The notes below the pieces were generated by a model. The model was not told where the DNA came from. It saw nothing but the letters and a program-made list of their open reading frames with translations, and searched no databases. The position numbers and the translations under genes were made by a program. From Hydrogenophaga sp. NFH-34 (GTDB taxonomy: Bacteria > Pseudomonadota > Gammaproteobacteria > Burkholderiales > Burkholderiaceae_C): DNA of 64,000 nt. Numbering within the stretch: position 1 is the stretch's first letter; every line of letters begins with the position of its first letter. Positions 1 through 64,000 of the stretch are shown here, one piece after another. The stretch spans positions 1-64,000 of the forward strand of contig NZ_JACBGE010000011.1 of NCBI RefSeq assembly GCF_021401345.1. Reading direction: 5' to 3'.

Positions 1-2
1 AG

Positions 3-65
3 AAGTACCTGCTGCTGGCCTGCCTCAACCTCGTGGAGTGCGTGGCCTACATCGGTGCAAAGTAG
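3..65 (+). CDS. C-terminal end of an unidentified protein (partial)
   Basis: The last 20 codons of a gene that begins left of the window, ending KYLLLACLNLVECVAYIGAK then TAG. The tail is hydrophobic and could be membrane-associated. It is too short to assign a family. It converges on glnS, with a shared terminator between them. Confidence 0.5.
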   Translation, partial: KYLLLACLNLVECVAYIGAK

Positions 66-152
66 CAGTCCAAATGAGCCGCTTGCGGCCGGTCAAGATG
101 GGTTGACTGGACGCTCACGTTCGGGCTGAGGTCTGCATTAAGAAGTGAAAAA

Positions 153-187
153 AAAGGCCAGTGAGCGTCGCGCTCACTGGCCTTTTG
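153..187. terminator. Bidirectional Rho-independent terminator
   Basis: A perfect 16-bp inverted repeat (153-168 and 172-187, loop TCG) starts with AAAA and ends with TTTT. It can therefore terminate transcription from both sides. It lies between the convergent partial gene and glnS. Confidence 0.9.
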
Positions 188-211
188 GGATGGGTGTTCC
201 TGACTAGGGCG

Positions 212-2068
<1,857 letters not shown>

Positions 2069-2088
2069 CCGCCCATTCTAGGGCGGCG

Positions 2089-3213
2089 TCAGCGCTGCAG
2101 CGCCAGCGGTTCGGTGCCGCTCGCGAAGGCGAGGTCTACACCGGTTTCCCGGGGGGCCGGGGTGGCGGCCAGGGCCAGTTGCGTCACCGATTCGCTGGCC
2201 GGCGTGTTGGCCGCATCCAGCGCGCCCATCTGCCCTTCTTGGAGCGGGCTGCCATTGCCGTTGAACTGGGCAAAGTGGATGAGACCCTGTTCGACCTTCA
2301 GGTGCGTGATGCCGGTCAACCCCTGCGCCTGGGCTCGCTGAGCCAGGGCGAAGACGGTGTTGTCCATGCCCGGGTCCCAGGGCAGGCGGTAGCGCTCGGC
2401 GAGGTTGCGGACGTGGTGCTCGCTGTCTTGGATGAGCTGCAGGCTCTGCGGTGAGAGGCTCAAACTGGGTTGGAGGCGAAGCGGTGTCTGCTCGGGCGGG
2501 GTTGGTGAGCGCGTTGCTTGCTCGTCAGGCAAGGGGTGGCGCGCCAGCGCTTCTTGCAGGTAGCCTTCTTTGCCAAGGGCGGCTTCCCAGGCGGCAGCAT
2601 TGGCTTGGCGGTCGGCGAGGCCTTTGACCTGATTTCCGATGCTTCCCGTGTTGATGATGGAGCCCGCCTCGACGACATCGGTGCGCGCCTGTCCCTTTGA
2701 TTGAACGGCGGTTTGCCAGTAGTTGATGGCCAGGAGCTCGGCGTTTGGCTCGTTGGCAGCCAGTTCAGGGTGGTTCAGCAGATCGAGGCCCGTTGATGTG
2801 GCGTAGGCAGCGTAGTTCTTCTTGCCGGTAAGTTGCACATAGCCGCGGCCCCGGTAGTTGTAGCCGTCTCCGGGTTCGGTGTTGCCCAAGGCCCTGGCAC
2901 CGTAGGCGCCTCCGTAGACCTGTTCGGCAACGGTCCGAGCGCGTTCTGTTTTGTCCGGAATGGCCGCAATGTCATTTGCCCGTTGGCTAGTCAGGCCATT
3001 GCGGGGGCCGAACACGTCAAACAGGCGGCCGCCGCTGTAGTTCAGGTTTTCTTCCAACTTGGAGAAGTTCTGACTTTCGTGCTGAACCTGCCCCATGAAG
3101 TTAGCGAGTTCTTTGGGATCGGTGATACCGCTGCGGTAGGCGTGTGCCAGAAGCGACTCGGCGCGTTGCCGCTGTTGATCGCTGTTCAGATGTGGGACAT
3201 ACGGGGCTGCCAC
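2089..3213 (-). CDS. GH19 muramidase with XVIPCD-like C-terminal tail (putative T4SS effector)
   Basis: Residues 1-220 are a glycoside hydrolase family 19 domain of the phage-lysin/lysozyme type: the HES segment with the likely catalytic Glu is near residues 45-47 and the signature YRGRGYVQLTG is near 120-130. Residues about 270-365 resemble the XVIPCD domain that recruits toxins to VirD4 of bacteria-killing type IV secretion systems (LIQDSEHHVRNLAERYRL..., the ITHLKVEQGLIHFAQ strand, then a Gln-rich end). I chose the GTG start because GAAGGAG sits 5 nt upstream. An in-frame ATG at 3240 and one at 3357 lack a comparable ribosome site, and the 3357 start would overlap the upstream gene. It lies directly downstream of a lipoprotein gene on the same strand, the usual immunity/effector order. 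Domain calls are from motifs only. Confidence 0.8.
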   Translation of the reverse strand: MAAPYVPHLNSDQQRQRAESLLAHAYRSGITDPKELANFMGQVQHESQNFSKLEENLNYSGGRLFDVFGPRNGLTSQRANDIAAIPDKTERARTVAEQVYGGAYGARALGNTEPGDGYNYRGRGYVQLTGKKNYAAYATSTGLDLLNHPELAANEPNAELLAINYWQTAVQSKGQARTDVVEAGSIINTGSIGNQVKGLADRQANAAAWEAALGKEGYLQEALARHPLPDEQATRSPTPPEQTPLRLQPSLSLSPQSLQLIQDSEHHVRNLAERYRLPWDPGMDNTVFALAQRAQAQGLTGITHLKVEQGLIHFAQFNGNGSPLQEGQMGALDAANTPASESVTQLALAATPAPRETGVDLAFASGTEPLALQR

Positions 3214-3253
3214 AAGCACTCCTTCGGTTTCATTCGGCATGCACTCGGGTTGC

Positions 3254-3823
3254 TCAGTTCGTCGCAGGAGGGAGCTGGAGCAATACCGCATCGAAGTTTT
3301 CTCGATGCACTCTGTTCGTACAGTACGAATTGCCTCTCGTGGGTGCAGTCTCCACATGCCAGCCGGGAGGGAGGTTTTCAGGTGTCAGGCTGACCGGCGT
3401 CTCGGCGTCGCCATTCGCGTAAAAGAAGGTGCCTTTTTGAGACACTGCCTTCACGTAGGGCCAAGCCGACATCGTGGTCCCCGACGACAGGTATTTCTTG
3501 TACTCGCTGGGTTTGTCCGGGTAGCTGTATTGCACTTGCCCATGGAGCGAGCCCACGACAAGGTAGGCGTAGCCCGGGTTGTCTTTGGGCTGGCCGGCGA
3601 ACTTCTCAAACCCTGGCGAGGCACACAGCGACAGCAGCCGGTGATCGTGCAGTTCGCAGGAGAAGCCGACCGTTTCCTGAGGTTGGCAGTTGTGGGTCAG
3701 GGTTGGTGCGCTGTGCTGGGGGTGCGGCTGGGAAGGGCCTGCAGCGCAGGCGCTGAGCGACAGTGTGAGCGCTGCCCATGCAGGCAGCGTGCCGACGCCG
3801 GCGGGACGGTTGAGGAAATGCAT
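3254..3823 (-). CDS. Lipoprotein, candidate immunity protein for the GH19 effector
   Basis: 189 aa with an N-terminal hydrophobic signal ending in the lipobox LSAC, so the mature protein would be a periplasm-facing lipoprotein. The rest is a soluble domain with several Cys residues and no family I recognise. It ends about 40 bp before the effector start, on the same strand, so co-transcription is likely. Immunity proteins of X-Tfe muramidases are typically such lipoproteins; that role is inferred from position and architecture. Confidence 0.7.
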   Translation of the reverse strand: MHFLNRPAGVGTLPAWAALTLSLSACAAGPSQPHPQHSAPTLTHNCQPQETVGFSCELHDHRLLSLCASPGFEKFAGQPKDNPGYAYLVVGSLHGQVQYSYPDKPSEYKKYLSSGTTMSAWPYVKAVSQKGTFFYANGDAETPVSLTPENLPPGWHVETAPTRGNSYCTNRVHRENFDAVLLQLPPATN

Positions 3824-4092
3824 GGCAACCCTGAATTTGTAGAAGATTTAATTCATTTTATGTACACCTTCGGGCCCGTGATGGCGCGGCTTGCCACCCG
3901 GACTGTGAGCGGATGGGCAAGGGCATGGCGGGCTGCGTCTGCCGTCGTAGGGCTTGAGGGGCTGGCCGGGAAGGGGTGGCCGGGGTGTGAGCGCTGTGGC
4001 GCCGGGTGTTTGGGCTTACGCTTTGTTTCGGCTATCGTTGCAATCCAGCCGGCTGAAAAGCCGTGCATCAGCACTGAAACTGGAGGAACCCG

Positions 4093-4458
4093 ATGCAGCC
4101 GAACGACAACCCGGACACCGTGAGCGTAGACGAACACTCCCACTGGGAAGCCACGCAGATGGAAGATGTGTTCCTGCCGTCGGTGCGGGTGCAGCTCGGC
4201 TGGGCCGATGTGGAGAAGGCGGTGGACCGGGGCGCGATCGTGCCGCAGCACGCGCATGCGCTCTGGGCAGCCTGGGCTGCGCCGGGCAGCCCCACCCGGG
4301 TGGGCGCCGACACGCACCAGCCGGCGTTTGAAAACACCGTGGCCGATGACCCTGACCTGCTGCCGGCGTCGGACACGAGCCCGTCGTCTTGGTGGCGTTG
4401 GGGTTCGTTGGTGGTGGCCGCGTTGTTGGGGGCCGGTGTGACTTTTTTCCTGCGTTGA
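4093..4458 (+). CDS. Hypothetical tail-anchored membrane protein
   Basis: 121 aa. The N-terminal two thirds are acidic and soluble; a single hydrophobic segment sits at the extreme C-terminus (WGSLVVAALLGAGVTFFLR). This is the layout of a C-terminally anchored inner-membrane protein. GGAGG lies a few bases before the ATG. I do not recognise the family. Confidence 0.65.
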   Translation: MQPNDNPDTVSVDEHSHWEATQMEDVFLPSVRVQLGWADVEKAVDRGAIVPQHAHALWAAWAAPGSPTRVGADTHQPAFENTVADDPDLLPASDTSPSSWWRWGSLVVAALLGAGVTFFLR

Positions 4459-4607
4459 CGCAGCGGGTTCCTGCCAGCGCCCAGATTCGGCGCGCAATTT
4501 AACGTTTGGTAACGCCTTTGACCGAAGAAGCGGCATGCGTTACAGCGTGAACGCCTCTAATGCGGTCAGGGCAGAACAGGTGTTTTGCCCCCAACAGGAG
4601 CAAGACG

Positions 4608-5060
4608 ATGGAAACGACAACTTTGCGTGCGGACAGCGGCCGTGGCGCGCGCTGGCTGGCGACGGCGGCGCTGGCGGCCGGTGCCTGGGGCTTGAGTGCG
4701 ATGGCCACCCAGGCGCATGCGCGGGACGACGTTTACTGGTCGATCGGTGTGAACTCGCCCGGCGTGTCGGTGGGTGTGTCCAACGCGCGTCCGGTGTATG
4801 TGCAGCCGGCACCCGTGTACGTGCAACCGGCGCCGGTCTATGTGCGACCGCCACCGATGTATGTGCAGCCGGCACCTGTGTATGTGCAGCCGGCCCCGGT
4901 GTACCGGCCGGGCTATTACGTGCAGCCGGTGGTGCAGCCGCAGCCGGTCTATGTGTACCCGGGCTGGCGCCATGGGCACAACAGGTGGCGCGATGACGAC
5001 CGCCGCGGCCCGCGCCACCGTGACCGCGACGATGACCGCCGGGGTGGCAACCGCTACTGA
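4608..5060 (+). CDS. Secreted Pro/Tyr-repeat protein
   Basis: 150 aa from the ATG preceded by AGGAG. A signal peptide ends near AMATQAHARDD. The middle is a run of PVYVQPAP-type repeats. The tail is very rich in Arg, Asp and His. It looks exported and low in complexity; such proteins are common in Comamonadaceae and usually annotated as hypothetical. The upstream 150 bp probably contains the promoter, but I could not fix one. Confidence 0.7.
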   Translation: METTTLRADSGRGARWLATAALAAGAWGLSAMATQAHARDDVYWSIGVNSPGVSVGVSNARPVYVQPAPVYVQPAPVYVRPPPMYVQPAPVYVQPAPVYRPGYYVQPVVQPQPVYVYPGWRHGHNRWRDDDRRGPRHRDRDDDRRGGNRY

Positions 5061-5080
5061 TCGCCGAGTTCGCAGGGCGG

Positions 5081-5917
5081 TTACATCGCCTTGAACAGCG
5101 GGGCGTAGAGCCGGCTGACGGCCCAGCGCCCGGGGTGGTTGCGCAGCGTCAGATGCAGTTTGCCGGCCTCGTCGCGCAGCACGCTGTGAATGGCGGTGGC
5201 GCGAACCACGGTGCTGCGGTGGATCTGCCAGAACACGCTGGCGTCGAGCCGGGGCAACAATTCCCGAAGGGGCGTGCGAATGAGCAGTTCGCCGCCCCTT
5301 TCTGCTGCGTGCGCGGTGGTGATCACGCGCACGTATTTGTCGGCTGCTTCGAACACCAGCACCTCGTCCACCGGTACCAGGCGCAGGTGGGTGCCGGCAT
5401 GGGCCTGGATCACTTTCAGCGTGGCGTGGGGCGGTGGTGCCAGCAGGGCGCGCAGGCGCTGCAGCGTGGCGTCATCGGGCCGCAGGGCGTCGCGGGAGGC
5501 GGGGGCCACCAAAGGGCGCCGTGTCGCCAGCAAGGCCTGCACCCGTTGCACCGTGCGTGCCAGTCGCTCCGGCACCACGGGTTTGAGCAGATAGTCCACC
5601 GCCTGGGCCTCGAAGGCCTGCAAGGCATATTGGTCGTAGGCCGTCACGAACACCAGCACCGGGAAGGGGGCCGCATCGGGCCCGCTGTCGGGCCACTCTT
5701 CGGCCAGCTCGGCCGCGGCCTCCAGGCCGCTCTGGCCGGGCATGCGGATGTCGAGAAACAGCACGTCCGGCCGGCAGGCCAGTGCCTGCTGAACGGCCGC
5801 CACGCCGTCGCAGGCCTGGGCCACGATGCGCAAGTCGGGCCAGGTTTGCGCCAGTTCGGCCTGCAGCGCGGCGGCGAGCAGGGGTTCGTCTTCGGCGATA
5901 AGGGCGGTGGCGTTCAT
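5081..5917 (-). CDS. LytTR-family response regulator
   Basis: 278 aa. The receiver domain has the acidic pocket ED at residues 9-10, phosphoacceptor Asp56 in FLDIRMPG and Lys112 in LLKPV. The C-terminal half is a LytTR DNA-binding domain. The ATG at 5917 overlaps the stop of the kinase gene as ATGA, so the pair is translationally coupled. It is the AlgR/YehT-like output of the adjacent LytS-type kinase. The gene controlled is not evident here. Confidence 0.92.
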   Translation of the reverse strand: MNATALIAEDEPLLAAALQAELAQTWPDLRIVAQACDGVAAVQQALACRPDVLFLDIRMPGQSGLEAAAELAEEWPDSGPDAAPFPVLVFVTAYDQYALQAFEAQAVDYLLKPVVPERLARTVQRVQALLATRRPLVAPASRDALRPDDATLQRLRALLAPPPHATLKVIQAHAGTHLRLVPVDEVLVFEAADKYVRVITTAHAAERGGELLIRTPLRELLPRLDASVFWQIHRSTVVRATAIHSVLRDEAGKLHLTLRNHPGRWAVSRLYAPLFKAM

Positions 5918-6972
5918 GGCGATGGGGTGGCCGCTGCGGGCCACAGCGGCAATTGCAGGCGAACGCGGGTGCCCTGGCCGCGGGCACTGTGCCAGTGCAG
6001 GCGGGCTTGCGGGCCGTAGGCGTTGAGCAGGCGCTCGCGCACCTGGGCCAGGCCGAAGTCTTCGGTGGGGTCGCCGTCGCAGCCGATGCCGTCGTCGCGC
6101 ACTTCGAGCCAGAGGGTCTGGCCGTCGCTTTCGGCGTGCACGGTGATTTCGCCGCCGCGCCGTGCGGGTTCGAGACCGTGGCGGATCGCGTTTTCCACCA
6201 GGGGCTGCAGCAGCAGTGGCGGCACCGGGTGGCTGGCCAGGGTGTCGGGCAGCGTCAGGGTGCAGCGCAGGCGCGCGCCCATGCGCACGCTCATCAGCGC
6301 CAGATAGTCACGCAGGCGGTCGTATTCGTCGGCCAGTGGGTGCCGGGTGTTGCGCGAGGCCTGCAAAGTGGCGCGGAGGAAGCGGTTGAGCTGGTCCAGC
6401 ATGGCGATGGCGCGCGGGGGATCGGTGGCGATCAGGGCCCGCAGATTGGCCAGTGTGTTGAACAGCATGTGCGGCTCCAACTGGCTCTGCAGCAGGCGCA
6501 ACTGTGATTCAGCAGCCAGGCCGCGCGCCTGCAGCATCTCGCGTTCCAGGTAAGCGCTGCGGCCCCGGCTGTAGAAGTAGTAGACGCCCACCACCGTCGC
6601 CACCAGCGTGATCAGCAGGCTGCGGCGGATCTCGGCCTGCAGGTCGACGGACGTGTTGGTGTGGTACCAGCCGAAGCGTTGGCACAGCAGGTCGGCCAGG
6701 GCATTGCCCAGCAGGTAGCCGGTCGCAATACCGGCCAGCACCAGCAGCACACCCGGCCAGCCGTGTGGCCAGCCCGTGCCGCGAGCTGCGGGCAAGGCGT
6801 GTCGGCCAAGGTCGATCACGGCCCAGGTGATAAGGCCGATGCACAGCGAATAGGCCAGCAGGGGTTGCCAGGGCCGGTCGGGCGCAAAACCGTATTGCAG
6901 CGCCGCGATGGCCAGGCAGAAACCGGCGGTCTGGGCCGCGTGCCGTGCTGCCGATGACCAGGGAATGGGCAT
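5914..6972 (-). CDS. LytS/YehU-type sensor histidine kinase
   Basis: 352 aa. Several hydrophobic segments make an N-terminal membrane domain. This is followed by the His_kinase (PF06580) box LQSQLEPHMLFNTLANL with the phosphorylated His, then a HATPase with N-box LVENAIRHG. The ATG at 6972 fits the first membrane segment; a longer frame to 7179 only shadows the neighbouring gene. It forms an operon with the LytTR regulator. Confidence 0.9.
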   Translation of the reverse strand: MPIPWSSAARHAAQTAGFCLAIAALQYGFAPDRPWQPLLAYSLCIGLITWAVIDLGRHALPAARGTGWPHGWPGVLLVLAGIATGYLLGNALADLLCQRFGWYHTNTSVDLQAEIRRSLLITLVATVVGVYYFYSRGRSAYLEREMLQARGLAAESQLRLLQSQLEPHMLFNTLANLRALIATDPPRAIAMLDQLNRFLRATLQASRNTRHPLADEYDRLRDYLALMSVRMGARLRCTLTLPDTLASHPVPPLLLQPLVENAIRHGLEPARRGGEITVHAESDGQTLWLEVRDDGIGCDGDPTEDFGLAQVRERLLNAYGPQARLHWHSARGQGTRVRLQLPLWPAAATPSP

Positions 6973-7018
6973 GCCGAGGATTCTAGAGGCCGGTGTGCCC
7001 GTGTGGGGCTGCGGAGCG

Positions 7019-7294
7019 TCAGTCGCGGGGGTTGAGCCCGAGGCGGATGCGTTCGCGCTCGACCTGTTTTTCCAGCACGCCGCTGCCGTGCAGAAACACC
7101 ACCACGCCGTGGATGGCCAGACCCAGGCCCCAGCCGAGCGTGGGGAAAATGGCCCAGTCGCGGCCGGCATGTTGCGCAAGGGTCCAGAGAAGCAGGGTGA
7201 CCAGCGCGTACACGCTGGCGTGCACGTACCAGCCCAGTTTCATGCCGGCACGGCGGCGGGCGAGGTGTTCCAGGGTGTCGGGGTGGGGGTGCAT
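7019..7294 (-). CDS. 2TM-domain protein
   Basis: 91 aa with two transmembrane segments separated by GRDWAIFPTLGWG and a basic C-terminal tail. It matches the small 2TM domain often found next to or fused to LytTR-system kinases. It sits directly upstream of the LytS/LytTR pair on the same strand and may help sense the membrane signal (inference). Confidence 0.75.
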   Translation of the reverse strand: MHPHPDTLEHLARRRAGMKLGWYVHASVYALVTLLLWTLAQHAGRDWAIFPTLGWGLGLAIHGVVVFLHGSGVLEKQVERERIRLGLNPRD

Positions 7295-7323
7295 GGTGGG
7301 GTTTTCTCCAGTGGGTTGAGGGC

Positions 7324-7869
7324 TCAGGCCAGGTTGGGGGGCGTCGGAAGGGTGGGGACCGTTGTGGCCAGAGCGGTGCGCCGCGCCAGATGGAGCAGCC
7401 GCATGGCGCGACCGGCGAACAGTCCGCTGAACAGCCCGTACAGGGCACTGATGCCCCAGGCCGTGGGCGCGTGCCGAACCAGTTCCGGGTGCAGGACCAG
7501 GGCCACGCCCACGGCGTACTTGGTCAGAAAGACCGCGAGGATGAGGATCAGCGGGATCACACTGCCGGGGATGCTGAAGCGCTGCCGCACCGTGTCGTAG
7601 CGGGTGCCGGCAGGCGGCGCACGGTGTGCGGTGCCGAGGTAGCTCACCACCGCGGTGCCCAGCCAGACGGGGACGGCAAGGGTGTGTCCGGCGAACGTGG
7701 AAAGCACGCCGTAAAACGACAGGCTGGCCATGGCCAGGCCCATGACCAGCACGCGGCGGAAACGGACCTCCCGCGCGAAACACTGGGTCAGACCGAGCCC
7801 GAGCAGGCCGGCCAGCAGCATGAAGACGGCAACGGGGGTGTGGCGGAGGATGTCGAGGATGGGCGGCAT
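7324..7869 (-). CDS. Polytopic membrane protein of unknown function (DUF6622-like)
   Basis: 181 aa from the ATG at 7869, with five or so hydrophobic segments and a short polar tail. It resembles small DUF6622-type membrane proteins. It lies 30 bp upstream of the 2TM gene, so it may belong to the same operon as the two-component system. No catalytic motif is visible. Confidence 0.6.
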   Translation of the reverse strand: MPPILDILRHTPVAVFMLLAGLLGLGLTQCFAREVRFRRVLVMGLAMASLSFYGVLSTFAGHTLAVPVWLGTAVVSYLGTAHRAPPAGTRYDTVRQRFSIPGSVIPLILILAVFLTKYAVGVALVLHPELVRHAPTAWGISALYGLFSGLFAGRAMRLLHLARRTALATTVPTLPTPPNLA

Positions 7870-8069
7870 GGTGGGCTTCCGGGGGGAGATGGCGCGCACT
7901 GTGCCGGTTGCCGATGGCGGCAGCCACCACTTTGCGACGGGTCGCGGCTGCTGCTCGCGAAATGCCGCGCCCGTGCCGTGAAATGTCACCGCCTTTACCG
8001 GGGCGAAACCCGGCAAACGGGTGCTGGCTTCCTAGAATGGGCGCCAGCATCAGGCAGGAACAGACCGCT

Positions 8070-8651
8070 ATGGATCGTCGGACGGGACTCAAAAGCATGG
8101 GCGCAGCGGGGCTGGCGCTGGCCTTCGGCATGGGGCTGAGCGCCTGCTCGGCCATGGCGCCGGGCCCGCGCACGGTGGAGGTCTCCGAGGCACGCCTGGC
8201 CGAAATGCTGGCGCGCCACTTTCCTGTGGACACGCGCTACATGGAGCTGTTTGATGTGTCGCTGACCCACCCGCGCCTGCGGCTGCTGCCCGCGCAGAAC
8301 CGCATTGCGACCCAGATGGACTACACACTGGGCAGCGCGCTGACCGGCGGGCGCAGCCTGCAGGGGCTGCTGGAGCTGAGCTACGGACTGCGCTTCGAAC
8401 CGAGCGACGGCACGCTGCGGCTGGACGCGGTGCGTGTGGAGCGCTTCGATGTGCCAGGCGTGCCGGTGGCCCAGCAACCGCGGGTCAGTCGCCTGGGTGG
8501 TGTGCTGGCCGAATCGGTGTTGCAGGACGCGGTGGTGCACCGCCTGCGGCCCGAACAGTTGCAGACGCTCGCGGGCTGGGGGTACGAACCCGGGCCGCTG
8601 CAGGTGGTACCCGGTGGGGTGCGCCTGACGCTGATGCCGGTCAAGCGCTGA
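8070..8651 (+). CDS. DUF1439-like lipoprotein
   Basis: 193 aa. The signal sequence ends in lipobox LSAC, followed by a beta-rich domain of the YceB/DUF1439 type (LAEMLARHFPVDTRYMELFDVSL...). Predicted outer-membrane or periplasmic lipoprotein. It is divergent from the membrane-protein operon and convergent with the PAS kinase. Confidence 0.75.
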   Translation: MDRRTGLKSMGAAGLALAFGMGLSACSAMAPGPRTVEVSEARLAEMLARHFPVDTRYMELFDVSLTHPRLRLLPAQNRIATQMDYTLGSALTGGRSLQGLLELSYGLRFEPSDGTLRLDAVRVERFDVPGVPVAQQPRVSRLGGVLAESVLQDAVVHRLRPEQLQTLAGWGYEPGPLQVVPGGVRLTLMPVKR

Positions 8652-8678
8652 GGTTTTGCGAGGCGCCGGCCCCTTTGT

Positions 8679-10631
8679 TCAGATGGACGGCGGCACCGAG
8701 GGCAGGGATTCGTTGTCTTCGTCGCGCAGGGTGAAGCGGAAGGTGGCGCCTTGGCCTGGGGTCGACACCGCGGTCATCACCCCGCCATGGCGCTGGACGA
8801 TGCGCTGAGCGGTGGCCAGTCCGATGCCCAGCCCGGCGAATTCGTGCGGCTGGTGCAAGCGCTGGAAAGGCTGGAAGAGCTTTTCGGCGCGCTTCATGTC
8901 GAAGCCGGCGCCGTTGTCGCTGACGCAGTAGAACGGCTGGCCGTCGACGATGTCCTCATAGACACGGATGCGTGCCTCCGGCGTTTGTGAGGTGTACTTC
9001 CAGGCGTTGTGCAGCAGGTTCTGCAGCAGGGCCTCGACCAGGGCCGGATCGGCCTGCGCCTGCAGGTGGGGCTCGACGCGCCAGTCCACGCGGCGCTCGG
9101 GCGTTTGCAGTGCCAGGTCTTCCAGCAGCCGCGTCGACACCTGGCTGATGTTCACCGGTTCGCGCCGCAGGTCGCTGCGGCCGATCTGGGCCAACTGCAG
9201 CAGGCCGTCGATGAGTTCCCCCATCTTTTTGCTGGCGCCCATGATGCGGGCCAGGTGCTTGTGGCTGACCGCGTCGAGCGCCGGGTTGTCTTCCTCCAGC
9301 GCCTGGGCAAACCCGTTGATGACCCGCAGGGGCGAGCGCAGGTCGTGCGCCACCGCGTAGGAATAGCTTTCCAGTTCGTCGTAGGCAGCGCGCAGTTTGC
9401 GCGTGCGTTCCTGGATGCGCTGTTCCAGCGAGGCGTTCAGGCGGCGGATTTCGATCTCGGCGCGCTTGCGGTCGGTGATGTCCTGGGCCACGGCAAAGGC
9501 GCGCACCGCGTGCCCGTCGGCGTTGCGTTCGAATTCGGCACGGATGCCGACCCAGCGATCCTTGCCGTCGATGCGGATGCGGTAGTTGCCGTTGAACAGC
9601 GTGCTTTTGAGCGCTGCGCGCCACTCGGCCGCAAAGCGGTCGCGGTCGCGCGGATGCACGATGTCCAGCAGCTCGGTCGAGGTGTATTCCCCTTTGGGCA
9701 GTCCCAGGCGCTGGTGCGAGTTGTGGTGGGCACGGATGCGGTCGCCCTTGATGTCGGCCTCCCAGCTCGCAAACCCCGACAGGGCCTGGGCCTGCCGCAG
9801 CAGCCGTTCGTTGGTGCGCACCGTTTCTTCGGCCGCCTTGAGGCTGGTGATGTCCTGCACCACCGAGATCAGGTAGTCGGGCAGGCCATTGGGCTTGCGC
9901 ACCATGGACACCGTCAGGTGCGCCCAGACCGTGCGGCCATCTTTGCGGCGGTAGCGTTTTTCCAGCGAATAGCTGCTGCGTTCGCCAGCCAGCACCTGTT
10001 TGATGAGCACCTCGTCCGGCCCGATGTCGTCGGGGAGGGTCAGGTCCTGAAAGCGCATCTGGCGCAGTTCCTCGAACGAATACCCCACCAGCCGGCAGAA
10101 GGTGCCGTTGACGCGCTGGAGCTGACCGTCAAAGCCGACGTGCGTGATGCCGGCGGCAGCATGCTCGAAGGTGTCCAGAAAGTGCTGCTGGCTGTCTCGG
10201 ATGTGCTGGTTGCTTTCCTGCAGTTGCCGGTTCTGGGCCTGCATGCGCCAGATCGCCCCGATCACCACCAACTGGGTCACCAGAAACCAGGTGTTGAGCC
10301 AGAAGGCTTCGGCCGGGTTGGTGATGGCGAGCTGGAAGTACGGGTGGACGAGCAGAAAGTTGACCAGCACCATGCCCAGCAACGTGCTGAACAGGCCGGC
10401 GGCAAACCCGCCATACAGCGCCGACAGCGCGGCAGCCAGGGAAAACGTGATGAAGCGCCCGCCCGATTCGGCCGGCGCCAGCCCCTGGCGCAGCCACAGG
10501 GCGGCCAGCGTGATGAGCAGCGCCATGCCCAGCCGCTGCCAGAGGCGCAGGCGATCAGGCTGCCAGTGCAGCAGCCTGAGCCACCAGGGGCTGTCGGCGG
10601 TGGGCGCAGCTTCGGTGATCAGTCGCTTCAT
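8679..10631 (-). CDS. PAS-domain sensor histidine kinase with DUF4118 membrane domain
   Basis: 650 aa. The N-terminal region has four membrane helices like the DUF4118 module of KdpD. Two PAS/PAC repeats follow, then a HisKA domain with YSYAVAHDLRSPL (phosphorylated His) and a C-terminal HATPase. No receiver or partner regulator is adjacent, so it is an orphan kinase here. The start at 10631 places the first helix about 25 residues in. Confidence 0.9.
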   Translation of the reverse strand: MKRLITEAAPTADSPWWLRLLHWQPDRLRLWQRLGMALLITLAALWLRQGLAPAESGGRFITFSLAAALSALYGGFAAGLFSTLLGMVLVNFLLVHPYFQLAITNPAEAFWLNTWFLVTQLVVIGAIWRMQAQNRQLQESNQHIRDSQQHFLDTFEHAAAGITHVGFDGQLQRVNGTFCRLVGYSFEELRQMRFQDLTLPDDIGPDEVLIKQVLAGERSSYSLEKRYRRKDGRTVWAHLTVSMVRKPNGLPDYLISVVQDITSLKAAEETVRTNERLLRQAQALSGFASWEADIKGDRIRAHHNSHQRLGLPKGEYTSTELLDIVHPRDRDRFAAEWRAALKSTLFNGNYRIRIDGKDRWVGIRAEFERNADGHAVRAFAVAQDITDRKRAEIEIRRLNASLEQRIQERTRKLRAAYDELESYSYAVAHDLRSPLRVINGFAQALEEDNPALDAVSHKHLARIMGASKKMGELIDGLLQLAQIGRSDLRREPVNISQVSTRLLEDLALQTPERRVDWRVEPHLQAQADPALVEALLQNLLHNAWKYTSQTPEARIRVYEDIVDGQPFYCVSDNGAGFDMKRAEKLFQPFQRLHQPHEFAGLGIGLATAQRIVQRHGGVMTAVSTPGQGATFRFTLRDEDNESLPSVPPSI

Positions 10632-10739
10632 GAAAAGGCGCTGGGGCGCGGTGTTTGCTGCGTTATACCCAACATCTTGCCGGCGTGGTGTCGGTGACTG
10701 CACGGGGCCGCAGGTACCAGGTGCACCCGACGGGCGTTT

Positions 10740-11579
10740 TCAGCGGGCCAGCGCTTGCAGGCTGTTGTCGATGGCTGCCGCCGTGTCCAGCGGAATTTCC
10801 ATGGGAAAGAGGTGGCTGCCAGGCAGCATGTTCAGGCGTTCAGGGTGCTGTTTGCCCACCAGACGCTGCGTCATCGCCATGCCCACCTGCTTCATTTCCA
10901 GCGATTCGGTGCCGCCCAGGAAGGCCACCGGGCACTGCAGGGGGTGCTTGCGCAGCAAGCGGTCCAGGTTGTGGGGCAGGGTGTTGTAAATGGCGGTTTC
11001 GACATCGCGGTCGAAAACCAGCTGTCGCTGTCGGCCGTTTGGCGTGTCCACGTCCACCGTGCCGTGCTCGATGTAGTCGCGCAATACCTGCGGGTCCCAG
11101 CGGGCAAAGGCCTTTTTGTGCTGAAAGTGAGCCAGTGCCTCGTCGGCGCCGGGCCAGGTGTTGCGGCGCTTGCGGCTGATCTTGCCCGGCGAGAGCGATC
11201 CCACCAACTGGGTGTGTTTGGCCAGGGCCAGCGCACGGGCGCGCCAGCCACCGAGCACGGGCGAGTCGAGCAGCAGCACCCCGCGCACCGGGTGGCCACC
11301 CAGCGTTGGGTGGCGGGCGGCGCACATAAGGCTGAGAAAGCCGCCCAGCGAATGCCCGACCAGCCAGGCCCCTTTGCCATGCCGCTCGATCTCGGGACCG
11401 GCAAAGTCGGCCAGTTGCTGCACCAGGAGCGGCCAGTTGCTGGTGACCGGGTACTGGGGTGCATGCCCGAACTTCTCCACGGCCCGCACCGTGTAACCCC
11501 GCGCGCGCAGGCTGCGAAAGAGCACCCCGTACGTGCTGGCCGGGAAGCTGTTGGCGTGGGAAAAGATGATCAGCGGCAT
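10740..11579 (-). CDS. Alpha/beta hydrolase
   Basis: 279 aa. The nucleophile elbow is GHSLGG, the oxyanion region is FSHANSFPAS near the N-terminus, and a late catalytic His lies in GSHLFPME. There is no signal peptide, so it is probably cytoplasmic. The substrate is unknown. Confidence 0.85.
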   Translation of the reverse strand: MPLIIFSHANSFPASTYGVLFRSLRARGYTVRAVEKFGHAPQYPVTSNWPLLVQQLADFAGPEIERHGKGAWLVGHSLGGFLSLMCAARHPTLGGHPVRGVLLLDSPVLGGWRARALALAKHTQLVGSLSPGKISRKRRNTWPGADEALAHFQHKKAFARWDPQVLRDYIEHGTVDVDTPNGRQRQLVFDRDVETAIYNTLPHNLDRLLRKHPLQCPVAFLGGTESLEMKQVGMAMTQRLVGKQHPERLNMLPGSHLFPMEIPLDTAAAIDNSLQALAR

Positions 11580-11700
11580 GGTTCAAGAATGCAGGGAAGC
11601 GTCAGCAGCGATCTGCGAGGCGGTGGCGTGAGGGCAGTGACTCCTGCCAGGGTGACTCTGCTGGATGCCCGCCTGCGCGGGCATGACGGCGCTTCGCCCG

Positions 11701-11897
11701 CGACCCGCGCAGCAGTGGCGCATGGGGGCCAGAATCCCGCGCCGGGCCGTTCCCAAGCGGGATTCGCACCCCCTCGGGGGGCAGCGACCCGCGCAGCGGT
11801 GGAGCGTGGGGGCCAGAAGCCCGCGCCGGGCCGTTCCCAAGCGGGATTCGCACCCCCTCGGGGGGCAGCGACCCGCGCAGCGGCTGAGCGTGGGGGC
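11701..11897. repeat. 84-bp tandem repeat, two full copies and one partial
   Basis: Units begin at 11701, 11785 and 11869 with a period of exactly 84 bp. Each contains GACCCGCGCAGC and ends with the CCCCCTCGGGGGG hairpin. The repeat fills most of the 327-bp gap between the hydrolase and anbu genes. The CCCCTCGGGGG motif recurs inside mutS. Confidence 0.85.
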
Positions 11898-11906
11898 CCA
11901 CATTTT

Positions 11907-12737
11907 TCAGATCAGCTTTTCCTTCGGGCTGCTGATCTTGCGCAGCGGCAGCGCGCGCGCGCCTTCGCAGCGCAGCGGCACTTCGGTGTGACTGCCGTCC
12001 CAGGTGGGGTGCTCGATACCGTCGAACACCTCGCGCAGCTTCTCGCCCCAGACCCGGCGCACCATCAGGAAATACGGGTTGTTTTCGTCGATACAGGTGA
12101 TCTTGTCGCTTTGCAGGCGGTCGGCCTCATAGACCACGAGGTCCAGCGGCAGGCCCACCGACAGGTTGGACTTGAGGGTGCTGTCCATCGACACCAGCAC
12201 GCACTTGGCGGCTTCGTCCAGTGGTGTGTCGGGGGTGATCACGCGGTCCAGCACCGGCTTGCCGTATTTGGATTCACCGATCTGGAAGAACGGCGTTTCG
12301 GGCGTGGCCTCGATGAAGTTACCGGCCGAATAGACCTGGAACAGGCGCATGCCTTCGCTGCCGATCTGGCCACCAAAGATCATGGACACGTTGAAGTCCA
12401 CACCGGCGTTCTTGAGCGCCTCGCCGTCGCGTTCGAACACGTGGCGCACGGCGGCGCCCAGCACCCGTGCGGCGTCGAACATGCTGCGGGCGTTCCAGAT
12501 GGTGATCGGCTCGCCGCCTTCTTCATCGGGCGGCAACTGCTCGATCTGCAGGATCTCGCGCACCGACTGCGAGATGGAGAGGTTGCCGGCCGAGAGCAGG
12601 CACATGAAGCGGTCGCCCGGCTTCTCGTAGACGATCATCTTGCGGAAGGTGCTGATCTGGTCCAGCCCCGCATTGGTGCGGGAGTCGGAGAGAAAGACCA
12701 GGCCGGCCTTGAGCTTGACGGCAACACAGTAGGTCAT
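11907..12737 (-). CDS. Anbu (ancestral beta-subunit) proteasome-like peptidase
   Basis: 276 aa of the Ntn-hydrolase fold. The start [20 protein letters not shown] gives an N-terminal Thr nucleophile after Met removal, with the expected Asp (residue 18) and Lys (residue 33). Anbu often sits with a transglutaminase-like, an ATP-grasp and an alpha-E gene; none is here. Its ATG overlaps the mutS stop as ATGA, so it appears translationally coupled to mutS. Confidence 0.88.
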
Positions 12738-15481
12738 GGGTTTCCAGCGATTTTTTTGAGGGTGTAGAGCTGCTCCAGCGCTTCGCGGGGCGACAGGGCG
12801 TCCGGGTCGATGGCGGCCAGCGCGGCCACCACCGGCGGGGTTTCGGCTTCGGGAGCGGCTGGCGGCGGCGCGAACAGGTCCACCTGCGAGCGGCTGCTTT
12901 CGCTGTGCGATTCCAGGGCCGCCAGCGCATGGCGCGCATGCTGCACCACGGCCGCCGGCACGCCGGCCAGGCGGGCGACCTGAATGCCGTAGCTGCGGCA
13001 GGCGGGCCCGGGTTCGATCTGGTGCAGGAAGACGATGCCGGCCTTGCCACCGCCTTCGGCCGCGCTCACGTGCACGTTGACGGCACCGTGGTGGCTGGCG
13101 GGGAATTCGGTCAGCTCGAAGTAATGGGTGGCGAACAGCGTGAAGCAGCGTGCCTTGTCATGCAGGTGGGCGGCGATGCCCCCGGCCAGCGCGAGGCCGT
13201 CGAAGGTCGAGGTGCCGCGGCCGATCTCGTCCATCAGCACCAGCGAATAGGCGCCCCCTGGACGGGGCTGTGCCCCGTCCTCCCCCCGAGGGGGGGCCGT
13301 AAGCTTGGGGCGGCCCGGCGCTTCCTTCGGTGTGACCGCGTTCAGGATCTGCGCCGCTTCGGTCATCTCGACCATGAAGGTGGATTGCGCGTTGGCCAGG
13401 TCGTCGGCGGCACCGATGCGGGTGTGGATGGCGTCGATAGGGCCCAGCCGGCAGCTCTGCGCCGGCACGTAGCTGCCCATGCTGGCCAGCAGGGCGATGA
13501 CCGCCACCTGGCGCATGTAGGTGCTCTTGCCGCCCATGTTGGGGCCGGTGATGACCTGCATGCGCGCCTTGGGACCCAGCACGGTGTCGTTGGCGATGAA
13601 GCTGCCGCCCGTGGTCTCGTTCAGGCGCGCTTCCACCACCGGGTGGCGGCCGCCACGGATTTCGATGCAGGGCTCGGGCGTGAAGGCCGGTTCGCTCCAG
13701 TTCAGCGTGAGCGAGCGCTCGGCGAGCGCACACAGCGCGTCCAGCGCGGCCATGGCGCGCGCCAGGCGGGTCAGCGGGTCGATGAAGGCCTGCAACTGGT
13801 CCAGCAGGTGTTCATAGAGCCACTTTTCGCGCGCTAGCGCCCGCTCCTGCGCGCTCAGGGCCTTGTCCTCGAAGGCCTTGAGTTCGGGGGTGATGAAGCG
13901 CTCGGCGTTTTTCAGCGTCTGGCGGCGGCGGTAGTCGTCGGGCACCTTGTCGATCTGGCCCTGGGTGACCTCGATGTAGAAGCCGTGCACCTTGTTGTAT
14001 TGCACGCGCAGGTTGGCGATGCCGGTGCGCGCGCGCTCGCGGGTCTCCAGGTCGATGAGGAAACCGTCGCAGTTGGTCTGGATGGCGCGCAGCTCGTCGA
14101 GCTCGGTATCGAAGCCGTCGGCGATCACGCCGCCATCGCGCACCAGCGCCGCCGGTTCGGGCTGGATGGCCTGGGTCAGCAGTTCGGCGCAGCCGGCCGG
14201 TGGCATCAGATCGGCGGCGGTGCGGGCCAGCAAGGCGGGGGTTTCGGGGCCGAGGGCGCTGGCCAGCGACTGCGACAGGGCTTGCGCACGGGCCAGGGTC
14301 TGGGTCAGGCCGACCAGCTCGCGCGGGCGCACCTGGCGCAGTGCGGTGCGGGCGGTGATGCGTTCCACATCGCTGGCGCCTTTGAGCGCGCTGCGCAGGC
14401 GCTGGAACAGGCCGTCGCGTAACCGCCCGATGGCGGCCAGCCGTTCGCGGGCCTGGGTGCGCTCGCGCTGGGGCTCCAGCAGCCACTGGCGCAGGGTGCG
14501 GCTGCCCATGCCGGTGTGGCAGGTGTCCAGCAGCGACAGCAGGGTGGGCTGGGTTTCGCCGCGCAGGGTGTGGGTGAGCTCCAGATTGCGGCGCGTGTTG
14601 AGCGGCAGGTCGATCAGGTCGCCACTGCGCGCCACCTGCAGGCTGCGCACGTGCGTGAGCGCCTGGCCCTGCGTGTGTTCGGCGTAGGCGAGCAGGGCGG
14701 CCGCCGCAGCGTGGGCGTCGCGCAGGTCCTGCGCGTCCCAGGCGGCCAGGCTGGCGGCCTGCAACTGTTCGAGCAGCTTGCGTTCGCCCAGCCCGGCGTC
14801 GAAGGCCCAGGCTGGCCGCACCACGGCCACGGTGCGTTGACCACTGGTCAGCGGCTGTGCCGCCAGGGCCTGCAGGCGTTTTTCGAACGTGGGCGTCACT
14901 TCGGCGCTGTAGAGCACTTCGCCGGGGTTGATGCGCGAGAGCCAGTCGGGCAGGTCGTCGCTGTCGCACTGCGCGAGGAAGACGATGCCCTGCGTGACCG
15001 AAAGCCAGGCCAGGCCCAGGCCGGTGCGCGCGCCGGGATGCACGGCCAGCAGCACCGCTTCGGCCTTTTCGGACAGCAATTCGGTGTCGGTCAGGGTGCC
15101 GGGCGTGACCACGCGCACCACCTTGCGCTCCACCGGTCCCTTGGCCGTGGCGACGTCGCCCACCTGCTCGCAGATGGCCACCGACTCGCCCAGTTTGATC
15201 AGCCGGGCCAGGTAGCTTTCCACCGAATGGAAGGGCACGCCAGCCATGATGACGGGCTCGCCGGCAGACTGGCCGCGCTGCGTGAGCGTGATGTCCAGCA
15301 GCCGCGCCGCCTTTTCGGCGTCGGCGAAGAACATCTCGTAGAAGTCACCCATGCGGTAGAACACCAGGGTGTGCGGGTACGACGCCTTGATGGCGAGGTA
15401 CTGCTGCATCATGGGGGTGTGGCGAGAATCGGAAGATCCTTGATTTTCCAGGGGATTTTCCATATCTCGTTGATTTTTCAA
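12734..15481 (-). CDS. mutS: DNA mismatch repair protein MutS
   Basis: 915 aa mismatch-recognition ATPase. The mismatch-binding Phe motif is [11 protein letters not shown], the Walker A is [13 protein letters not shown] (about residues 645-657) and the Walker B is [16 protein letters not shown]. An insertion of about 25 residues (about 717-743) sits directly before Walker B and is encoded by a GC-rich repeat containing a 9-bp hairpin and CCCCCCGAGGGGGG. The first Met is uncertain: 15463 and 15412 are alternatives, and the conserved part begins at MMQQYL. The integrated element starts just upstream and probably replaced the native promoter. Confidence 0.95.
13251..13336. repeat. Intergenic-type GC repeat inside the mutS coding region
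   Basis: The stretch contains the perfect hairpin GGACGGGGC-TGT-GCCCCGTCC (13260-13280) followed by CCCCCCGAGGGGGG. Related GC palindromes normally lie between genes, as at 11701-11897. Here it is read in frame and adds residues such as [13 protein letters not shown] to MutS. Confidence 0.7.
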
Positions 15482-15565
15482 GACTTTTCCCTCATCGCCA
15501 ACTCATCGCGCTAGAAATTTAGACTCCATCTACATGCATCAACATACAGCTACACTTCCATTTTT

Positions 15566-15633
15566 GGTGTAGTTTTTTTTGCCATCCTCAAGAAAACTAC
15601 ACCACGCAGAGCGGTGCAGAAAAAAACTACACC
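15566..15633. repeat. Integrase arm-type repeats (AACTACACC)
   Basis: GGTGTAGTT at 15566-15574 and AACTACACC at 15595-15603 and 15625-15633 form one inverted and two direct copies next to A/T tracts. They lie upstream of the integrase gene, where arm-type binding sites usually sit. Degenerate GATTTTCCA repeats at 15440-15495, next to the mutS start, are candidates for the crossover side. Both roles are inferred. Confidence 0.45.
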
Positions 15634-15678
15634 TAGCGAACACTTCAACTGAGTCACAGCACAACGGAGAGCACACCA

Positions 15679-16944
15679 ATGGAGTTCGATGCGCGACAGG
15701 CGAAGATTCTTGCACAAGGCTCAAACCTGACCTTCGACTCACATCCGGGCCTTAGGCTGACAGCCAGGCAAAGGAAGAAAACGTGGTCCTACCGGTACAG
15801 GAGTCCGGTGGACGATGCGCTTCGTCAGATCAAGATCGGGGAGTGGCCTTCCATGTCGTACCATGCGGCCGTTGCCAAGTGGGAAAAACTCAGGCAAGAC
15901 AGAGAAGATGGCCTCGACCCGGCACTGGAAAAGAAGAAACGTAGCAAGAGCAAAACGAGCACGCAAGCATCGGGTACAGAAAAAACCGTGAGGCAGGTAT
16001 GCGACATCTACCTGGCAGGGCACGTCAAGAATCGAGCCAAGAAGGGGCGAGATGAAGTCGCCCGAACTTTCGATACGATGCTCGGAGATATCGCAGACAT
16101 GCGAGCTATAGATGTGACGCGGAAGATCGCATTTGCACACATCAAGCAGTACGACCATATCCCCGTCCAGGCTTCAAACCTACGTCGTGAGCTTGGCGCT
16201 GCATGGGACTACTGCCTCGATTCAGGCGACCTACCCGATAACACGCCTAACTGGTGGCGGCAGATCCTTCGCGGGAAATTGAAGTCCAAAGGCCCCAAGA
16301 AGCTTGGTGTGCATAAGGGAACCGGCAAGAGAGTTTTAAGTCCGGATGAGGTCGGTGAACTTGTCCGATGGCTTCCTAACTTCTCCAGGGCTGTTAATGA
16401 TTTCTTGACAATCTATTTGTGGACCGCAGTTAGAGGGGCGGAAATTGAGAAAATAGAGGGAAGGGAAATATCAGAAGAGAAAACCGGGGTTTGGTGGACG
16501 ATTCCCAAGATCAAGACAAAGAACAAGAATCGCGACGATGCTGACGATCAGCGTGTCCCATTAATTGGAAGAGCCAGAGAGATAGTTCTTCGTCGAAAAG
16601 AAGCCTATGGCGATGGTTACTTGTTCCCATCAAGTGGGGAGTTGGGATACTTTACCCAGAAATCGGCCGGAGTGGCGGTATACCACCACATGCCATATAG
16701 TAGAACTACGCCCAATCGGGAAAGAGTGCGTCTCACAGTTGAAAACTGGGCGCCGCATGATTTGAGGCGAACAGCAAGGACGTTCCTTGCCTCACTGGGT
16801 TGTCCAAGAGATATTGGGGAGGTAATCCTTGGCCATATTTTGGAAGGCGTCGAGGGAACTTATAACCGATACACCTTTGACAAGGAAAGGAGGCATTGGT
16901 TAACTAAGCTGGACTCATATCTTGAGTCGCTTGTGAGCAGGTGA
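15679..16944 (+). CDS. P4-type tyrosine recombinase (integrase)
   Basis: 421 aa. A DUF4102-like N-terminal arm-binding region (LTFDSHPGLRLTAR...) is followed by a core domain and the catalytic set Arg252 (AVRGAEIE), His360-Arg363 (HDLRR), His386 (LGHILEG) and Tyr395 (YNRYTF). All expected residues are present, so it is probably active. It faces into the element, with mutS behind it, and marks the left boundary. The next gene overlaps its 3' end on the other strand. Confidence 0.93.
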   Translation: MEFDARQAKILAQGSNLTFDSHPGLRLTARQRKKTWSYRYRSPVDDALRQIKIGEWPSMSYHAAVAKWEKLRQDREDGLDPALEKKKRSKSKTSTQASGTEKTVRQVCDIYLAGHVKNRAKKGRDEVARTFDTMLGDIADMRAIDVTRKIAFAHIKQYDHIPVQASNLRRELGAAWDYCLDSGDLPDNTPNWWRQILRGKLKSKGPKKLGVHKGTGKRVLSPDEVGELVRWLPNFSRAVNDFLTIYLWTAVRGAEIEKIEGREISEEKTGVWWTIPKIKTKNKNRDDADDQRVPLIGRAREIVLRRKEAYGDGYLFPSSGELGYFTQKSAGVAVYHHMPYSRTTPNRERVRLTVENWAPHDLRRTARTFLASLGCPRDIGEVILGHILEGVEGTYNRYTFDKERRHWLTKLDSYLESLVSR

Positions 16945-17194
16945 CTCTGGATTTCCGAGCGCCAGTGTTTGCCGGTGGTGGAATATCAGAGACAGGTCTA
17001 TTCTCAGCCCACTCAACGATTTCACGGTAGAGCCAAGCTGATCTCCTTTGAGACAGTTGGCGCGGGGCAGGAAACTCGCCCTTGATGACCATAGAGTGGA
17101 TCAAGGAAGCGGAGAGTGTAGTCAGTCTCAGCACTTCATCATGCTCAAGATACAAGGGCGGAATTGAATCCAGTTTAGCCATGATGAACATCAT
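16904..17194 (-). CDS. AlpA-family excisionase/regulator
   Basis: 96 aa with a MerR-like winged helix: LYLEHDEVLRLTTLSASLIHSMVIKGEFPAPRQLS...RSAWLYREIVEWAENRP is the AlpA signature. AlpA proteins activate or assist excision by P4-type integrases. The last 41 bp overlap the integrase gene tail to tail. ATG 17182 is an alternative start. Confidence 0.85.
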   Translation of the reverse strand: MMFIMAKLDSIPPLYLEHDEVLRLTTLSASLIHSMVIKGEFPAPRQLSQRRSAWLYREIVEWAENRPVSDIPPPANTGARKSRVTCSQATQDMSPA

Positions 17195-17247
17195 GGAGTA
17201 AACAAAAGAAAGTCAATTCTCAAATGTCGCAGCAGGAAGGGGGGAAT

Positions 17248-17478
17248 TCAATAGCTGCGGCAAACTGAGTATTGCACGCATCGGACCCCGTTTCGTTTGA
17301 AATCTGCGAGATGAGTGAGCCCACAATCGATCAGATCTCGCTCAAGCGAATCAAGGTCGGAATCATCCAGGCATGCGATCTCCAGCACCATCTGACCTGG
17401 GTAGCTGGACAGGTAGTAGCGCACCCAGGTGGTGTTGGCCACCAGCTCCGCAATGCGCATGAAGCGCTCAAGCTTCAT
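17248..17478 (-). CDS. Hypothetical protein
   Basis: 76 aa, compact mixed alpha/beta (LSSYPGQMVLEIACLDDSDLDSLERDL). I recognise no family. Its start overlaps the stop of the upstream 115-aa gene as ATGA, so the two form a coupled pair. Confidence 0.6.
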   Translation of the reverse strand: MKLERFMRIAELVANTTWVRYYLSSYPGQMVLEIACLDDSDLDSLERDLIDCGLTHLADFKRNGVRCVQYSVCRSY

Positions 17479-17822
17479 CTCGCTTTCCCGGAAGCAAGGG
17501 CGTCGATTTGCTCTGTTCGGAGTCTTTTAACAATCTCCGGTGACTTCCCTATATTGCACGTCCTATGGGCCTCTCGAAGATCGCCATACTTCAATGGACC
17601 GTCAAATGGCATCAGATTTTCTCGAAGCACTTCTTTCACGCATGAGTTTTCGGCGGTGATGGTTTCTGGTTGAATCAGTAGTTCATCATTTGCGCTGCGC
17701 ATTTGAAGAACAATGGCGGAAATAATTGCGCAGAGGATTACGAAGGCAAATGAGACGGCAAACAAGTTGGACCAATCGCCATGATCTTTTGATTTTGTTG
17801 CTCGCATATTTTGGTGCCCCAT
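17475..17822 (-). CDS. Hypothetical single-pass membrane protein
   Basis: 115 aa. One transmembrane helix at residues about 19-40 (NLFAVSFAFVILCAIISAIVL) is followed by a polar domain with two Cys, probably periplasmic. Lower GC than the chromosome. It is the first gene of a coupled pair. Confidence 0.6.
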   Translation of the reverse strand: MGHQNMRATKSKDHGDWSNLFAVSFAFVILCAIISAIVLQMRSANDELLIQPETITAENSCVKEVLRENLMPFDGPLKYGDLREAHRTCNIGKSPEIVKRLRTEQIDALASGKAR

Positions 17823-17865
17823 AATGGATTTGTGAATGTAGGATTATTTTCTATACGATCGATAT

Positions 17866-18933
17866 TCAAACCTCCTCGAAGATGCTGATCTGTCTTTTTT
17901 CATTGATGGGCTTCATCAGGAACACACGACTTGATCTCGAATCAAGGGCGTTGTCCGGATCACGCATGCTGTCGGCCAGGGCGATAAACCTTTCACGATC
18001 AGCTTCACCGCGGAGCACTCGGAAGTCGGTATCTACGACCTGGTTGACCCGAGCCCACTGGTTCCAAGCGAAGCTGCGTCCCAGACCCACGCACGTGTTG
18101 CTCGAAGGGAAGCAGTCGGCGTTGCGAACCAGGTCTTCCCACTTGGCTCCGAACTCGACCTCATCGAATCGACTGTGCTTGCCGGTCAATGCACGGCGTT
18201 CCAGCCGGAGGGCATCCTCAAGAAGCTCAGGGTGGTGGGCAGCCAGCCAGAACAGCTCCCAGTGTTTGGATGCCGGGCAGAAGAAGCAAGCGCTCTTGAT
18301 GGGAACCATGTCCGCGCCGATCGATTGGGCAATGGCCCGCACGCACTCAGTGCGCGTCCATTCGATGATCTGAAGCGGGTAGAGATAGGCGAAGTCAGCA
18401 TCGTGCTCGGGCAGGTTCTTCGAGCGCCGCAAGTCGGCCCGGCCGCAGTCGTATCCGATCAGCTTTGTGATGCGCCTGCCCTCTGCCTGTGCTCGCTCCC
18501 ATATGGGGTGCGGGGGCTTAGCAGCGGGACCACGCTTGCACCCTTTGATGAATTGGTCTTGTGGCCCCTGCTTCCACTTGATGCTGCAGCTCTTCATGCC
18601 GAAGGCCAAAGAGGGCAGCGTCTCGTTCTTCCAGCAGTTCCCGTAGAGGTCGGAGTAGCCGGTACGCTCCAAGGTCTTCTTACGCACCGTTTCGATCAAC
18701 GGCCAGCCCCAACTTGCCAGGATAGTGTTCATCCGCTCGGCGTGCGTGATGCTCCCGGGCTTTTCACCGCCTGTGTCAGCGAAGGTGATGAGTTCAGGTT
18801 TGATCCCGGCCTCATGTAGAGCCACCAGCATCGCCGTGGAATCGACGCCGGAGCCAAAGCAAACCGCCAGGAGCTTGCCATCCAGAGCCGCGTGGAGGGC
18901 GTCGATCTGGTGTGGCATGAGGATGGCGCTCAT
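17866..18933 (-). CDS. PAPS-reductase-like PP-loop protein
   Basis: 355 aa of the PAPS reductase/DndC superfamily. The PP-loop is FGSGVDSTAML at about residues 26-36. Cys pairs (CSIKWK, CFFCPASKHWE) could hold a cluster or Zn. These mobile-element members are not sulfate-assimilation enzymes in any obvious way; roles suggested elsewhere include nucleic-acid sulfur modification, but no dnd partner genes are present. The start overlaps the stop of the HD gene (ATGA). Confidence 0.75.
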   Translation of the reverse strand: MSAILMPHQIDALHAALDGKLLAVCFGSGVDSTAMLVALHEAGIKPELITFADTGGEKPGSITHAERMNTILASWGWPLIETVRKKTLERTGYSDLYGNCWKNETLPSLAFGMKSCSIKWKQGPQDQFIKGCKRGPAAKPPHPIWERAQAEGRRITKLIGYDCGRADLRRSKNLPEHDADFAYLYPLQIIEWTRTECVRAIAQSIGADMVPIKSACFFCPASKHWELFWLAAHHPELLEDALRLERRALTGKHSRFDEVEFGAKWEDLVRNADCFPSSNTCVGLGRSFAWNQWARVNQVVDTDFRVLRGEADRERFIALADSMRDPDNALDSRSSRVFLMKPINEKRQISIFEEV

Positions 18934-19466
18934 ACCAACCTCGACAGGTTGATCTCCTGAATTTGCTTGAGCGCCAGAGCATGCAGTCGGCGATCGGCTC
19001 TGCCAAGCACATACAGTAGATCCTGGCGTTCAGGGACATATACCCTTGCGAACTTGGGATCGTGCAGGGCAATCGACGAGGTATTGCTGATGAGGTCGGC
19101 GCACTTGATCGTCTGAACCCATCCAGGGGCTGCAGCCAGTCGGGCACGCGCCAAGGCCTTGCGAGTGGCACGGTTGCCCTCACCCAGGTCAGAAAGGAGG
19201 GTGACTCCATGCGCCACCTCGACACCGAATCGGCTTTCGATCTCGGCCTCCGAGATGCCGCAGTCCTCTCTCGTGTCATGGAGATAGGCCGTGGCCAACA
19301 TCCCACCGACCGAGACTTCCGAAATCCATTCGGCGGCGACGGCCGAGACCGTCCCCGCGACCTCGGCAAGGTGGGTGAAGTAGGGATCGCCTGTGTATTT
19401 ACGCTTCTGGCCTGCGTGAGCCTGAAGCGCAAAGGTCATTGCATCAAAGGCGAGGGATTGCTGCAT
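18930..19466 (-). CDS. HD-domain hydrolase, SpoT/Mesh1-like
   Basis: 178 aa. The layout ALQAHAGQKRKYTGDPYFTH, then AYLHDTREDCG (HD pair), then TIKCADLISNT matches the small-alarmone-hydrolase group (HD_4). It could degrade (p)ppGpp or a related nucleotide. There is no synthetase domain. It is translationally coupled to the PP-loop gene. Confidence 0.75.
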   Translation of the reverse strand: MQQSLAFDAMTFALQAHAGQKRKYTGDPYFTHLAEVAGTVSAVAAEWISEVSVGGMLATAYLHDTREDCGISEAEIESRFGVEVAHGVTLLSDLGEGNRATRKALARARLAAAPGWVQTIKCADLISNTSSIALHDPKFARVYVPERQDLLYVLGRADRRLHALALKQIQEINLSRLV

Positions 19467-19601
19467 GTGAGTCCTGGAATCGGGCTCTTCGTGAGCCTTA
19501 ACCCAGAATCACATGCAGCAAGTGCAAATCAAGTCTGAAAAGAGTGAAATCAGCCCCTCGGATCGGCGCAGTAGCAGGCGGACGGCGGTACAGCGCAGGC
19601 T

Positions 19602-19748
19602 TCAAGGCGGGCTCTGCTTGAGCACCACATCGCCAATGGTGTACGCAACGATCGCCAGTGCCAAAAGGCCGATGAGGGCGAGGATCGGGACAAGTTCCAC
19701 GTTCCTTTGCCAGAAGCTTTCTGGGCTATCGATTTCAGTGTGATTCAT
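19602..19748 (-). CDS. Small single-pass membrane protein
   Basis: 48 aa: a polar N-terminus, one hydrophobic helix (LVPILALIGLLALAIVAYTIG) and a short tail. I chose the ATG at 19748 because the longer frame runs through the recurrent AAATTT palindrome at 19759-19780, which ends 11 bp upstream of this ATG. Confidence 0.5.
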   Translation of the reverse strand: MNHTEIDSPESFWQRNVELVPILALIGLLALAIVAYTIGDVVLKQSPP

Positions 19749-19758
19749 GGCTGTTTTC

Positions 19759-19780
19759 GAGCGCTCAAATTTGGACGCTG
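19759..19780. repeat. AAATTT palindrome, copy 1
   Basis: Copy 1 of the six-copy element palindrome (core GCGCYCAAATTTGRGCGC); this one reads GCGCTCAAATTTGGACGC. It ends 11 bp before the start of the 48-aa membrane protein, so it could act as an operator. Copy 6 is nearly its reverse complement. Confidence 0.7.
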
Positions 19781-19842
19781 CTCTGTGGATGGATGATGGC
19801 CGAAGGCATGCATGGCAGACAGGCGTTGAGTGACCATCACGT

Positions 19843-20292
19843 TCAAAGGACATCCTCCTTCTCACATTGGATGACAGTCGCCACCGGCTCGGGGTCATGC
19901 GTGCAGCGCAACTGAAGTCCGTAGTGCGTCACACCCGGAGAGTTGGGGTTGGGGTCGCGGTGGTCGGCTAGCGCCTTGTCCAGCACCTTCTGCACCTCGT
20001 AGGCACGCCTACCAGCCAGGTGAACTCGGGTGTTGTGGATGCCCAGTGAAGCGCCTGGCAAGAAACCAAGAGCACGACTCATCTCGTGAGTCAGACTCTC
20101 GATGCGATCAGCGATCTCGCAGAAGCGGTCGGCGTTCTCGACCCGGTAGGTGGGGACACGCTCGAAGCGGAATGCATGGCTGATTTCTCGAACCTGCCCG
20201 ATGGCCAGGCGGCTGTACAGGTCCAGCGCCGCGGAGATGGCGTCAGCCTGCTCAGGGGTAACTTCGATAGTGATGCGGGTCTTAGCGGTCAT
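19843..20292 (-). CDS. Hypothetical phage/ICE protein
   Basis: 149 aa. It starts TKTRITIEVTPEQADAISAALDLYSRLAIGQ and looks like a small alpha/beta protein. Similar ORFs occur in large phages and plasmids without known function. It overlaps the upstream 81-aa gene by 11 bp. Confidence 0.65.
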   Translation of the reverse strand: MTAKTRITIEVTPEQADAISAALDLYSRLAIGQVREISHAFRFERVPTYRVENADRFCEIADRIESLTHEMSRALGFLPGASLGIHNTRVHLAGRRAYEVQKVLDKALADHRDPNPNSPGVTHYGLQLRCTHDPEPVATVIQCEKEDVL

Positions 20293-20527
20293 TGTCTTTT
20301 TCCGAACACTGGTTCACGCCCTTTTCCGCCTCCGAGGCTACGGAATCAACCAGCCGCTGCCACTCTTCTCGCTCTCGACTCTGAGCAAGCATCTGCTCCG
20401 TGCGCTTCCTGCCTTCTTCGATATCGGCCTCAGTGGGTTTCATTATCATGAGCCAAAGGAACGCAACGCCTATGCCAGCAGCGTAAGCGAGCAGTTCATC
20501 AAGGTCTTTTATCCCTGACGCGATCAT
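20282..20527 (-). CDS. Hypothetical membrane-anchored protein
   Basis: 81 aa. One transmembrane helix near residues 11-29 (LLAYAAGIGVAFLWLMIM) is followed by a charged, probably helical tail. Unknown function. It is followed by the 149-aa gene with an 11-bp overlap. Confidence 0.6.
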   Translation of the reverse strand: MIASGIKDLDELLAYAAGIGVAFLWLMIMKPTEADIEEGRKRTEQMLAQSREREEWQRLVDSVASEAEKGVNQCSEKDNDR

Positions 20528-20531
20528 TAGT

Positions 20532-20759
20532 TCAGGCCTCAGCCATGTCGCGATCTAGGCCAAGGTACTCCCTGGCTTGCCCAAGGGTGAGGCCTTCGCC
20601 ATCCACCTTTTTGCAGATAGAACCGTCCTGCCCGATCTCCAAACCGATCTTGTGGCTTCTGCTGATGATGGTCCGTCCTGACCAGACCACGACCTGAAAA
20701 TCATTGTCCTTCGCGTCTTTCACGAGGATCTGGATGGGGCTGAGATCGGCGATATCCAT
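20532..20759 (-). CDS. Hypothetical protein
   Basis: 75 aa from the ATG at 20759 (MDIADLSPIQILVKDAKDND). It looks like a small beta-rich protein. The longer frame to 20846 reads back through the upstream terminator and is unlikely. Confidence 0.55.
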   Translation of the reverse strand: MDIADLSPIQILVKDAKDNDFQVVVWSGRTIISRSHKIGLEIGQDGSICKKVDGEGLTLGQAREYLGLDRDMAEA

Positions 20760-20825
20760 GGAGCGCTCCGAAGGGTAGTAGTTCTGCAATACTCCCCCCG
20801 CGTACCCGTAAGTCAAAAATGAAAA

Positions 20826-20855
20826 AGGCCCCCAATGCGTGCACATTGGGGGCCT
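20826..20855 (-). terminator. Rho-independent terminator of the HNH gene
   Basis: A 12-bp stem AGGCCCCCAATG/CATTGGGGGCCT (loop CGTGCA) is followed on the minus strand by TTTTTCATTTTT. The flanks are shared with the terminator at 27461-27489 although the stems differ. Confidence 0.85.
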
Positions 20856-20858
20856 CGT

Positions 20859-21425
20859 TCAGTTCAGTCTGGAGTTCTTTGGCAACTTGGCCGACAGCCA
20901 GTCATGAACATCGGCACGGATGTTGCGGCCTTGCAGGATGAAGTCTTCGTAGCGGCTGGGCACGTAGGGCACGTACAGCAGCCGCATACCGGCTTCTTCC
21001 GGCAGGCGAGCGCCTTTGCGTGCATTGCAGACGGCGCACGCGCTCACCAGGTTCATCCAGGTGTACTCACCGCCTCGCGATTCCGGGAAGATATGCTCGG
21101 CCTGCAGGCGCCGCCAGTCAAACACATCGCCACAGTAGGCGCAGGTATGCCGGTCGCGCACGAACAGCTTGCGCCTTGTCACCGTGGGTTCGACTTCATG
21201 GAGGTTGACCCGGGAACATCCACGTAGAGCGATGATGGGTGCGATCTCCATGCGAGATTGCCGGCCCAGGCGGACATTGAATCCTCCACGTAGGGTTGTC
21301 AGCGGGGTGTCGCCGATCGTCCACGCCACGTCCTCTGTGGCGTAGTGCAGGGCAGCCTGCTCCGCGGTGATCCAGGCCTGCGGTGTTCCCTGGATGTCGA
21401 GCTGGAGGACTTGGAGGGGATGCAT
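20859..21425 (-). CDS. HNH endonuclease
   Basis: 188 aa. The C-terminal half has the HNH finger: CAYCG, then QAEHIFPESRGGEYTWMNLVSACAVCNARKG with both CxxC knuckles and the catalytic His. AAGGAG precedes the ATG at 21425. The N-terminal half is unknown. It may be a free-standing homing or phage-type nuclease. It ends at a strong terminator. Confidence 0.88.
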   Translation of the reverse strand: MHPLQVLQLDIQGTPQAWITAEQAALHYATEDVAWTIGDTPLTTLRGGFNVRLGRQSRMEIAPIIALRGCSRVNLHEVEPTVTRRKLFVRDRHTCAYCGDVFDWRRLQAEHIFPESRGGEYTWMNLVSACAVCNARKGARLPEEAGMRLLYVPYVPSRYEDFILQGRNIRADVHDWLSAKLPKNSRLN

Positions 21426-21588
21426 GGGAAGCTCCTTGTGGTTGGGGTGCACGGCCGGGGCCGGCCCCATCCCCAGGAGTCAACCCTTGACCTGATTGCG
21501 TGACATGCCCCGTCATTCAGATCGGGGAAGAATTAGCGCCGGGCGAAGCCCGACTTGAACTTTCAATGCTGGGCAATATCATGGATGA

Positions 21589-22806
21589 ATGTCCAGTGAG
21601 CGCCTGCAAGCCTTCAAATTCGAGTTGATGCCCGATAGTGCTCAGACTCGCTTGTTGGGTCGATTCTCTGGAGCCTGTCGCTTCGTCTACAACAGGGCGC
21701 TGGCCTTGCAAAAGCTGCGGTTCGAGGCGGGCGAGAAGAAGCTGGGCTACGCGGCTCTGTGTCGCGCCCTCACCGAATGGCGTCACGCACCAGAGACGGC
21801 CTGGCTGGCGCTCGCACCGGTTCATGCTCAACAGCAGGCGCTCAAGGATCTGGAGCGGGCCTACGCCAACTTCTTCGCCGGCCGCGGCGCCTTTCCGAAG
21901 TTCAAGGCGCGTGATCGGGGCCAGGGCCTGCGGTTTCCCGACCCCAAGCAGTTCAAGCTGGATCAGCCCAACGCCCGTGTCTTCATCCCCAAGCTCGGAT
22001 GGGTGCGGTACCGCAAGAGCCGGAACGTGCTGGGTGATCTCCGCAACATCACCGTCACCGAGTGCCTGGGCCGCTGGTACGTGAGCATCCAGAGTGTCCG
22101 TGAGGTGGCCATCCCTGTTCACCCTGAGCAACAGCGAGAGATCGGCATCGACATGGGAGCGCGCAAGGACTGGGCGCTGCTGATCGGCCAGGACGGGGCG
22201 ATGGTCAAAACCCTGAACGCCTACCGCGCGGCCGAGCACCGGCTCAAGCACTACCAGCGCTGCCTCTCTCGCAAGAAGAAAGGATCGAAGAATCGGGCGA
22301 AGGCACGGTACAGGTTGGCCAAGTGCCACCAGCGCGTGACCAACACCCGGGCCGACTTCCTGCACAAGGTCAGCCACCACCTCACCCGCGACTACGGCGT
22401 CGTCTGCATCGAGGATCTGAAGGTCCAGGTGATGACCGCGGCGAAGGTCAATCCTCGCCAGCGCAACAAAGCCATCCTCGATCAGGGCTGGTTCATGCTG
22501 CGCACGCTGCTGGAGTACAAGGCCGAGTGGCGCGGTGGTCTGGTCATTGCAGTGGATCCAGTCCACACGAGCACCACGTGCAGCATGTGCGGTCACAACG
22601 ATCCCGGGAACCGGAAGTCGCCAGACAAGTTCGAGTGCCTTCGCTGCGGGCACGCGGATCAGGCGGACAAGAACGCCGCCAAGAACATCAGAAGGGCCGG
22701 GCAGGCCCGGATAGCCTGTGGAGAGCACGTCAGACACCGCTCCGGTGGTGCAGGCTCCGCGAAGCAGGAACCCATCGAAGCGACTCGTCAAGGTCCAGCA
22801 CCTTGA
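21589..22806 (+). CDS. tnpB: TnpB RNA-guided nuclease (OrfB)
   Basis: 405 aa. An N-terminal helix-turn-helix is followed by a RuvC domain with Asp188 (GIDMG), Glu275 (IEDLK) and Asp360 (ADKNAAKNI), and the zinc ribbon Cys331/Cys334/Cys350/Cys353. The catalytic triad is intact, so it should be an active guide-RNA-directed nuclease. The guide scaffold would lie in the gene's 3' end through about 22852. Confidence 0.92.
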   Translation: MSSERLQAFKFELMPDSAQTRLLGRFSGACRFVYNRALALQKLRFEAGEKKLGYAALCRALTEWRHAPETAWLALAPVHAQQQALKDLERAYANFFAGRGAFPKFKARDRGQGLRFPDPKQFKLDQPNARVFIPKLGWVRYRKSRNVLGDLRNITVTECLGRWYVSIQSVREVAIPVHPEQQREIGIDMGARKDWALLIGQDGAMVKTLNAYRAAEHRLKHYQRCLSRKKKGSKNRAKARYRLAKCHQRVTNTRADFLHKVSHHLTRDYGVVCIEDLKVQVMTAAKVNPRQRNKAILDQGWFMLRTLLEYKAEWRGGLVIAVDPVHTSTTCSMCGHNDPGNRKSPDKFECLRCGHADQADKNAAKNIRRAGQARIACGEHVRHRSGGAGSAKQEPIEATRQGPAP

Positions 22807-22852
22807 TAGGCGTGGTAGGAATCCCCCGCCTTCAGGCGGGGGAGGATGTCAA
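22807..22852 (+). ncRNA. 3' end of the predicted TnpB guide RNA (reRNA/omegaRNA)
   Basis: The end of tnpB plus the hairpin CCCCCGCC-TTCA-GGCGGGGG and the terminal GGATGTCAA is the canonical scaffold end. The guide would be copied from the flanking rtcB sequence beginning near 22853. The 5' end of the RNA cannot be placed by eye. Confidence 0.6.
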
Positions 22853-23604
22853 GACGCGGAACAGCATCAGGTCGCGGTTGAGCGCCGCATAGTCCTGTGC
22901 CCAGTCCAGCGCCTGGACATACCGGTTGAACTCGGGCGTTCCTTCGTTCAGCCAGGCCAGATCCCGGTCGGGCAGGGCGATGTTCTCGCGCTGTGCCGCC
23001 TCGCGAGGCATGCCGATGGCAGCCTCGCCGATGGTCTTCCCGATGTTGCGTGAGCCGGAATGCAGCATGATCCAGACCGTCCCGGCCTCGTCCAGGCAGA
23101 CCTCGATGAAGTGGTTGCCGCCGCCGAGTGTGCCGAGCTGGCGCCAGATTCGCCGGGCATCGACCTTGCCCAGAATGGACAGGATTTCGAGCTTCTCGAA
23201 GCGGTCGAAAAGAACTTGCATCCGGGCACGAAGATCACGGCCATGCGGCCCTTCGTGGGTCGGTTCAGCTCCTTCTGGTGCAGATCAAACCCCACTGGAA
23301 CGGCCGCCTCGATGGCGCTACGCATCCGCGACAGACTCTCGGGCAGATCGTTGGCCATCAGCCCCGTCTTCACCGCGGCCATGCCGCAGCCGATGTCCAC
23401 GCCCACAGCGGCCGGGATGATGGCGCCGAGCGTTGGCAATACCGTTCCCACGGTGGCGCCCTTGCCCAGGTGGACGTCGGGCATGACCGCGACATGCCCG
23501 GCCACGATCGGCAGTCCCGCGATGTTGCGGATCTGGTTGATGGCATCGTGTTCGACCTCGATGCCTTGCGTCCAAGCCTGGACGTTCTTCATGTGGCTGA
23601 ACAT
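22853..23604 (-). pseudogene. rtcB: rtcB RNA ligase remnant (frameshifted and truncated)
   Basis: The N-terminal part reads VMPDVHLGKGATVGTVLP and AAVGVDIGCGM, which are RtcB signatures. The frame is lost at about 23220-23270, after which another frame gives RQLGTLGGGNHFIEV and WIMLHSGSRNIGK. The TnpB element cuts it off after LMLFRVL, so the C-terminal region with its metal and GMP-binding residues is missing. RtcB rejoins cleaved RNAs, including tRNAs, which fits the adjacent tRNA array. The gene is dead here by two independent lesions. Confidence 0.88.
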
Positions 23605-23703
23605 CGTCGCCTCCTATTTATCGTGGAATTTGCCAAGAGCATTTGCAACGAAGTTGCTTGCACCAGGCTTGAGAATGGGGCGACACGTATCGCCAAGAAT
23701 GTG

Positions 23704-24027
23704 ATGGGGAAAATGGAAATGTTCGTAGAGATCAACAGCACATGCCCAACCAAGGAAGAAGCGCAACGGATCGCCAGGCTGGCAGTGGAAGCGCGGCTGT
23801 GCGCCTGTGCTCACATCTACCCTGTCGATAGCGTGTACCGATGGAAAGGTGATGTTGTTGTCGATCAGGAGTTCGTCGTGTCGATGAAGACAAACGATGA
23901 ACGTGCAGTGGAGATTGAGGCGCTGGTCAAGAGGGAGCACAGCTACGAACTGCCGGCCTTCTTCAAGCGCGAGATCATCGGCGGATCGGCTGAGTACATG
24001 CGCTGGATCGCCGAGAACTCGAAATAG
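23704..24027 (+). CDS. cutA: CutA-like protein
   Basis: 107 aa, the usual CutA length, with CPTKEEAQRIARLAVEARLCACAHIYPVDSVYRWKGDV as in the family. CutA forms trimers related to PII proteins; its role in metal tolerance is debated. ATG 23713 is an alternative start. It is unusual as cargo between rtcB and a tRNA array, and it converges with the tRNAs. Confidence 0.88.
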   Translation: MGKMEMFVEINSTCPTKEEAQRIARLAVEARLCACAHIYPVDSVYRWKGDVVVDQEFVVSMKTNDERAVEIEALVKREHSYELPAFFKREIIGGSAEYMRWIAENSK

Positions 24028-24046
24028 TGCTGCTCATGCGAGAAAC

Positions 24047-24121
24047 TGGTAGTCCTGGGGAATTCCGAGATCCCGACCCCCGTCTTGTAAGGACGACGCT
24101 CTGCCTCTGAGCTACAGGACC
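24047..24121 (-). tRNA. tRNA-Val (TAC)
   Basis: Cloverleaf with loop CTTACAA and encoded CCA. The acceptor pairs with one G-U. The T-arm is irregular: the 53-61 pair is T-T and the loop lacks the usual TTCRA order. Last gene of the minus-strand array. Confidence 0.8.
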
Positions 24122-24125
24122 GGTT

Positions 24126-24201
24126 TGGTGCGGGCACAGGGATTCGAACCCTGGACCTGCCGGTTAAAAGCCGGCTGCTCTACGCACTGAGCTACGCCCG
24201 C
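24126..24201 (-). tRNA. tRNA-Lys (TTT)
   Basis: Canonical 76-nt cloverleaf: acceptor GCGGGCG/TGCCCGC, loop CTTTTAA, T-loop TTCGAAT and encoded CCA. Confidence 0.95.
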
Positions 24202-24218
24202 GAAAGAGATGAATGGGG

Positions 24219-24295
24219 TGGGGTGTCCTGCCGGACTCGAACCGGCGACCACCCGGACCACAACCGGGAGCGCTGCCAACTGCGCCAAAGACACC
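24219..24295 (-). tRNA. tRNA-His (GTG)
   Basis: Anticodon loop TTGTGGT. The extra G at position -1 opposite C73, the His identity element, is present. CCA is encoded. Confidence 0.93.
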
Positions 24296-24303
24296 ATCGA
24301 AAC

Positions 24304-24378
24304 TGGTAGCCACGGTTGGGATCGAACCAACGACTCCCGCCTTATCAAGACGATGCTCTACCACTGAGCTACATGGCC
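24304..24378 (-). tRNA. tRNA-Ile (GAT)
   Basis: 75-nt cloverleaf with loop TTGATAA, T-loop TTCGATC and encoded CCA. Several G-U pairs in the anticodon stem. Confidence 0.93.
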
Positions 24379-24399
24379 ATGTTGAAGTCGATCGATTAG

Positions 24400-24492
24400 G
24401 ATCAACCTGTCTTGTCTCTCATAATGTGGCTTTTCTGAGATTCAAACCGGGTTGCCTTGAAAGCGTGAGCGTCAACCTGCCTTGTCTCTCAT
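24400..24492. repeat. Direct repeat pair in the array (TCAACCTGYCTTGTCTCTCA)
   Basis: Two copies start at about 24401 and 24471, 70 bp apart. Between them is a TTCAAACC segment resembling a decayed T-arm. The 178-bp gap between tRNA-Ile and tRNA-Asn holds nothing else I can support; it may be the remnant of a duplicated tRNA. Confidence 0.5.
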
Positions 24493-24557
24493 GAGCCTGC
24501 GTTCTTGAGAAGCAAATGATGCACGGGCGTGTTCGCTGTGCCCGAGGCTGTGTGTGT

Positions 24558-24633
24558 TGGCTCCCCCGGCAGGGCTCGAACCTGCGACAACCGCATTAAC
24601 AGTGCGGCGCTCTACCAACTGAGCAACGGGGGA
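24558..24633 (-). tRNA. tRNA-Asn (GTT)
   Basis: 76-nt cloverleaf: acceptor TCCCCCG/CGGGGGA, loop CTGTTAA, G73 and encoded CCA. Confidence 0.95.
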
Positions 24634-24649
24634 TCGGAAGCTGTGCGGC

Positions 24650-24817
24650 CTACCACTCGCCCACCTCGCGCACGCGCTGGTCCACATCCTTGCGGTCGTG
24701 GTCCTTCTGGCGCTTGGCACGGGTGTGTCTGCCACCGCTTGCGATGGTGAGTAGGGTGAGAGCAAGTACCACGCGGTTGCGCGGCTTGCTGGCGGGGATG
24801 GAGATCTTCCTGCGCAT
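24650..24817 (-). CDS. Small basic protein inside the tRNA array
   Basis: 55 aa (MRRKISIPASKPRNRVVLAL...REVGEW). AAAGGAG lies 6 nt before the ATG at 24817, a strong ribosome site. A short hydrophobic stretch at about residues 16-26 is followed by a very charged tail. It lies between the tRNA-Arg(TCT) and tRNA-Asn genes. No family recognised. Confidence 0.5.
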   Translation of the reverse strand: MRRKISIPASKPRNRVVLALTLLTIASGGRHTRAKRQKDHDRKDVDQRVREVGEW

Positions 24818-24851
24818 GTCGCGCTCCTTTCATGGTGTTGGTGGAGAAGGG

Positions 24852-24928
24852 TGGTCCGCCCGGCAGGATTCGAACCTGGCGACAAACCGCTTAGAAGGCG
24901 GCTGCTCTGTCCGCTGAGCTACGGGCGG
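24852..24928 (-). tRNA. tRNA-Arg (TCT)
   Basis: 77-nt cloverleaf with loop CTTCTAA and encoded CCA. One mismatch at the base of the T-stem. Reads AGA, a rare codon in GC-rich hosts. Confidence 0.92.
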
Positions 24929-24937
24929 TGGGATGAA

Positions 24938-25023
24938 TGGACACGGCTGCCGGATTCGAACCGGCGTGTGCTTGCGCATGCGGGTTTGCAGCCCGCCGCC
25001 TTCGACCGCTCGACCAAGCCGTG
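24938..25023 (-). tRNA. tRNA-Cys (GCA) with a long variable arm
   Basis: 86 nt: acceptor CACGGCT/AGCCGTG, U73 (the main tRNA-Cys identity base), loop CTGCAAA with anticodon GCA, encoded CCA. The variable region is 14 nt and can form a TGC-GCAA-GCA stem, a class II shape. Standard tRNA-Cys has a short variable loop. D-arm GGTCGAGCGGTCGAAGGC is Ser-like. Confidence 0.8.
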
Positions 25024-25052
25024 TCTGGATATGGTTTGTGGGGAGGGGAGGG

Positions 25053-25128
25053 TGGCATCCCGGGAAGGAATCGAACCTTCAACCTTCGGCTTTGGAGGCC
25101 GCTGCACTGCCTGTTGTGCTACCGAGAT
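25053..25128 (-). tRNA. tRNA-Trp (CCA)
   Basis: 76-nt cloverleaf with loop CTCCAAA, G73 and encoded CCA. Its 5' end overlaps the stop of the membrane-protein ORF by 10 bp. Confidence 0.93.
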
Positions 25129-25403
25129 ATGCTCTGCTTGTTCGCTGAGCGCCTGGCAAACCAGAACCCTGCTGCCATTGCTGCTGGAACTGCCAAGGCG
25201 TTGGCCGTGACGTACATGATGATTTCGAGTGGACTTGCGCTTGGGGAAAGAACTCGACCCAAGACAAGGATGTTCAGAGCTGCGACGCCTGTTGCTGCTG
25301 CGGCTGCACCGGCCATCGACTTGAGCTGAATGGCCACAGTCTGCAAGGCGATGAAGAAGACCTGGACGAATGTTGCTGCGAAGATGGTTACTGCTTGGAG
25401 CAT
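25119..25403 (-). CDS. Small three-helix membrane protein inside the tRNA array
   Basis: 94 aa from MLQAVTIFAATFVQVFF, with three hydrophobic segments (about residues 3-25, 28-50, 60-85) and a basic tail. It fills the 365-bp space between tRNA-Ser(TGA) and tRNA-Trp. No strong ribosome site is visible, so the start is uncertain. The family is unknown. Confidence 0.5.
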   Translation of the reverse strand: MLQAVTIFAATFVQVFFIALQTVAIQLKSMAGAAAAATGVAALNILVLGRVLSPSASPLEIIMYVTANALAVPAAMAAGFWFARRSANKQSISR

Positions 25404-25492
25404 CCGAGCATTTGAATGCTGCTGTCCCACGGCAAAGAAGCAAAAGCATGCATCGTTCCGCAGGCTCTCATGTTGGAGTGCGGGGGATGGGG

Positions 25493-25582
25493 TGGCGGGC
25501 GCTGTGAGATTCGAACTCACGGACCGGTTCCCCGGTCGGCAGTTTTCAAGACCGCTGCAATAGACCACTCTGCCAAGCGCCC
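25493..25582 (-). tRNA. tRNA-Ser (TGA)
   Basis: 90-nt class II tRNA with long variable arm, loop CTTGAAA, G73 and encoded CCA. Confidence 0.95.
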
Positions 25583-25602
25583 AGGATAAAAAAGATGTGA
25601 GG

Positions 25603-25680
25603 TGGTGCCCGAGGTGGGACTCGAACCCACGGAGAACTCGCTTTTGAAACGAGCGCGTCTACCAATTCCGCCACTCGGGC
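25603..25680 (-). tRNA. tRNA-Leu (CAA) with a short variable loop
   Basis: 78 nt with a Leu-type D-arm, loop TTCAAAA giving anticodon CAA, A73 and encoded CCA. The variable region is only 6 nt (TTCTCC), whereas leucine tRNAs normally have a long arm; compare the adjacent tRNA-Leu(GAG). Confidence 0.85.
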
Positions 25681-25698
25681 ATGAGGGTCGGTTGCTGG

Positions 25699-25783
25699 TG
25701 GTACCCAGGGCGGGACTCGAACCCGCACGCCTTTCGACACCGGCCCCTCAAGCCGGCGCGTCTACCAATTCCGCCACCTGGGT
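25699..25783 (-). tRNA. tRNA-Leu (GAG)
   Basis: 85-nt class II tRNA: stem CCGGC/GCCGG, loop TTGAGGG, normal long variable arm and encoded CCA. Confidence 0.93.
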
Positions 25784-25896
25784 GAACACTCATCAGGGAG
25801 ATCCGTGCCGATCAGCCTTTCGTTTGCCGGCGTGCTTGAAACGCCTAGCGCGGGTTGGCCTGCCGTCGCCACGGCTGTCTATGGCGAGGGCTATGC

Positions 25897-25972
25897 TGGC
25901 GCATCAGGATGGAATCGAACCACCGACGCCTGCGCCTTCAACGCAGCGCTCTACCGGCTGAGCTACTGATGC
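25897..25972 (-). tRNA. tRNA-Phe (GAA)
   Basis: 76-nt cloverleaf: acceptor GCATCAG/CTGATGC, loop TTGAAGG, G73 and encoded CCA. Confidence 0.95.
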
Positions 25973-26011
25973 AGCTTTTTGATCAAGACCCCGCAAGGGT
26001 GGCCTATGCAA

Positions 26012-26090
26012 CCATGCACGCCCCGGAGTCGAACCGAGGCGTTTGGGGGCATGATCCCCGCTGCAGCCAACCGCATCACCGTGACGCCGG
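26012..26090 (-). tRNA. Degenerate tRNA-Met-like sequence (CAT)
   Basis: It has a TTCGACT T-loop, a GGGG/CCCC anticodon stem with loop ATCATGC, and a D-arm-like TGC-GGTTGGCT-GCA. I could not form a standard 7-bp acceptor or find an encoded CCA. It may be a decayed tRNA-Met gene. Ends are approximate. Confidence 0.35.
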
Positions 26091-26114
26091 GGCCTTGATC
26101 AAAGAACTGAACAA

Positions 26115-26191
26115 TGGCGCCTCGAAGGGGATTCGAACCCCTGACCTCCCGCTAGACAGGCGGGCACTCTAGGCCGCTGAGTTACCGAGGC
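26115..26191 (-). tRNA. tRNA-Asp (GTC)
   Basis: 77-nt cloverleaf: loop CTGTCTA, G73, encoded CCA. D-stem starts ACTC instead of GCTC, paired with GAGT. Confidence 0.94.
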
Positions 26192-26199
26192 TGATGAAA

Positions 26200-26275
26200 T
26201 GGTCTCCGTGGACGGTCTCGAACCGCCGACCCCATGCTCCCAAAGCAAGTGCGCTACCAACTGCGCTACACGGAG
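26200..26275 (-). tRNA. tRNA-Pro (TGG)
   Basis: 76-nt cloverleaf with loop TTTGGGA, A73 and encoded CCA. One T-T mismatch in the anticodon stem. Confidence 0.92.
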
Positions 26276-26283
26276 ACGAACAC

Positions 26284-26359
26284 TGGTGGAAGTAGCCGGC
26301 CTCGAACCGGCGACCCCCTGCTTGCAAAGCAGGTGCTCTCCCAACTGAGCTATACCCCC
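26284..26359 (-). tRNA. tRNA-Ala (TGC)
   Basis: 76-nt cloverleaf with loop TTTGCAA and encoded CCA. The acceptor has G-U pairs at positions 3 and 4, the latter next to the usual Ala identity position. Confidence 0.93.
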
Positions 26360-26604
26360 TGGAAATGGTTGATGGCGACGGGCCTTCACCGTTCTGGCCT
26401 CGTACAGCGACCCTTTCCCAGTCCGCCAGTTCACGCTGGCGCCGTCGGCGGTATCGCTGGTTTGATGGACGTGCCATAGTGCCCTTGCCCCGGCCAACGA
26501 CCTGACAGCCGTTCCGTGAGGGGTCACAACGAACCCGTCGCCATCGTCGAAACAACCTCAATGAAGTGGCTTCGATGATGGGCCGCGTGCGCGGCGCATC
26601 TGAC
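26360..26604. other. 245-bp spacer in the tRNA array, no supported gene
   Basis: I looked for tRNA-Thr and tRNA-Glu, which are missing from the array, and found no T-arm or encoded CCA. Short frames run through it but also through flanking tRNAs, so I do not call them. Confidence 0.4.
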
Positions 26605-26693
26605 TGGTGGAACGTCCTGGGTTCGAACCAGGTATGCCCCGAAGGGAGCCAGATTTACAGTCTGGTGCAGTCAACCCATGCTGCTCACGTTCC
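26605..26693 (-). tRNA. tRNA-Tyr (GTA)
   Basis: 89-nt class II tRNA: loop CTGTAAA, long variable arm CTCCCTTCGGGGCAT, T-loop TTCGAAC, encoded CCA. Confidence 0.95.
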
Positions 26694-26699
26694 GTGGCC

Positions 26700-26777
26700 T
26701 GGAGCCACCCGCAGGATTCGAACCTGCGACCCCCGCGTTCGTAGCGCGGTGCTCTAGTCCAACTGAGCTAGGGCGGC
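26700..26777 (-). tRNA. tRNA-Arg (ACG)
   Basis: 78-nt cloverleaf: loop CTACGAA, T73, encoded CCA. A34 would need TadA deamination to inosine. Confidence 0.94.
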
Positions 26778-26790
26778 GAATTTTGTTCGG

Positions 26791-26868
26791 TGGTGCGCGT
26801 GGATGGATTCGAACCACCGGCCTCCGGCATCGGAAGCCGGTGCTCTGGTCCAACTGAGCTACACGCGC
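26791..26868 (-). tRNA. tRNA-Arg (CCG)
   Basis: 78-nt cloverleaf: loop TTCCGAT, acceptor GCGCGTG/CACGCGC, encoded CCA. Third arginine isoacceptor in the array. Confidence 0.94.
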
Positions 26869-26880
26869 TGGATTGATGAC

Positions 26881-26946
26881 TGGTCGTTCCGGGTCCACCG
26901 CACGCAGGCTTATGAGCCCAGTGCTCTACCGCTGAGTTACGAAACG
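26881..26946 (-). tRNA. 66-nt tRNA-Met-like gene lacking a T-arm (CAT)
   Basis: A 7-bp acceptor CGTTTCG/CGGAACG (one G-U), A73 and encoded CCA are intact, as are the D-arm and loop CTCATAA. Only 13 nt separate the anticodon stem from the acceptor 3' strand, against about 22 normally, and there is no TTCRA loop. The anticodon stem has two mismatches. Either a deleted pseudogene or an armless tRNA. Confidence 0.5.
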
Positions 26947-26949
26947 ATC

Positions 26950-27024
26950 TGGCAGACCCTGCTGGACTCGAACCAGCGACACCCGGGATCAAAACCCGGT
27001 GCTCTACCAACTGAGCTAAGGGCC
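26950..27024 (-). tRNA. tRNA-Gln (TTG)
   Basis: 75-nt cloverleaf: loop TTTTGAT, G73, encoded CCA. Acceptor has one mismatch at pair 3-70. It lies 3 bp from the 66-nt tRNA-Met-like gene. Confidence 0.92.
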
Positions 27025-27032
27025 AACGGAAC

Positions 27033-27121
27033 TGGCGGATGGTGCAGGGTTCGAACCTGCGCAGCCCTTGCGGGATGACGGGTTAGCAACCCGCTGCCTT
27101 GGACCACTCGGCCAACCATCC
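27033..27121 (-). tRNA. tRNA-Ser (GCT)
   Basis: 89-nt class II tRNA: loop TTGCTAA, long variable arm, G73, encoded CCA. Confidence 0.95.
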
Positions 27122-27245
27122 CGCACGCGGGGAGTGGCTTAGCCACCCGGTTCGCCCGCTGCACCAGAGCCTTTCGGATCCAGCACATAGCGCCCACCGT
27201 TCCCTCGGCAGATCTTGGACGCCAGGTGCACGGACACACCCGAAA

Positions 27246-27320
27246 TGGAGCGGATACGGGGAATTGAACCCACGGTCCTCTGCTTGGAAGGCAGTCGCTC
27301 TACCATTGAGCTATATCCGC
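27246..27320 (-). tRNA. tRNA-Gly (TCC)
   Basis: 75-nt cloverleaf: acceptor GCGGATA/TATCCGC, loop CTTCCAA, encoded CCA. First gene of the array in the direction of transcription. Confidence 0.95.
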
Positions 27321-27460
27321 AAATTTGCACCAATGCACTGCCGTCCAGTTACGACAGCGTTGGTGCGGCAAGTTGTGAAAGAACCACCCCTCGCGGGGCA
27401 GACGGCACGATCACCGTCATTTCAGTTTGCGGCTCTAAACCGCGAAGTCAAAAATGAAAA

Positions 27461-27489
27461 AGGCCCGGAACCTTGCGGAATCCGGGCCT
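27461..27489 (-). terminator. Rho-independent terminator upstream of the tRNA array
   Basis: Stem AGGCCCGGA/TCCGGGCCT is followed on the minus strand by TTTTTCATTTTT. It would end transcription from 27693 and so separates that gene from the tRNA operon. Flanks on both sides match the terminator at 20826-20855. Confidence 0.8.
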
Positions 27490-27516
27490 CGTTGGAGGTT
27501 GAGGGGAGCTATGCCA

Positions 27517-27693
27517 CTACAGCACGGCCTCCCTGCCCGGATTGATCTGGGGCTCATAAGCAAAGCACTGGCTCCAATCGGAACCATGGCCCAGCGACAT
27601 CCCCAGCAAGCGCCGATTCGGCGCAAGCGCAGCAGCGCGCATCGGTCGGATGACCGATGTTTTGCTGGTTGAGATGGTCCTGGAGTTCATGGT
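27517..27693 (-). CDS. Small hypothetical protein
   Basis: 58 aa (MNSRTISTSKTSVIRPMRAAALAPNR...NPGREAVL). It is divergent from the HTH regulator across a palindromic operator and ends 28 bp before a strong terminator, which supports real transcription. No family recognised. An overlapping frame (27554-27832) is the alternative. Confidence 0.4.
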   Translation of the reverse strand, partial: TMNSRTISTSKTSVIRPMRAAALAPNRRLLGMSLGHGSDWSQCFAYEPQINPGREAVL

Positions 27694-27737
27694 GGAATCT
27701 GAGTTCAGTGATCTGCGAAAGTTCGATAGGGATGTAC

Positions 27738-27754
27738 TGTAAAGACTCTTTACA
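27738..27754. promoter_or_regulatory. Palindromic operator TGTAAAG-ACT-CTTTACA
   Basis: A perfect 7-bp inverted repeat with a 3-bp spacer, 44 bp before the HTH regulator start and between divergent genes. TACAAT at 27751-27756 inside it looks like a -10 box for the regulator. Most likely the regulator's own operator. Confidence 0.6.
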
Positions 27755-27797
27755 ATGCTCGTCAAGCCCCCAATGAACAATTTTTTCGAGGTTGCAT

Positions 27798-28199
27798 TTG
27801 AACAACACACAAGCCCAGATTGAGCACGACACGACGGTAACGCGAAGGGCGCGACTACACGTCTTGCTGCAGGAGCACGTGCAGAGTCAGGTCGCGCAGG
27901 GCGTGCCACCAAAGGGGTTGGAACAAGCCTTCGCCGCCGTGCTGCAGGTCTCGCCAAGCCTGCTCAGCCAGATCAAGAAGTCACGGCCGATCGGCGACAA
28001 GCTGGCCCGGCAGATCGAAGCGGCGTGCCATGTGCCCATTGGGTGGCTTGATCAGCCTGTCAAGGATGCCGGCCCGAGCGATGCTGAAGAGGCCTTTGTC
28101 GAACTGGCCCGGCAGGCCTGGAGAAAGGCGAATGCCAGCGAGAAGAGGGAGCTGAGACGATTCTTGCAAGGCCCGACTTCAAACCTCGGGAGCCCTTGA
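27798..28199 (+). CDS. XRE-like HTH transcriptional regulator
   Basis: 133 aa using a TTG start (27798) six bases after GAGG; a TTG at 27792 is closer to the motif and less likely. The helix-turn-helix lies in GLEQAFAAVLQVSPSLLSQIKKSRPIGDKLARQIEAAC, similar to Cro/CI-type proteins. It probably binds the palindrome upstream and controls the divergent gene. Confidence 0.75.
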   Translation: MNNTQAQIEHDTTVTRRARLHVLLQEHVQSQVAQGVPPKGLEQAFAAVLQVSPSLLSQIKKSRPIGDKLARQIEAACHVPIGWLDQPVKDAGPSDAEEAFVELARQAWRKANASEKRELRRFLQGPTSNLGSP

Positions 28200-28251
28200 A
28201 AAGTGAGCAGGTGGCACCATGTGCGAACACCATTTTTCATGGAGTATTTGC

Positions 28252-28494
28252 ATGCCACCTCTTCACCCGCCTACGTCGATCCTAGGACTATTCGCTCTCT
28301 TGGATCGCTACGCATCCTTGTTCTCAACCGACCAGATTCCTCCTCTACTTGCTCGTGAGGAAGGGAATAGGATTTATCTGGAACAGGGGATCGATGTTCT
28401 TCGGAAGCTCGTTTCGGAGAAGGAGAAAGCCCTGGATCAGCTTCAGGTGCATTCTGCGATCCAGATGAAGGTGCCGCCCCAGGAAAATCGTTAA
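28252..28494 (+). CDS. Hypothetical protein
   Basis: 80 aa from the ATG preceded by GGAG at 7 nt. A hydrophobic start (ILGLFALLDRYASLF) is followed by a helical charged region. It follows the HTH gene closely and may be co-transcribed. Unknown function. Confidence 0.5.
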   Translation: MPPLHPPTSILGLFALLDRYASLFSTDQIPPLLAREEGNRIYLEQGIDVLRKLVSEKEKALDQLQVHSAIQMKVPPQENR

Positions 28495-28548
28495 CTTGGC
28501 TATGGCCCGGCTGCTGGCAATGTGACTGAAGACGACTTCGTGTGAACG

Positions 28549-28830
28549 TTATGCTAGTGACTCGGCGGTGATCCCGTACTGGCGCATAGTGGCCAGGATG
28601 TCACGTATGACTGTCTTCCGCTCGGCCATCCATCGTTCATGTTGAAGCTCGCGCTCTCGGGCGGCGCGGCGCTTCTCTTCTCCATCATCGGCCTTGGAAA
28701 AGGCCTCCCCCAATTGCCGCATTAGGTCTTCATAGCGATGGTCGCCCATAGGTACATGGGGCCGATCCTGAGCAGCAGAGCCGTGGCTTCGGGGAGTTCT
28801 GTTCCGATATTGCATTCCTTGCCTATCCAT
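28549..28830 (-). CDS. Small helical protein with an H-NS-linker-like end
   Basis: 93 aa. A long charged helix (EEKRRAARERELQHERWMAERKTV) ends in IRDILATMRQYGITAESLA. The ending resembles the Y-G-[IL]-T-x-x-x-L motif between the oligomerisation and DNA-binding domains of betaproteobacterial H-NS proteins, but the DNA-binding domain is absent. It could be an H-NS antagonist or unrelated. The start overlaps the stop of the upstream gene. Confidence 0.55.
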   Translation of the reverse strand: MDRQGMQYRNRTPRSHGSAAQDRPHVPMGDHRYEDLMRQLGEAFSKADDGEEKRRAARERELQHERWMAERKTVIRDILATMRQYGITAESLA

Positions 28831-29464
28831 TGATGCCGCCGAGAGTGGCGGGGTCAATCTTCTGGCGCTTCCATCGCCTGGTGGTGGCGTCCAGCCAACC
28901 TTCAAGGCGGTCGGTAGCTTCCTGTGGCTGGATTTTCTCCGAAAAGTCCATGATGGCAAGCACGATGTTGGCCTTGCGCTCTGCATCGCCCTCGCCGGGA
29001 ACGTGCCACCAATCGGTCATGTACTGGAGAGCCGAGCCTATCGAACTGGCCAGCAGTGGCCGGTGCATCTTGCAGCCAGCCAGTTCCATGAAGTGAATCT
29101 GGTAGCCGATGGCTCGGATTTCCCTGATCGTTGGTTGGGCCGATCGGTGCTCAACGTACCTCTGGCCCAGCACCTCGATCCAGCGATTTTTGAAGTAGAA
29201 GGACCCTTCGACGCAGCGGGTTGCGAAGTTCTCCGCACCAAATTCGGCTGCGTGGCCAAGCTCATGGAAGATGTTCTGAACATCAACCTTCGGGCCTGCT
29301 TTGGCGCCAAACACATAGTCGCGGTAGCCTTCCTGTTTGGCTCTCCACCGCAGGGCAGGATGCTTGCCAACCGGAAGGCGTGCCAGCCGCTCGCGGATGA
29401 CTCTCTCGACCCGGTGTATCTGCTGCTCTGTCTGCCACATGCGGGTATTGTCGGTCTCCGCCAA
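28823..29464 (-). CDS. Zincin-like metallopeptidase
   Basis: 213 aa with the HExxH motif HELGHAAEF and a downstream acidic helix (VEHRSAQPTIREIRAIGYQ). There is no signal peptide, so it would act in the cytoplasm. Such zincins occur in phages and plasmids with unclear substrates. It sits between the SRAP gene and the H-NS-like gene on the same strand. Confidence 0.65.
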   Translation of the reverse strand: MAETDNTRMWQTEQQIHRVERVIRERLARLPVGKHPALRWRAKQEGYRDYVFGAKAGPKVDVQNIFHELGHAAEFGAENFATRCVEGSFYFKNRWIEVLGQRYVEHRSAQPTIREIRAIGYQIHFMELAGCKMHRPLLASSIGSALQYMTDWWHVPGEGDAERKANIVLAIMDFSEKIQPQEATDRLEGWLDATTRRWKRQKIDPATLGGING

Positions 29465-29470
29465 GCTCCA

Positions 29471-30172
29471 TCAAGTCGGAAGACGAACCGAGACCTTGGG
29501 GTCGGCCGGCCCATGATCGTAGATCGATGCATCGGGCACCTTGATGAGCTGCTCCGCGGCCTGCATCGGCCCATGAAGCCACAGATCCCAGTCCTCCCGT
29601 TCAATTGGCACCGGCGTGCGCTTGTCCTGCTGGTCCGGGCCTGCCTTCGGGTCCGGCTTGTGCATGAGCGAGAGGACAGGGTGCCCATCGCAGTTCTGGG
29701 TGATCATCGTGAACGACAGCCAGATCTGGCCCGTGGCATTCTCGGTCCATTGGTCCCAGAGCCCGGCAAGCGCCCACGGCAGACCATCCGAGCGCCTGAA
29801 TCGCCAGCGCACGTGCTTGCCCAGGGTCATGGGGTCCTCGTGCGAAATGCCCCAGTAGGGCTCATCGAAGCTCAGCGCAGGGATCAGGCATCGCTTGCCC
29901 CTGGCCCATGCGCCGCGGTACGTGAACGCAGTCGCCATCCTCTCCCGTCGAGCGTTGTTCGTGCTCATCCGCTTGCCTTCGCGGGTCTTCGGGATGTGTT
30001 CCCGGCTGCTCGGCGGGATCATTCCCCATTGGCCAAGCTCACACGCCATGTCGGTGCGGATGAAGGGGCCAACGCTCAGAGGCGACATGTTGGGGGTGTA
30101 CTGGCCGGGTGCGTCTACGCCAAAATGTTCGTGCAGCATCTCGGGGCTGGGTGTCTCGTAGAAATTGCACAT
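29471..30172 (-). CDS. SRAP/HMCES-family abasic-site protein
   Basis: 233 aa. Met1-Cys2 (MCNFYETP) supplies the catalytic Cys that crosslinks to abasic DNA. NNARRE, the FDEPYW motif in place of GFYEW, and a late His (SLMHKPDP) supply the remaining SRAP residues. It shields abasic sites in single-stranded DNA. The start at 30172 is fixed by the requirement for Cys2. Just upstream is the 188-aa HhH-like gene; umuDC is about 1 kb away. Confidence 0.88.
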   Translation of the reverse strand: MCNFYETPSPEMLHEHFGVDAPGQYTPNMSPLSVGPFIRTDMACELGQWGMIPPSSREHIPKTREGKRMSTNNARRERMATAFTYRGAWARGKRCLIPALSFDEPYWGISHEDPMTLGKHVRWRFRRSDGLPWALAGLWDQWTENATGQIWLSFTMITQNCDGHPVLSLMHKPDPKAGPDQQDKRTPVPIEREDWDLWLHGPMQAAEQLIKVPDASIYDHGPADPKVSVRLPT

Positions 30173-30177
30173 CCACT

Positions 30178-30744
30178 TCACCTCGAAACGGCCAGCTCCA
30201 TCAGACATTTCCGCTTGGCGCACAAGAGATTGTGTAGCTGGTGGGCCGCCAGGCCGCGGAACTCGATCGGAAACGCCGATACAGGTGTGGTTCTGGGTCG
30301 TCCAGGGTCTTTCCTGATGCCAGGTAGCACCCACCCTGCGCCGTCCCTTGCGCCGGTAACCAGGTACACCTCCTTGGGGCCATGTTCCTCCAGGCCCTTG
30401 TGAAAGGCGATTCTGAGCGATGTGTCGTAGATGTAGAGGGCTCCGATGCCGTGGATACCTCCAACCGTCTTCGTTACCAAGTTGTAGATGGCATCGAATC
30501 CATGGGCCTTCGACAGCTTCCGGTGAACGGAGATGAGGGCCTCCGTTGCATCTTTCCGCACGCCACACGGAATGCGTCGCTGATGATCGGCTACGCCCCC
30601 CGTTTCGGCTTTGGCCATCCCTATCTTCTTCAGTGCTTTGCTCAGGCGGTCGGGTGAGCGGTACCAAGCCTCTTCTTGATCAAGTTTTCGGAAGCCTTTT
30701 TTTTGATATTCACGAACGATCTGAGCGTACGACAAGTTCTTCAC
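30178..30744 (-). CDS. Hypothetical protein with helix-hairpin-helix-like motif
   Basis: 188 aa. VGGIHGIGALYIYDTSLRIAFH resembles an HhH GIG turn, suggesting DNA contact. It ends 5 bp before the SRAP start, so the two are probably co-transcribed. Copy 2 of the AAATTT palindrome ends 16 bp before its ATG. Confidence 0.6.
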   Translation of the reverse strand: MKNLSYAQIVREYQKKGFRKLDQEEAWYRSPDRLSKALKKIGMAKAETGGVADHQRRIPCGVRKDATEALISVHRKLSKAHGFDAIYNLVTKTVGGIHGIGALYIYDTSLRIAFHKGLEEHGPKEVYLVTGARDGAGWVLPGIRKDPGRPRTTPVSAFPIEFRGLAAHQLHNLLCAKRKCLMELAVSR

Positions 30745-30759
30745 TGGGCGCCTCCAGGG

Positions 30760-30781
30760 GAGCGCTCAAATTTGGGCGCTC
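30760..30781. repeat. AAATTT palindrome, copy 2
   Basis: Reads GCGCTCAAATTTGGGCGC in the core with GA and TC ends, then CGAAAGAG. It sits in the promoter region of the 188-aa/SRAP operon. One of two copies placed close before a start codon. Confidence 0.75.
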
Positions 30782-30810
30782 GAAAGAGCGGTCATTTTCG
30801 GCGGCTTTTA

Positions 30811-31014
30811 TCAGAGGCGGAAGTATCGCCAGGTCTTCAGGCCTGCCCGCACGGCGGCAGCGCGGGCATCCTCCCTAGCCGAGAACACCGTCACGCGCTG
30901 CAAGTCCAGCTCCGGTAGAAGCTCAACGCTGACCTTCCCGCCTTCGCCGCGGGTGAAGCGGTACCACTGCACTACACTCGTGGTTGTTCCGAGGATCCAT
31001 TGAATCGATGTCAC
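30811..31014 (-). CDS. Hypothetical protein
   Basis: 67 aa ending SAREDARAAAVRAGLKTWRYFRL. Basic and small. Unknown. The intergenic stretch beyond its start holds two small hairpins (CCGGGC/GCCCGG and GCAGGT/ACCTGC) before the umuD promoter. Confidence 0.5.
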   Translation of the reverse strand: MTSIQWILGTTTSVVQWYRFTRGEGGKVSVELLPELDLQRVTVFSAREDARAAAVRAGLKTWRYFRL

Positions 31015-31149
31015 GCGGCTGTTCTAGGGGTAGCTGAAACCGGGCAATCCTAGCCCGGGATGCAGGTCTTCAAACCTGCGAAAAACCCGATCCGGAGTGC
31101 GGGGCTTGTCGTGGGTGGGTCTTCCGTACGTCTACACCGCGGGAATATA

Positions 31150-31165
31150 CTGTATTTATGAACAG
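31150..31165. promoter_or_regulatory. LexA (SOS) box
   Basis: CTGTATTTATGAACAG has both perfect half-sites CTGT and ACAG with 8 bp between. It overlaps the umuD start codon at 31158, so LexA would block the promoter directly and the operon should be DNA-damage inducible. Confidence 0.88.
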
Positions 31166-31592
31166 TATTTGTGATTCCCCCGTACCCGTGAGCCTAGCGG
31201 AGATGGATCTGCCCATGATCGGGTCGTCGGTGCAGTGCGGCTTCCCCAGCCCCGCCGAGGACTTCCAGGTCAGCCGCCTGGACTTGACCAACCTGCTGAT
31301 CAAGCATCCCCAGGCCACTTTCTTTTTCCGCGCAGCAGGAACGTCGATGATCGAGGCGGGCATCGATCACGGTGACTTGCTTGCCGTGGACCGGGCTATC
31401 AAGCCTACCAACCGCCACATCGTGGTCGCTGTGGTGGACGGCGAGTTCACGGTCAAGTACCTCCAGATCCGCGCCGGCCGGCTGCGCCTGAAAGCGGCCA
31501 ACGCGACATTCCCCGACATCGTTCCCCGTGACGACCAGACGATCGAGGTCTGGGGCGTTGTCACCGCGTGCATCAAACTGTTTAAGGCCTAA
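31158..31592 (+). CDS. umuD: UmuD-type SOS mutagenesis protein (S24 peptidase)
   Basis: 144 aa. The self-cleavage site is Cys27-Gly28 (VQCGFPSPA), the catalytic Ser is 63 (GTSMIE) and the Lys is 100 (FTVKYL). Each is exactly three residues later than in E. coli UmuD (24/25, 60, 97), which supports this ATG despite its overlap with the LexA box. After RecA-stimulated cleavage it forms Pol V with UmuC, encoded 3 bp downstream. Confidence 0.95.
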   Translation: MNSICDSPVPVSLAEMDLPMIGSSVQCGFPSPAEDFQVSRLDLTNLLIKHPQATFFFRAAGTSMIEAGIDHGDLLAVDRAIKPTNRHIVVAVVDGEFTVKYLQIRAGRLRLKAANATFPDIVPRDDQTIEVWGVVTACIKLFKA

Positions 31593-31595
31593 ATC

Positions 31596-32900
31596 ATGTT
31601 CGCGCTGATCGATGGCAATAACTTCTACGCCTCCTGTGAAAGGGTGTTCAGGCCCGCTCTACAGGGCGTGCCCATGGTGGTACTGAGCAACAACGACGGC
31701 TGCTGCGTGGCTCGCTCGAACGAGGCAAAAGACCTGGGCATCAAGATGGCCCAGCCCTGGTTCGAGGTGAAGCACTTCGAGCAGTCGGCGGGGCTCGTGG
31801 GGCTATCTGCAAACTTCGTGCTCTATGGCGACATGTCCGACAGGATGATGAGTCTGGCGGCCGGGCTCGGCCCGACGCAGGAGGTCTACAGCATCGACGA
31901 ATCGTTCATCGGTCTGCACGGCGTGCCCGGCGATCTCGTCCACCGCAGCCGGTGCGTGCGCGAGCGCATCCTGCAGTGGATCGGGATCCCAACCTGCGTC
32001 GGCATCGCGCCGACAAAGACGTTGGCCAAGCTCGCCAATCACATCGCCAAGACGGCAGAGCGCAAACCTGGCAGCTACCCGGGTGACCTGGCGCAGGTGT
32101 GCAACCTGGCGGCGCTGCCGGCGAGCGATTTTGAGGCCGTGCTGCGAGCCACCGAGGTCGGTGAGGTTTGGGGTATCGGCCCGCGCATCGGACGCCAACT
32201 CGTGGACAGCGGCGTGTGCTCGGTTTGGGATCTCGTCAACATGGACGTGGCCGCTGTGCGCTCACGCTGGGGCGTGGTTCTTGAGCGCACCATGCGCGAG
32301 TTGCGTGGTCAGTCCTGCATCACCTTGGATGACGCCGCCGAGCCGAAACAGCAGATCGCCTGCACCAGGTCATTCGGTCGGGCGGTGGCGGACCTGCCGC
32401 CGCTGATCGAGGCGGTCAGTGAGTTTGCCGGCCGAGCTGGCGAGAAACTGAGGGGGCAGGGCGGGCTCGCTGGTCAGGTTCTGGTGTTCATCCGGACATC
32501 GCCGTTTCGCCAGGGACCGCAGTATTCACGGTCGGTGGTCGTGCCGCTGCGCCGGCCCACCGCAGACTCCAGGGCGCTCGCCCGGGCTGCAATCAAAGGC
32601 CTGAGCAGCATCTACCGCGAGGGATTCGACTACGCCAAGGCGGGCGTGATGCTGCTGGAGCTGCAGGACGCTGAAGTTGAACAGGGGGAGCTGGATCTGG
32701 CCACCGAGCCCGAAGAGACTCGGGACGCCAACCGGCTCATGGCCGCTCTCGATGCGGTGAACGGGCGCTTTGGCAAGGGAGTGATCCACGTGGCATCGAC
32801 CGGCCAGACCAAGCCCAAGAGGACGTGGGGGATGCGCCAAGAACGCCGAACGCCTCAGTACACAACGCGGTGGGCGGATGTGCCGCTGGCGCGGGCTTGA
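31596..32900 (+). CDS. umuC: UmuC-type Y-family DNA polymerase
   Basis: 434 aa. [18 protein letters not shown] and [18 protein letters not shown] hold the metal-binding Asp, and [10 protein letters not shown] supplies the second Asp-Glu pair. C-terminal little-finger and DUF4113-like ends ([17 protein letters not shown]) are complete. It performs translesion synthesis as Pol V and forms an operon with umuD under the LexA box. Confidence 0.97.
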
Positions 32901-33002
32901 GGTTCAGTTGTCCAGAGGAACATCGATCGAGCGTGCCTGATCCCGAGACACGTCCTTCTCGTATGCAGGAAGGGCCGCGATAGTTTTTTCGGAAGCTGGG
33001 AG

Positions 33003-33839
33003 CTATGCGCAGGAGGTCTGAGGTATCCCACAGGGGACAGATGTACTTGAGCTGGGGCCAGCATCGTTGTGCTCCACGCGCCCCCCGTCTTTCATCTCGA
33101 CCGAGGTCATGGGCGGGTTACCTTGAACGGTGACAAGGGAGTTCTTGTCTCTTGCCAGGCCGCGGAACTGGTCCCGGACATTGGCCCGGATGTGAGCCCC
33201 CTGTACGGCGCTGATCGGGTCCCCGCTTTGAGCCTGCAGATCGCTTGCCAGTACGCTGGTAGCTTCGCCGGCAGCAAAGCATGCCAGATTCTCGACCTGG
33301 CCCCTGAGGCAGAGCGTTCCACCGTACACTTGCGTGCAGACACTGTACTGATCGACCCCATCGACCAGGACAAGGGCATTTGCATGCTGGATGATGTCGG
33401 GTACTTTGGGTGCCGTGATCTTCAGGACAAGGGCTCCACGTGGGGGGCGAATGCCAAACAGCCGGGACATCAGGCGCATGAACCGGTTCGCTGTGGCAAG
33501 GTGCATGCCGGGTGGCATGGACACTTCGTGCTTGAAACCTTCGTCCGCGTCAACCCACATCGATGAGTTGATTTTGCTCTTCAGCCTTGGCTTGATGACG
33601 AGGGCATGGCTCGATCCCTCAAGTTCGATCGCATCGGCGAAGTAGCTGTAGTCGGCGCTGATGTGGATGCTGGTCGATTCCCCCGGTGTCACAGTGAGCA
33701 GGACGATCGCGGGAGCAAGGATGTCAATACGTCGATACAGGGGAAATTCCCCGATGTAACGCTGCACGGGTAGTGCATGCGCAAGAGCCTCGATGTCGCC
33801 GCGATCGAACTTCGTGATGAGCTGCTGGGGGAGTTTCAT
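33003..33839 (-). CDS. Hypothetical beta-rich protein
   Basis: 278 aa from MKLPQQLITKF; ATG 33845 is equally possible. The C-terminal half has repeating short strands (CLRGQVENLACFAAGEATSVLASDLQAQSG) that recall the right-handed beta structure of DUF2807/GIN domains, but this is weak. No signal peptide. It converges with umuC. Confidence 0.55.
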   Translation of the reverse strand: MKLPQQLITKFDRGDIEALAHALPVQRYIGEFPLYRRIDILAPAIVLLTVTPGESTSIHISADYSYFADAIELEGSSHALVIKPRLKSKINSSMWVDADEGFKHEVSMPPGMHLATANRFMRLMSRLFGIRPPRGALVLKITAPKVPDIIQHANALVLVDGVDQYSVCTQVYGGTLCLRGQVENLACFAAGEATSVLASDLQAQSGDPISAVQGAHIRANVRDQFRGLARDKNSLVTVQGNPPMTSVEMKDGGRVEHNDAGPSSSTSVPCGIPQTSCA

Positions 33840-33984
33840 GGACATGAAAGGTGGTCTGGAATCCACCAATCTTGGAAGCGGTGGCCTGCCAATGGCGGGC
33901 GATTGTCTGGCGCGACAACTCAGGTTTTGAGATGTGGTGTGCAAGATGCCTTTGGGCCGTAGGGCTGAGGCAATGCCGGCACTT

Positions 33985-34497
33985 TCAACCCGTCTCAGGA
34001 GACTCCAGAAAAGCTGCGCACTGATCGGCGCTCCAGTCAGGCAGGTCCCTCAGGAGCACAGGCAAGCGGCACAGCTCTGCCAGGCGCGGATGCTTGAGCG
34101 ACAGCGCATGCTTGAGGCGACGGTGCATGATTTGCCAGCAGCGGGTCTTCAGCACGCCCCATGAGCCCAAGTCACGAGGGATCGCCAGGAACGGTTCAGC
34201 CGCGGCTTTTGCCTGTGAGATCTTCTCGTCTCTCTCCTTGGCCATCCGCTCGAAGCGAGCGCGGCGCTCTTCAGCGGTCATCAGGCGCAGGTTGTCTTTG
34301 CGGCAGTCGAGCAAATTGCCATTCAGTGCGATGACGCGCTGCCCATGTTTCGCGCCCATCACCAATGTATGCACGGCACGCTGTCCGCAGCGGGCGAATC
34401 CCCACACGTGCGAAACCGTCAGCCGACCACCGCTCTGAATCAGGTCGTCGTCTGCATCGTCCAGGATCAGCGTGCGGCCGTCGATGACGTGTTCCAT
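33985..34497 (-). CDS. HNH_3-like protein with a lost catalytic His
   Basis: 170 aa. VHTLVMGAKHGQRVIALNGNLLDCRKDNLRLMT follows the HNH_3 homing-endonuclease pattern, where VDHxNG...DNRxxNLR is usual. The His of the DH pair is replaced (IALNG), so cleavage is doubtful and it may only bind DNA. Its first 31 bp overlap the end of the ASCH gene. Confidence 0.65.
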   Translation of the reverse strand: MEHVIDGRTLILDDADDDLIQSGGRLTVSHVWGFARCGQRAVHTLVMGAKHGQRVIALNGNLLDCRKDNLRLMTAEERRARFERMAKERDEKISQAKAAAEPFLAIPRDLGSWGVLKTRCWQIMHRRLKHALSLKHPRLAELCRLPVLLRDLPDWSADQCAAFLESPETG

Positions 34498-34904
34498 GGT
34501 GTGCTCCGTGCGATCAAGTCGTCGGGAAAAGACCAGAGGCCTTGCGAGCCAATGAAGGGGATGGGTACGATGCGCTGTACGTTGTCCAGAACCCAGCAGT
34601 AGGGGCCAACGGTGTGCGGGTGATCGCTCAGCCAGGGGTAAACCTCGTCGTATACGCCTGCGTAAACATCACGCACATGAACCACGTCCACCAGCTCGCA
34701 AACGGCGACCACTGCGCCGAAGACAAGAGGGTCGCCTATCGCGGCGTACCTGTCGGCCTCTCCAGGATCCAGCATCGTCCGGTTCTTGCTGGCATGGATG
34801 GCCAGCCGCCCCCGATAGCGCGTGGCCCACGTCCTGTTCTCGACGCGCTTTTCTCCGCGCACGATCAGGTGCGGATAGGGTTGATGGATGGAGAGGGCTT
34901 TCAC
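34467..34904 (-). CDS. ASCH-domain protein
   Basis: 145 aa. MKALSIHQPYPHLIVRGEKRVENRTWATRYRGRLAIHAS is a clear ASCH start. ASCH proteins are small RNA/nucleotide-binding folds; some are ribonucleases or deacetylcytidine enzymes. It is common in phages. It overlaps the HNH-like gene by 31 bp. Confidence 0.85.
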   Translation of the reverse strand: MKALSIHQPYPHLIVRGEKRVENRTWATRYRGRLAIHASKNRTMLDPGEADRYAAIGDPLVFGAVVAVCELVDVVHVRDVYAGVYDEVYPWLSDHPHTVGPYCWVLDNVQRIVPIPFIGSQGLWSFPDDLIARSTPWNTSSTAAR

Positions 34905-34929
34905 GGTCGCAGCGGAAGATGATCGGTTT

Positions 34930-35043
34930 TTAGAGGCCGATCGCGGTCAGTGCAGAGCCGACGACGGCCAGGGTGAGTACGGCGGACACGGCGTGCACCA
35001 GCAAGTCGCGGCCGGAAAGGGAGGGGTAGGTCATGGTTTTCAT
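34930..35043 (-). CDS. Very small single-pass membrane protein
   Basis: 37 aa (MKTMTYPSLSGRDLLVHAVSAVLTLAVVGSALTAIGL) with one hydrophobic helix after a polar lead. No strong ribosome site. It lies between the ASCH gene and the 1113-aa gene. Confidence 0.4.
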   Translation of the reverse strand: MKTMTYPSLSGRDLLVHAVSAVLTLAVVGSALTAIGL

Positions 35044-35107
35044 GAAATCAGGATGAACCGAATGTTGGCGAAATCAACTTCGCTTCAAAGTTGAAAAGCC
35101 TTGGACG

Positions 35108-38100
35108 TCAGGCCGCTTTCTTCTCGGCGCAACGGCCAGACAGGTAACGGTTGGCCACCGATCGGCCATGCTGATCGTCCCACAGGCATCCAGCAATCTC
35201 GATTGCAGCCTTCACCGGTGCCTCGAATCTTCGAACGCGCTCCGCTTTGCGCTCCTCGGCCACGGTGTTTCCGTCACTGCTGATGCCGTGCCAGATATCC
35301 TTCACACGCTTTTCCACGCTGCGGTAGAAAGCCTTGCTGTGCAGAGGCGCTACTCCCATGAGGTGATCAATGGCCCGGCTCCATGACAGATTCGCTGAAT
35401 GCCGGTCGTGGAGAGGTCTTCCGCCTTCCGACCTGCGCTCGGCCCTGGTAGAGCCTCTTCCGATCCATGATTTGCCGCGAGAACTTCGACTGTAGCCGCC
35501 CGGCTTGTGGGTTGAGAACTTGACCCACGGCGCTTCTTCGTAATCAGACAATTCGCCTGAACGTTGAAGCCACTTCGATTCCAGTGTCTTCTTGATGATT
35601 GCTCTCCAGGAGATGGGCTTTGTAGAGCGGGCACTTTTTCGCATCGACTCAGATCGAAATCCCCTCGTGTTCAGGGTAAATTCAAGCTGTTCGGCTGTTC
35701 CATAGACACGAACCACATCCAGGAAGCTGGCGCGTGCGTAAGCGAAGACCGGTGGCGCATGTGGGCTAACCTGGTAGACCGCGATCGGGACTGTCAGGTA
35801 GAAATTCTGGGTGTAAGTCAGTTTTTCTGCGCTCGCCCTTGCAGTTTCGAGCCACTGCCTGAGCATGTCGCTGGGGATGCCATCACCGCTGCGCTGCGCA
35901 GTATCCAGTGTCTCCAGCAAACGGCTGCCCTCATTGATGGCTTTGTGTGCCTTTTTCAACGCAGGAAGCCGGATCGGCTCGGGGCTCGTATGGAGCCAGG
36001 TATCCAGCTCTGGCCAGCGCGTCACAACCTCTTCCGTGGCCTCCAGCGTCTTGTCCAGCAGCCAGACCGTGGATGCCGAGCCCAGTGACGCCTTGCTGCC
36101 CGAGACCTTCAGCAGATGCCGACGCACCCAGCTCCAGACCACAGCCGAGCCATATTCCTTGCGCTCTTCCTCGGGGACCACAGAGTACAGAGCGAACTGA
36201 TTCTTGCCCGTGCGCGTCAGCATGAGCGGCTGCAGGCCGTGCTTGTCGCACAGAGAACCCACCAGCGGCGCCATTGAATCTGCGAGGCTTGCCACAGGGA
36301 AAACCAGGGACATGAGCTGGCCGATGCCTGTCTTGTCGTTGAGGCTGGGTACAGGTGCTCCGCGGTGATCGGCTCGCCATGTCGCTACCGCCTGGTCGAT
36401 GGCCTCACTGATCTCGGATTCGGGCAGCACCTTCGCTTCGAGAGCTGCTTGGCGGATGTGCTCGCGAACCTTGGCCTCTGCCGCTTGATCGTTTTGCAGA
36501 ACACGCTCAACCCGGCGCAGCGTGCGAAGCCAGTTGATGGAACTGAATCGCTGGTCCCGGTCGTAGATGTAGCGGCGGACTTCAGCGAGCTTTACCCGGT
36601 CGATGCACAGCCACCATGATTGCAGATCCTCGCCCCGGTATGCATCGGGTCCGGTGAGCCATGCAGATCCGTTCTTTCGCCCGCGATCGGTTGAGACGGG
36701 GACTTGCAGGAAGATGTTGCCGGCCTTCTCGCTGGCGATCAGCGCGAGTCCATCCAGAGCGCTGCGGTCGATTCTCGCGTAGTTCTCCCTGCGAACCAAG
36801 GCAGTCGCCATGCTCAGTGTGTTGCCGCTGTCCACCACGACACGGGAACCCGAGCGAATGCCCTGGTTGTGTCGGCGCATCCATGCGTAAACCGTCTCAT
36901 CCTGTCCGCCCAGCAGTAGTCCGGGGTCATCGTTTTCCAGGAACCGCATGTAGCGCTGCTGGAAATCGACGCTCATGAAGGAAGCCTTCGATTCAGGGGG
37001 CGCGAAGTCACCAAACAGGTTCAGACGATGATCCAGGCCGCACAGCAGGATCAGAAAACGCCGGTAGTGCAGGGCCTGGTCCTCGAACCGACCAACAGCC
37101 TTGCCGAAGGCCACATCCTGAAGTCCGATAGTCGAGCCGTCGATGCCCTGAAAGGGCTTTTGAATGTCAAAACGGGTCGGGAAAAGTCGCTCGGCAGCCT
37201 CGTGCGACGGCTCGCATGAGTAGACCGCATGCACGTTGTGGCCGTTTCGAACCAGCAGGAACACGCGCTTGTTCTCCAGGTCGCGTGCCACCCTCTCGAA
37301 GGGGCTCATCTTCTCGCTGTACTCGACATTTCGGCGCGTGACTTGAACCGATACGACGCACCGTGGCGAGGGCAGGACCTGCCGGAGCAGTTCATCGTTG
37401 TCCGCAAGTCGGGTAAAGAACTTGCTCGTACTGGAGCAGTCGAAGCTCTCTTCCACGTCCACGTGGACGGCAAGTTCCTCATCCATGGCCAACTTGCCCT
37501 GAACGATGGTCAGTGGTTCGCTGGACGGCGCATCCTCTCCTTCGCGAACGGTGAACACGTCCACGCCTGCACCCGTGTAGAGGTTAAGGGATGCAATGCC
37601 TCGGCTGATCTGCTTGACCAGATCGATGCTCTTGCTGGACAGCGCCATGGCCACCTGGGCTTGCTCCGCCACATAGGGCGTAAGGCGCTTGAGGGTGCTC
37701 CCCATGTCCTCCGTTCGCGACTTGAGCCATTTCGATGTAGCCTCGGCGATAGCAACACGCCGACCGGCTTCAATCTGGAGGTCGCGCACCCCATCGGCAG
37801 TGACCCCCTCGCTGATCATCACGTCCAGCCGGTCGGAAATCGTGGTCTTGCGAACAGCAATGGGGTTGCCCTTGGCCTCGGAGCGACGTGCGGCTCGGCG
37901 GTGAATCCGGCGAAGGTCGGATTCCCGTTGTTCCTTATCCTTGACTTCGGACTGCACTCGTGACGCTTCTTCATGTTCGAAGCGCTCGACTGCTTCTTTT
38001 GCGGCTTCCTGTACCCCGGGCAGTTGGAGAGGGTTGATCTGTGCATCCAGCATCTCCTGCTGAAGGGACTGCACTTTGGCCATGATGGCAGCTTGGCCAG

Positions 38101-38449
38101 CAGCGCGGTCGATTGCGGCATCCTCGTCGCTGACACGCTCGAAGGCATCGAAGAACTGATTGGCCAAGAACGTATGGCGAGAGAACTGATCTCCCCATGT
38201 ATTTCGGGGGTGCCCCAGCACCGTTACCGAATGAAGCACACCCTCGAAGTAGAAGAGTGAGACGACGAGGTGAATGTCTCCAACTTGCAGGTCGGTGTCA
38301 CGGCTCCCCCATTCGCCAGTACCCTTTGCTGTGACATCCTTGACGGCCCGCCAATACTGGCCGGGCTCAAGGGTGTTCGAGCCTTCGATTCGATTCAGCG
38401 AAGGCTCATCAGGCGTGCCAGAGGGATCGAGAGAGGGCAAGTGTTCCAT
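35108..38449 (-). CDS. Giant protein of unknown function (1113 aa)
   Basis: The N-terminal quarter has a coiled-coil region (about residues 110-200, rich in Glu, Lys, Arg and Gln) and a second helical stretch. The middle is globular (SPFERVARDLENKRVFLLVRNGHNVHAVYS; RSGSRVVVDSGNTLS). The C-terminal 150 residues are strongly basic and Ser/Arg-rich, suggesting nucleic-acid binding. No Walker, nuclease or other catalytic motif could be recognised. It lies at the end of a minus-strand set with a Zn-finger protein, an MmcB-like nuclease and an AAA+ ATPase, which may form one system. The copying, defence or conjugation role is open. Confidence 0.8.
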   Translation of the reverse strand: MEHLPSLDPSGTPDEPSLNRIEGSNTLEPGQYWRAVKDVTAKGTGEWGSRDTDLQVGDIHLVVSLFYFEGVLHSVTVLGHPRNTWGDQFSRHTFLANQFFDAFERVSDEDAAIDRAAGQAAIMAKVQSLQQEMLDAQINPLQLPGVQEAAKEAVERFEHEEASRVQSEVKDKEQRESDLRRIHRRAARRSEAKGNPIAVRKTTISDRLDVMISEGVTADGVRDLQIEAGRRVAIAEATSKWLKSRTEDMGSTLKRLTPYVAEQAQVAMALSSKSIDLVKQISRGIASLNLYTGAGVDVFTVREGEDAPSSEPLTIVQGKLAMDEELAVHVDVEESFDCSSTSKFFTRLADNDELLRQVLPSPRCVVSVQVTRRNVEYSEKMSPFERVARDLENKRVFLLVRNGHNVHAVYSCEPSHEAAERLFPTRFDIQKPFQGIDGSTIGLQDVAFGKAVGRFEDQALHYRRFLILLCGLDHRLNLFGDFAPPESKASFMSVDFQQRYMRFLENDDPGLLLGGQDETVYAWMRRHNQGIRSGSRVVVDSGNTLSMATALVRRENYARIDRSALDGLALIASEKAGNIFLQVPVSTDRGRKNGSAWLTGPDAYRGEDLQSWWLCIDRVKLAEVRRYIYDRDQRFSSINWLRTLRRVERVLQNDQAAEAKVREHIRQAALEAKVLPESEISEAIDQAVATWRADHRGAPVPSLNDKTGIGQLMSLVFPVASLADSMAPLVGSLCDKHGLQPLMLTRTGKNQFALYSVVPEEERKEYGSAVVWSWVRRHLLKVSGSKASLGSASTVWLLDKTLEATEEVVTRWPELDTWLHTSPEPIRLPALKKAHKAINEGSRLLETLDTAQRSGDGIPSDMLRQWLETARASAEKLTYTQNFYLTVPIAVYQVSPHAPPVFAYARASFLDVVRVYGTAEQLEFTLNTRGFRSESMRKSARSTKPISWRAIIKKTLESKWLQRSGELSDYEEAPWVKFSTHKPGGYSRSSRGKSWIGRGSTRAERRSEGGRPLHDRHSANLSWSRAIDHLMGVAPLHSKAFYRSVEKRVKDIWHGISSDGNTVAEERKAERVRRFEAPVKAAIEIAGCLWDDQHGRSVANRYLSGRCAEKKAA

Positions 38450-38505
38450 GCAACCAGCATCACACGCCCTGTGCTGGTTTCAAGAATAAAAAAGTAGCGC
38501 ATTGC

Positions 38506-38790
38506 TTAGCGCTTCTTGCCTCCTTCGAATGAGCCAGGTATGCGGCGGTTCAGTGCATCCATTGCGGACTTTGACTTGCGAATACTAGTAGGGGCTATTG
38601 CCGGCGCGGTTTCAGTGTACTTTCGAGCTGCCTTTATGCACTCGGAGCATAAATGCAAGTAGCCTTGATTGGTTTCGACTCCGAAATGCGGTAACCAGAT
38701 CATGCACGTAGTGCATGGACCTGTCTTGTGCAAGGGACTTGCTTCGCCATGGATGCGAAGCTGAGCCAGCTTTCGTGGGCGACGCTTCAT
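38506..38790 (-). CDS. Small Cys-rich (Zn-finger-like) protein
   Basis: 94 aa, basic, with CTTC and LCSEC about 25 residues apart, a possible zinc knuckle. It starts MKRRPRKLAQLRIHGEASP. It lies directly upstream of the 1113-aa gene on the same strand. Confidence 0.55.
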   Translation of the reverse strand: MKRRPRKLAQLRIHGEASPLHKTGPCTTCMIWLPHFGVETNQGYLHLCSECIKAARKYTETAPAIAPTSIRKSKSAMDALNRRIPGSFEGGKKR

Positions 38791-38806
38791 GGGGACAGGA
38801 TGGTTA

Positions 38807-38914
38807 CTATCGGCAGGCCTTGATTGTCTCATCCTCGGGGTCGACGCCGTTGGCCACGGCCATATCCCGGTAGTTCTTGAACAGCGCCCGACCATCGTCA
38901 TGAATCTTCGACAT
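38807..38914 (-). CDS. Short ORF, possibly the end of a decayed gene
   Basis: 35 aa (MSKIHDDGRALFKNYRDMAVANGVDPEDETIKACR) with good codon use; the frame stays coding-like upstream to a TAA near 39000 without a start. A 13-codon ORF beginning at 39043 ends at that TAA. This suggests a frameshifted small gene. Confidence 0.3.
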   Translation of the reverse strand: MSKIHDDGRALFKNYRDMAVANGVDPEDETIKACR

Positions 38915-39039
38915 GTCGAGGTCGCCCCGAATCTGGGCCAGACGAACAGCCAGGTTGTTGTCCGCGCCACGCAGGAGGAAGCCGGCGCAGGCAGCAGGCT
39001 TTTAAGAGTCGGATTCGTGGCAAGAGAACACGTGGTCGC

Positions 39040-39219
39040 TCATGTCATAGGCCGTTCTCGCTGAATGGCGAAAAGCCTCTGCAGGGAACGACCCGGCATT
39101 CTCCATGACCCAGGGGCAACCGCCACTTGGCTGTGCGCGATAGCATCGCTTTGCCCCCCCTTGACGGTGACCACCTGATGATCAGGGCCGGCAGGTCGGA
39201 CTTCGAGGATTTCTTTCAT
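39040..39219 (-). CDS. Hypothetical protein
   Basis: 59 aa from MKEILEVRPAGPDHQ; longer starts at 39255 and 39303 exist without a clear ribosome site. Unknown function. Nothing else is visible between this and the MmcB-like gene. Confidence 0.3.
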   Translation of the reverse strand: MKEILEVRPAGPDHQVVTVKGGQSDAIAHSQVAVAPGSWRMPGRSLQRLFAIQRERPMT

Positions 39220-39382
39220 GTGTAGACAAGGCCAGTGGCCAATGTGAGCATGCATTGTTCGTGCTCGCCGCCAGATTACCCCATGGACGAACACCTTTGG
39301 CAAAAATTCTGCCCTGTGGCGAAGACGGTTGCGAGCAGGACGAAAAAGAGGAACAGCCCACCGAGAAACAGCGAACGGATGC

Positions 39383-40261
39383 TCATAAAGGCGCTCTTTT
39401 GGACCAATCAGGATTCGCCAGGGTGGGCAACGAGAGGGCCTCGGACAGCGCCGCTTGCACTTGCGAAAGAGCCGTTCTAAGGAAAACCACTTCGCTGTCC
39501 TTGCTCAAGCGTAGTGCATGCTCTTCGGCCCGGATCTTGATGCGGGACACAGACGAGTCGGGAGGTAACCCAAGTGCAACTGCCAGATCCGCACGAACCG
39601 CATCCACCTTCGTGGCCTTCTGTCGAGCTTCATCAATCAACTTTTCCTCAAGCACGCGAACGCGCTCGGCCTGGCCCTCGGCTGCTTTGCGTAACGCCTC
39701 CGTTTCTCGCTCAAAGTGGGACTCCGCAGCGCCTCGGTCATCTAGGACCTGTCGGACATGCTTCCCAAGCTTCGAGCCAATTCGATGCCGAGCGAGCCAT
39801 TCGTCAGAAAAACTGGGTGAAAGAGAAAGTGCGATTCGTGAGTGTTCACGCCCCAAGCCATCGATCAGCAGCTTGCACCAGGCCTCATGGGGGAGGGTGT
39901 TGATCGGCCTGAGGGTCGGGGCCTTGACAGTGCGCCAGCCGGCTTCGCTTCTGGTCATCAAGCCGCATCCTTCAGGAAGATCATTTTTGTTGATTAGTCC
40001 GGCCGGAACCGCGAACGTGATGCCAGCGGCATAGGGCAAGTAGGTTTGCCACTTGCCGCTGGTGACATCGCGCCGGTAATCCGCGACGGAAACCTTGACC
40101 TCGTAGGCCAGCGGACGAAACTTCACGAACGACGGTTCGAGTGAGTAGACATCCGGCCGCGGTGATCCGCTGGGGCCAAGTTGCATGTCGGTCCAGACCA
40201 GTCGGACAGATCTGCCCCTGACGTGGTTTGCCAGATCCTTGGCCAACTCGTCGTGGGTCAT
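39383..40261 (-). CDS. MmcB-like PD-(D/E)xK nuclease with coiled-coil tail
   Basis: 292 aa. The N-terminal nuclease core shows Asp37 (RPDVYS) and Glu54-x-Lys56 (YEVKVSVADYRRD), followed by KWQTYLPYAAGITFAVP, as in MmcB (DUF2026-like) DNA repair nucleases. Residues about 170-250 form a coiled coil (FERETEALRKAAEGQAERVRVLEEKL), absent from ordinary MmcB. The start overlaps the AAA+ stop as ATGA, so the ATPase and nuclease are made together. Confidence 0.75.
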   Translation of the reverse strand: MTHDELAKDLANHVRGRSVRLVWTDMQLGPSGSPRPDVYSLEPSFVKFRPLAYEVKVSVADYRRDVTSGKWQTYLPYAAGITFAVPAGLINKNDLPEGCGLMTRSEAGWRTVKAPTLRPINTLPHEAWCKLLIDGLGREHSRIALSLSPSFSDEWLARHRIGSKLGKHVRQVLDDRGAAESHFERETEALRKAAEGQAERVRVLEEKLIDEARQKATKVDAVRADLAVALGLPPDSSVSRIKIRAEEHALRLSKDSEVVFLRTALSQVQAALSEALSLPTLANPDWSKRAPL

Positions 40262-41880
40262 CTTGCGCCCTCCAAGGGGGTCATATCGATGGCCCGGAAC
40301 ATGGCACACTGGCGGAAGAGGTCGATGGACAGCGGTTGCTCCCTTTTTTTCGCCATCCGAAGCACCAGGCGCAGCAGCATCTTGATGTCCCGCGGAGCGA
40401 TCTGAGGGAACAGCTTCAAAAGCTGCTCCACCAATGCCGTATCGAGGGTTGTGTCGAAATGGGCCGCGATCACACTCCAAATCTTGCGTGCGTCAGCGGG
40501 AAAGGGTGGGCTGTAGTCGATGATGGCGGCGCACCGGGAGAGGAAGGCCTCATCGATGTCATCCGGCCTGTTGGTCGTCATGAAGATCAAGCCGTCGAAG
40601 TATTCGAGCGTGCGCAGGAACTCCGCGACGATGGCATTTTGCTCAATGCTGGTACCGCGCTTGCTCACGAAGACATCGCACTCGTCCAGCAGCAGGACGC
40701 AATTCCAGCGCCTTGCCCTGTTGAAAATCACCTTCAGGTTCCTCTCGATGGCTTCGGCCGTTGTGCCAAGGCTGCCCGAGTGGACCTTGTACAGGGGCTT
40801 TTCGATCAGCTCGGCATACACCTCGGCGGTCAGCGTCTTGCCAACGCCTGGGATGCCCTTGCACAGGATGATGTTGCCCGCGCTCTTGCCCTCGATGATG
40901 TCGCCTGTGAACGCGCCAATGTCGGTCGTGAGAACGTCCAGGAGATCGCGGTGAGTTTCGGGCAATATGAGCTTGCTGCCCAGGGACTTGTCGTAGTCGT
41001 AGGGCATCAGGTGGCAGGTGTTCACCCAAAAGGACTCCTGGCACTCCATGTCGAACGCTACGGCCAGCGGGTGCTCGGGTACGTTGCCGTGGCCATCGTG
41101 GTCCGGTACCTTCTCGAAGATGACTGATTCTTCACTCTGCAGACGTGAGCCGCGAGCTTCATCATCCAGGTCCCAGATCACACGGCTGGCGTTGAATCGA
41201 AAGCCTTCGCTTCCGTAGCCTTCGACTTTCCGCAGCATCGGCCCAGTAGCGCGAAACTGCTTTGAGAACGCACCGGCCTCAAGGCCATGATGCCGGTCCA
41301 TGGCCGCCTGATATTCCGCCTTCAGGCGCTCGGACTCCTTGAGGATGCCGTGCGACTCAAGAATCGAATCAACCCGTTTGCGTGCCACGGCGTTGGGGTG
41401 GAAGGTATGGGTGCGGCGACAGGTGTCCATTGTCGACCCATGACCATCGGCCATTGTGTATGAGATTGTCGAGATCGAAACGGAGGGCGTCGAATCTCGT
41501 CTGTAGCCATCATGGTACGAAATGTCTGTGACAAGCTCCGGCAGCAACTGGCCGTCCGAGCGCTCCACATAGATCCATCCATCGATGGCCTCGTGTCGAA
41601 TGTAGGAAGTCAGTACCTCCTTGAAGGCATTGAAGTTCGGGACCGGCTTGGAAAAGTCTCCTTCCAGAGCCTGGAGGATGACCTCGATAGTCCTTGAAAG
41701 CTTCGCTTGCTTGTGATCGCAGGCCAGCCGCAGAAGCTCGGTCAAGGCATCTTTATCGAGGTGGTCCGACAAGAGCTGGATATCTTCGTCGCTTCGATGG
41801 GAACCAACCCTCTCCCGAGCACGCTTGAGTTTCTCATTGGAGGTTGCCAGTAGGATTTCTTTGGAGACGATCAGGGACAT
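40258..41880 (-). CDS. AAA+ ATPase
   Basis: 540 aa. The 300-residue N-terminal domain is of unknown type. The AAA+ core has Walker A GIPGVGKT (342-349), Walker B LLLDE (396-400), sensor-1 Asn437 (TTNRPDDIDEAFLSRC) and an arginine finger at about 449. It is closest to the ATAD3/BCS1/FtsH-like remodeler class. It is coupled to the MmcB-like nuclease, suggesting a motor-nuclease machine. Confidence 0.88.
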   Translation of the reverse strand: MSLIVSKEILLATSNEKLKRARERVGSHRSDEDIQLLSDHLDKDALTELLRLACDHKQAKLSRTIEVILQALEGDFSKPVPNFNAFKEVLTSYIRHEAIDGWIYVERSDGQLLPELVTDISYHDGYRRDSTPSVSISTISYTMADGHGSTMDTCRRTHTFHPNAVARKRVDSILESHGILKESERLKAEYQAAMDRHHGLEAGAFSKQFRATGPMLRKVEGYGSEGFRFNASRVIWDLDDEARGSRLQSEESVIFEKVPDHDGHGNVPEHPLAVAFDMECQESFWVNTCHLMPYDYDKSLGSKLILPETHRDLLDVLTTDIGAFTGDIIEGKSAGNIILCKGIPGVGKTLTAEVYAELIEKPLYKVHSGSLGTTAEAIERNLKVIFNRARRWNCVLLLDECDVFVSKRGTSIEQNAIVAEFLRTLEYFDGLIFMTTNRPDDIDEAFLSRCAAIIDYSPPFPADARKIWSVIAAHFDTTLDTALVEQLLKLFPQIAPRDIKMLLRLVLRMAKKREQPLSIDLFRQCAMFRAIDMTPLEGAR

Positions 41881-41955
41881 GGGTGTTGCCGTTCGAAATG
41901 GAAATGGCCTTGGTTGCGCTGAACCAGCATCCCATCGTGCGTCTTTCAGTCAAAC

Positions 41956-42159
41956 TCATGCCAGGCCAAATCGCCGAGCCCAGTCCTTCATGCATTCGGA
42001 AGCAAAGGCCACAAGCGGCGCCGGCAACGACACCTGGATGCGTCCGACATACACCAGCACCGAAAGCACAAAGAGAATCGCCCCCGCGTAGACACCTGCG
42101 ACGAAGATCGCAGCTCTCCTGTCTCTGGTGTCCTGCATGGGCATGGTTCGTACTGACAT
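41956..42159 (-). CDS. Small membrane protein
   Basis: 67 aa from MSVRTMPMQDTRDRR with one or two hydrophobic segments (AAIFVAGVYAGAILFVLSVLV). Unknown. It lies 75 bp before the AAA+ gene. Confidence 0.45.
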   Translation of the reverse strand: MSVRTMPMQDTRDRRAAIFVAGVYAGAILFVLSVLVYVGRIQVSLPAPLVAFASECMKDWARRFGLA

Positions 42160-42264
42160 GCCCCCATGTTCGAGCCTGCTCAAGATCGCTGTGACTCGAT
42201 TCAGAGTCCATGCTCGCTGTCATTTGCCAGTCCACATACGAGCGGGGACCGCAACTGCGCGAAC

Positions 42265-42293
42265 AAAAAAAGACCGCCCAAATTTGAGCGGTC
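42265..42293 (-). terminator. Terminator built from AAATTT palindrome copy 3
   Basis: On the minus strand a stem GACCGCTC/GGGCGGTC with an AAATTT loop is followed by seven T. It lies 22 bp after the 87-aa gene, so it should end that transcript. Core GCCCAAATTTGAGC matches the element-wide palindrome. Confidence 0.8.
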
Positions 42294-42314
42294 CCGATCG
42301 AGATGGTGGAGCCT

Positions 42315-42578
42315 TCAGTCCGTTTGGACCTGCTGAGCGATTTGCTTGCACTCGGTGGCCAGATCGATTTCGCCGGATGCGATGATCTTCAGACTTTCGG
42401 TGCTCAGAATGTCCATCACCACGCTCAGACGCCGTTCAAGGGCCTGATGAGCTATGGTGGGCCATAAATCCTTGGCATGAGTGATATCGTTGATCATGCT
42501 CGGACGTCCAGTCAGGAGTCTGGCGATTGCCTGACGTTCTTCGACGGACAGCCCGGGGGGCTTGTTCGGATTCGTCAT
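42315..42578 (-). CDS. Hypothetical protein
   Basis: 87 aa, helical (LSVEERQAIARLLTGRPSMINDITHAKDLWPTIAHQALERR). Unknown. A strong terminator follows directly. Confidence 0.55.
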   Translation of the reverse strand: MTNPNKPPGLSVEERQAIARLLTGRPSMINDITHAKDLWPTIAHQALERRLSVVMDILSTESLKIIASGEIDLATECKQIAQQVQTD

Positions 42579-42977
42579 GTAGTTGTGCGCGGGAGACCCC
42601 TAGTGGGGCTGGATAGTGTCCTGCGTCGGCAGATGTCGTTCCCGCTTCTCCTTTCCATGCACTATCCAAAATACTCCGCAGGCCGTGCGGCACGGGCCTT
42701 CCCACCCAGTCGCCTTGTGAAATGAAGCATGAGGTCAACCTCGGATTTGACGGGGGTAGAAGTGCAAAGTAAGTATTTCATGGAAAACATGAAACTCAAC
42801 CCTTCATATGACTTAAACTGCAACCGCCGGTTAACCGGTCCCGCTTTTCCTCCCTGAGCGGGCTGACCAATGGTCAGTTCAAGACCCCGCAATCCGGGGT
42901 CTTTTCTTTGGGGAATCGGCTATTGCTTTGAGTCGGTTTCGATGTTGGCATGAGCATCGCGCCTCCTATCCTCGGGT
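42579..42977 (+). other. 398-bp intergenic region with a possible small RNA
   Basis: On the plus strand TTGACG at 42747, a weak -10, a 25-codon ORF (MENMKLNPSYDLNCNRR...) at 42779, the hairpin CTGACC-AAT-GGTCAG and the terminator AAGACCCCG/CGGGGTCTT followed by TTTTC (42881-42907). The ordered set suggests a short transcript that ends before the 82-aa gene. Confidence 0.4.
42881..42907 (+). terminator. Rho-independent terminator
   Basis: A 9-bp stem AAGACCCCG/CGGGGTCTT with loop CAATC, then TTTTC. No annotated plus-strand gene precedes it, so it implies an unannotated transcript. Confidence 0.75.
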
Positions 42978-43226
42978 ATGGCAAAGTGGATCGCGTGCAC
43001 CGAGCAAACCGCCTCCGAGTTCAAGGACGCCATCAGGGGATGGCCCGAGGTAGACAACCTGATCAGAGGACTTCAGGCCCAGGGCGTCTTTCCTGGAATG
43101 AAGAACATGCGGATGGTCTTCGATCCCGAAAAAATAGCGCCTGAAGACCCCCTAAGGGTGCGTCTTCAGGCGCTACAGAATGCAGAGGATGCCCGTCTTG
43201 CGGGTGGGCGAGATCAGGAGGGCTGA
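42978..43226 (+). CDS. Hypothetical protein
   Basis: 82 aa (MAKWIACTEQTASEFKDAIRGWPEVDNL...). Its second half runs across the parB terminator hairpin, and it overlaps the parB end by 13 bp. Weak ribosome site. Possibly real and convergent. Confidence 0.4.
   Translation: MAKWIACTEQTASEFKDAIRGWPEVDNLIRGLQAQGVFPGMKNMRMVFDPEKIAPEDPLRVRLQALQNAEDARLAGGRDQEG
43129..43175 (-). terminator. Rho-independent terminator of parB
   Basis: A perfect 14-bp inverted repeat TAGCGCCTGAAGAC/GTCTTCAGGCGCTA (43135-43148, 43162-43175) followed on the minus strand by ATTTTTT. It lies 38 bp after the parB stop, inside the convergent 82-aa ORF. Confidence 0.8.
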
Positions 43227-44137
43227 GCGTCCTTCTTGCTGGCCTTCTCGGCCTTGGCCGCCTTCTTCTGGGCCTTTTCCTGCTCGGCAGCGATGAAGCC
43301 CTTGAGTTCGTCGGCCGTCTTCATGCCGCCCAGGAACGCCAGGAACTTCAGGAAGCGCTCGTCGTCATCGAGCTTCTCCTGCCGCAGGTAGTCGATACTA
43401 CGTACGAGGACCGGCTTGGCCACACGGGGCGTCGCATTGATGTGCTTGGGCGTCATGCGCGTCTTGCCGGACGCCTCGGCCTTGGCCAGGCCTGCCTTGA
43501 GCATTTCCAGTGCCTTCGGGCCATGCTTCTTGAGCATGTCGATCGCCAGGCTGGCGCTCACCTTGTCCACTTCGACCAGCTTGCGAACTTCGCTCGGCGC
43601 CGCCATCAGGGTCATCAGGCCGTCCAGATAGGTTTCGGTGAAGCCCATCTTCTTTGCGATCGTGGCGATTTCCATGCCGTATCCGGCGAGCCGCTTGCAG
43701 ACGAGGGCCTGCTCGAACGGGGTCAGCGGGTTGCCGTTGTTGCCCACATGCAATGCGATGGTCAGGTCTTCCATCGACGTGCCATGGGGCTTGGTGACCA
43801 CAGGCAGCAGCTCGATTTCAGCACCCTCGGAGATCGCCAGGTCAACGGCGTCCAGACGGGTGTGACCATCCGTGACGATGATGACCTGCTGACCGCCATC
43901 ATCGAGGGCCACATATCCTGCCAGGGGCTTGTCGGGGTAAAAGCCGTTTTCCTTGATGGAGTCGGCGATCTCGCGCACACGTGCGGCGTACTTGTCGTTG
44001 CGGACACGGACGTTGAAGTCCTTGGCGACCTGGATGTTGGAGCGCGGAACTTTCCACAGATCGCTACTGCCGGCGCCGGCCTCCTTCATGGCCTTCTTGA
44101 CCGAGCCCGGGAAAAACTGGATTTGCTGTTCAGACAT
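43214..44137 (-). CDS. ParB-like nuclease/partition protein
   Basis: 307 aa. An N-terminal ParB/Srx domain (DGHTRLDAVDLA as the GxRR-like motif) is followed by a KorB/ParB HTH (LTPFEQALVCKRLAGYGMEIATIAKKMGFTETYLDGLMTL) and a Lys/Ala-rich tail. No parA is adjacent. It may bind the repeated palindromes (untested) or regulate genes like KorB. Confidence 0.85.
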   Translation of the reverse strand: MSEQQIQFFPGSVKKAMKEAGAGSSDLWKVPRSNIQVAKDFNVRVRNDKYAARVREIADSIKENGFYPDKPLAGYVALDDGGQQVIIVTDGHTRLDAVDLAISEGAEIELLPVVTKPHGTSMEDLTIALHVGNNGNPLTPFEQALVCKRLAGYGMEIATIAKKMGFTETYLDGLMTLMAAPSEVRKLVEVDKVSASLAIDMLKKHGPKALEMLKAGLAKAEASGKTRMTPKHINATPRVAKPVLVRSIDYLRQEKLDDDERFLKFLAFLGGMKTADELKGFIAAEQEKAQKKAAKAEKASKKDAQPS

Positions 44138-44194
44138 GGATTGCTCCTACAAGTTGGTTTAGGTGATATCAGCTTCTCACCCACAACTTCATAA

Positions 44195-44623
44195 TCAAGT
44201 TCGGGTCTCGGTGGTATCGAGATATCGGCGCCACGGTTCAGGAAATGAGCAGTTCTCGGGCGCGCCAACGAAACAAGGCGCAATATCGTCGTCGTCGAAA
44301 TTTGCGAGGCCGCAACCGATCCGCGTGATGAAGAACAGGGTTTCTGGTTTCGAGTGCGCGAAGTTGATGAAGGCCAGAATGCCGTCTCGAACTTCATCCA
44401 GGCTCAACGTCTTGAGGTGCCTGTCCTTGGTCGGGATGGCGTAGGCTTTGCCTGTAGGCCCCTCACCCACGCCGTACTTGGCTCCAAAGTTCACGTGAGC
44501 GGCTTTGGCCGCCCCCGCACCGTGACGGCCAGCCAGATTCGAGCCGAAGACGTAGACCCAGCCATTGCCCTTGGGCATCGTGTTGTCGGGGTGATAGTTG
44601 CGTGGCATAGTCGTATTCACCAT
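44195..44623 (-). CDS. Macro-domain-like phage protein (A1S_2505-like)
   Basis: 142 aa. GWVYVFGSNLAGRHGAGAAKAAHVNFGAKYGVGEGPTGKAYAIPTKD is typical of a family of phage non-structural proteins related to macro/ADP-ribose-binding folds. ATG 44608 is an alternative start. The first 7 bp overlap the upstream gene. Confidence 0.75.
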   Translation of the reverse strand: MVNTTMPRNYHPDNTMPKGNGWVYVFGSNLAGRHGAGAAKAAHVNFGAKYGVGEGPTGKAYAIPTKDRHLKTLSLDEVRDGILAFINFAHSKPETLFFITRIGCGLANFDDDDIAPCFVGAPENCSFPEPWRRYLDTTETRT

Positions 44624-44898
44624 GAGATTGCAGTGACGCTGTTGACGTGGTGGGGGCCAAAGGTTGGGAAATGGTGGTCGTGCACCACCTCGAAGTGGTC
44701 CTCGCGCAGTTCCTGCCAAAGCAGTGCTTCTTCCGAGCGTGAAACCGGCCCATCGAAGCTGGCGAGCGGATCCACAATCTTTCTCAGACCAACTTCCGCG
44801 GATTGCCGGATGAGCGAATCAACGTGCGTTCTTGCTGCATCCAGCGTCGGTGTCCGCACAGCGTGACGGGCAAGTGCTCGGGCCGCTTCGGCGTTCAT
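44617..44898 (-). CDS. Hypothetical protein
   Basis: 93 aa, helical N-terminus (MNAEAARALARHAVRTPTLDAARTHVDSL). Unknown. It immediately follows the helicase gene and overlaps the macro-like gene, so all are probably one operon. Confidence 0.6.
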   Translation of the reverse strand: MNAEAARALARHAVRTPTLDAARTHVDSLIRQSAEVGLRKIVDPLASFDGPVSRSEEALLWQELREDHFEVVHDHHFPTFGPHHVNSVTAISW

Positions 44899-46389
44899 TC
44901 AGAACTCCACTTCAGAGTCGCGTATCTGTCTCCAGTACGACTGGAAATCCACGACCGTTTGGTTGATCGTCAGGCTCTGACGTGCGCGGGTCAGCGCCAC
45001 ATACATCAGATGCACTTCCTGGGCGTTGATCTTGTAGTTCGGGTCATCACCGCAGAGCAGATCAGGGAAGTCGTCTGCGAGCGTGACGTGTTCGAGGGTT
45101 GCTCCCTTGCTCCTGTGGGCAGTGGACAGAACCAGGGCTGGAGGAAGAAGGCCGAGCTTCTTGCCTTCTGCCGTCCTCTCATCACCAAATGTTCTGCCCT
45201 TGGCGATAATTTCCGGCACCAGCTCGAACAGTTGGTCCCCGTAGGCGGCAGCCGTTTTGAGCAGCCGCAACAGGTCATGCTCTTCCGTCTCCTCCGCGTA
45301 GTCCTCCATCTGTTGGAGCGATGTGAAGCCGCGGATGAATGGGTCCCGAATTGAGTTATGCAACCCGGCTGCAAGGTTCTGAACATCAAGCAGTCTTTCG
45401 AACTGATAGGAGTTCACGCCGCCCACATATGCGATCGACAGACCCTGCAGATGAGCCTGAACAGCGTGCTCGAATAGTGCTGCGTTCGTCCTGGACAAAA
45501 CGGCATGTTGGCCACTTGTCTTGTGGCCTGGGTTGAACACGGCCGTGTTCACACCAGAACCGACCAACTTCTTCGTCTCACCGAAGTGGGCAAAGAGAAT
45601 GTCGTTCGCGATGTTCGCGATTGACTGACCAAAGCGAAAGCTCTGCGACAGATGGAAGTGCGACGTGGCATCGAAGACATTCATCGCGTTGACTGCACCG
45701 CGGAATGCGTAGATCGATTGGTACGGGTCTCCAACCACGATGATGGGCTGCGGCTGCCGGCCGATGATGTCCAGCGTCACTGGGTTGGTGTCCTGGAACT
45801 CATCGACCATGAGGTAATCACCTGGCAGGCGAGGGCGGCTCAGTTGGTACAGCTTGAAGTAGCCGTCGTGAGGCATCTTGAATGGCGATGTGACATCGCG
45901 CATCTTTTTCCAGACCTCTTCGGCCAGCCGCATCAACTCCCTGGCTCGCGCCTCCGAGATGCTCGGGCTGATGTACATTGCGCCAGCATCGGGGAATTGC
46001 TCTTCTGCGTTGATGCAGTAGTGCTTGATCGCCGAGATGATCAGTTGGGCCTCGGGGTACAAGTCGACAACCCCGAGATCGACAAGATCTCTCGCCCGGA
46101 TGTCCCCGAGCTTTCGTCTGTACCGACTGCCATACACCCTGAAGGCAAGAGCGTGCCCTGTCCGGGCGACAGCGGTATCACCAAAGCGCTCTTCGGCTTC
46201 CAATTGAGCGCTTTTGTTGAAGGCCATGTACAGGCCCTTCATCCGATGTGTGTTGGCCAGGTGCTCTGCTTTGAGTACAAGAGTTGTCGTCTTCGAGGCG
46301 CCTGCGTACGCCTTGACCTTCGTGATCCCGCGCAGCGGCGCGTGGATGATTTCTTCTTGTTCCTGAGTGGGATTGAAGGTTGATTCCAT
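44899..46389 (-). CDS. UvrD/Fbh1-type superfamily 1 helicase
   Basis: 496 aa from the ATG at 46389 with GGAG just upstream. Motif II is DEFQDTNPV, motif III VGDPYQSIYAFRGA, motif VI LMYVALTRARQSL. Motif I is AYAGASKTTTL: the first Gly of the usual GxGKT is replaced by Ser before Lys-Thr. The order resembles F-box helicase Fbh1 and its bacterial relatives, which act at recombination intermediates. It is downstream of ruvC-like and rdgC genes. Confidence 0.88.
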   Translation of the reverse strand: MESTFNPTQEQEEIIHAPLRGITKVKAYAGASKTTTLVLKAEHLANTHRMKGLYMAFNKSAQLEAEERFGDTAVARTGHALAFRVYGSRYRRKLGDIRARDLVDLGVVDLYPEAQLIISAIKHYCINAEEQFPDAGAMYISPSISEARARELMRLAEEVWKKMRDVTSPFKMPHDGYFKLYQLSRPRLPGDYLMVDEFQDTNPVTLDIIGRQPQPIIVVGDPYQSIYAFRGAVNAMNVFDATSHFHLSQSFRFGQSIANIANDILFAHFGETKKLVGSGVNTAVFNPGHKTSGQHAVLSRTNAALFEHAVQAHLQGLSIAYVGGVNSYQFERLLDVQNLAAGLHNSIRDPFIRGFTSLQQMEDYAEETEEHDLLRLLKTAAAYGDQLFELVPEIIAKGRTFGDERTAEGKKLGLLPPALVLSTAHRSKGATLEHVTLADDFPDLLCGDDPNYKINAQEVHLMYVALTRARQSLTINQTVVDFQSYWRQIRDSEVEF

Positions 46390-46433
46390 GATCTCCAAAG
46401 TTCTCATGGCAGGAGCGCCAAGCAAGTTCAAAA

Positions 46434-46886
46434 TCAAGCACTGGCGCATGCGGAATTGGATCGGGTCTTCATTGAGCGGAAAGGCCAGGCAACCAGCGCA
46501 GCATCCCGTTCATGTTGATTCGAAGGCTTGTCCCGCCCGACAAACTTGTTGAAGGTCTGCGAATCGAGCTTCGTACCCTTTTCCCTTGGACTTCGGCCGA
46601 TGAAATCGATGTTCTGCCGCTTGCACAGGTCTTCGATCTGCCTGCACCATGCGTCGATCTGACCAACGTTCCTGGCAAGCTTCTGTTGGGCGGTTGGAGA
46701 GAGTCCTGGACGCGCCCAAGTGTGTGAAGTCAGGCGCGAGTCCTCGATCACGACGAGTCCAGGGCGAGCTGAGATGATCTCGCGCAGCAAGTCGGTGGGA
46801 AGCAGGGTCACCAGTACCACAAGCCTGCCAGATTCATACCTGGCAAGACCTGTGGACATTCCTGGATCGACACCGAAGATGATCAT
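46434..46886 (-). CDS. RuvC-like Holliday-junction resolvase
   Basis: 150 aa. RNase H fold with Asp7 (GVDPG), Glu48 (VIEDSR) and a C-terminal His125/Asp128 (HERDAAL). Likely cuts branched recombination intermediates made by the element. The ATG overlaps the rdgC stop (ATGA). Confidence 0.8.
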   Translation of the reverse strand: MIIFGVDPGMSTGLARYESGRLVVLVTLLPTDLLREIISARPGLVVIEDSRLTSHTWARPGLSPTAQQKLARNVGQIDAWCRQIEDLCKRQNIDFIGRSPREKGTKLDSQTFNKFVGRDKPSNQHERDAALVAWPFRSMKTRSNSACASA

Positions 46887-47827
46887 CCGCCGGCCTCGGC
46901 CTTCTGGGCGCTTGTCTCGCTCTTTTCGGCCAGTTCTCCGCCGAGCATGGCGATCAGAGCCGGCAGGAAACTGCGCAGCTCACCTGTGCTCAGGGCTACG
47001 TCGGAATCGAATGGGTCTTCGCCCTCGGCGCTGGGCCGGTCCTCGAACACGCCCTCCAGGAAGCTGAGCTTCTTGAGCCTGAAGTTCTCCGAGAGATGGA
47101 AGCCGATCCGGCCCTCCCAAGTCAGAGCCAGGCGCGTCGGAAGCTTTCCTTCGGTGATGTGCTTGCGCACGTCATCGTTCAGCAAATGGTGGCGTGTGAG
47201 GCGAACCACCGACTTTTCCTCGCTGTGCGATTTCAGCTCGCACTCGCGCTCCACCGCCAGCCCCTCGGGCCAGTCATCGGGCGATTTGGCCAGAAGCCAC
47301 TGTGTCATCGCGGTTTGAGGTGTCTGGGCCGTGTTGAGGTTGTGGATCTTTGTACCGGGCAGGAGCGTGACGAGACTGGTGATGAGGTCGTCGTTGGCCA
47401 GGGTCGTTGCCGCATCGGTGATCAGCATCCCTCGCTCGACATCGAGCCACACCATGACCGATTTGCGGCGGGCGAATGCCTGGGGCAGCAGGGCCTGCAA
47501 TGCATCCTCGCGCAGGGCCTTGGTTTCCTTCTTGCCGGGCTTGCGACCGGTGGTCGCCTCGATCCTGTCAGCTTCCTCCTGTGCCTTCTTGCGCACCTCG
47601 GCGCCGGGAACCCCTTTCGTCTCGATCATGAAGCGCAGGAGTCTCTGACCATTGACTGATTCCACGAGGGGGCCGTGTTCCTGGCCGCGGGGCTCTACCC
47701 AGCCGAAGGATCTCTCCTGTGTCGCACCGCAGGGGGTGAACCGCGCAGCGTCAAGCGCTTGCTCCATGCCCTCCAGATCCTGGACGGGGCCAAGCTCGAT
47801 GCGGAAGAGGTTGATATTTTTGAACAT
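46883..47827 (-). CDS. rdgC: Recombination-associated protein RdgC
   Basis: 314 aa. MFKNINLFRI...ALDAARFTPCGATQERSFGWVEPR and the central KKETKALREDALQALLPQAFARR are diagnostic. RdgC forms rings on DNA and modulates RecA loading. The start is set by MFKN. It leads the rdgC-resolvase-helicase operon. Confidence 0.94.
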   Translation of the reverse strand: MFKNINLFRIELGPVQDLEGMEQALDAARFTPCGATQERSFGWVEPRGQEHGPLVESVNGQRLLRFMIETKGVPGAEVRKKAQEEADRIEATTGRKPGKKETKALREDALQALLPQAFARRKSVMVWLDVERGMLITDAATTLANDDLITSLVTLLPGTKIHNLNTAQTPQTAMTQWLLAKSPDDWPEGLAVERECELKSHSEEKSVVRLTRHHLLNDDVRKHITEGKLPTRLALTWEGRIGFHLSENFRLKKLSFLEGVFEDRPSAEGEDPFDSDVALSTGELRSFLPALIAMLGGELAEKSETSAQKAEAGG

Positions 47828-47901
47828 TTGATGTGCGTGTAGATGAATGCCTGGGCGGCATGGCGCCCAGGATTTCGGGTTGAATAGGGAACGAGTAGGG
47901 G

Positions 47902-48543
47902 TCAGCCGGTGCACAAGGGGCAGTACCTTCCGGCCTCGTTCTCGGTGCTCATGTACATGCCCCCGCATTCGCCCTTCTGGCAGCGTTTGATCTTGAGCGT
48001 GCACTTGCGCTGGCCAGTGCTCAGTAGCTCGTCCGAGTAGGATTTGCAGATGAAATGAGCACGAGCAAAAGAGATCTCGTAGTCCTTCTCGGATGCCCGG
48101 AACGCGGGGTCGCCACGTTCCTGCCACACCCCTCGGCTGACCATGGAACCGGTGATCCGGCCGTAGTGGTAATAGGCGTGCGTCAGCGCCGCATACTCGG
48201 GCATCGTGCGCAGTGCCCTCACGTAAAGCTGGACGATGAGCGCCGAGTGGTAGCGTCTCGTCGGCGTCTTCAGGTACCAGTTCAGGTCGTTGGGTTGCTG
48301 CCCGCTGGGACTTGAGCGACCGGCGATCTGTTGCCACAGGTCGCGCACCTCCAGGGATGGCAAGCCGGTGAGTTGCGTGATCACGCAGGCGCGTGCATTC
48401 ATCTGCACCATGAGCCGCACGCACTGGTACATCGCAGCGAGTTCAGTTTTCGTGCGCTTGAGCTTCTTGGGCGAGCGCAGGGAGTCCCCTGGCACCTTTG
48501 CCGCCTGAGCCGTGTTCGCATCGTTGAGCAGTCCTGGGCTCAT
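47902..48543 (-). CDS. FlhC-like transcriptional activator (SetC/AcaC-type)
   Basis: 213 aa. NARACVITQLTGLPSLEVRDLWQQIAGRSSPSGQQPNDLNWYL parallels the FlhC core, where GSPPPKG and a Trp-aromatic follow. A C-terminal cysteine set (Cys188, 193, 208, 211) matches the FlhC zinc site in order. There are no flagellar genes here. In SXT/R391 ICEs and IncC plasmids such FlhC homologues, with a FlhD partner, switch on conjugation genes. It overlaps the FlhD-like gene by ATGA. Confidence 0.75.
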   Translation of the reverse strand: MSPGLLNDANTAQAAKVPGDSLRSPKKLKRTKTELAAMYQCVRLMVQMNARACVITQLTGLPSLEVRDLWQQIAGRSSPSGQQPNDLNWYLKTPTRRYHSALIVQLYVRALRTMPEYAALTHAYYHYGRITGSMVSRGVWQERGDPAFRASEKDYEISFARAHFICKSYSDELLSTGQRKCTLKIKRCQKGECGGMYMSTENEAGRYCPLCTG

Positions 48544-48965
48544 GGCAGCCTCCGCTTCTTCGTCGCCCGCGTCACCACGTCCAGCGAAAAGGAGTCCGTG
48601 AATGCGCGGATGGCGTCCGAGTCGCCAGAACCGTTCTTGACCATCCGTTCAACGAGGTGGTGATCACGAATGCGGGCCTTGACCAGTGGAAAGCCGAACG
48701 ACATGTCCAGCATCCGATCGACGACACGGCTGTCGCTGAACAGCTCGATGACCTGTTGCGGGACATCCAGCAGATCGGGAGCCAGAGGCTCCGCTGGGCC
48801 GAGCAGGGCAGCCACGCGCATGACGTTGATGTAGGCGCGATTGAGGTCGTCGATGGCGCCCTGCAATGCAGTTCCGGCTACGCGATCGACAAGAGGAATC
48901 TCCGGCAACTCGAACGAATCCTTCGATGAGTCCGGGGAGGTAGTCGCTTTTGCAGCTATTGCCAT
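48540..48965 (-). CDS. FlhD-like partner (SetD/AcaD-type)
   Basis: 141 aa. DDLNRAYINVMRVAALLGPAEPLAPDLLDVPQQVIELFSDSRVV matches the FlhD pattern DINLSYLLLAQRLI...LPQMVKLAETNQLV in spacing and hydrophobicity; identity is low. It precedes and overlaps the FlhC-like gene, the same D-then-C order as flhDC and setDC. The assignment leans on this context. Confidence 0.6.
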   Translation of the reverse strand: MAIAAKATTSPDSSKDSFELPEIPLVDRVAGTALQGAIDDLNRAYINVMRVAALLGPAEPLAPDLLDVPQQVIELFSDSRVVDRMLDMSFGFPLVKARIRDHHLVERMVKNGSGDSDAIRAFTDSFSLDVVTRATKKRRLP

Positions 48966-48982
48966 TTTGGTTCTCCCCGCGG

Positions 48983-50008
48983 TCAGACGATAGTCGGGTC
49001 AAGCTGCTCGGCCAGCTCGCGCAACTCGTTGGCGATCTTGGTGAACATCGGCCCATACTGGTGCGGGTTGACGCGCTTGACTTTCAGAAGAAATGCCTCG
49101 GACCAAACCGAACGCAGAGTCTGCAGCGATGCCTGCAGCTCATCCACTGCCCGCGCTGCATCGCGGACCTCCCGGTTCTTACGCTCGACGTCTTCGAAAG
49201 CGGCTTTGGCCCGCTGAAATTCGCTTTGCGTGCGATCCAGGTCCCGCTTGATGTCCTCGCGTTGATGTTCCAGATTGGCGATCTCGTCGCGCAGCGTCTT
49301 GCTGGTGGGGTCCGAATCGACCACGGTGACAGCCTGCTCTTTCGCCGCGAGCAGCCTGGAGTTGCTCTCGTCCAGCTTTGCACGCAAGGTGGACATCTCG
49401 GCTTCGCGGTCTTGCAGGGTGTTCACGATGCGGGCGATCGCCTGATCCTTCTCGCTCAGCTTGCCCTGGGCCTGCGCCAGTTCCACCTTCATTTCGTTGA
49501 GCTGGGCTTCGACATCCTTGGCAGTCGGGGCCAAGCCACCCTTTTCTTCAATCTGCTGAGCGATACGCTCGATCAGGCCGCCCTGGATCTCGTCGGGCGC
49601 GGAGCCGAGCACCTTGACCGCGCTCATCGACATGTCCTTGAGCAGCGAAATCTCCTTGCCACCCTCGGCGCCGATGCGGGCCATGTAGTTGACGATCGCC
49701 CGGCCGGTACTGACGCAAGAGCGGATGTGTCCCTGGCTCATGCCCAGATCCGAGAAATTGGCCTCGCAGAATTTCTGCCAGCCCTCATCACCGGATTGCC
49801 GGAATGCTTCCCGGCACTGGTACAGGCGAATGCACACGTTGACCGCGGCTTCGGCGTGTTGAATCCAGGCTTCGATGGCCCCGATGGCGCTGGCGATGAT
49901 CTGTTGCTGGCTTGACTCGTCTTCCTCGACGCCCAGCAGACTCAGTTGGTTCTTGCGCTGAAGCTTGATCGTGATGGCAGTGTTGTCGATGGTGACTTTT
50001 TGATCCAT
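48983..50008 (-). CDS. Coiled-coil protein with a DUF3102-like N-terminus
   Basis: 341 aa. Residues 50-100 (RLYQCREAFRQSGDEGWQKFCEANFSDLGMSQGHIRSCVSTGRAI) resemble DUF3102-type phage/plasmid proteins. Residues about 165-300 are a long coiled coil. Its job might be DNA binding or partition (KfrA-like). It ends 17 bp before the FlhD-like gene start and may share its promoter. Confidence 0.65.
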   Translation of the reverse strand: MDQKVTIDNTAITIKLQRKNQLSLLGVEEDESSQQQIIASAIGAIEAWIQHAEAAVNVCIRLYQCREAFRQSGDEGWQKFCEANFSDLGMSQGHIRSCVSTGRAIVNYMARIGAEGGKEISLLKDMSMSAVKVLGSAPDEIQGGLIERIAQQIEEKGGLAPTAKDVEAQLNEMKVELAQAQGKLSEKDQAIARIVNTLQDREAEMSTLRAKLDESNSRLLAAKEQAVTVVDSDPTSKTLRDEIANLEHQREDIKRDLDRTQSEFQRAKAAFEDVERKNREVRDAARAVDELQASLQTLRSVWSEAFLLKVKRVNPHQYGPMFTKIANELRELAEQLDPTIV

Positions 50009-50132
50009 GTGTGCTCCGAGTTGTTGACTTCCAAAGAATCACCCGGCACAACGCATAGTCAAATTCAAAAGCCGGCACTTTTGATGCTGCTTTTGATCGG
50101 AGCCCATAGCCCATCTTGAAGAACATGGGGTA

Positions 50133-51248
50133 GTGAAACCCCGACAAATCGACCCGCTTCCACCTTCAGAGCTGTTCAGGCAATACGCCGACACCGGGTC
50201 GTTCGCAAGCCTGGCGACAGTTGTGGGACGCGAAGACTTCGCGGCCTTTTACCTCCCTCTTGCAGAACGCGCTGCAACGAGGCTGCAGGAACTCCCTCTT
50301 TCGCAAACAGCATTCCCGGATCGCGGGGGTGCGCTGCAGTGCGCGTTTAGGTCTGGATTGCTTGCCGTACGGATGTGCGACAAGACGATCTTCTCTCCCA
50401 CAGCTTCTGCGGCTGAGCGCATGGTAGGAGATCGCAATTACCGGTGGCTTTCATATTGCGCGGTGCTCGCAACCGTGTATCTTCAAGCGATTGCAAATTG
50501 TGAAACCATTCTTGAATCGGGCGAAGTGTATTCACATGCCGACGATGAATCTCTTTTCGAACTCAAACAAAAGTACGAGTTGAGGTGGCGCTCCAAGGGC
50601 TCCTTGACACTGTCGAGGTTGCACATTCTGCTCAGTGAGTTCTGGTTTCCTGGACAGTTTGCTCACCTTTCGTTCGCCGTGCTCAACGATCTGGGGCAGG
50701 CTATCAATCCTGCCATGGCCTCTTCCGCCAGCGAGCCACCACTCGCAAGGCTCGTACGCCAATCAATCGAAAGAACACTTTCGGATGACATTGCCGAAAG
50801 GGCCTGCGCGGTAGGCGAAGGCAAGGCAATGCCCGGAGTGGCATCCATGCCCGAGGAAGCGCAGCCGGCGACAAGTGCCCAAGCGCCTCAGGCTGCGGAG
50901 AAGCAGGCGCCAAGGACTGCGCCGACTGCCCCACCGGAAAGCCCCACATCAAGACCAGCTCCTGGGCCTGCTGCAGAACCCCAGAACCCGGCGGCTCAAA
51001 AGGCCATTGAGTGGATACGAGCCATTGCGATGGACGCCACGTTCGATGGCGAAATCCATCAGTTGTCTGATGGGAGCATTGACTTCTCCCGGAAGGCATT
51101 TTCGTTTGGTGCTGCGCCAAAAGATACCTACACCTTGCTGCACACGGCAGGATTCATCGAGCGAAAGGCCGAGAAGTCCGCATCGATCAAGGCCATGTAC
51201 GCCCACATCTACCTGGATGCTCGCAGAAAACGTGAAGGGGGGGTGTGA
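50133..51248 (+). CDS. TraI_2-like protein with degenerate metal site
   Basis: 371 aa from GTG. Residues 1-170 follow the TraI_2 (MobH relaxase) helical pattern, but the HHH...GGLLxH metal ligands read FPDRGGALQCA and the LHDLGK segment reads VYLQAIAN. A Pro/Ala-rich linker at about 230-285 joins a C-terminal domain like TraI_2_C (AIEWIRAIAMDATFDGEIHQLSDGSI...AGFIERKA). It precedes traD, as traI does in SXT, so it probably descends from the relaxase. Confidence 0.6.
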   Translation: MKPRQIDPLPPSELFRQYADTGSFASLATVVGREDFAAFYLPLAERAATRLQELPLSQTAFPDRGGALQCAFRSGLLAVRMCDKTIFSPTASAAERMVGDRNYRWLSYCAVLATVYLQAIANCETILESGEVYSHADDESLFELKQKYELRWRSKGSLTLSRLHILLSEFWFPGQFAHLSFAVLNDLGQAINPAMASSASEPPLARLVRQSIERTLSDDIAERACAVGEGKAMPGVASMPEEAQPATSAQAPQAAEKQAPRTAPTAPPESPTSRPAPGPAAEPQNPAAQKAIEWIRAIAMDATFDGEIHQLSDGSIDFSRKAFSFGAAPKDTYTLLHTAGFIERKAEKSASIKAMYAHIYLDARRKREGGV

Positions 51249-53161
51249 TGAGCCGCCGCGAATACGAGAACATGTTCCGCGGCGCCCATGAGGTCGCTGC
51301 GGTGTTTGCATGGGGTTTCTCGATTCTGATCCTAGTCGCCTATCGGCCTCCATTCTGGCCGGTGATGATCCTTGCGAGCGCGTTGCTGGGCATCATCAGG
51401 TTTCAGAAGATCAAGGAAATCTGGCAGTTCAGGGCTTCGATCAGCCTCAACCGGATGCGGACCATTTCGTTGGACATGATGCTCCAACGACTGCAAAGGC
51501 TCACGAAGATGCGCCAGATCCTACCCATTGGCCGAGGATTCAAGTGGAGCCAGCGCCACGCCGAGCTGGCCGTTGAAATGCTCAACCGAAATCCGGACGA
51601 GCTACCTGACATCCCACAGTTCATCAAAACCGAGTTGATGCGCCTTGATGGTGTCTCGGAGCACGAGCGCACCATGCTGGACAAGGCGATTGCCATGGCC
51701 ATCAAGGGGATCATGCCCCCCAATACGAAACCGATACTGGACTCGGACATCGGTAGTCCCTGGATACATGGAATCGGGTTGAGCGCTGAAGAGGAAATCG
51801 GAATCCCGTTCCCAGCCCTGCCAGGCCATACGCTCATCACGGGCACAACCCGGGCCGGCAAAACCCGTCTATACGAGTCACTGACAGCGCAGATCGTCAA
51901 AATGGGGAAAGCGCTCATCGTGATCGACCCCAAAAAAGACATCGACTGGGTGTCGATGCTCCACACGATGTGCAAGAAGGAGGGGCGCAAGTTCCTCTAC
52001 TTCGACCCTGCTCAGCCCCACAAGTCCATCCGCATCCAGCCGCTCAAGAACTGGAACAACATCTCCGAGCCAGCAACCCGGATCGGCCAGCTCGTTGACG
52101 CTGACGGCTCGTTTGCGGCCTTCGCCTGGAAAACTCTATACCGCATTCACCGGGCACTTATCGCCGCCGGCGAACGCCCTGACATCCGCAACACCAAGCG
52201 CTATGTGCAGATGGGTGTGGAGGGGCTAGCAGAGAAGGTCATCGCAATCCACTTCAACCGCAAGCATGGACCAGAGTGGGACAAGGACTTCAAGGCCCTG
52301 CCCAGTGCTGGCAAGAACGCTCTGACACGGCTTGAATGGTCCATCATGAAGTACGCTGACGAGGGCGATACCGACGACACAATCGACGGCATCATCTCAA
52401 TGGTCCGGCACTCGAAAGAGCACTACAGCAAGATGGTGCAGGTTCTGGAGCCCATCCTGGAGATGTTGGGGTCCGACGAGATTGGAGATCTCCTTTCGCC
52501 CGATCCGATGGTCACGTCCGACACGCGAGACTCATGGGACATGCGCCGTGTCATCGATGAGGGCGCCGTCCTCTATATCGCACTGGATTCGCTGTCGAAC
52601 AAGATCATTGCCAGTGCCATCGGCTCAATCTTGCTGGCGGACCTGGCATCTACATTGGGTGCTATCTATAACTTCTCCAAGCCTGCAGACGCCTACCTTT
52701 TTGTTGACGAAGTAGCCGAAGTCGCCAATGAGCAGTTGATCCAGATCCTGAACAAGGGCGGCGGGGCGGGCATCAAGTGCTTCCTTGCAATGCAGGCGAT
52801 TGCGGACCTGGTTGTCCGCCTGGGCTCCAAGGAGAAGGCTGAACAGGTCTTGGCCAACCTGAACAACCTCATCAGCTTGCGGGTTCGCAGCATTGAGACG
52901 GCAAAGTATGTCAGCGACATGTTCGGCCAGGTCATGGTGCGATCGATGGACGTGTCCTACTCGTCGGGCAGCGAATCATCCCAGGCGTTTACCGAGTTCC
53001 GAAGTAATACAAGTCGGTCGCTGAAATCCACCGCGTCGGCGCTCATCCCACCGGAGTTGCTGACCCGGCTGCCGCCTCTGCACTACTTCGCATTCGTTGC
53101 CGGTCGAGGCACATACAAGGGCATCGTCGAGTACATCGAGGCGGACAGGATCGCACCGTGA
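51248..53161 (+). CDS. traD: TraD-type conjugative coupling ATPase
   Basis: 637 aa. Two N-terminal membrane helices (about 15-50) are followed by Walker A GTTRAGKTRLYE (about 199-207) and Walker B AYLFVDEVAEV (about 482). This is a TraD_N/VirD4-like hexameric ATPase that brings DNA and relaxase to the T4SS. Start chosen at ATG 51248 within TGATG overlap with the TraI-like stop. The stop overlaps the DUF4400 start (GTG 53158). Confidence 0.9.
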   Translation: MSRREYENMFRGAHEVAAVFAWGFSILILVAYRPPFWPVMILASALLGIIRFQKIKEIWQFRASISLNRMRTISLDMMLQRLQRLTKMRQILPIGRGFKWSQRHAELAVEMLNRNPDELPDIPQFIKTELMRLDGVSEHERTMLDKAIAMAIKGIMPPNTKPILDSDIGSPWIHGIGLSAEEEIGIPFPALPGHTLITGTTRAGKTRLYESLTAQIVKMGKALIVIDPKKDIDWVSMLHTMCKKEGRKFLYFDPAQPHKSIRIQPLKNWNNISEPATRIGQLVDADGSFAAFAWKTLYRIHRALIAAGERPDIRNTKRYVQMGVEGLAEKVIAIHFNRKHGPEWDKDFKALPSAGKNALTRLEWSIMKYADEGDTDDTIDGIISMVRHSKEHYSKMVQVLEPILEMLGSDEIGDLLSPDPMVTSDTRDSWDMRRVIDEGAVLYIALDSLSNKIIASAIGSILLADLASTLGAIYNFSKPADAYLFVDEVAEVANEQLIQILNKGGGAGIKCFLAMQAIADLVVRLGSKEKAEQVLANLNNLISLRVRSIETAKYVSDMFGQVMVRSMDVSYSSGSESSQAFTEFRSNTSRSLKSTASALIPPELLTRLPPLHYFAFVAGRGTYKGIVEYIEADRIAP

Positions 53162-53787
53162 TTGAAATCAAGAATCAGTTTGCCCGCCACATGATCCTGT
53201 GGATACTGACGGGGCCTTTTCTAGCCGTGTTCCTCATGCCGGTGTTCATGGGTACCGAAAAGCTGCGGGTCCCGGACAGTGAGTATGAAACGCTCCAGGA
53301 ACTCGGAATCGAACATGACCTGGTGACACAGCGAGCCAACACCGTCTTCTCTTCTTTGTTCGTTGAAACGGGAGCAGTCCAGTGGACCCGAAAGTTCGCC
53401 AGCAGCAAGAACGGGTTCGGAACCCTGGGTGAGCGAAACATCAACAGAGGGTCGAACAGCTACGTGGAAGGCTTCTGGCACCTCATCTACAGGGCAATCT
53501 GGCGCTTCATGGGCATGTGGCCTGTGCTCTCGGTGCTGCTGCTGGCATTTGCGTTGCCGGCTTTCATCGATGGCATTGTGATCAGGGAAACGAAGCTGGA
53601 TCAGTTCAAGCCGCACAACCCGGTGTTCTTCTGGCTTTCCATGCACTCTGTCATCTCGATAGCAGGGTCGTTCCTTTTTCTGCCGCTACTGCCAATAGCG
53701 ATCACGATTCCCGTTCTCTACGGCGCGGTAGCACTGGTGTCGATCGGGCTTTGGACGCTCACGGCAAACCTCCAGACGGGCAACTAA
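53158..53787 (+). CDS. DUF4400 membrane protein of the conjugation module
   Basis: 209 aa with an N-terminal helix, a soluble loop (residues 40-95), and three to four C-terminal helices including FWHLIYRAIWRFMGMWPVLSVLLLAFALPAFIDGIVIRET, the DUF4400 hallmark. In SXT-family ICEs the gene after traD is of this type (s043/traJ). The IS5 insertion starts immediately after the TAA stop, whose bases lie in the duplicated target. Confidence 0.82.
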   Translation: MIEIKNQFARHMILWILTGPFLAVFLMPVFMGTEKLRVPDSEYETLQELGIEHDLVTQRANTVFSSLFVETGAVQWTRKFASSKNGFGTLGERNINRGSNSYVEGFWHLIYRAIWRFMGMWPVLSVLLLAFALPAFIDGIVIRETKLDQFKPHNPVFFWLSMHSVISIAGSFLFLPLLPIAITIPVLYGAVALVSIGLWTLTANLQTGN

Positions 53788-54959
53788 GGAAGGTCTGCAC
53801 AACACCCGCTGCAGCGTGAGTTGATGCACTCGATTTCGGCTTGCGCCGGTTGCTGGCTCGCAGGGGCTGTTTGGAGTCCGATTTCGCCCCGATTGGCGGC
53901 CTTCTGGCCGCCTGCAGACGCACTCATCCCTGCATCTCTTGCAGCAACGTGCGCCGCACCATCCACAGGTTGGACAGCGCAAACAGCGTGCGCAGTTGCG
54001 CCGTGTTCTTGGCCAGCCCCCGGTAGCGAACCTTCACATGCCCGAACTGGCACTTGATCACCCGGAACGGGTGTTCAACCTTGGCCCGCATGCGCGCCTT
54101 GAGCTGTTCGAGTCGGTCGAGGATTGCGCCCCTGGGCGTGCTCTTGTCCAGCACCTTGCGCTTGCCCGGTCGCATCGCAACGTGCCAGTGGGCGTTGATG
54201 CCTTGGGTCTCTTCTCGCTTGTCCACGCCTTGGTAGCCCGCATCGGCAAGGACATTGGTTTCCTCTCCGTGCACCAGCGCATGCGCCTGCGTCACGTCGT
54301 TGACATTGGCAGCCGTGCCCACCACCGTGTGCACCAGGCCCGAGTCCGCATCGATCCCAATGTGGGCCTTCATCCCGAAGTGCCATTGGTTGCCCTTCTT
54401 GGTCTGGTGCATCTCGGGGTCGCGTTCGCCGCCGCTGTTCTTGGTCGAACTCGGTGCAGCAATCAGCGTGGCATCGACCACGGTGCCGCTCTTGAGAAGC
54501 AGGCCCTTGGCCGCCAGCGTGGCGTTAACGGTGGCCAGGATCTGCAAGCTAAGGTTGTGGGCTTCGAGCAGATGGCGAAAGCGCAGGATGGTGCTCTCGT
54601 CGGGCAGGTTGTCTTCGCCAGCGTCCAGCCCCACAAACTCGCGGAACAGCGCCATGTCGTACAGCGCTTCTTCCATGGCCGGGTCCGAGAGGTTGAACCA
54701 CTGCTGCAGGAAGTGAATGCGCAGCATGGTCTCGACGGCAAACGGCGGGCGTCCGCCCTTGGCGCCCGGTGCCGGCGCATGCGGTGCGATCAACGACACC
54801 AGCTCAGCCCACGGCACCACCAGGTTCATCTCGTCCAGGAACTCGCGCTTGCGTGTGCGCTTGGTCTTGCGCTCGAATCCGCTCTCGCCCAGGCTCATTT
54901 GCTTCATGCCGTCAATGTCTCACATCGGGCCAGGGGTGCCGGGGTTGTGCAGACCTTCC
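53788..54959 (-). mobile_element. IS5-family insertion sequence (1172 bp)
   Basis: Terminal inverted repeats GGAAGGTCTGCACAAC (53788-53803) and GTTGTGCAGACCTTCC (54944-54959) are perfect. Both sides have the 4-bp target duplication CTAA (53784-53787, 54960-54963), the YTAR type typical of IS5. All parts are intact, indicating recent insertion. Confidence 0.95.
53924..54907 (-). CDS. IS5-family DDE transposase
   Basis: 327 aa. DUF772 N-terminus (PPFAVETMLRIHFLQQWFNLSD). DDE catalytic motifs: VVDATLIAAPSSTKN, VLADAGYQGVD and the YREK-like region (RMRAKVEHPFRVIK). Full length, no frameshift. Confidence 0.95.
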   Translation of the reverse strand: MKQMSLGESGFERKTKRTRKREFLDEMNLVVPWAELVSLIAPHAPAPGAKGGRPPFAVETMLRIHFLQQWFNLSDPAMEEALYDMALFREFVGLDAGEDNLPDESTILRFRHLLEAHNLSLQILATVNATLAAKGLLLKSGTVVDATLIAAPSSTKNSGGERDPEMHQTKKGNQWHFGMKAHIGIDADSGLVHTVVGTAANVNDVTQAHALVHGEETNVLADAGYQGVDKREETQGINAHWHVAMRPGKRKVLDKSTPRGAILDRLEQLKARMRAKVEHPFRVIKCQFGHVKVRYRGLAKNTAQLRTLFALSNLWMVRRTLLQEMQG

Positions 54960-54977
54960 CTAACGGTCCTGTTGGGA

Positions 54978-54999
54978 GTGCGCCCAAATTTGAGCGCTC
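54978..54999. repeat. AAATTT palindrome, copy 4
   Basis: Core GCGCCCAAATTTGAGCGC followed by CTCGAAAG. It lies 18 bp outside the IS5 right end and 12 bp past the stop of the CxxC gene. Confidence 0.75.
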
Positions 55000-55010
55000 G
55001 AAAGCTGTTC

Positions 55011-55568
55011 CTACAGCATCAGGATTTGAGCGCCCAAATTTGGGCGGCCCTTCGACTTGGGTGCGTTGGGTGTGCAAGCATGCTTGTCTACTCTCAGTGC
55101 GGCGATATCTTGTGGGACCAGCGAGCCCTGGATGATGACGGGCGTGTCGCACCCGTCGATGGCTACCCACAGGGGCAGCGCCAACCGGCCGATACTGCGG
55201 AAGACTTCGGTGTTTGCATTCAAGAACGATGCGTGCAAGGCATCCTTCTCCCTGGTCGTCGCGTAGATGGCGATTGGAACAATCTTCGTAGGGACGGGCG
55301 AGGTGCCAGCTTGTGCAACGGCTTCGCTACATATCGCGCACTCGGGGTCCACGAAGAGGAATGCACGGGGAGTGCCCGCTTGCACCTGGTAGCCATGAGT
55401 GGCTCGAAGGGAAAGCTCAAAGGCCTGCTCTGGAGTCAAGCTTCGGGATTCAGCCCTGCTTGTGGTCAGGATTACGGCGCATCCGATGCATGACGCTGCC
55501 ACCAGCAGATAGCCCATGAATGAGGAAATGATGTTCTGTTGTTGCACTGCAAGCTCCTTTGAAGGCAT
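55011..55568 (-). CDS. Thioredoxin-fold protein with CxxC motif
   Basis: 185 aa. An N-terminal membrane anchor (residues 15-35) is followed by a thioredoxin-like domain with CAIC in FVDPECAICSEAV and a cis-Pro candidate further on, so it should face the periplasm. Such DsbC-like proteins often accompany conjugative pili (TraF/TrbB-like). The final residues (GRPNLGAQILML) are encoded across palindrome copy 5. Confidence 0.7.
   Translation of the reverse strand: MPSKELAVQQQNIISSFMGYLLVAASCIGCAVILTTSRAESRSLTPEQAFELSLRATHGYQVQAGTPRAFLFVDPECAICSEAVAQAGTSPVPTKIVPIAIYATTREKDALHASFLNANTEVFRSIGRLALPLWVAIDGCDTPVIIQGSLVPQDIAALRVDKHACTPNAPKSKGRPNLGAQILML
55028..55049. repeat. AAATTT palindrome, copy 5
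   Basis: Core GCGCCCAAATTTGGGCGG, with a perfect inner palindrome. It lies inside the 3' end of the CxxC gene, 28 bp from copy 4, so the two form a close pair. Confidence 0.75.
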
Positions 55569-55608
55569 GCTTGCACTTGGATTGGCAAATGCAACTTGGC
55601 ACGAGAGC

Positions 55609-56199
55609 CTAGAGGCCGGCTTCTTCCAGAAGCTCAGTTGTCGATTTCAAGGGCAGCTTCATGGCCCGGGCCTTGAATCCCATGTATGCCATCTGACTGG
55701 GCAGTGTGAGCGCCCAACGTTGCTTGGGTTGCATACGTCCTGATTTCTGCGCGTTGATGAGGATCGTGTAGGCCTGGTCGTACTTTGTGAAAGCTCGAAG
55801 CCACTGAGCGCAAATCGGGTGAACGATCTGCAGGTTGATCTTTCGAGGTCTCATCCACGCATGTTCGATCTGTCCGACTGGCAAGGACTTGACGATATCC
55901 AGTAGGTCCGACATCTGCCAGGTCATCTCGGCAGCGTCTTCGCGGACGAGCTTGGCCCAATCTGGGTCAAGGCAGTTCAGGAATAGCTTGGCCGAGACGA
56001 TGTTCCAGTCACGCCGGAGGATCCGTGCTATCGGCGAAGTGGCGAACTGGATCGATGCCGCGGCACTCATCGAAGCGCGGATGCGCTGCAGTCGATGGCC
56101 ATTCTTCAACTCGACGACCAGTGGTTCGGTACTGGTTTCGAGTTCGTTGTCGAGTACGCGATCGACGGACAAGTCGTTGTGATTGATGATTGCTTCCAC
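55609..56199 (-). CDS. Hypothetical ICE protein (possibly AcaB/TIGR03761-like)
   Basis: 196 aa. LFLNCLDPDWAKLVREDAAEMTWQMSDLLDIVKSL, then RKINLQIVHPICAQWLRAFTKYDQAYTILINAQKSG, faintly resembles the DUF1845/TIGR03761 family to which AcaB belongs. Assignment is uncertain. It lies upstream of the CxxC gene on the same strand. Confidence 0.5.
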   Translation of the reverse strand: MEAIINHNDLSVDRVLDNELETSTEPLVVELKNGHRLQRIRASMSAAASIQFATSPIARILRRDWNIVSAKLFLNCLDPDWAKLVREDAAEMTWQMSDLLDIVKSLPVGQIEHAWMRPRKINLQIVHPICAQWLRAFTKYDQAYTILINAQKSGRMQPKQRWALTLPSQMAYMGFKARAMKLPLKSTTELLEEAGL

Positions 56200-56757
56200 A
56201 CGTTGATTCTGATGACGAGTGCCGATGGTGGACCATGAATACCTATGTTCAAAGGGCTACATTTGTTCGCACGCTCTTGTGCATCGGAAGAAAAATATCT
56301 CTACTCACAAAACCACATCTGTGGAACGAGATGGCCGGCCCAGTGCTCCGAATCTCTTGGCCCGCCAACCAGCGACCTTCGTGTCGCCCCTCTGAGCCTG
56401 ACTACTCAGATTGACATGTGCCCGTTGCGGCGATTGGCCTAGTCAGCCAAATGGTGAACCTGCCAGTGTCAACGTCCAGGCTAATCCTGACGTGATGCAG
56501 ATGGTCCCGTAAGGGTGCGTGTCCTGTATGCGCAGTCCCTTGTGGGGCTGGGCGGATTCGCTACTTCGCAATGTGTGGTTGTTCTACAACCGCAGCAAAA
56601 GCCCCCTCCGAACCACCAACCACGGTTCGGAGGGGGTCGGCCTTTTCAGACACCCATCAAACAACACTAAGCCGCTCGCTGATCAAGATATCCTTTTTCG
56701 GGCATCTCGATAAGCCGGTGGCTGCGCTCATTTTTTTCAACTTCATACATGAAGGAG
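56200..56757. other. 558-bp intergenic region
   Basis: No convincing gene. It holds a strong hairpin at 56602-56636 (CCCCCTCCGAACC/GGTTCGGAGGGGG) followed by GGCCTTTT, which could terminate plus-strand transcription or act as a variant of the downstream leaders. The divergent promoters for 56199 and 56758 should lie here. Confidence 0.4.
56602..56646 (+). terminator. Strong hairpin followed by CCTTTT
   Basis: A 13-bp stem with a 9-nt loop, then TCGGCCTTTTC. It is terminator-like, or a leader-type stem for the 63-aa gene. Confidence 0.5.
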
Positions 56758-56949
56758 ATGAGTATGCTGAAAATCCAAGCAACCGTGTACTCCCAGTGCC
56801 GCGCAAGCCGGCGCAATTTCCTCCAGCCCGAGTTCCACGGCACTCGAAGCGAATGCAATCGATTCATATCAGATCGCGCAAGGCAAGGCCGTCCGACGCA
56901 TTTCTCGTTCTTGTCGTCCATGGATCGTCGCAAAGCCACCCGTAGGTAA
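56758..56949 (+). CDS. Small basic protein
   Basis: 63 aa (MSMLKIQATVYSQCRASRRNFLQPEFHG...). AAGGAG lies just upstream, overlapped by a CTTCAT-AC-ATGAAG hairpin that could mask it. It precedes the radC leader. Unknown function. Confidence 0.5.
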   Translation: MSMLKIQATVYSQCRASRRNFLQPEFHGTRSECNRFISDRARQGRPTHFSFLSSMDRRKATRR

Positions 56950-56957
56950 TGCGATGA

Positions 56958-57056
56958 GGCGCTTCGTGCGCCTTCCTTGGTGTTGCTCAAGCAGCACCAA
57001 GGAAGGCTCATGCCGTTTCCTATTTGAAAACCTCATTCGAGGAAAGGAAACGCAAA
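56958..57056 (+). promoter_or_regulatory. Structured leader A (radC)
   Basis: P0: GGCGC/GCGCC hairpin at 56958-56972. P1: GCCTTCCTTGGTG/CACCAAGGAAGGC, 13 of 13 bp (56970-56982, 56995-57007), sharing bases with P0. P2: GTTTCC (57015-57020) opposite GGAAAC (57046-57051) at the Shine-Dalgarno. ATG at 57057. Confidence 0.65.
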
Positions 57057-57629
57057 ATGAACACCATATCTGCATCGATCGACGAACTCTTGCAGTTCGC
57101 CTTTGGCCTGACCCCGCAACAGGCCGAAGAAGCGAAGGACCAACTATTCCCGCGAAATGGTCAGCTTTTCCTCCAGGACAGCGCAGGCTTCGACGCTCGC
57201 GCAAAGCTGGAGGCAGCAGTCGAAATTGATCGCCGTATAGCCGCATCGAAATTGGCTTCGGTTAGCAGCCCTGAAATGGCGGTCGAAATGCTCAGAAAGA
57301 TCATTGGACCGCAGGAGCATGAGTCGTTCTGGTGTATCTGGCTCGATTCACAGCACAACATCATTGGTGCCGAAGAGATGTTTCGCGGAACTGCCACGCA
57401 GACCTCTGTTTATCCTCGGGAAGTGGTGAAGAAAGCACTGAAGACCAACGCATCAGCGATCATCATGGCCCACAACCACCCCAGCGGAAGCACCCAGCCC
57501 AGCCGCTCTGACGAAGAACTCACGCGCACGGTCAAGTCCGCGCTAAGCCTGGTCGATGTGAGGGTGCTCGATCACGTCATCATCACTCGGGAGAAGACGA
57601 CTTCCATGGTCGCCATGGGTCTTTTCTAA
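57057..57629 (+). CDS. radC: RadC-family JAB-domain protein
   Basis: 190 aa. JAMM metal motif HNHPSGSTQPSRSD (His139, His141, Asp152) with upstream Glu in GAEEMFRG. The RadC N-terminal helix-hairpin part is reduced. RadC-like genes are frequent ICE/phage cargo; the function is not settled. The SD is inside leader A. Confidence 0.9.
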   Translation: MNTISASIDELLQFAFGLTPQQAEEAKDQLFPRNGQLFLQDSAGFDARAKLEAAVEIDRRIAASKLASVSSPEMAVEMLRKIIGPQEHESFWCIWLDSQHNIIGAEEMFRGTATQTSVYPREVVKKALKTNASAIIMAHNHPSGSTQPSRSDEELTRTVKSALSLVDVRVLDHVIITREKTTSMVAMGLF

Positions 57630-57642
57630 ACCCATCTCAAAC

Positions 57643-57736
57643 CCCGCTTCGGCGGGTTTTCCAGTGGGGAATGCCACCGGAAAGCCCACCGGCTTTTGTC
57701 CTTTCAAAACTCACTTTCGAGGAAAGGATACGAGAC
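57643..57736 (+). promoter_or_regulatory. Structured leader B
   Basis: P0 CCCGC-TTCG-GCGGG then TTTT (57643-57660). P1 GGTTTTCCAGTGG/CCACCGGAAAGCC (57655-57667, 57674-57686), 12 of 13 pairs, reusing the P0 3' arm and its T-run. P2 TCCTTTC (57699-57705) pairs with GAAAGGA (57722-57728), the SD of the next gene. Confidence 0.75.
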
Positions 57737-58099
57737 ATGGACTGGAAAACGCAAGCCTCCATGGAGGCCGAAAAGAACTGCACGGTCATCGCGATGCGTA
57801 ACCGTGCTCAATGGCATCGTGAGCGTGGCATGGACTTCTTGAACAACAGCGTTCGAGCCATGGCTCAGCATGATGACGATGCCAGGGCTCTCGATGCAGC
57901 GGCCGACATGATCGTCCAAGAGCACATCGCCAACGCGGGCGTCAAGGCCGGCGTGTACGAGTCGGCAGTCACCGGCTTCGATCGTGTTCGTGGGAAGTAC
58001 GTCGAGGTTCGAGACGAGAAGGGCTGGCGCTGCATCTGGAGTGAAAAGCTCAATGCACAAGAGGCAGTGGATATGGAGGCATCCGATGCCTATTCCTAA
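57737..58099 (+). CDS. Hypothetical protein
   Basis: 120 aa, helical (MDWKTQASMEAEKNCTVIAMRNRAQWHRERGMDFLNN). ATG fixed by GAAAGGA at 8 nt. It overlaps the DUF262 gene by 14 bp. Unknown. Confidence 0.65.
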   Translation: MDWKTQASMEAEKNCTVIAMRNRAQWHRERGMDFLNNSVRAMAQHDDDARALDAAADMIVQEHIANAGVKAGVYESAVTGFDRVRGKYVEVRDEKGWRCIWSEKLNAQEAVDMEASDAYS

Positions 58100-58586
58100 A
58101 CGGCTTCTAAGGGGGACAACGCGGGAAACCACGATCGAACACCTGTTTCTGCGTGAAACGGCGATCAATTGCCATCCTGGCGAACGCCTCATCTTCAACC
58201 AGTTCATTCCACCCTGGCAGAGGCCGGAGGTGTGGACCATCGAGCAGAAGCGCAACTTCCTTGAAAGCGTCTTCCTCGGTCTGAACTGCGGGTTGATCGT
58301 GTGCAACGGCTTGGACTGGACTGCCAGCGGGCGAAAGCCGATGTCGGGATGGGTTCTGGATGGCCAGCAGCGTTTGACGGCTCTGCGTGAGTTCATCGAA
58401 CGCGGCATGCTCATCTTCGATGACGTGACTTATCACGGGATTAGCCCCGTCGAGAAACTGCGATTTCACCGAAAGCATTTCACACGCCATGAGCTGGACT
58501 ACATCGATGATGAGTCTGTTCTCAAGGAACTGTACAACCGTCTCAACTTTGGTGGAACAAGCCACTATCACTCCCAGAGACTTTGA
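58086..58586 (+). CDS. Stand-alone DUF262 (GmrS-like) domain
   Basis: 166 aa. FIPPWQRPEVWTIEQKRNFLESVFLGL (QRP at 45-47) and LDGQQRLTALREF (DGQQR at 92-96) are the ParB/sulfiredoxin-like NTPase motifs of DUF262. Type IV enzymes such as GmrSD add a DUF1524 HNH nuclease, which is missing here and has no partner downstream. Possibly a regulator or half of a restriction enzyme. Confidence 0.82.
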   Translation: MPIPKRLLRGTTRETTIEHLFLRETAINCHPGERLIFNQFIPPWQRPEVWTIEQKRNFLESVFLGLNCGLIVCNGLDWTASGRKPMSGWVLDGQQRLTALREFIERGMLIFDDVTYHGISPVEKLRFHRKHFTRHELDYIDDESVLKELYNRLNFGGTSHYHSQRL

Positions 58587-58617
58587 TTTTTCAATATTAC
58601 GGAAGAAGGAATCTGCA

Positions 58618-58899
58618 ATGCAACTGCTGCTTACGAAATCACTGAATATCACATCGAAGAATGGTGTGGCTTTGGAACTCTTTCCTGTCCACATGGAAAA
58701 TGGATTTCCGAGTCGAGACCCGGGCCTGTGGTTGGATTTTCTATATCCACCAAGCAAAGAGAACACTCATGAGCTGAGCGCAATAGAGTGTGAAAAGGCC
58801 CAAGACTACATGCGAAAGCATCAGACTGAAGCGCTCAGCGAGGATGGGGAAAAAGCCTTCACCATAGCTGGGGACCGTTTGGTTCGGTGCAAGCCGTAG
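58618..58899 (+). CDS. Hypothetical protein
   Basis: 93 aa (MQLLLTKSLNITSKNGVALELFPVHMENGFPS...). AAGGA lies 8 nt before the ATG and no structured leader is present, unlike its neighbours. Unknown. Confidence 0.55.
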   Translation: MQLLLTKSLNITSKNGVALELFPVHMENGFPSRDPGLWLDFLYPPSKENTHELSAIECEKAQDYMRKHQTEALSEDGEKAFTIAGDRLVRCKP

Positions 58900-58923
58900 C
58901 TCATCTTAAAACAATGAAAGACC

Positions 58924-59019
58924 AACCCGCATCAGTGGGTTTTCTCATTCGTGAAGGAATGAGAAAGCCTGTTGGCACTCCTTTCTAGTCACCGACATGT
59001 TCGGTATGAAAGGAAAAAT
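58924..59019 (+). promoter_or_regulatory. Structured leader C
   Basis: P0 AACCC/GGGTT (58924-58941). P1 GGTTTTCTCATTC/GAATGAGAAAGCC (58938-58950, 58957-58969), all 13 pairs, loop GTGAAG. P2 TCCTTTC (58979-58985) with GAAAGGA (59008-59014), enclosing a small ACCGA/TCGGT hairpin. Confidence 0.78.
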
Positions 59020-59904
59020 ATGAGCATCATGAGCTTTCCCGATCGTGGGAATTGGGGGAAATCGGCGTGGCGTGGCAACTGCAGTGGCCATGTCTACAAA
59101 GAACTGTTCGAGCGCCTGAAGCCTGGTGTTTTTGTTGACCCCATGGTCGGCTCTGGCACCTCCGTTGAGGTGGCGAAGGAAATGGGCATTGAGGCCTATG
59201 GCCTGGATCTGCATTCCGGATTCAACGCCGTCAGGGACAGCATTCTGCTGGCCGTGGGGAAGCCTGCTGACCTGTGCATCTCGCACCCTCCCTATGGCGC
59301 GATGATCGTGTACAGCGGCAACGTCTGGGGAAAGGCAGATCCCAATGACTTGTCCCGCTGCCCGAGCGATGAAGACTTCCACGAGAAGATGCAGCTCGTG
59401 CTGATGAACCAACGTGAGGCCACCAACTCCGGTGGTTACTACGGGACGATCATCGGAGACTGGCGCCGCAAGGGGGTCTATACCAGCTACCAGGCTGAAA
59501 TGATCGCCCGGATGCCCAAGGGTGAGTTGGCCGCGGTGATCATCAAGGCTCAGCACAACTGCACATCTGACCGCAAGACGTATGGTTTGATGAAGCTGCC
59601 CCACATCCTCCACGAGTACATCCTGCTCTGGCAGAAGAAGGCGGTTCCTGTCCTGCTGATGCTCCGCGATCTCGCGCATCAGCAATACAGCCGGCTGACC
59701 GGCACCTGGAAGAACATCGTCAAGTGCATCCTGATGGAGCTTGGCGGTAAATCCGACCTGTCGGCGATCTACCAGGAAATCGAAAAGTCCGCACCGGACA
59801 AGCTTGCAAGTAATCCCCACTGGAAAGCCAAGATCCGGCAAACCCTCAACCAGAATGAAGACCTGTTCAGGCCCGTTGCAACTGGTGTCTGGGCGATCGC
59901 CTGA
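59020..59904 (+). CDS. DNA methyltransferase (N6A/N4C type)
   Basis: 294 aa. Motif I DPMVGSGTSVEVAKEMG (40-56) and motif IV SHPPYG (88-93); the usual Asn/Asp/Ser before PPY is His here. An N-terminal target part is minimal. No restriction partner is adjacent. Could protect the element from host restriction. Confidence 0.8.
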   Translation: MSIMSFPDRGNWGKSAWRGNCSGHVYKELFERLKPGVFVDPMVGSGTSVEVAKEMGIEAYGLDLHSGFNAVRDSILLAVGKPADLCISHPPYGAMIVYSGNVWGKADPNDLSRCPSDEDFHEKMQLVLMNQREATNSGGYYGTIIGDWRRKGVYTSYQAEMIARMPKGELAAVIIKAQHNCTSDRKTYGLMKLPHILHEYILLWQKKAVPVLLMLRDLAHQQYSRLTGTWKNIVKCILMELGGKSDLSAIYQEIEKSAPDKLASNPHWKAKIRQTLNQNEDLFRPVATGVWAIA

Positions 59905-59918
59905 TTCCAAAACCCAAA

Positions 59919-60024
59919 CCCGCTTCGGCGGGCTTTCTTCTGGTGCTTGCCGGACCCAGTAGAAAGCCTACCCGGCTTTCCTTTCTCTCATCGCCGCATC
60001 TGCCGGCAATTCAGAAAGGAAACC
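59919..60024 (+). promoter_or_regulatory. Structured leader D
   Basis: P0 CCCGC-TTCG-GCGGG then CTTTC (59919-59937). P1 GGCTTTCTTCTGG/CCAGTAGAAAGCC (59931-59943, 59956-59968), 12 of 13. P2 TCCTTTCT (59979-59986) with AGAAAGGA (60013-60020), 8 of 8. ATG at 60025. Confidence 0.78.
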
Positions 60025-60339
60025 ATGAGCAACAACATCAAAATTACGGCCTTGCCGTACGACATCAATCCGGAGGCTTCCAGCGAAGGCTACGGACCTG
60101 AGTACATGTGCCGAGTAAGCGCCAAGACTGCCCGTGGACTCGCCCGTATGTACCCCATGCCTCGCATGGGCGAAAGTCTCACCGTCGCCATCCCGCGACT
60201 GGCGTTGGTCAACGTGTCGGGCAGCTTCTACCTTCGCCACACGGATGTACCGATCCGCGATTGGCCTTCGGTCTTCAGGATCGAGGTCATTCAAAGCAAG
60301 GATTCCAAGGCCAGCAAAGAAGAGGGGGCCGAGGCATGA
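60025..60339 (+). CDS. Hypothetical protein
   Basis: 104 aa (MSNNIKITALPYDINPEASSEGYGPEYMCRVS...), beta-rich. The stop overlaps the cytosine methyltransferase start (ATGA), so the pair is coupled. Unknown. Confidence 0.65.
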   Translation: MSNNIKITALPYDINPEASSEGYGPEYMCRVSAKTARGLARMYPMPRMGESLTVAIPRLALVNVSGSFYLRHTDVPIRDWPSVFRIEVIQSKDSKASKEEGAEA

Positions 60340-61760
60340 GCATCCGGCGATACCTCATCCGCAAGCTCGGCGAACACCGCGGCTCGCCGCGCCTTTACAT
60401 CGACACGATGGCGCTGAAGGAAGCCGGCTTCGAGCCTGGCGCATCCTACACGCGCCACGTCGATAAGGAGGCAGGCCGCATCGTGCTCAAGCTCGATCCG
60501 ATTGGGACGCACCGCGTCTCCAAGAAGGAAAAGAGCGGCAACACGATGCCGGTGATCGACATCAACAGCCGTGAGGCTCTGAGTCCCCTGGATGGCCTGC
60601 AAGCCGTGAGGCTGGTAATCCAGGACGGCATGATTGCCGCAATGGCCCCGGCCTCGCAACTGAACGCTCGTCGCCGGCTGCATCGTTTGCGCGAACACCT
60701 GGTGCAGGGCAGGGTGGTCACAGGGTCGCTCTCGCATGGCGGGGGTATCCTGGACAACGCCGCGCATGCAGGCTTGGCATCTGCCGGTGTCGATTCGAGC
60801 CTCGCTTTTGCCAATGAAATCGACGAGGGCCTGATGGAGCACTCCAGCAAGGTCAACGAAATCTGGGACATGGGCACGATCGGGATTGGCGCTGGCATGC
60901 AGGAGGCCGTCCAGGATGAGTGGCTGATGCAGCGTCTGCCGCAGATCGACGTTCTGGCCGTGGGCATTCCGTGCAGCGGCGCATCGAAAGCCGGTGCCGC
61001 CAAGCGCAAGCTGGAGTTGATGGAGAATCACCCGGAAGTAGGTCACCTGGCCGCCAGCTTCCTGATGATGGTCCAACGCACCCAGCCCGCGGTTGTCGTT
61101 GTCGAGTGTGTTCAGGAGTATGCGAATACTGGGTCCGCCCAGATCATCCGCCAGCACCTTCGAGACAGTGGCTACAACGTCAATGAGGTCACCCTGAAAG
61201 GGGAGGACTTTGGCGTGCTGGAATGTCGCAAGCGCTGGTTCTTGGTGGCCGCTACGAACGGAATCACCATCGAGCTGGACAAGTTGGAGCCCGCCTGTAC
61301 TCCGGTCCGGATCGTTGCCGAAGCTCTCGATGAGATTGCCGATGATGACGCAATCTGGCGCAGCTTCGACTACCTCAAAGCCAAAGCTGTCCGTGACGTG
61401 GAGAAGGGAAACAACTTCTCCATGCAACTCGTGCAGCCTACTGATACGTTCGTACCTACGCTGCGCAAGGGTTATCACAAAGGCGGATCAACCGACCCGC
61501 TCCTGGCGCATCCCCGCAAAGAAGGACTGTACCGGTTGTTCACGGCAAAGGAGCATGCTCGAATCAAGCAGATCCCAGATCACCTGATCGTTGGTATGTC
61601 CGAGTGTCGAGCACACCAACTCCTAGGACAGAGCGTGCTGTTCACTCCTGTTAAGGCGCTGTTCAACCGGATCGGGCAAGCACTGGCGATGTGGGTAGAA
61701 GGCGAGCAAACCTCCAGCACCTACTCAGCCGGCTACAACCTGATCCGTGCAACCGGTTGA
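60336..61760 (+). CDS. DNA cytosine-5 methyltransferase with AbrB-like N-terminus
   Basis: 474 aa. Motif I-like SLSHGGGILDNAAHAGLASAG (131-151), motif IV GIPCSGASKAG with catalytic Cys213, motif VI VVECVQEY (Glu257) and motif VIII ECRKRWFLVA. Residues 19-55 (RLYIDTMALKEAGFEPGASYTRHVDKEAGRIVLKL) resemble an AbrB/SpoVT swapped hairpin, an unusual fusion. No cognate endonuclease nearby. Confidence 0.82.
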   Translation: MSIRRYLIRKLGEHRGSPRLYIDTMALKEAGFEPGASYTRHVDKEAGRIVLKLDPIGTHRVSKKEKSGNTMPVIDINSREALSPLDGLQAVRLVIQDGMIAAMAPASQLNARRRLHRLREHLVQGRVVTGSLSHGGGILDNAAHAGLASAGVDSSLAFANEIDEGLMEHSSKVNEIWDMGTIGIGAGMQEAVQDEWLMQRLPQIDVLAVGIPCSGASKAGAAKRKLELMENHPEVGHLAASFLMMVQRTQPAVVVVECVQEYANTGSAQIIRQHLRDSGYNVNEVTLKGEDFGVLECRKRWFLVAATNGITIELDKLEPACTPVRIVAEALDEIADDDAIWRSFDYLKAKAVRDVEKGNNFSMQLVQPTDTFVPTLRKGYHKGGSTDPLLAHPRKEGLYRLFTAKEHARIKQIPDHLIVGMSECRAHQLLGQSVLFTPVKALFNRIGQALAMWVEGEQTSSTYSAGYNLIRATG

Positions 61761-61776
61761 CTGACCAATAACGAAG

Positions 61777-61825
61777 TCCCTTCGGGGGCTTTCTTCTGGA
61801 TGTTGATGCTCTCCAGAAGAAAGCC
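61777..61825 (+). promoter_or_regulatory. Incomplete leader E (P0/P1 only)
   Basis: P0 TCCC-TTC-GGGG then GCTTTC. P1 GGCTTTCTTCTGGA/TCCAGAAGAAAGCC is a perfect 14-bp stem (61787-61800, 61812-61825). No P2 or gene follows; palindrome copy 6 begins 11 bp later. Confidence 0.7.
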
Positions 61826-62032
61826 AAACCCGTAGCAGCGTCCAAAATTGAGCGCTCGAATTCGACGACAACTGATGCGACTTTTGATCGCCTCGGTAGT
61901 AGGTGACTTCTCAGAATGAACCCATCTGGCATCTGTCCGCTACTGCGGAAGCCAGATCACTTCCACTGCAATCTCAGGTCCGTGCTCACCCAGAGTAGCG
62001 CGACCCATATGCGCTCACCAAGATCCCCGGCC
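61826..62032. other. Intergenic stretch between leaders E and F
   Basis: Besides palindrome copy 6 it contains a nested hairpin ATCTGGC/GCCAGAT around TCCGC/GCGGA (61924-61957). No gene seen. Confidence 0.4.
61836..61857. repeat. AAATTT palindrome, copy 6
   Basis: Core GCGTCCAAAATTGAGCGC followed by TCGAATTCG. It is the reverse complement of copy 1 with one change. It sits where leader E would be expected to have P2. Confidence 0.65.
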
Positions 62033-62127
62033 GGCTTCCTCATGGTGCCCTTCAAGGCCACATGAGAAAGCCATTCGGCACTTCCTTTCAACCAATACCA
62101 GTTCGTCTGGAAGAAGGGAAATTCGAA
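62033..62127 (+). promoter_or_regulatory. Structured leader F
   Basis: P1 GGCTTCCTCATG/CATGAGAAAGCC (62033-62044, 62061-62072), 11 of 12. P2 TTCCTTTC (62082-62089) with GAAGGGAA (62113-62120), one G-U. No clear P0; only CCGGCCGG precedes. ATG at 62128. Confidence 0.7.
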
Positions 62128-62571
62128 ATGAAAGCTCAAACGATCGCGTGCCAATACGCACCGTACGAACTCATCAAGGAATGGGGTATCCGTGGTGTAC
62201 GCCACCCCCTGGCACTGACCCAGGCCCCTGATGCAGCCACTTCTCGAAGAATGGTCAAGAAGCTCTTCCCGTACATGAGCAAGGAAGAGCATGCACTTCA
62301 TGCGCGGGCATGGGAGCGTGAACTTCACATCTTGCAAGACTGTTGGAAGAAAACGGTGGACAAGAGCTTTCGGAAGATCTTTGGCCGCCCGTACACGGCG
62401 GCTGACTATGTGGTTAGCGGAATCGCCCGAGACGAGTTCGATGAACCCACAAAGAAGAAACTTCGTCTGATCTGCCACAAGCAGAGCGTTGCAGCGTCAG
62501 CGGGGAATGCCCATGCATCGGCCGCTACCAAGGCTGTCATGGCAAAGTTCCAGGAGGTGCAACATGCTTGA
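62128..62571 (+). CDS. Hypothetical protein
   Basis: 147 aa (MKAQTIACQYAPYELIKEWGIRGVRHPLALTQAPDAATSRRM...), basic and helical. Overlaps the next gene by 8 bp. Unknown. Confidence 0.65.
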   Translation: MKAQTIACQYAPYELIKEWGIRGVRHPLALTQAPDAATSRRMVKKLFPYMSKEEHALHARAWERELHILQDCWKKTVDKSFRKIFGRPYTAADYVVSGIARDEFDEPTKKKLRLICHKQSVAASAGNAHASAATKAVMAKFQEVQHA

Positions 62572-63088
62572 GCTGGCACTTCCTCGCCACGTTCTGGACG
62601 AACGGGACCAGGCCCTTGCAAAAGTGATCAAGGCTGCTTGGCTCGACCGTCCCGGAATGCGTGTTGGTGACTTCGTTCATTGGCCCAATGGGGAAGTCCG
62701 CCGCTGCTCTTACGACTGGGGTGACGGCATGCAGACCAGCAAGATCGACAAAGGAAGCTTCTACATCGGTCGTGATGCAGGAGTCTCGTTTTCTGGGGGG
62801 CTCCAGCCGGCAAATCCGATGGAGTTCTTCAAGCCCACCGACGAGATCATGGACGGTAGGTTCTGGTTCTTCTCCCATGGAAGGCCCGGCGCCGGCAGGG
62901 GCAAGGACGTGACGCTTCCTTGCAGGGTGTATCTCCTGGAACCCTATGCAATGTCCGAGGAAGAGGCCATGAGGCGACCTCAGATGCGCCGAATCCTGCA
63001 GGAGTGGGGCAAGCGCTCACATGTCTTTCGCGAGAACCTGCAGGCTTTGATTGATCCGCCTGTCCTCCGCGATCCCGACTACTACTGA
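62564..63088 (+). CDS. Hypothetical protein
   Basis: 174 aa. AGGAGG precedes the ATG inside the end of the upstream gene. Sequence VGDFVHWPNGEVRRCSYDWGDGMQTSKIDKGSFYIG looks like a small beta domain. Unknown; probably co-expressed with the 147-aa protein. Confidence 0.65.
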   Translation: MLELALPRHVLDERDQALAKVIKAAWLDRPGMRVGDFVHWPNGEVRRCSYDWGDGMQTSKIDKGSFYIGRDAGVSFSGGLQPANPMEFFKPTDEIMDGRFWFFSHGRPGAGRGKDVTLPCRVYLLEPYAMSEEEAMRRPQMRRILQEWGKRSHVFRENLQALIDPPVLRDPDYY

Positions 63089-63246
63089 AGCGAATGTAGC
63101 CATCTCGATCTCCGAAATCGAAGTGGCTTCAACGCTGAAAGAAAGCAGATTCAACTCATTGTGCGCAGCAGCGTGCGATGGGTTTTTTGTGCTCGTCTTT
63201 TAACCCAGCGGACTGTTCCGCACCCTATCATTTTCAGGAGAAATGC

Positions 63247-64000
63247 ATGCACAACGAAATCACAAAGGCTGTCCTGGCCGAAAAGTACCTCAAGGGCGAA
63301 GAGCAATCCGCCCAAGACCTGTTCAAGCGCGTGTCTGCAGGCATCGCGAAGGCAGAGCAGAATCCCAAAGCCACGCAAGAGTGGGCCATGAAGTTCGAAA
63401 CCATGATGAACCACGGCGCCATCGGTGCAGGCCGCATCATGAGCGCAGGCGGTACCGATATCAAGGCAACCCTCATCAACTGCTTCGTGCAACCGGTGGG
63501 AGACTGCATCACGGGCATGGACGATGACGGGTATCCCGGAATCTACACCGCCCTGCAGGAAGCCAGCGAGACGATGCGCCGCGGCGGCGGTGTGGGCTAC
63601 GACTTCTCGCGGATTCGCCCCAAAGGCGCTTTCGTGAAGGGCACCCACAGCGAAGCCAGCGGCCCGTGCAGCTACATGGACGTGTTCGACCAAAGCTGCA
63701 AGACAGTCGAGTCGGCTGGCTCGCGCCGTGGTGCCCAGATGGGTGTCCTGCGGATCGACCACCCCGACGTGCTGGAGTTCATCACGGCCAAGCGCACGCC
63801 CGGTCGTTGGAACAACTTCAACGTCAGCCTGTTCGTCGAGGATGCCTTCTTCTTCGCGATGGCTGCCGGTGCCGAGTGGGAACTCGTCCACAAGGCTGAG
63901 CCCAGCCCGAAGACCAAGGCAAACAACCCCGGGATCTATCAGCGTGAATCTGATGGCAAGTGGGTGTACGCCAAGGTCAATGCAGCCGAACTGTGGGACA
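63247..64000 (+). CDS. nrdJ: Class II (B12-dependent) ribonucleotide reductase, partial
   Basis: First 251 residues; the gene continues past the window edge. IGAGRIMSAGG, TLINCFVQPVGD (first redox Cys) and RRGGGVGYDFSRIRPKGAFVKGTHSEASGP are typical of NrdJ. It reduces ribonucleotides without oxygen dependence. CAGGAG precedes the ATG. The 158-bp leader contains a stem GCCATCTCGAT/ATCGAAGTGGC. A host-independent dNTP supply on a mobile element is phage-like. Confidence 0.88.
   Translation, partial: MHNEITKAVLAEKYLKGEEQSAQDLFKRVSAGIAKAEQNPKATQEWAMKFETMMNHGAIGAGRIMSAGGTDIKATLINCFVQPVGDCITGMDDDGYPGIYTALQEASETMRRGGGVGYDFSRIRPKGAFVKGTHSEASGPCSYMDVFDQSCKTVESAGSRRGAQMGVLRIDHPDVLEFITAKRTPGRWNNFNVSLFVEDAFFFAMAAGAEWELVHKAEPSPKTKANNPGIYQRESDGKWVYAKVNAAELWD

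Follow-up and report, generated by a model that had tools for sequence, protein, structure and literature searches.

One kind of structured RNA leader recurs before dozens of genes on large Comamonadaceae mobile elements

Introduction

Why would the same arrangement of RNA hairpins stand before gene after gene of a bacterial mobile element? The question arises in a window of DNA comprising positions 1–64,000 of contig NZ_JACBGE010000011.1 (168 kb, named C2) of Hydrogenophaga sp. NFH-34. A sequence-only reading had described six leaders there, A to F, composed of a terminator-like hairpin (P0), a hairpin overlapping it (P1) and a hairpin that pairs with the Shine-Dalgarno (SD) sequence (P2), and had proposed an attenuator combined with a translation switch, used repeatedly across one transcription unit. 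The analysis described here finds this one kind of leader before dozens of genes carried by large mobile elements in Comamonadaceae; as an RNA family it covaries strongly, is absent from Rfam and has about 26 matches on a single element. On balance, we regard it as a new family of cis-acting leader RNAs through which conjugative-type elements would control a set of their accessory genes jointly at the post-transcriptional level.

The leaders in the window

All features described here lie on the plus strand. In leader A, P0 (56956–56974) is recognized by pairing and by a terminator scan, and folding gives P1 (56968–57009, lower stem GCCTTCC/GGAAGGC) and P2 (57014–57052), which is predicted to mask the SD of a radC-like gene (PF04002, 57057–57629). 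Leader B consists of a P0 read from the sequence (57643–57656), a P1 (57653–57688) and a predicted SD-masking P2/P3 (57697–57730), the latter two by folding, and precedes a gene without a Pfam family (57737–58099). The same order is seen in leader C, with P0 at 58924–58941 (terminator scan) and, by folding, P1 at 58936–58971 and the predicted masking P2/P3 at 58979–59014, before a DNA methylase-like gene (PF01555, under the curated cut-off, 59020–59904). Leader D contains P0 (59919–59932, terminator scan), P1 (59929–59970) and a predicted masking P2/P3 (59977–60022), both by folding, as well as a terminator-like hairpin, Px (59962–59980), in which the 3′ arm of P1 pairs with the linker. The gene behind D (60025–60339) has no Pfam family, and its end is overlapped by a C5 cytosine methylase gene (PF00145, 60336–61760). 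Leader E, called truncated in the sequence-only reading, is indeed an orphan P0/P1 unit (P0, 61773–61792; P1, 61785–61827, by folding), with no P2 and no start codon and SD directly behind it. Leader F comprises P1 (62031–62074) and a predicted masking P2/P3 (62082–62120), both by folding, before another gene without a Pfam family (62128–62571).

Folding thus predicts P1 in all six leaders and an SD-pairing P2 in all but E, and each leader is more stable than all 200 of its dinucleotide-preserving shuffles (z −3.2 to −6.5). The overlap of P0 with P1 holds for A–E, while F has no P0; of the five P0 hairpins, the terminator scan picks out those of A, C and D but not those of B and E. At the level of sequence, the earlier description needs some correction. 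The P1 consensus GG(C/T)TTTC…GAAAGCC is present in B, C, D and E, but not in F (GGCTTCC/GAAAGCC) or in A, whose arms leave the consensus and still pair. The upper-stem pairs quoted for B–F were found, with one mismatch each in B and D at a position where mismatches are frequent across the family. Likewise, the P2 pairing CCTTTC/GAAAGG holds for B, C and D, but it is CCTTTC/GAAGGG in F and CGTTTCCT/AGGAAACG in A. No sigma-70-like promoter was found in positions 56500–63400 (6.9 kb of the window), where 2.4 are expected, and, judged from the sequence, a single transcription unit across these leaders is plausible.

Extent of the family and associated genes

A covariance model was built from 15 copies out of 19 leaders parsed by hand. 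It gives 26 plus-strand matches at E ≤ 0.002 on the 168-kb contig, at least three of them without P2, so the original count of six was too low, since many copies lie on the contig beyond the window. Clusters of leaders were also found on seven more elements of the same bacterial family, including a Polaromonas plasmid and elements of Hydrogenophaga, Giesbergeria and others, and the proposed repeated use therefore extends over eight elements. In the genome (5.18 Mb), the simple pattern TTTC-GAAAGCC-CTTTC is matched 12 times forward and twice in reverse, with 12 of the 14 matches on the window's contig; its reversed control is matched once. On each element the copies occupy a single strand, and reverse-strand matches overlap forward ones. 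In one search, 39 of 59 rows were kept (17 reverse-strand shadows and three partial, duplicate or misaligned rows were dropped), in a second 29 of 40 (11 reverse-strand rows dropped), and 23 of the 30 plus-strand matches on C2 in the whole-genome search were tabulated. Some copies of the leader are degenerate or partial.

Wider genome samples of the order and the class contained no leader cluster under strict filters; these searches scored about ten candidates per genome and recovered 10 matches in the leaders' own genome versus 39 in the direct search, and their counts are therefore lower bounds. Several plasmids show DNA similarity, mainly in a methylase gene, but do not share the leaders: those of Hydrogenophaga PBL-H3, Delftia, Piscinibacter and Comamonas have no model match at E 0.1, that of Simplicispira has one (E 0.042) and that of Sulfuricystis two weak overlapping ones. 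No match at E 0.5 was found for the DUF932 relatives of Paraburkholderia, of an Anaerolineae MAG or of 13 viral contigs.

The genes behind the leaders include radC, methylase, DUF932, primase and beta-clamp genes, and many others have no Pfam family. The leader is kept before the orthologous DUF932 genes of C2, G385, G377 and Polaromonas, whose proteins are 61–72% identical. In Hydrogenophaga aromaticivorans and two Giesbergeria it likewise precedes the DUF932 gene, with the end of the match on the start codon. On the upstream side, an open frame of at least 60 codons (counted as a frame, not as a called gene) ends within 250 nt of P1 in 84 of 91 leaders, at a median distance of 44 nt.

Covariation and the RNA strand

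Conservation of the fold was assessed by a swap test, used in place of R-scape, in which the pairing of a leader's own arms is compared with that of arms exchanged between leaders. Across 91 leaders from the eight elements, P1 reaches z 26 overall and 16 within elements, and P0 z 14 and 10; P2 reaches z 7.7 and 8.1 in 87 of the 91. For P1 and P2 the arms were searched anew in every swap, and like-with-like controls of the P0 series gave z 1.0 and −1.1. An earlier tabulated arm-swap count leans toward pairing, since the P1 3′ arms in the tables were placed by best pairing; the test on alignment A3 leans in the same way toward the structure to which it was aligned by hand. Another alignment takes 44 model matches from elements other than the seed element; it was fitted to the model and includes three reverse-strand shadows. 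In it, double changes occur at 16 of 23 pairs, a number reached by none of 500 shuffles. The prediction that RNAalifold makes by itself on these 44 rows is P1; P2/P3 was not recovered. Swap tests and double changes together show that the homologous leaders covary, and the conserved fold put forward from six sequences is borne out in 91, in which the pairing of P0, P1 and P2 is kept while the sequences change. Among other helices examined by swapping, Px is weak across the family (z 2.3 overall, 1.8 within elements), and a helix between the linker and the 5′ arm of P0 is unsupported (1:4, z 0.4).

Two signatures are specific to one strand. The loop cUUCGg closes P0 in 30 of 91 leaders on the plus strand and in none in the reverse sense, and column 4 of P1 is U-G in 19 of 62 leaders and C-A in none; the strand-specific loops and the G-U pairs favour a plus-strand RNA. 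One position of the P1 stem often carries a 1 × 1 mismatch, being unpaired in 28 of 62 leaders and in 19 of 44 alignment rows. The P1 loops are otherwise unlike, with a median pairwise identity of 0.27 and 16 of 4095 pairs above 0.7.

Alternative hairpins and the predicted masking of the SD

P0 and P1 had been proposed to be mutually exclusive, and this stands: the 5′ arm of P1 is common to both, each helix is supported by the swap test, and the exclusivity itself is therefore conserved. Two exclusive helices with a common arm are what is expected of an attenuator. The usual version, in which P1 would antagonize termination at P0, does not hold, however, because P0 is transcribed before P1. 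P0 was sought only upstream of P1, and in the 91 leaders the 3′ arm of P1 lies downstream of the T-run position of P0, with medians of 21 nt to its start and 35 nt to its end. The arm has thus not yet been transcribed when RNA polymerase terminates at P0 or passes it, and only read-through RNA can form P1. The P0 hairpin scores at least 14 in 72 of 91 leaders, its T-tract is short, and in the other 19 no clear P0 accompanies P1. In energy, 78 of the 91 favour the P1 state (mean 3.0 kcal/mol over all 91), and the pair may accordingly be one-sided at equilibrium. Since E lacks P2 and 19 leaders lack a clear P0, P0/P1 and P2/P3 look like separable modules.

P2 is a conserved helix covering the SD, and the predicted masking is upheld by calculation. 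The unpaired probability of the SD arm is 0.10, versus 0.40 with the upstream part shuffled, and is lower than the shuffled control in 40 of 43 leaders, these being the ones among 62 with a well-parsed P2. An automated P2 test, rough in both directions (E passed although it has no P2), failed in 7 of 91 leaders, and P2 offsets rest on a parse chosen for pairing. P2 encloses P3 and an internal loop, often YAAC; YAACH occurs in the loop region of 59 of 91 leaders, versus a mean of 21 in single-letter shuffles, the control used for both P3 and the motif. Outside the leaders, the loop motif was found on C2 only at 130109, 152647 and 159958, each time with two mismatches. No convincing antisense candidate emerged for the motif, these three sites being about what chance is estimated to give. 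The 5′ arm of P2 resembles the 3′ end of 16S rRNA, presumably as any SD-pairing arm would.

Proposed function and alternatives

The likeliest role, as we infer it, is read-through of weak intergenic terminators followed by SD unmasking. Transcription would reach each intergenic region from the preceding gene and, shortly past the stop codon of that gene, meet P0, a short GC hairpin, often with cUUCGg, with a short U-tract, where a share of transcripts would end or pause. On read-through RNA, P1 would form and capture the 3′ arm of P0, and P2, with P3 inside, would pair with the SD and keep the next gene closed until a protein, a small RNA or a change in growth state binds the loop or opens the hairpin. 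More tentatively, one trans-acting factor recognizing the P2/P3 loop might open about 25 genes together, with P0/P1 linking each gene to read-through from its predecessor. Such an element-wide regulon might serve to open genes on entering a new cell, for example, and would make long transcripts a relay of two-state RNA switches. The search for a trans-acting factor gave none. A CsrA-family protein is rejected, because no match was found in any of five genomes or records. Matches to NusG (in the five genomes or records) and to ProQ were found only on contigs other than the element contigs, onto which the draft elements may continue.

The same hairpins might instead mark cleavage sites. RNase III or another endonuclease would cut within P1 on read-through RNA. 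P0 would then refold and protect the 3′ end of the upstream half, the downstream half would begin with Px/P2, and a long polycistronic transcript would become gene-sized pieces, with masking secondary. The recurrent P1 mismatch, the common arm, through which cleavage would release P0, the P0/P1 unit E without P2 and the upstream frames ending near P1 in 84 of 91 leaders all suit this idea, which we nevertheless consider rather unlikely: the P1 stems are just 10–20 bp or so in the window folds, and SD masking by a P2 with its own covariation is left without explanation. That last difficulty, together with the common arm of P0 and P1, also weighs on processive antitermination, in which the P0 series would silence stray transcription as operon-internal terminators and a modified RNA polymerase, loaded at the operon start, would pass them all, with P1 and P2 as bystanders or a put-like RNA. 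Here the terminator-like P0s (score at least 14 in 72 of 91) and the lack of a promoter-like site in 56500–63400 agree with the precedent of conAn of pLS20, which passes more than 20 internal terminators (PMC8955417). The weak T-tracts and the missing NusG match on the element contigs of five genomes or records make it improbable.

A reading without regulation, as ordinary terminators and ordinary SD hairpins made alike by descent and by the base composition of the element type, can draw on the commonness of terminators after stop codons, on degenerate or partial copies and on the 16S rRNA likeness expected of any SD-pairing arm. We give it little credence, as P0, P1 and P2 pairing holds against within-element swaps, a mismatch and a loop motif recur, and the P1 loops are otherwise unlike. 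Finally, the hairpins could act as single-stranded DNA on the transferred strand during conjugation, as a Frpo/ssi-like promoter or replication start. One strand per element, hairpin richness, a conjugative-type element and the presence of methylases and similar genes, which are leading-region types in PMC11541004, would be in line with this, but cUUCGg loops on one strand, G-U pairs, the position relative to SD and start codon and the lack of promoter-like sites in the window region (0 versus 2.4 expected) render it hardly credible. With so many copies available, and orthologous genes behind them, the function of the leaders is open to direct tests by mutation and by a search for a common factor.

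Comparison with known systems

As the sequence-only reading had supposed, no known RNA with this plan was found in the regions scanned. At Rfam 15 gathering scores, the window yields only tRNA, and positions 56001–167815 of C2 and six loci of other elements (L089, L092, L094, L099, L101 and L103) yield no match. No prior description of the family was found in the literature searched, a coverage that leaves out most subscription journals. In erm-type translational attenuators and in riboswitches, alternative helices are combined with a hairpin that hides the SD, as is predicted for the leaders. Unlike these systems, the leaders place P0/P1, which can be absent, upstream of the SD hairpin; no consistent leader peptide was noticed in the window leaders, and there is no match to a riboswitch in Rfam.

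Frpo/ssi elements resemble the leaders as hairpins upstream of leading-region-type genes of conjugative elements, and candidates have been sought by their −35 and −10 sequences (PMC11541004); the leaders differ in their RNA-sense signatures and in having no −35/−10 site in 56500–63400. The conAn system acts in long conjugative operons with many intrinsic terminators that need read-through (PMC8955417), and the terminator-like P0 series recalls these. However, it relies on one protein and one RNA at the operon start, whereas the leaders are a two-module RNA before many genes, with predicted SD masking.

The radC RNA (RF01754) is likewise structured, repeated many times and classed as cis-regulatory in Rfam, but it has another sequence and fold, with 149 positions and other helices. 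It has no match in 56500–63400 even at E 10; its model gives nine above-cut-off matches in the same genome (contigs C4 and C11), none of them among the leader-model matches, and crudely called proteins behind eight of these have no blastp match to leader genes. We know of no account of its function. The radC RNA stands upstream of DNA-processing genes, and such genes (radC, methylase, DUF932, primase and beta-clamp) are also among those behind the leaders. The leader family suggests that mobile elements may run sets of genes through shared RNA leaders, and the radC RNA may act in the same way.

Leader architecture and covariation

Each of the six leaders A-F at about 56958-62127 on the plus strand, when read, folded and compared, folds better than all 200 of its dinucleotide-preserving shuffles. 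The stem P1 is predicted in all six and a P2 hairpin over the Shine-Dalgarno (SD) sequence in all but E, in agreement with the shared, SD-masking fold that a sequence-only reading had ascribed to them. Read from 5' to 3', the general plan of the 91 leaders begins where an upstream open frame stops (84 of 91 leaders, at a median of 44 nt before P1) and runs through the terminator-like hairpin P0 (typically AAGCCCC-UUCG-GGGGCUU), P1 (typically GGGGCUUUCUnYUG...CARnAGAAAGCC), a linker in which GGCUU is frequent, and P2 (typically UCCUUUC...GAAAGGA) to the start codon; P2 encloses a loop in which YAAC is common, together with the small hairpin P3. The 3' arm of P0 is also the 5' arm of P1, and the 3' arm of P2 is the SD itself. 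A mismatch recurs at one P1 position, in 28 leaders of a 62-leader subset and in 19 of 44 aligned covariance-model matches outside the seed element.

The claimed covariation is borne out by a swap test, in which arms were exchanged between leaders and the best pairing was re-searched for every swap. Own arms exceed swapped arms by z 26 for P1 (16 within element; own score matched in 0/200 swaps), 14 for P0 (10 within element; 0/300) and 7.7 for P2 (8.1 within element; 87/91 leaders; 0/200), with z 1.0 and -1.1 for control arm pairs not meant to pair. Pairing of the P1 3' arm with the linker is weak (z 2.3 overall, 1.8 within element), and pairing of the P0 5' arm with the linker is not supported (z 0.4). 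The hairpin in the P3 region outscores single-letter shuffles (z 11). Among the 44 aligned matches, 94.7% of cells are paired and double changes occur at 16 of 23 pairs, with no shuffle or slide near these values. P2 is also preserved with different letters, as GTGGTT/AACCAC in G385, another genome of the family, and as GTGATTC/GAATCAC in two Hydrogenophaga leaders.

The leaders form a genuine family of covarying RNAs that Rfam does not list. Searches with Rfam 15 families return 20 tRNAs and nothing else in the window, nothing above 22.5 bits in a permissive search of 56500-63400 (all under gathering scores), and no match in the contig from 56 kb on or in six loci of other elements, in line with the view that no described RNA is known to have this plan. 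The loop cUUCGg occurs in P0 on the plus strand in 30/91 leaders and in the reverse sense in none. In the 62-leader subset, P1 column 4 holds 19 U-G and no C-A pairs, and all 14 P1 columns hold 68 G-U versus 41 A-C, of which 27 fall at the mismatch or in the two outer columns, with a further 8 in column 7. Because of these strand-specific loops and G-U pairs, action as a plus-strand RNA is the favoured reading of the sequences.

Copy number and distribution

A gapped sequence pattern reveals further copies on the same ~168-kb contig, beyond the window, and in a scan of the rebuilt contig the P1-P2-SD-start plan is present in 10/23 candidate hairpins on the plus strand versus 0/19 on the minus strand. 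The covariance model, seeded with 15 of 19 leaders parsed by hand and scored on 150 of 1357 first-look candidates, finds 39 places at E up to 1 in its own genome, all on this contig and including the 15 seeds. Thirty lie on the plus strand, and all nine on the minus strand overlap plus-strand ones, as expected because the hairpins are near-palindromic. At E up to 0.002 there are 26 plus-strand matches on the contig, at least three of which (61785, 65883 and 126873) lack P2 by reading.

At both 61785/62031 and 126873/127074, about 200-250 nt separate a P0/P1 unit that lacks P2 from a downstream P1/P2 leader whose P0 is weak or missing; the DNA in between may be a remnant of a lost gene. At locus L092, near 5364 on the minus strand, a P0/P1 unit has a P2-like sequence apparently about 70 nt further on rather than adjoining, a further sign that leader modules can separate.

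The proposed covariance-model search of related genomes uncovered clusters on other elements of the same bacterial family. In a family sample of 399 genomes, six, own genome counted, have matches at E up to 0.01: G385 and G377 carry one-strand clusters, three others have one weak match each, and four genomes of the same genus have none. Order and class samples, which overlap the family sample and were strictly filtered, give 1/399 (own genome) and 3/369 (own genome and two with a single weak match) at E up to 0.001. A single-strand cluster lies on the Polaromonas sp. P1-6 plasmid CP087967.1, and following relatives of one leader gene, DUF932, through named genomes revealed clusters in Hydrogenophaga aromaticivorans and in one MAG each of Hydrogenophaga and Giesbergeria, as well as three copies in Giesbergeria anulus; all three genera belong to the Comamonadaceae. 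Locus L102 and contig C40 of G377 are probably one contig and, taken as such, bring the elements carrying leaders to eight. A lone weak match on both strands at C5:131350-131450 in another genome of the family (L096, G259:C5:125001-137000) is either a lone relative or chance.

The element and its genes

The contig encodes a TraD/TrwB-type coupling protein, CagE/TrbE/VirB-type, TrbL-family and TrbI-family proteins and a T2SSE-family ATPase, and the element is therefore of conjugative type. It also holds a 20-tRNA array (24050-27320, minus strand) and an open frame (53924-54907, minus strand) that resembles an IS5-type transposase and separates the gene for the coupling protein from the leaders. 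Leader-preceded genes encode, among others, RadC, methylase-like, DUF932, AAA_23/SMC-like, metallophosphoesterase, Toprim primase, beta-clamp, NinX and DUF1419 proteins, and many have no Pfam family. The leader is kept upstream of orthologues on other elements, at protein identities of 61-72% for DUF932, 53% for the primase, 53% for the phosphoesterase, 46% for RadC and 23-31% for the beta-clamp.

A gene at 58086-58586 for a GmrSD N-terminal domain (PF03235; 166 aa) aligns only with profile positions 13-77 of 199 and is possibly a fragment. In 63153-64000, a strong terminator-like hairpin (63153-63184) precedes a ribonucleotide reductase gene (PF02867, from 63247), with no match to the covariance model there.

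Proposed mechanism

The leaders had been read as an attenuator combined with a translation switch. The predicted unpaired probability of the SD arm is 0.10, versus 0.40 with the upstream part shuffled, and 40 of 43 leaders lie under their own shuffles, a figure flattered by the choice of these 43 from 62 for well-parsed P2. The P1 state is favoured over the P0 state by a mean of 3.0 kcal/mol and in 78/91 leaders, and the two states lie within 3 kcal/mol of each other in 45/91. Because P1 shares the 3' arm of P0, a complete P1 can come only from transcription that begins before this arm; the region 56500-63400 shows no sigma-70-like promoter. The second arm of P1 starts a median of 21 nt past the P0 T-run, so P1 can form only after termination at P0 has been decided. 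Competition between P0 and P1 and predicted SD masking are supported, and control of P0 termination by P1 is not. P0/P1 probably serves the preceding gene as its read-through or end module, and P2/P3 the following gene as a translation lock. As to possible partners, five genomes or records contain no match to CsrA, matches to NusG and ProQ lie only on other contigs, and the contig outside the leaders offers no convincing antisense match for the loop motif.

Comparison with known systems

By its inferred function, the family would be a cis-regulatory leader of a known general kind, unusual in its copy number per element and in the conserved competition of P0 with P1. Frpo promoters, as described in PMC11541004, bear -35 and -10 elements, whereas none were found in the leader region 56500-63400. 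The conAn system of pLS20 shows that one conjugation operon can contain more than 20 internal terminators (PMC8955417). The radC RNA (RF01754), cited by accession in a table entry of PMC2864571 and also in PMC7657543, likewise occurs in repeated copies: nine lie over the cut-off elsewhere in the same genome, at loci L001-L008 on contigs C4 and C11, on one strand per contig. Its sequence and fold are unlike those of the P0-P3 leaders, and the genome thus carries two families of structured RNAs in repeated copies that are unrelated to each other.
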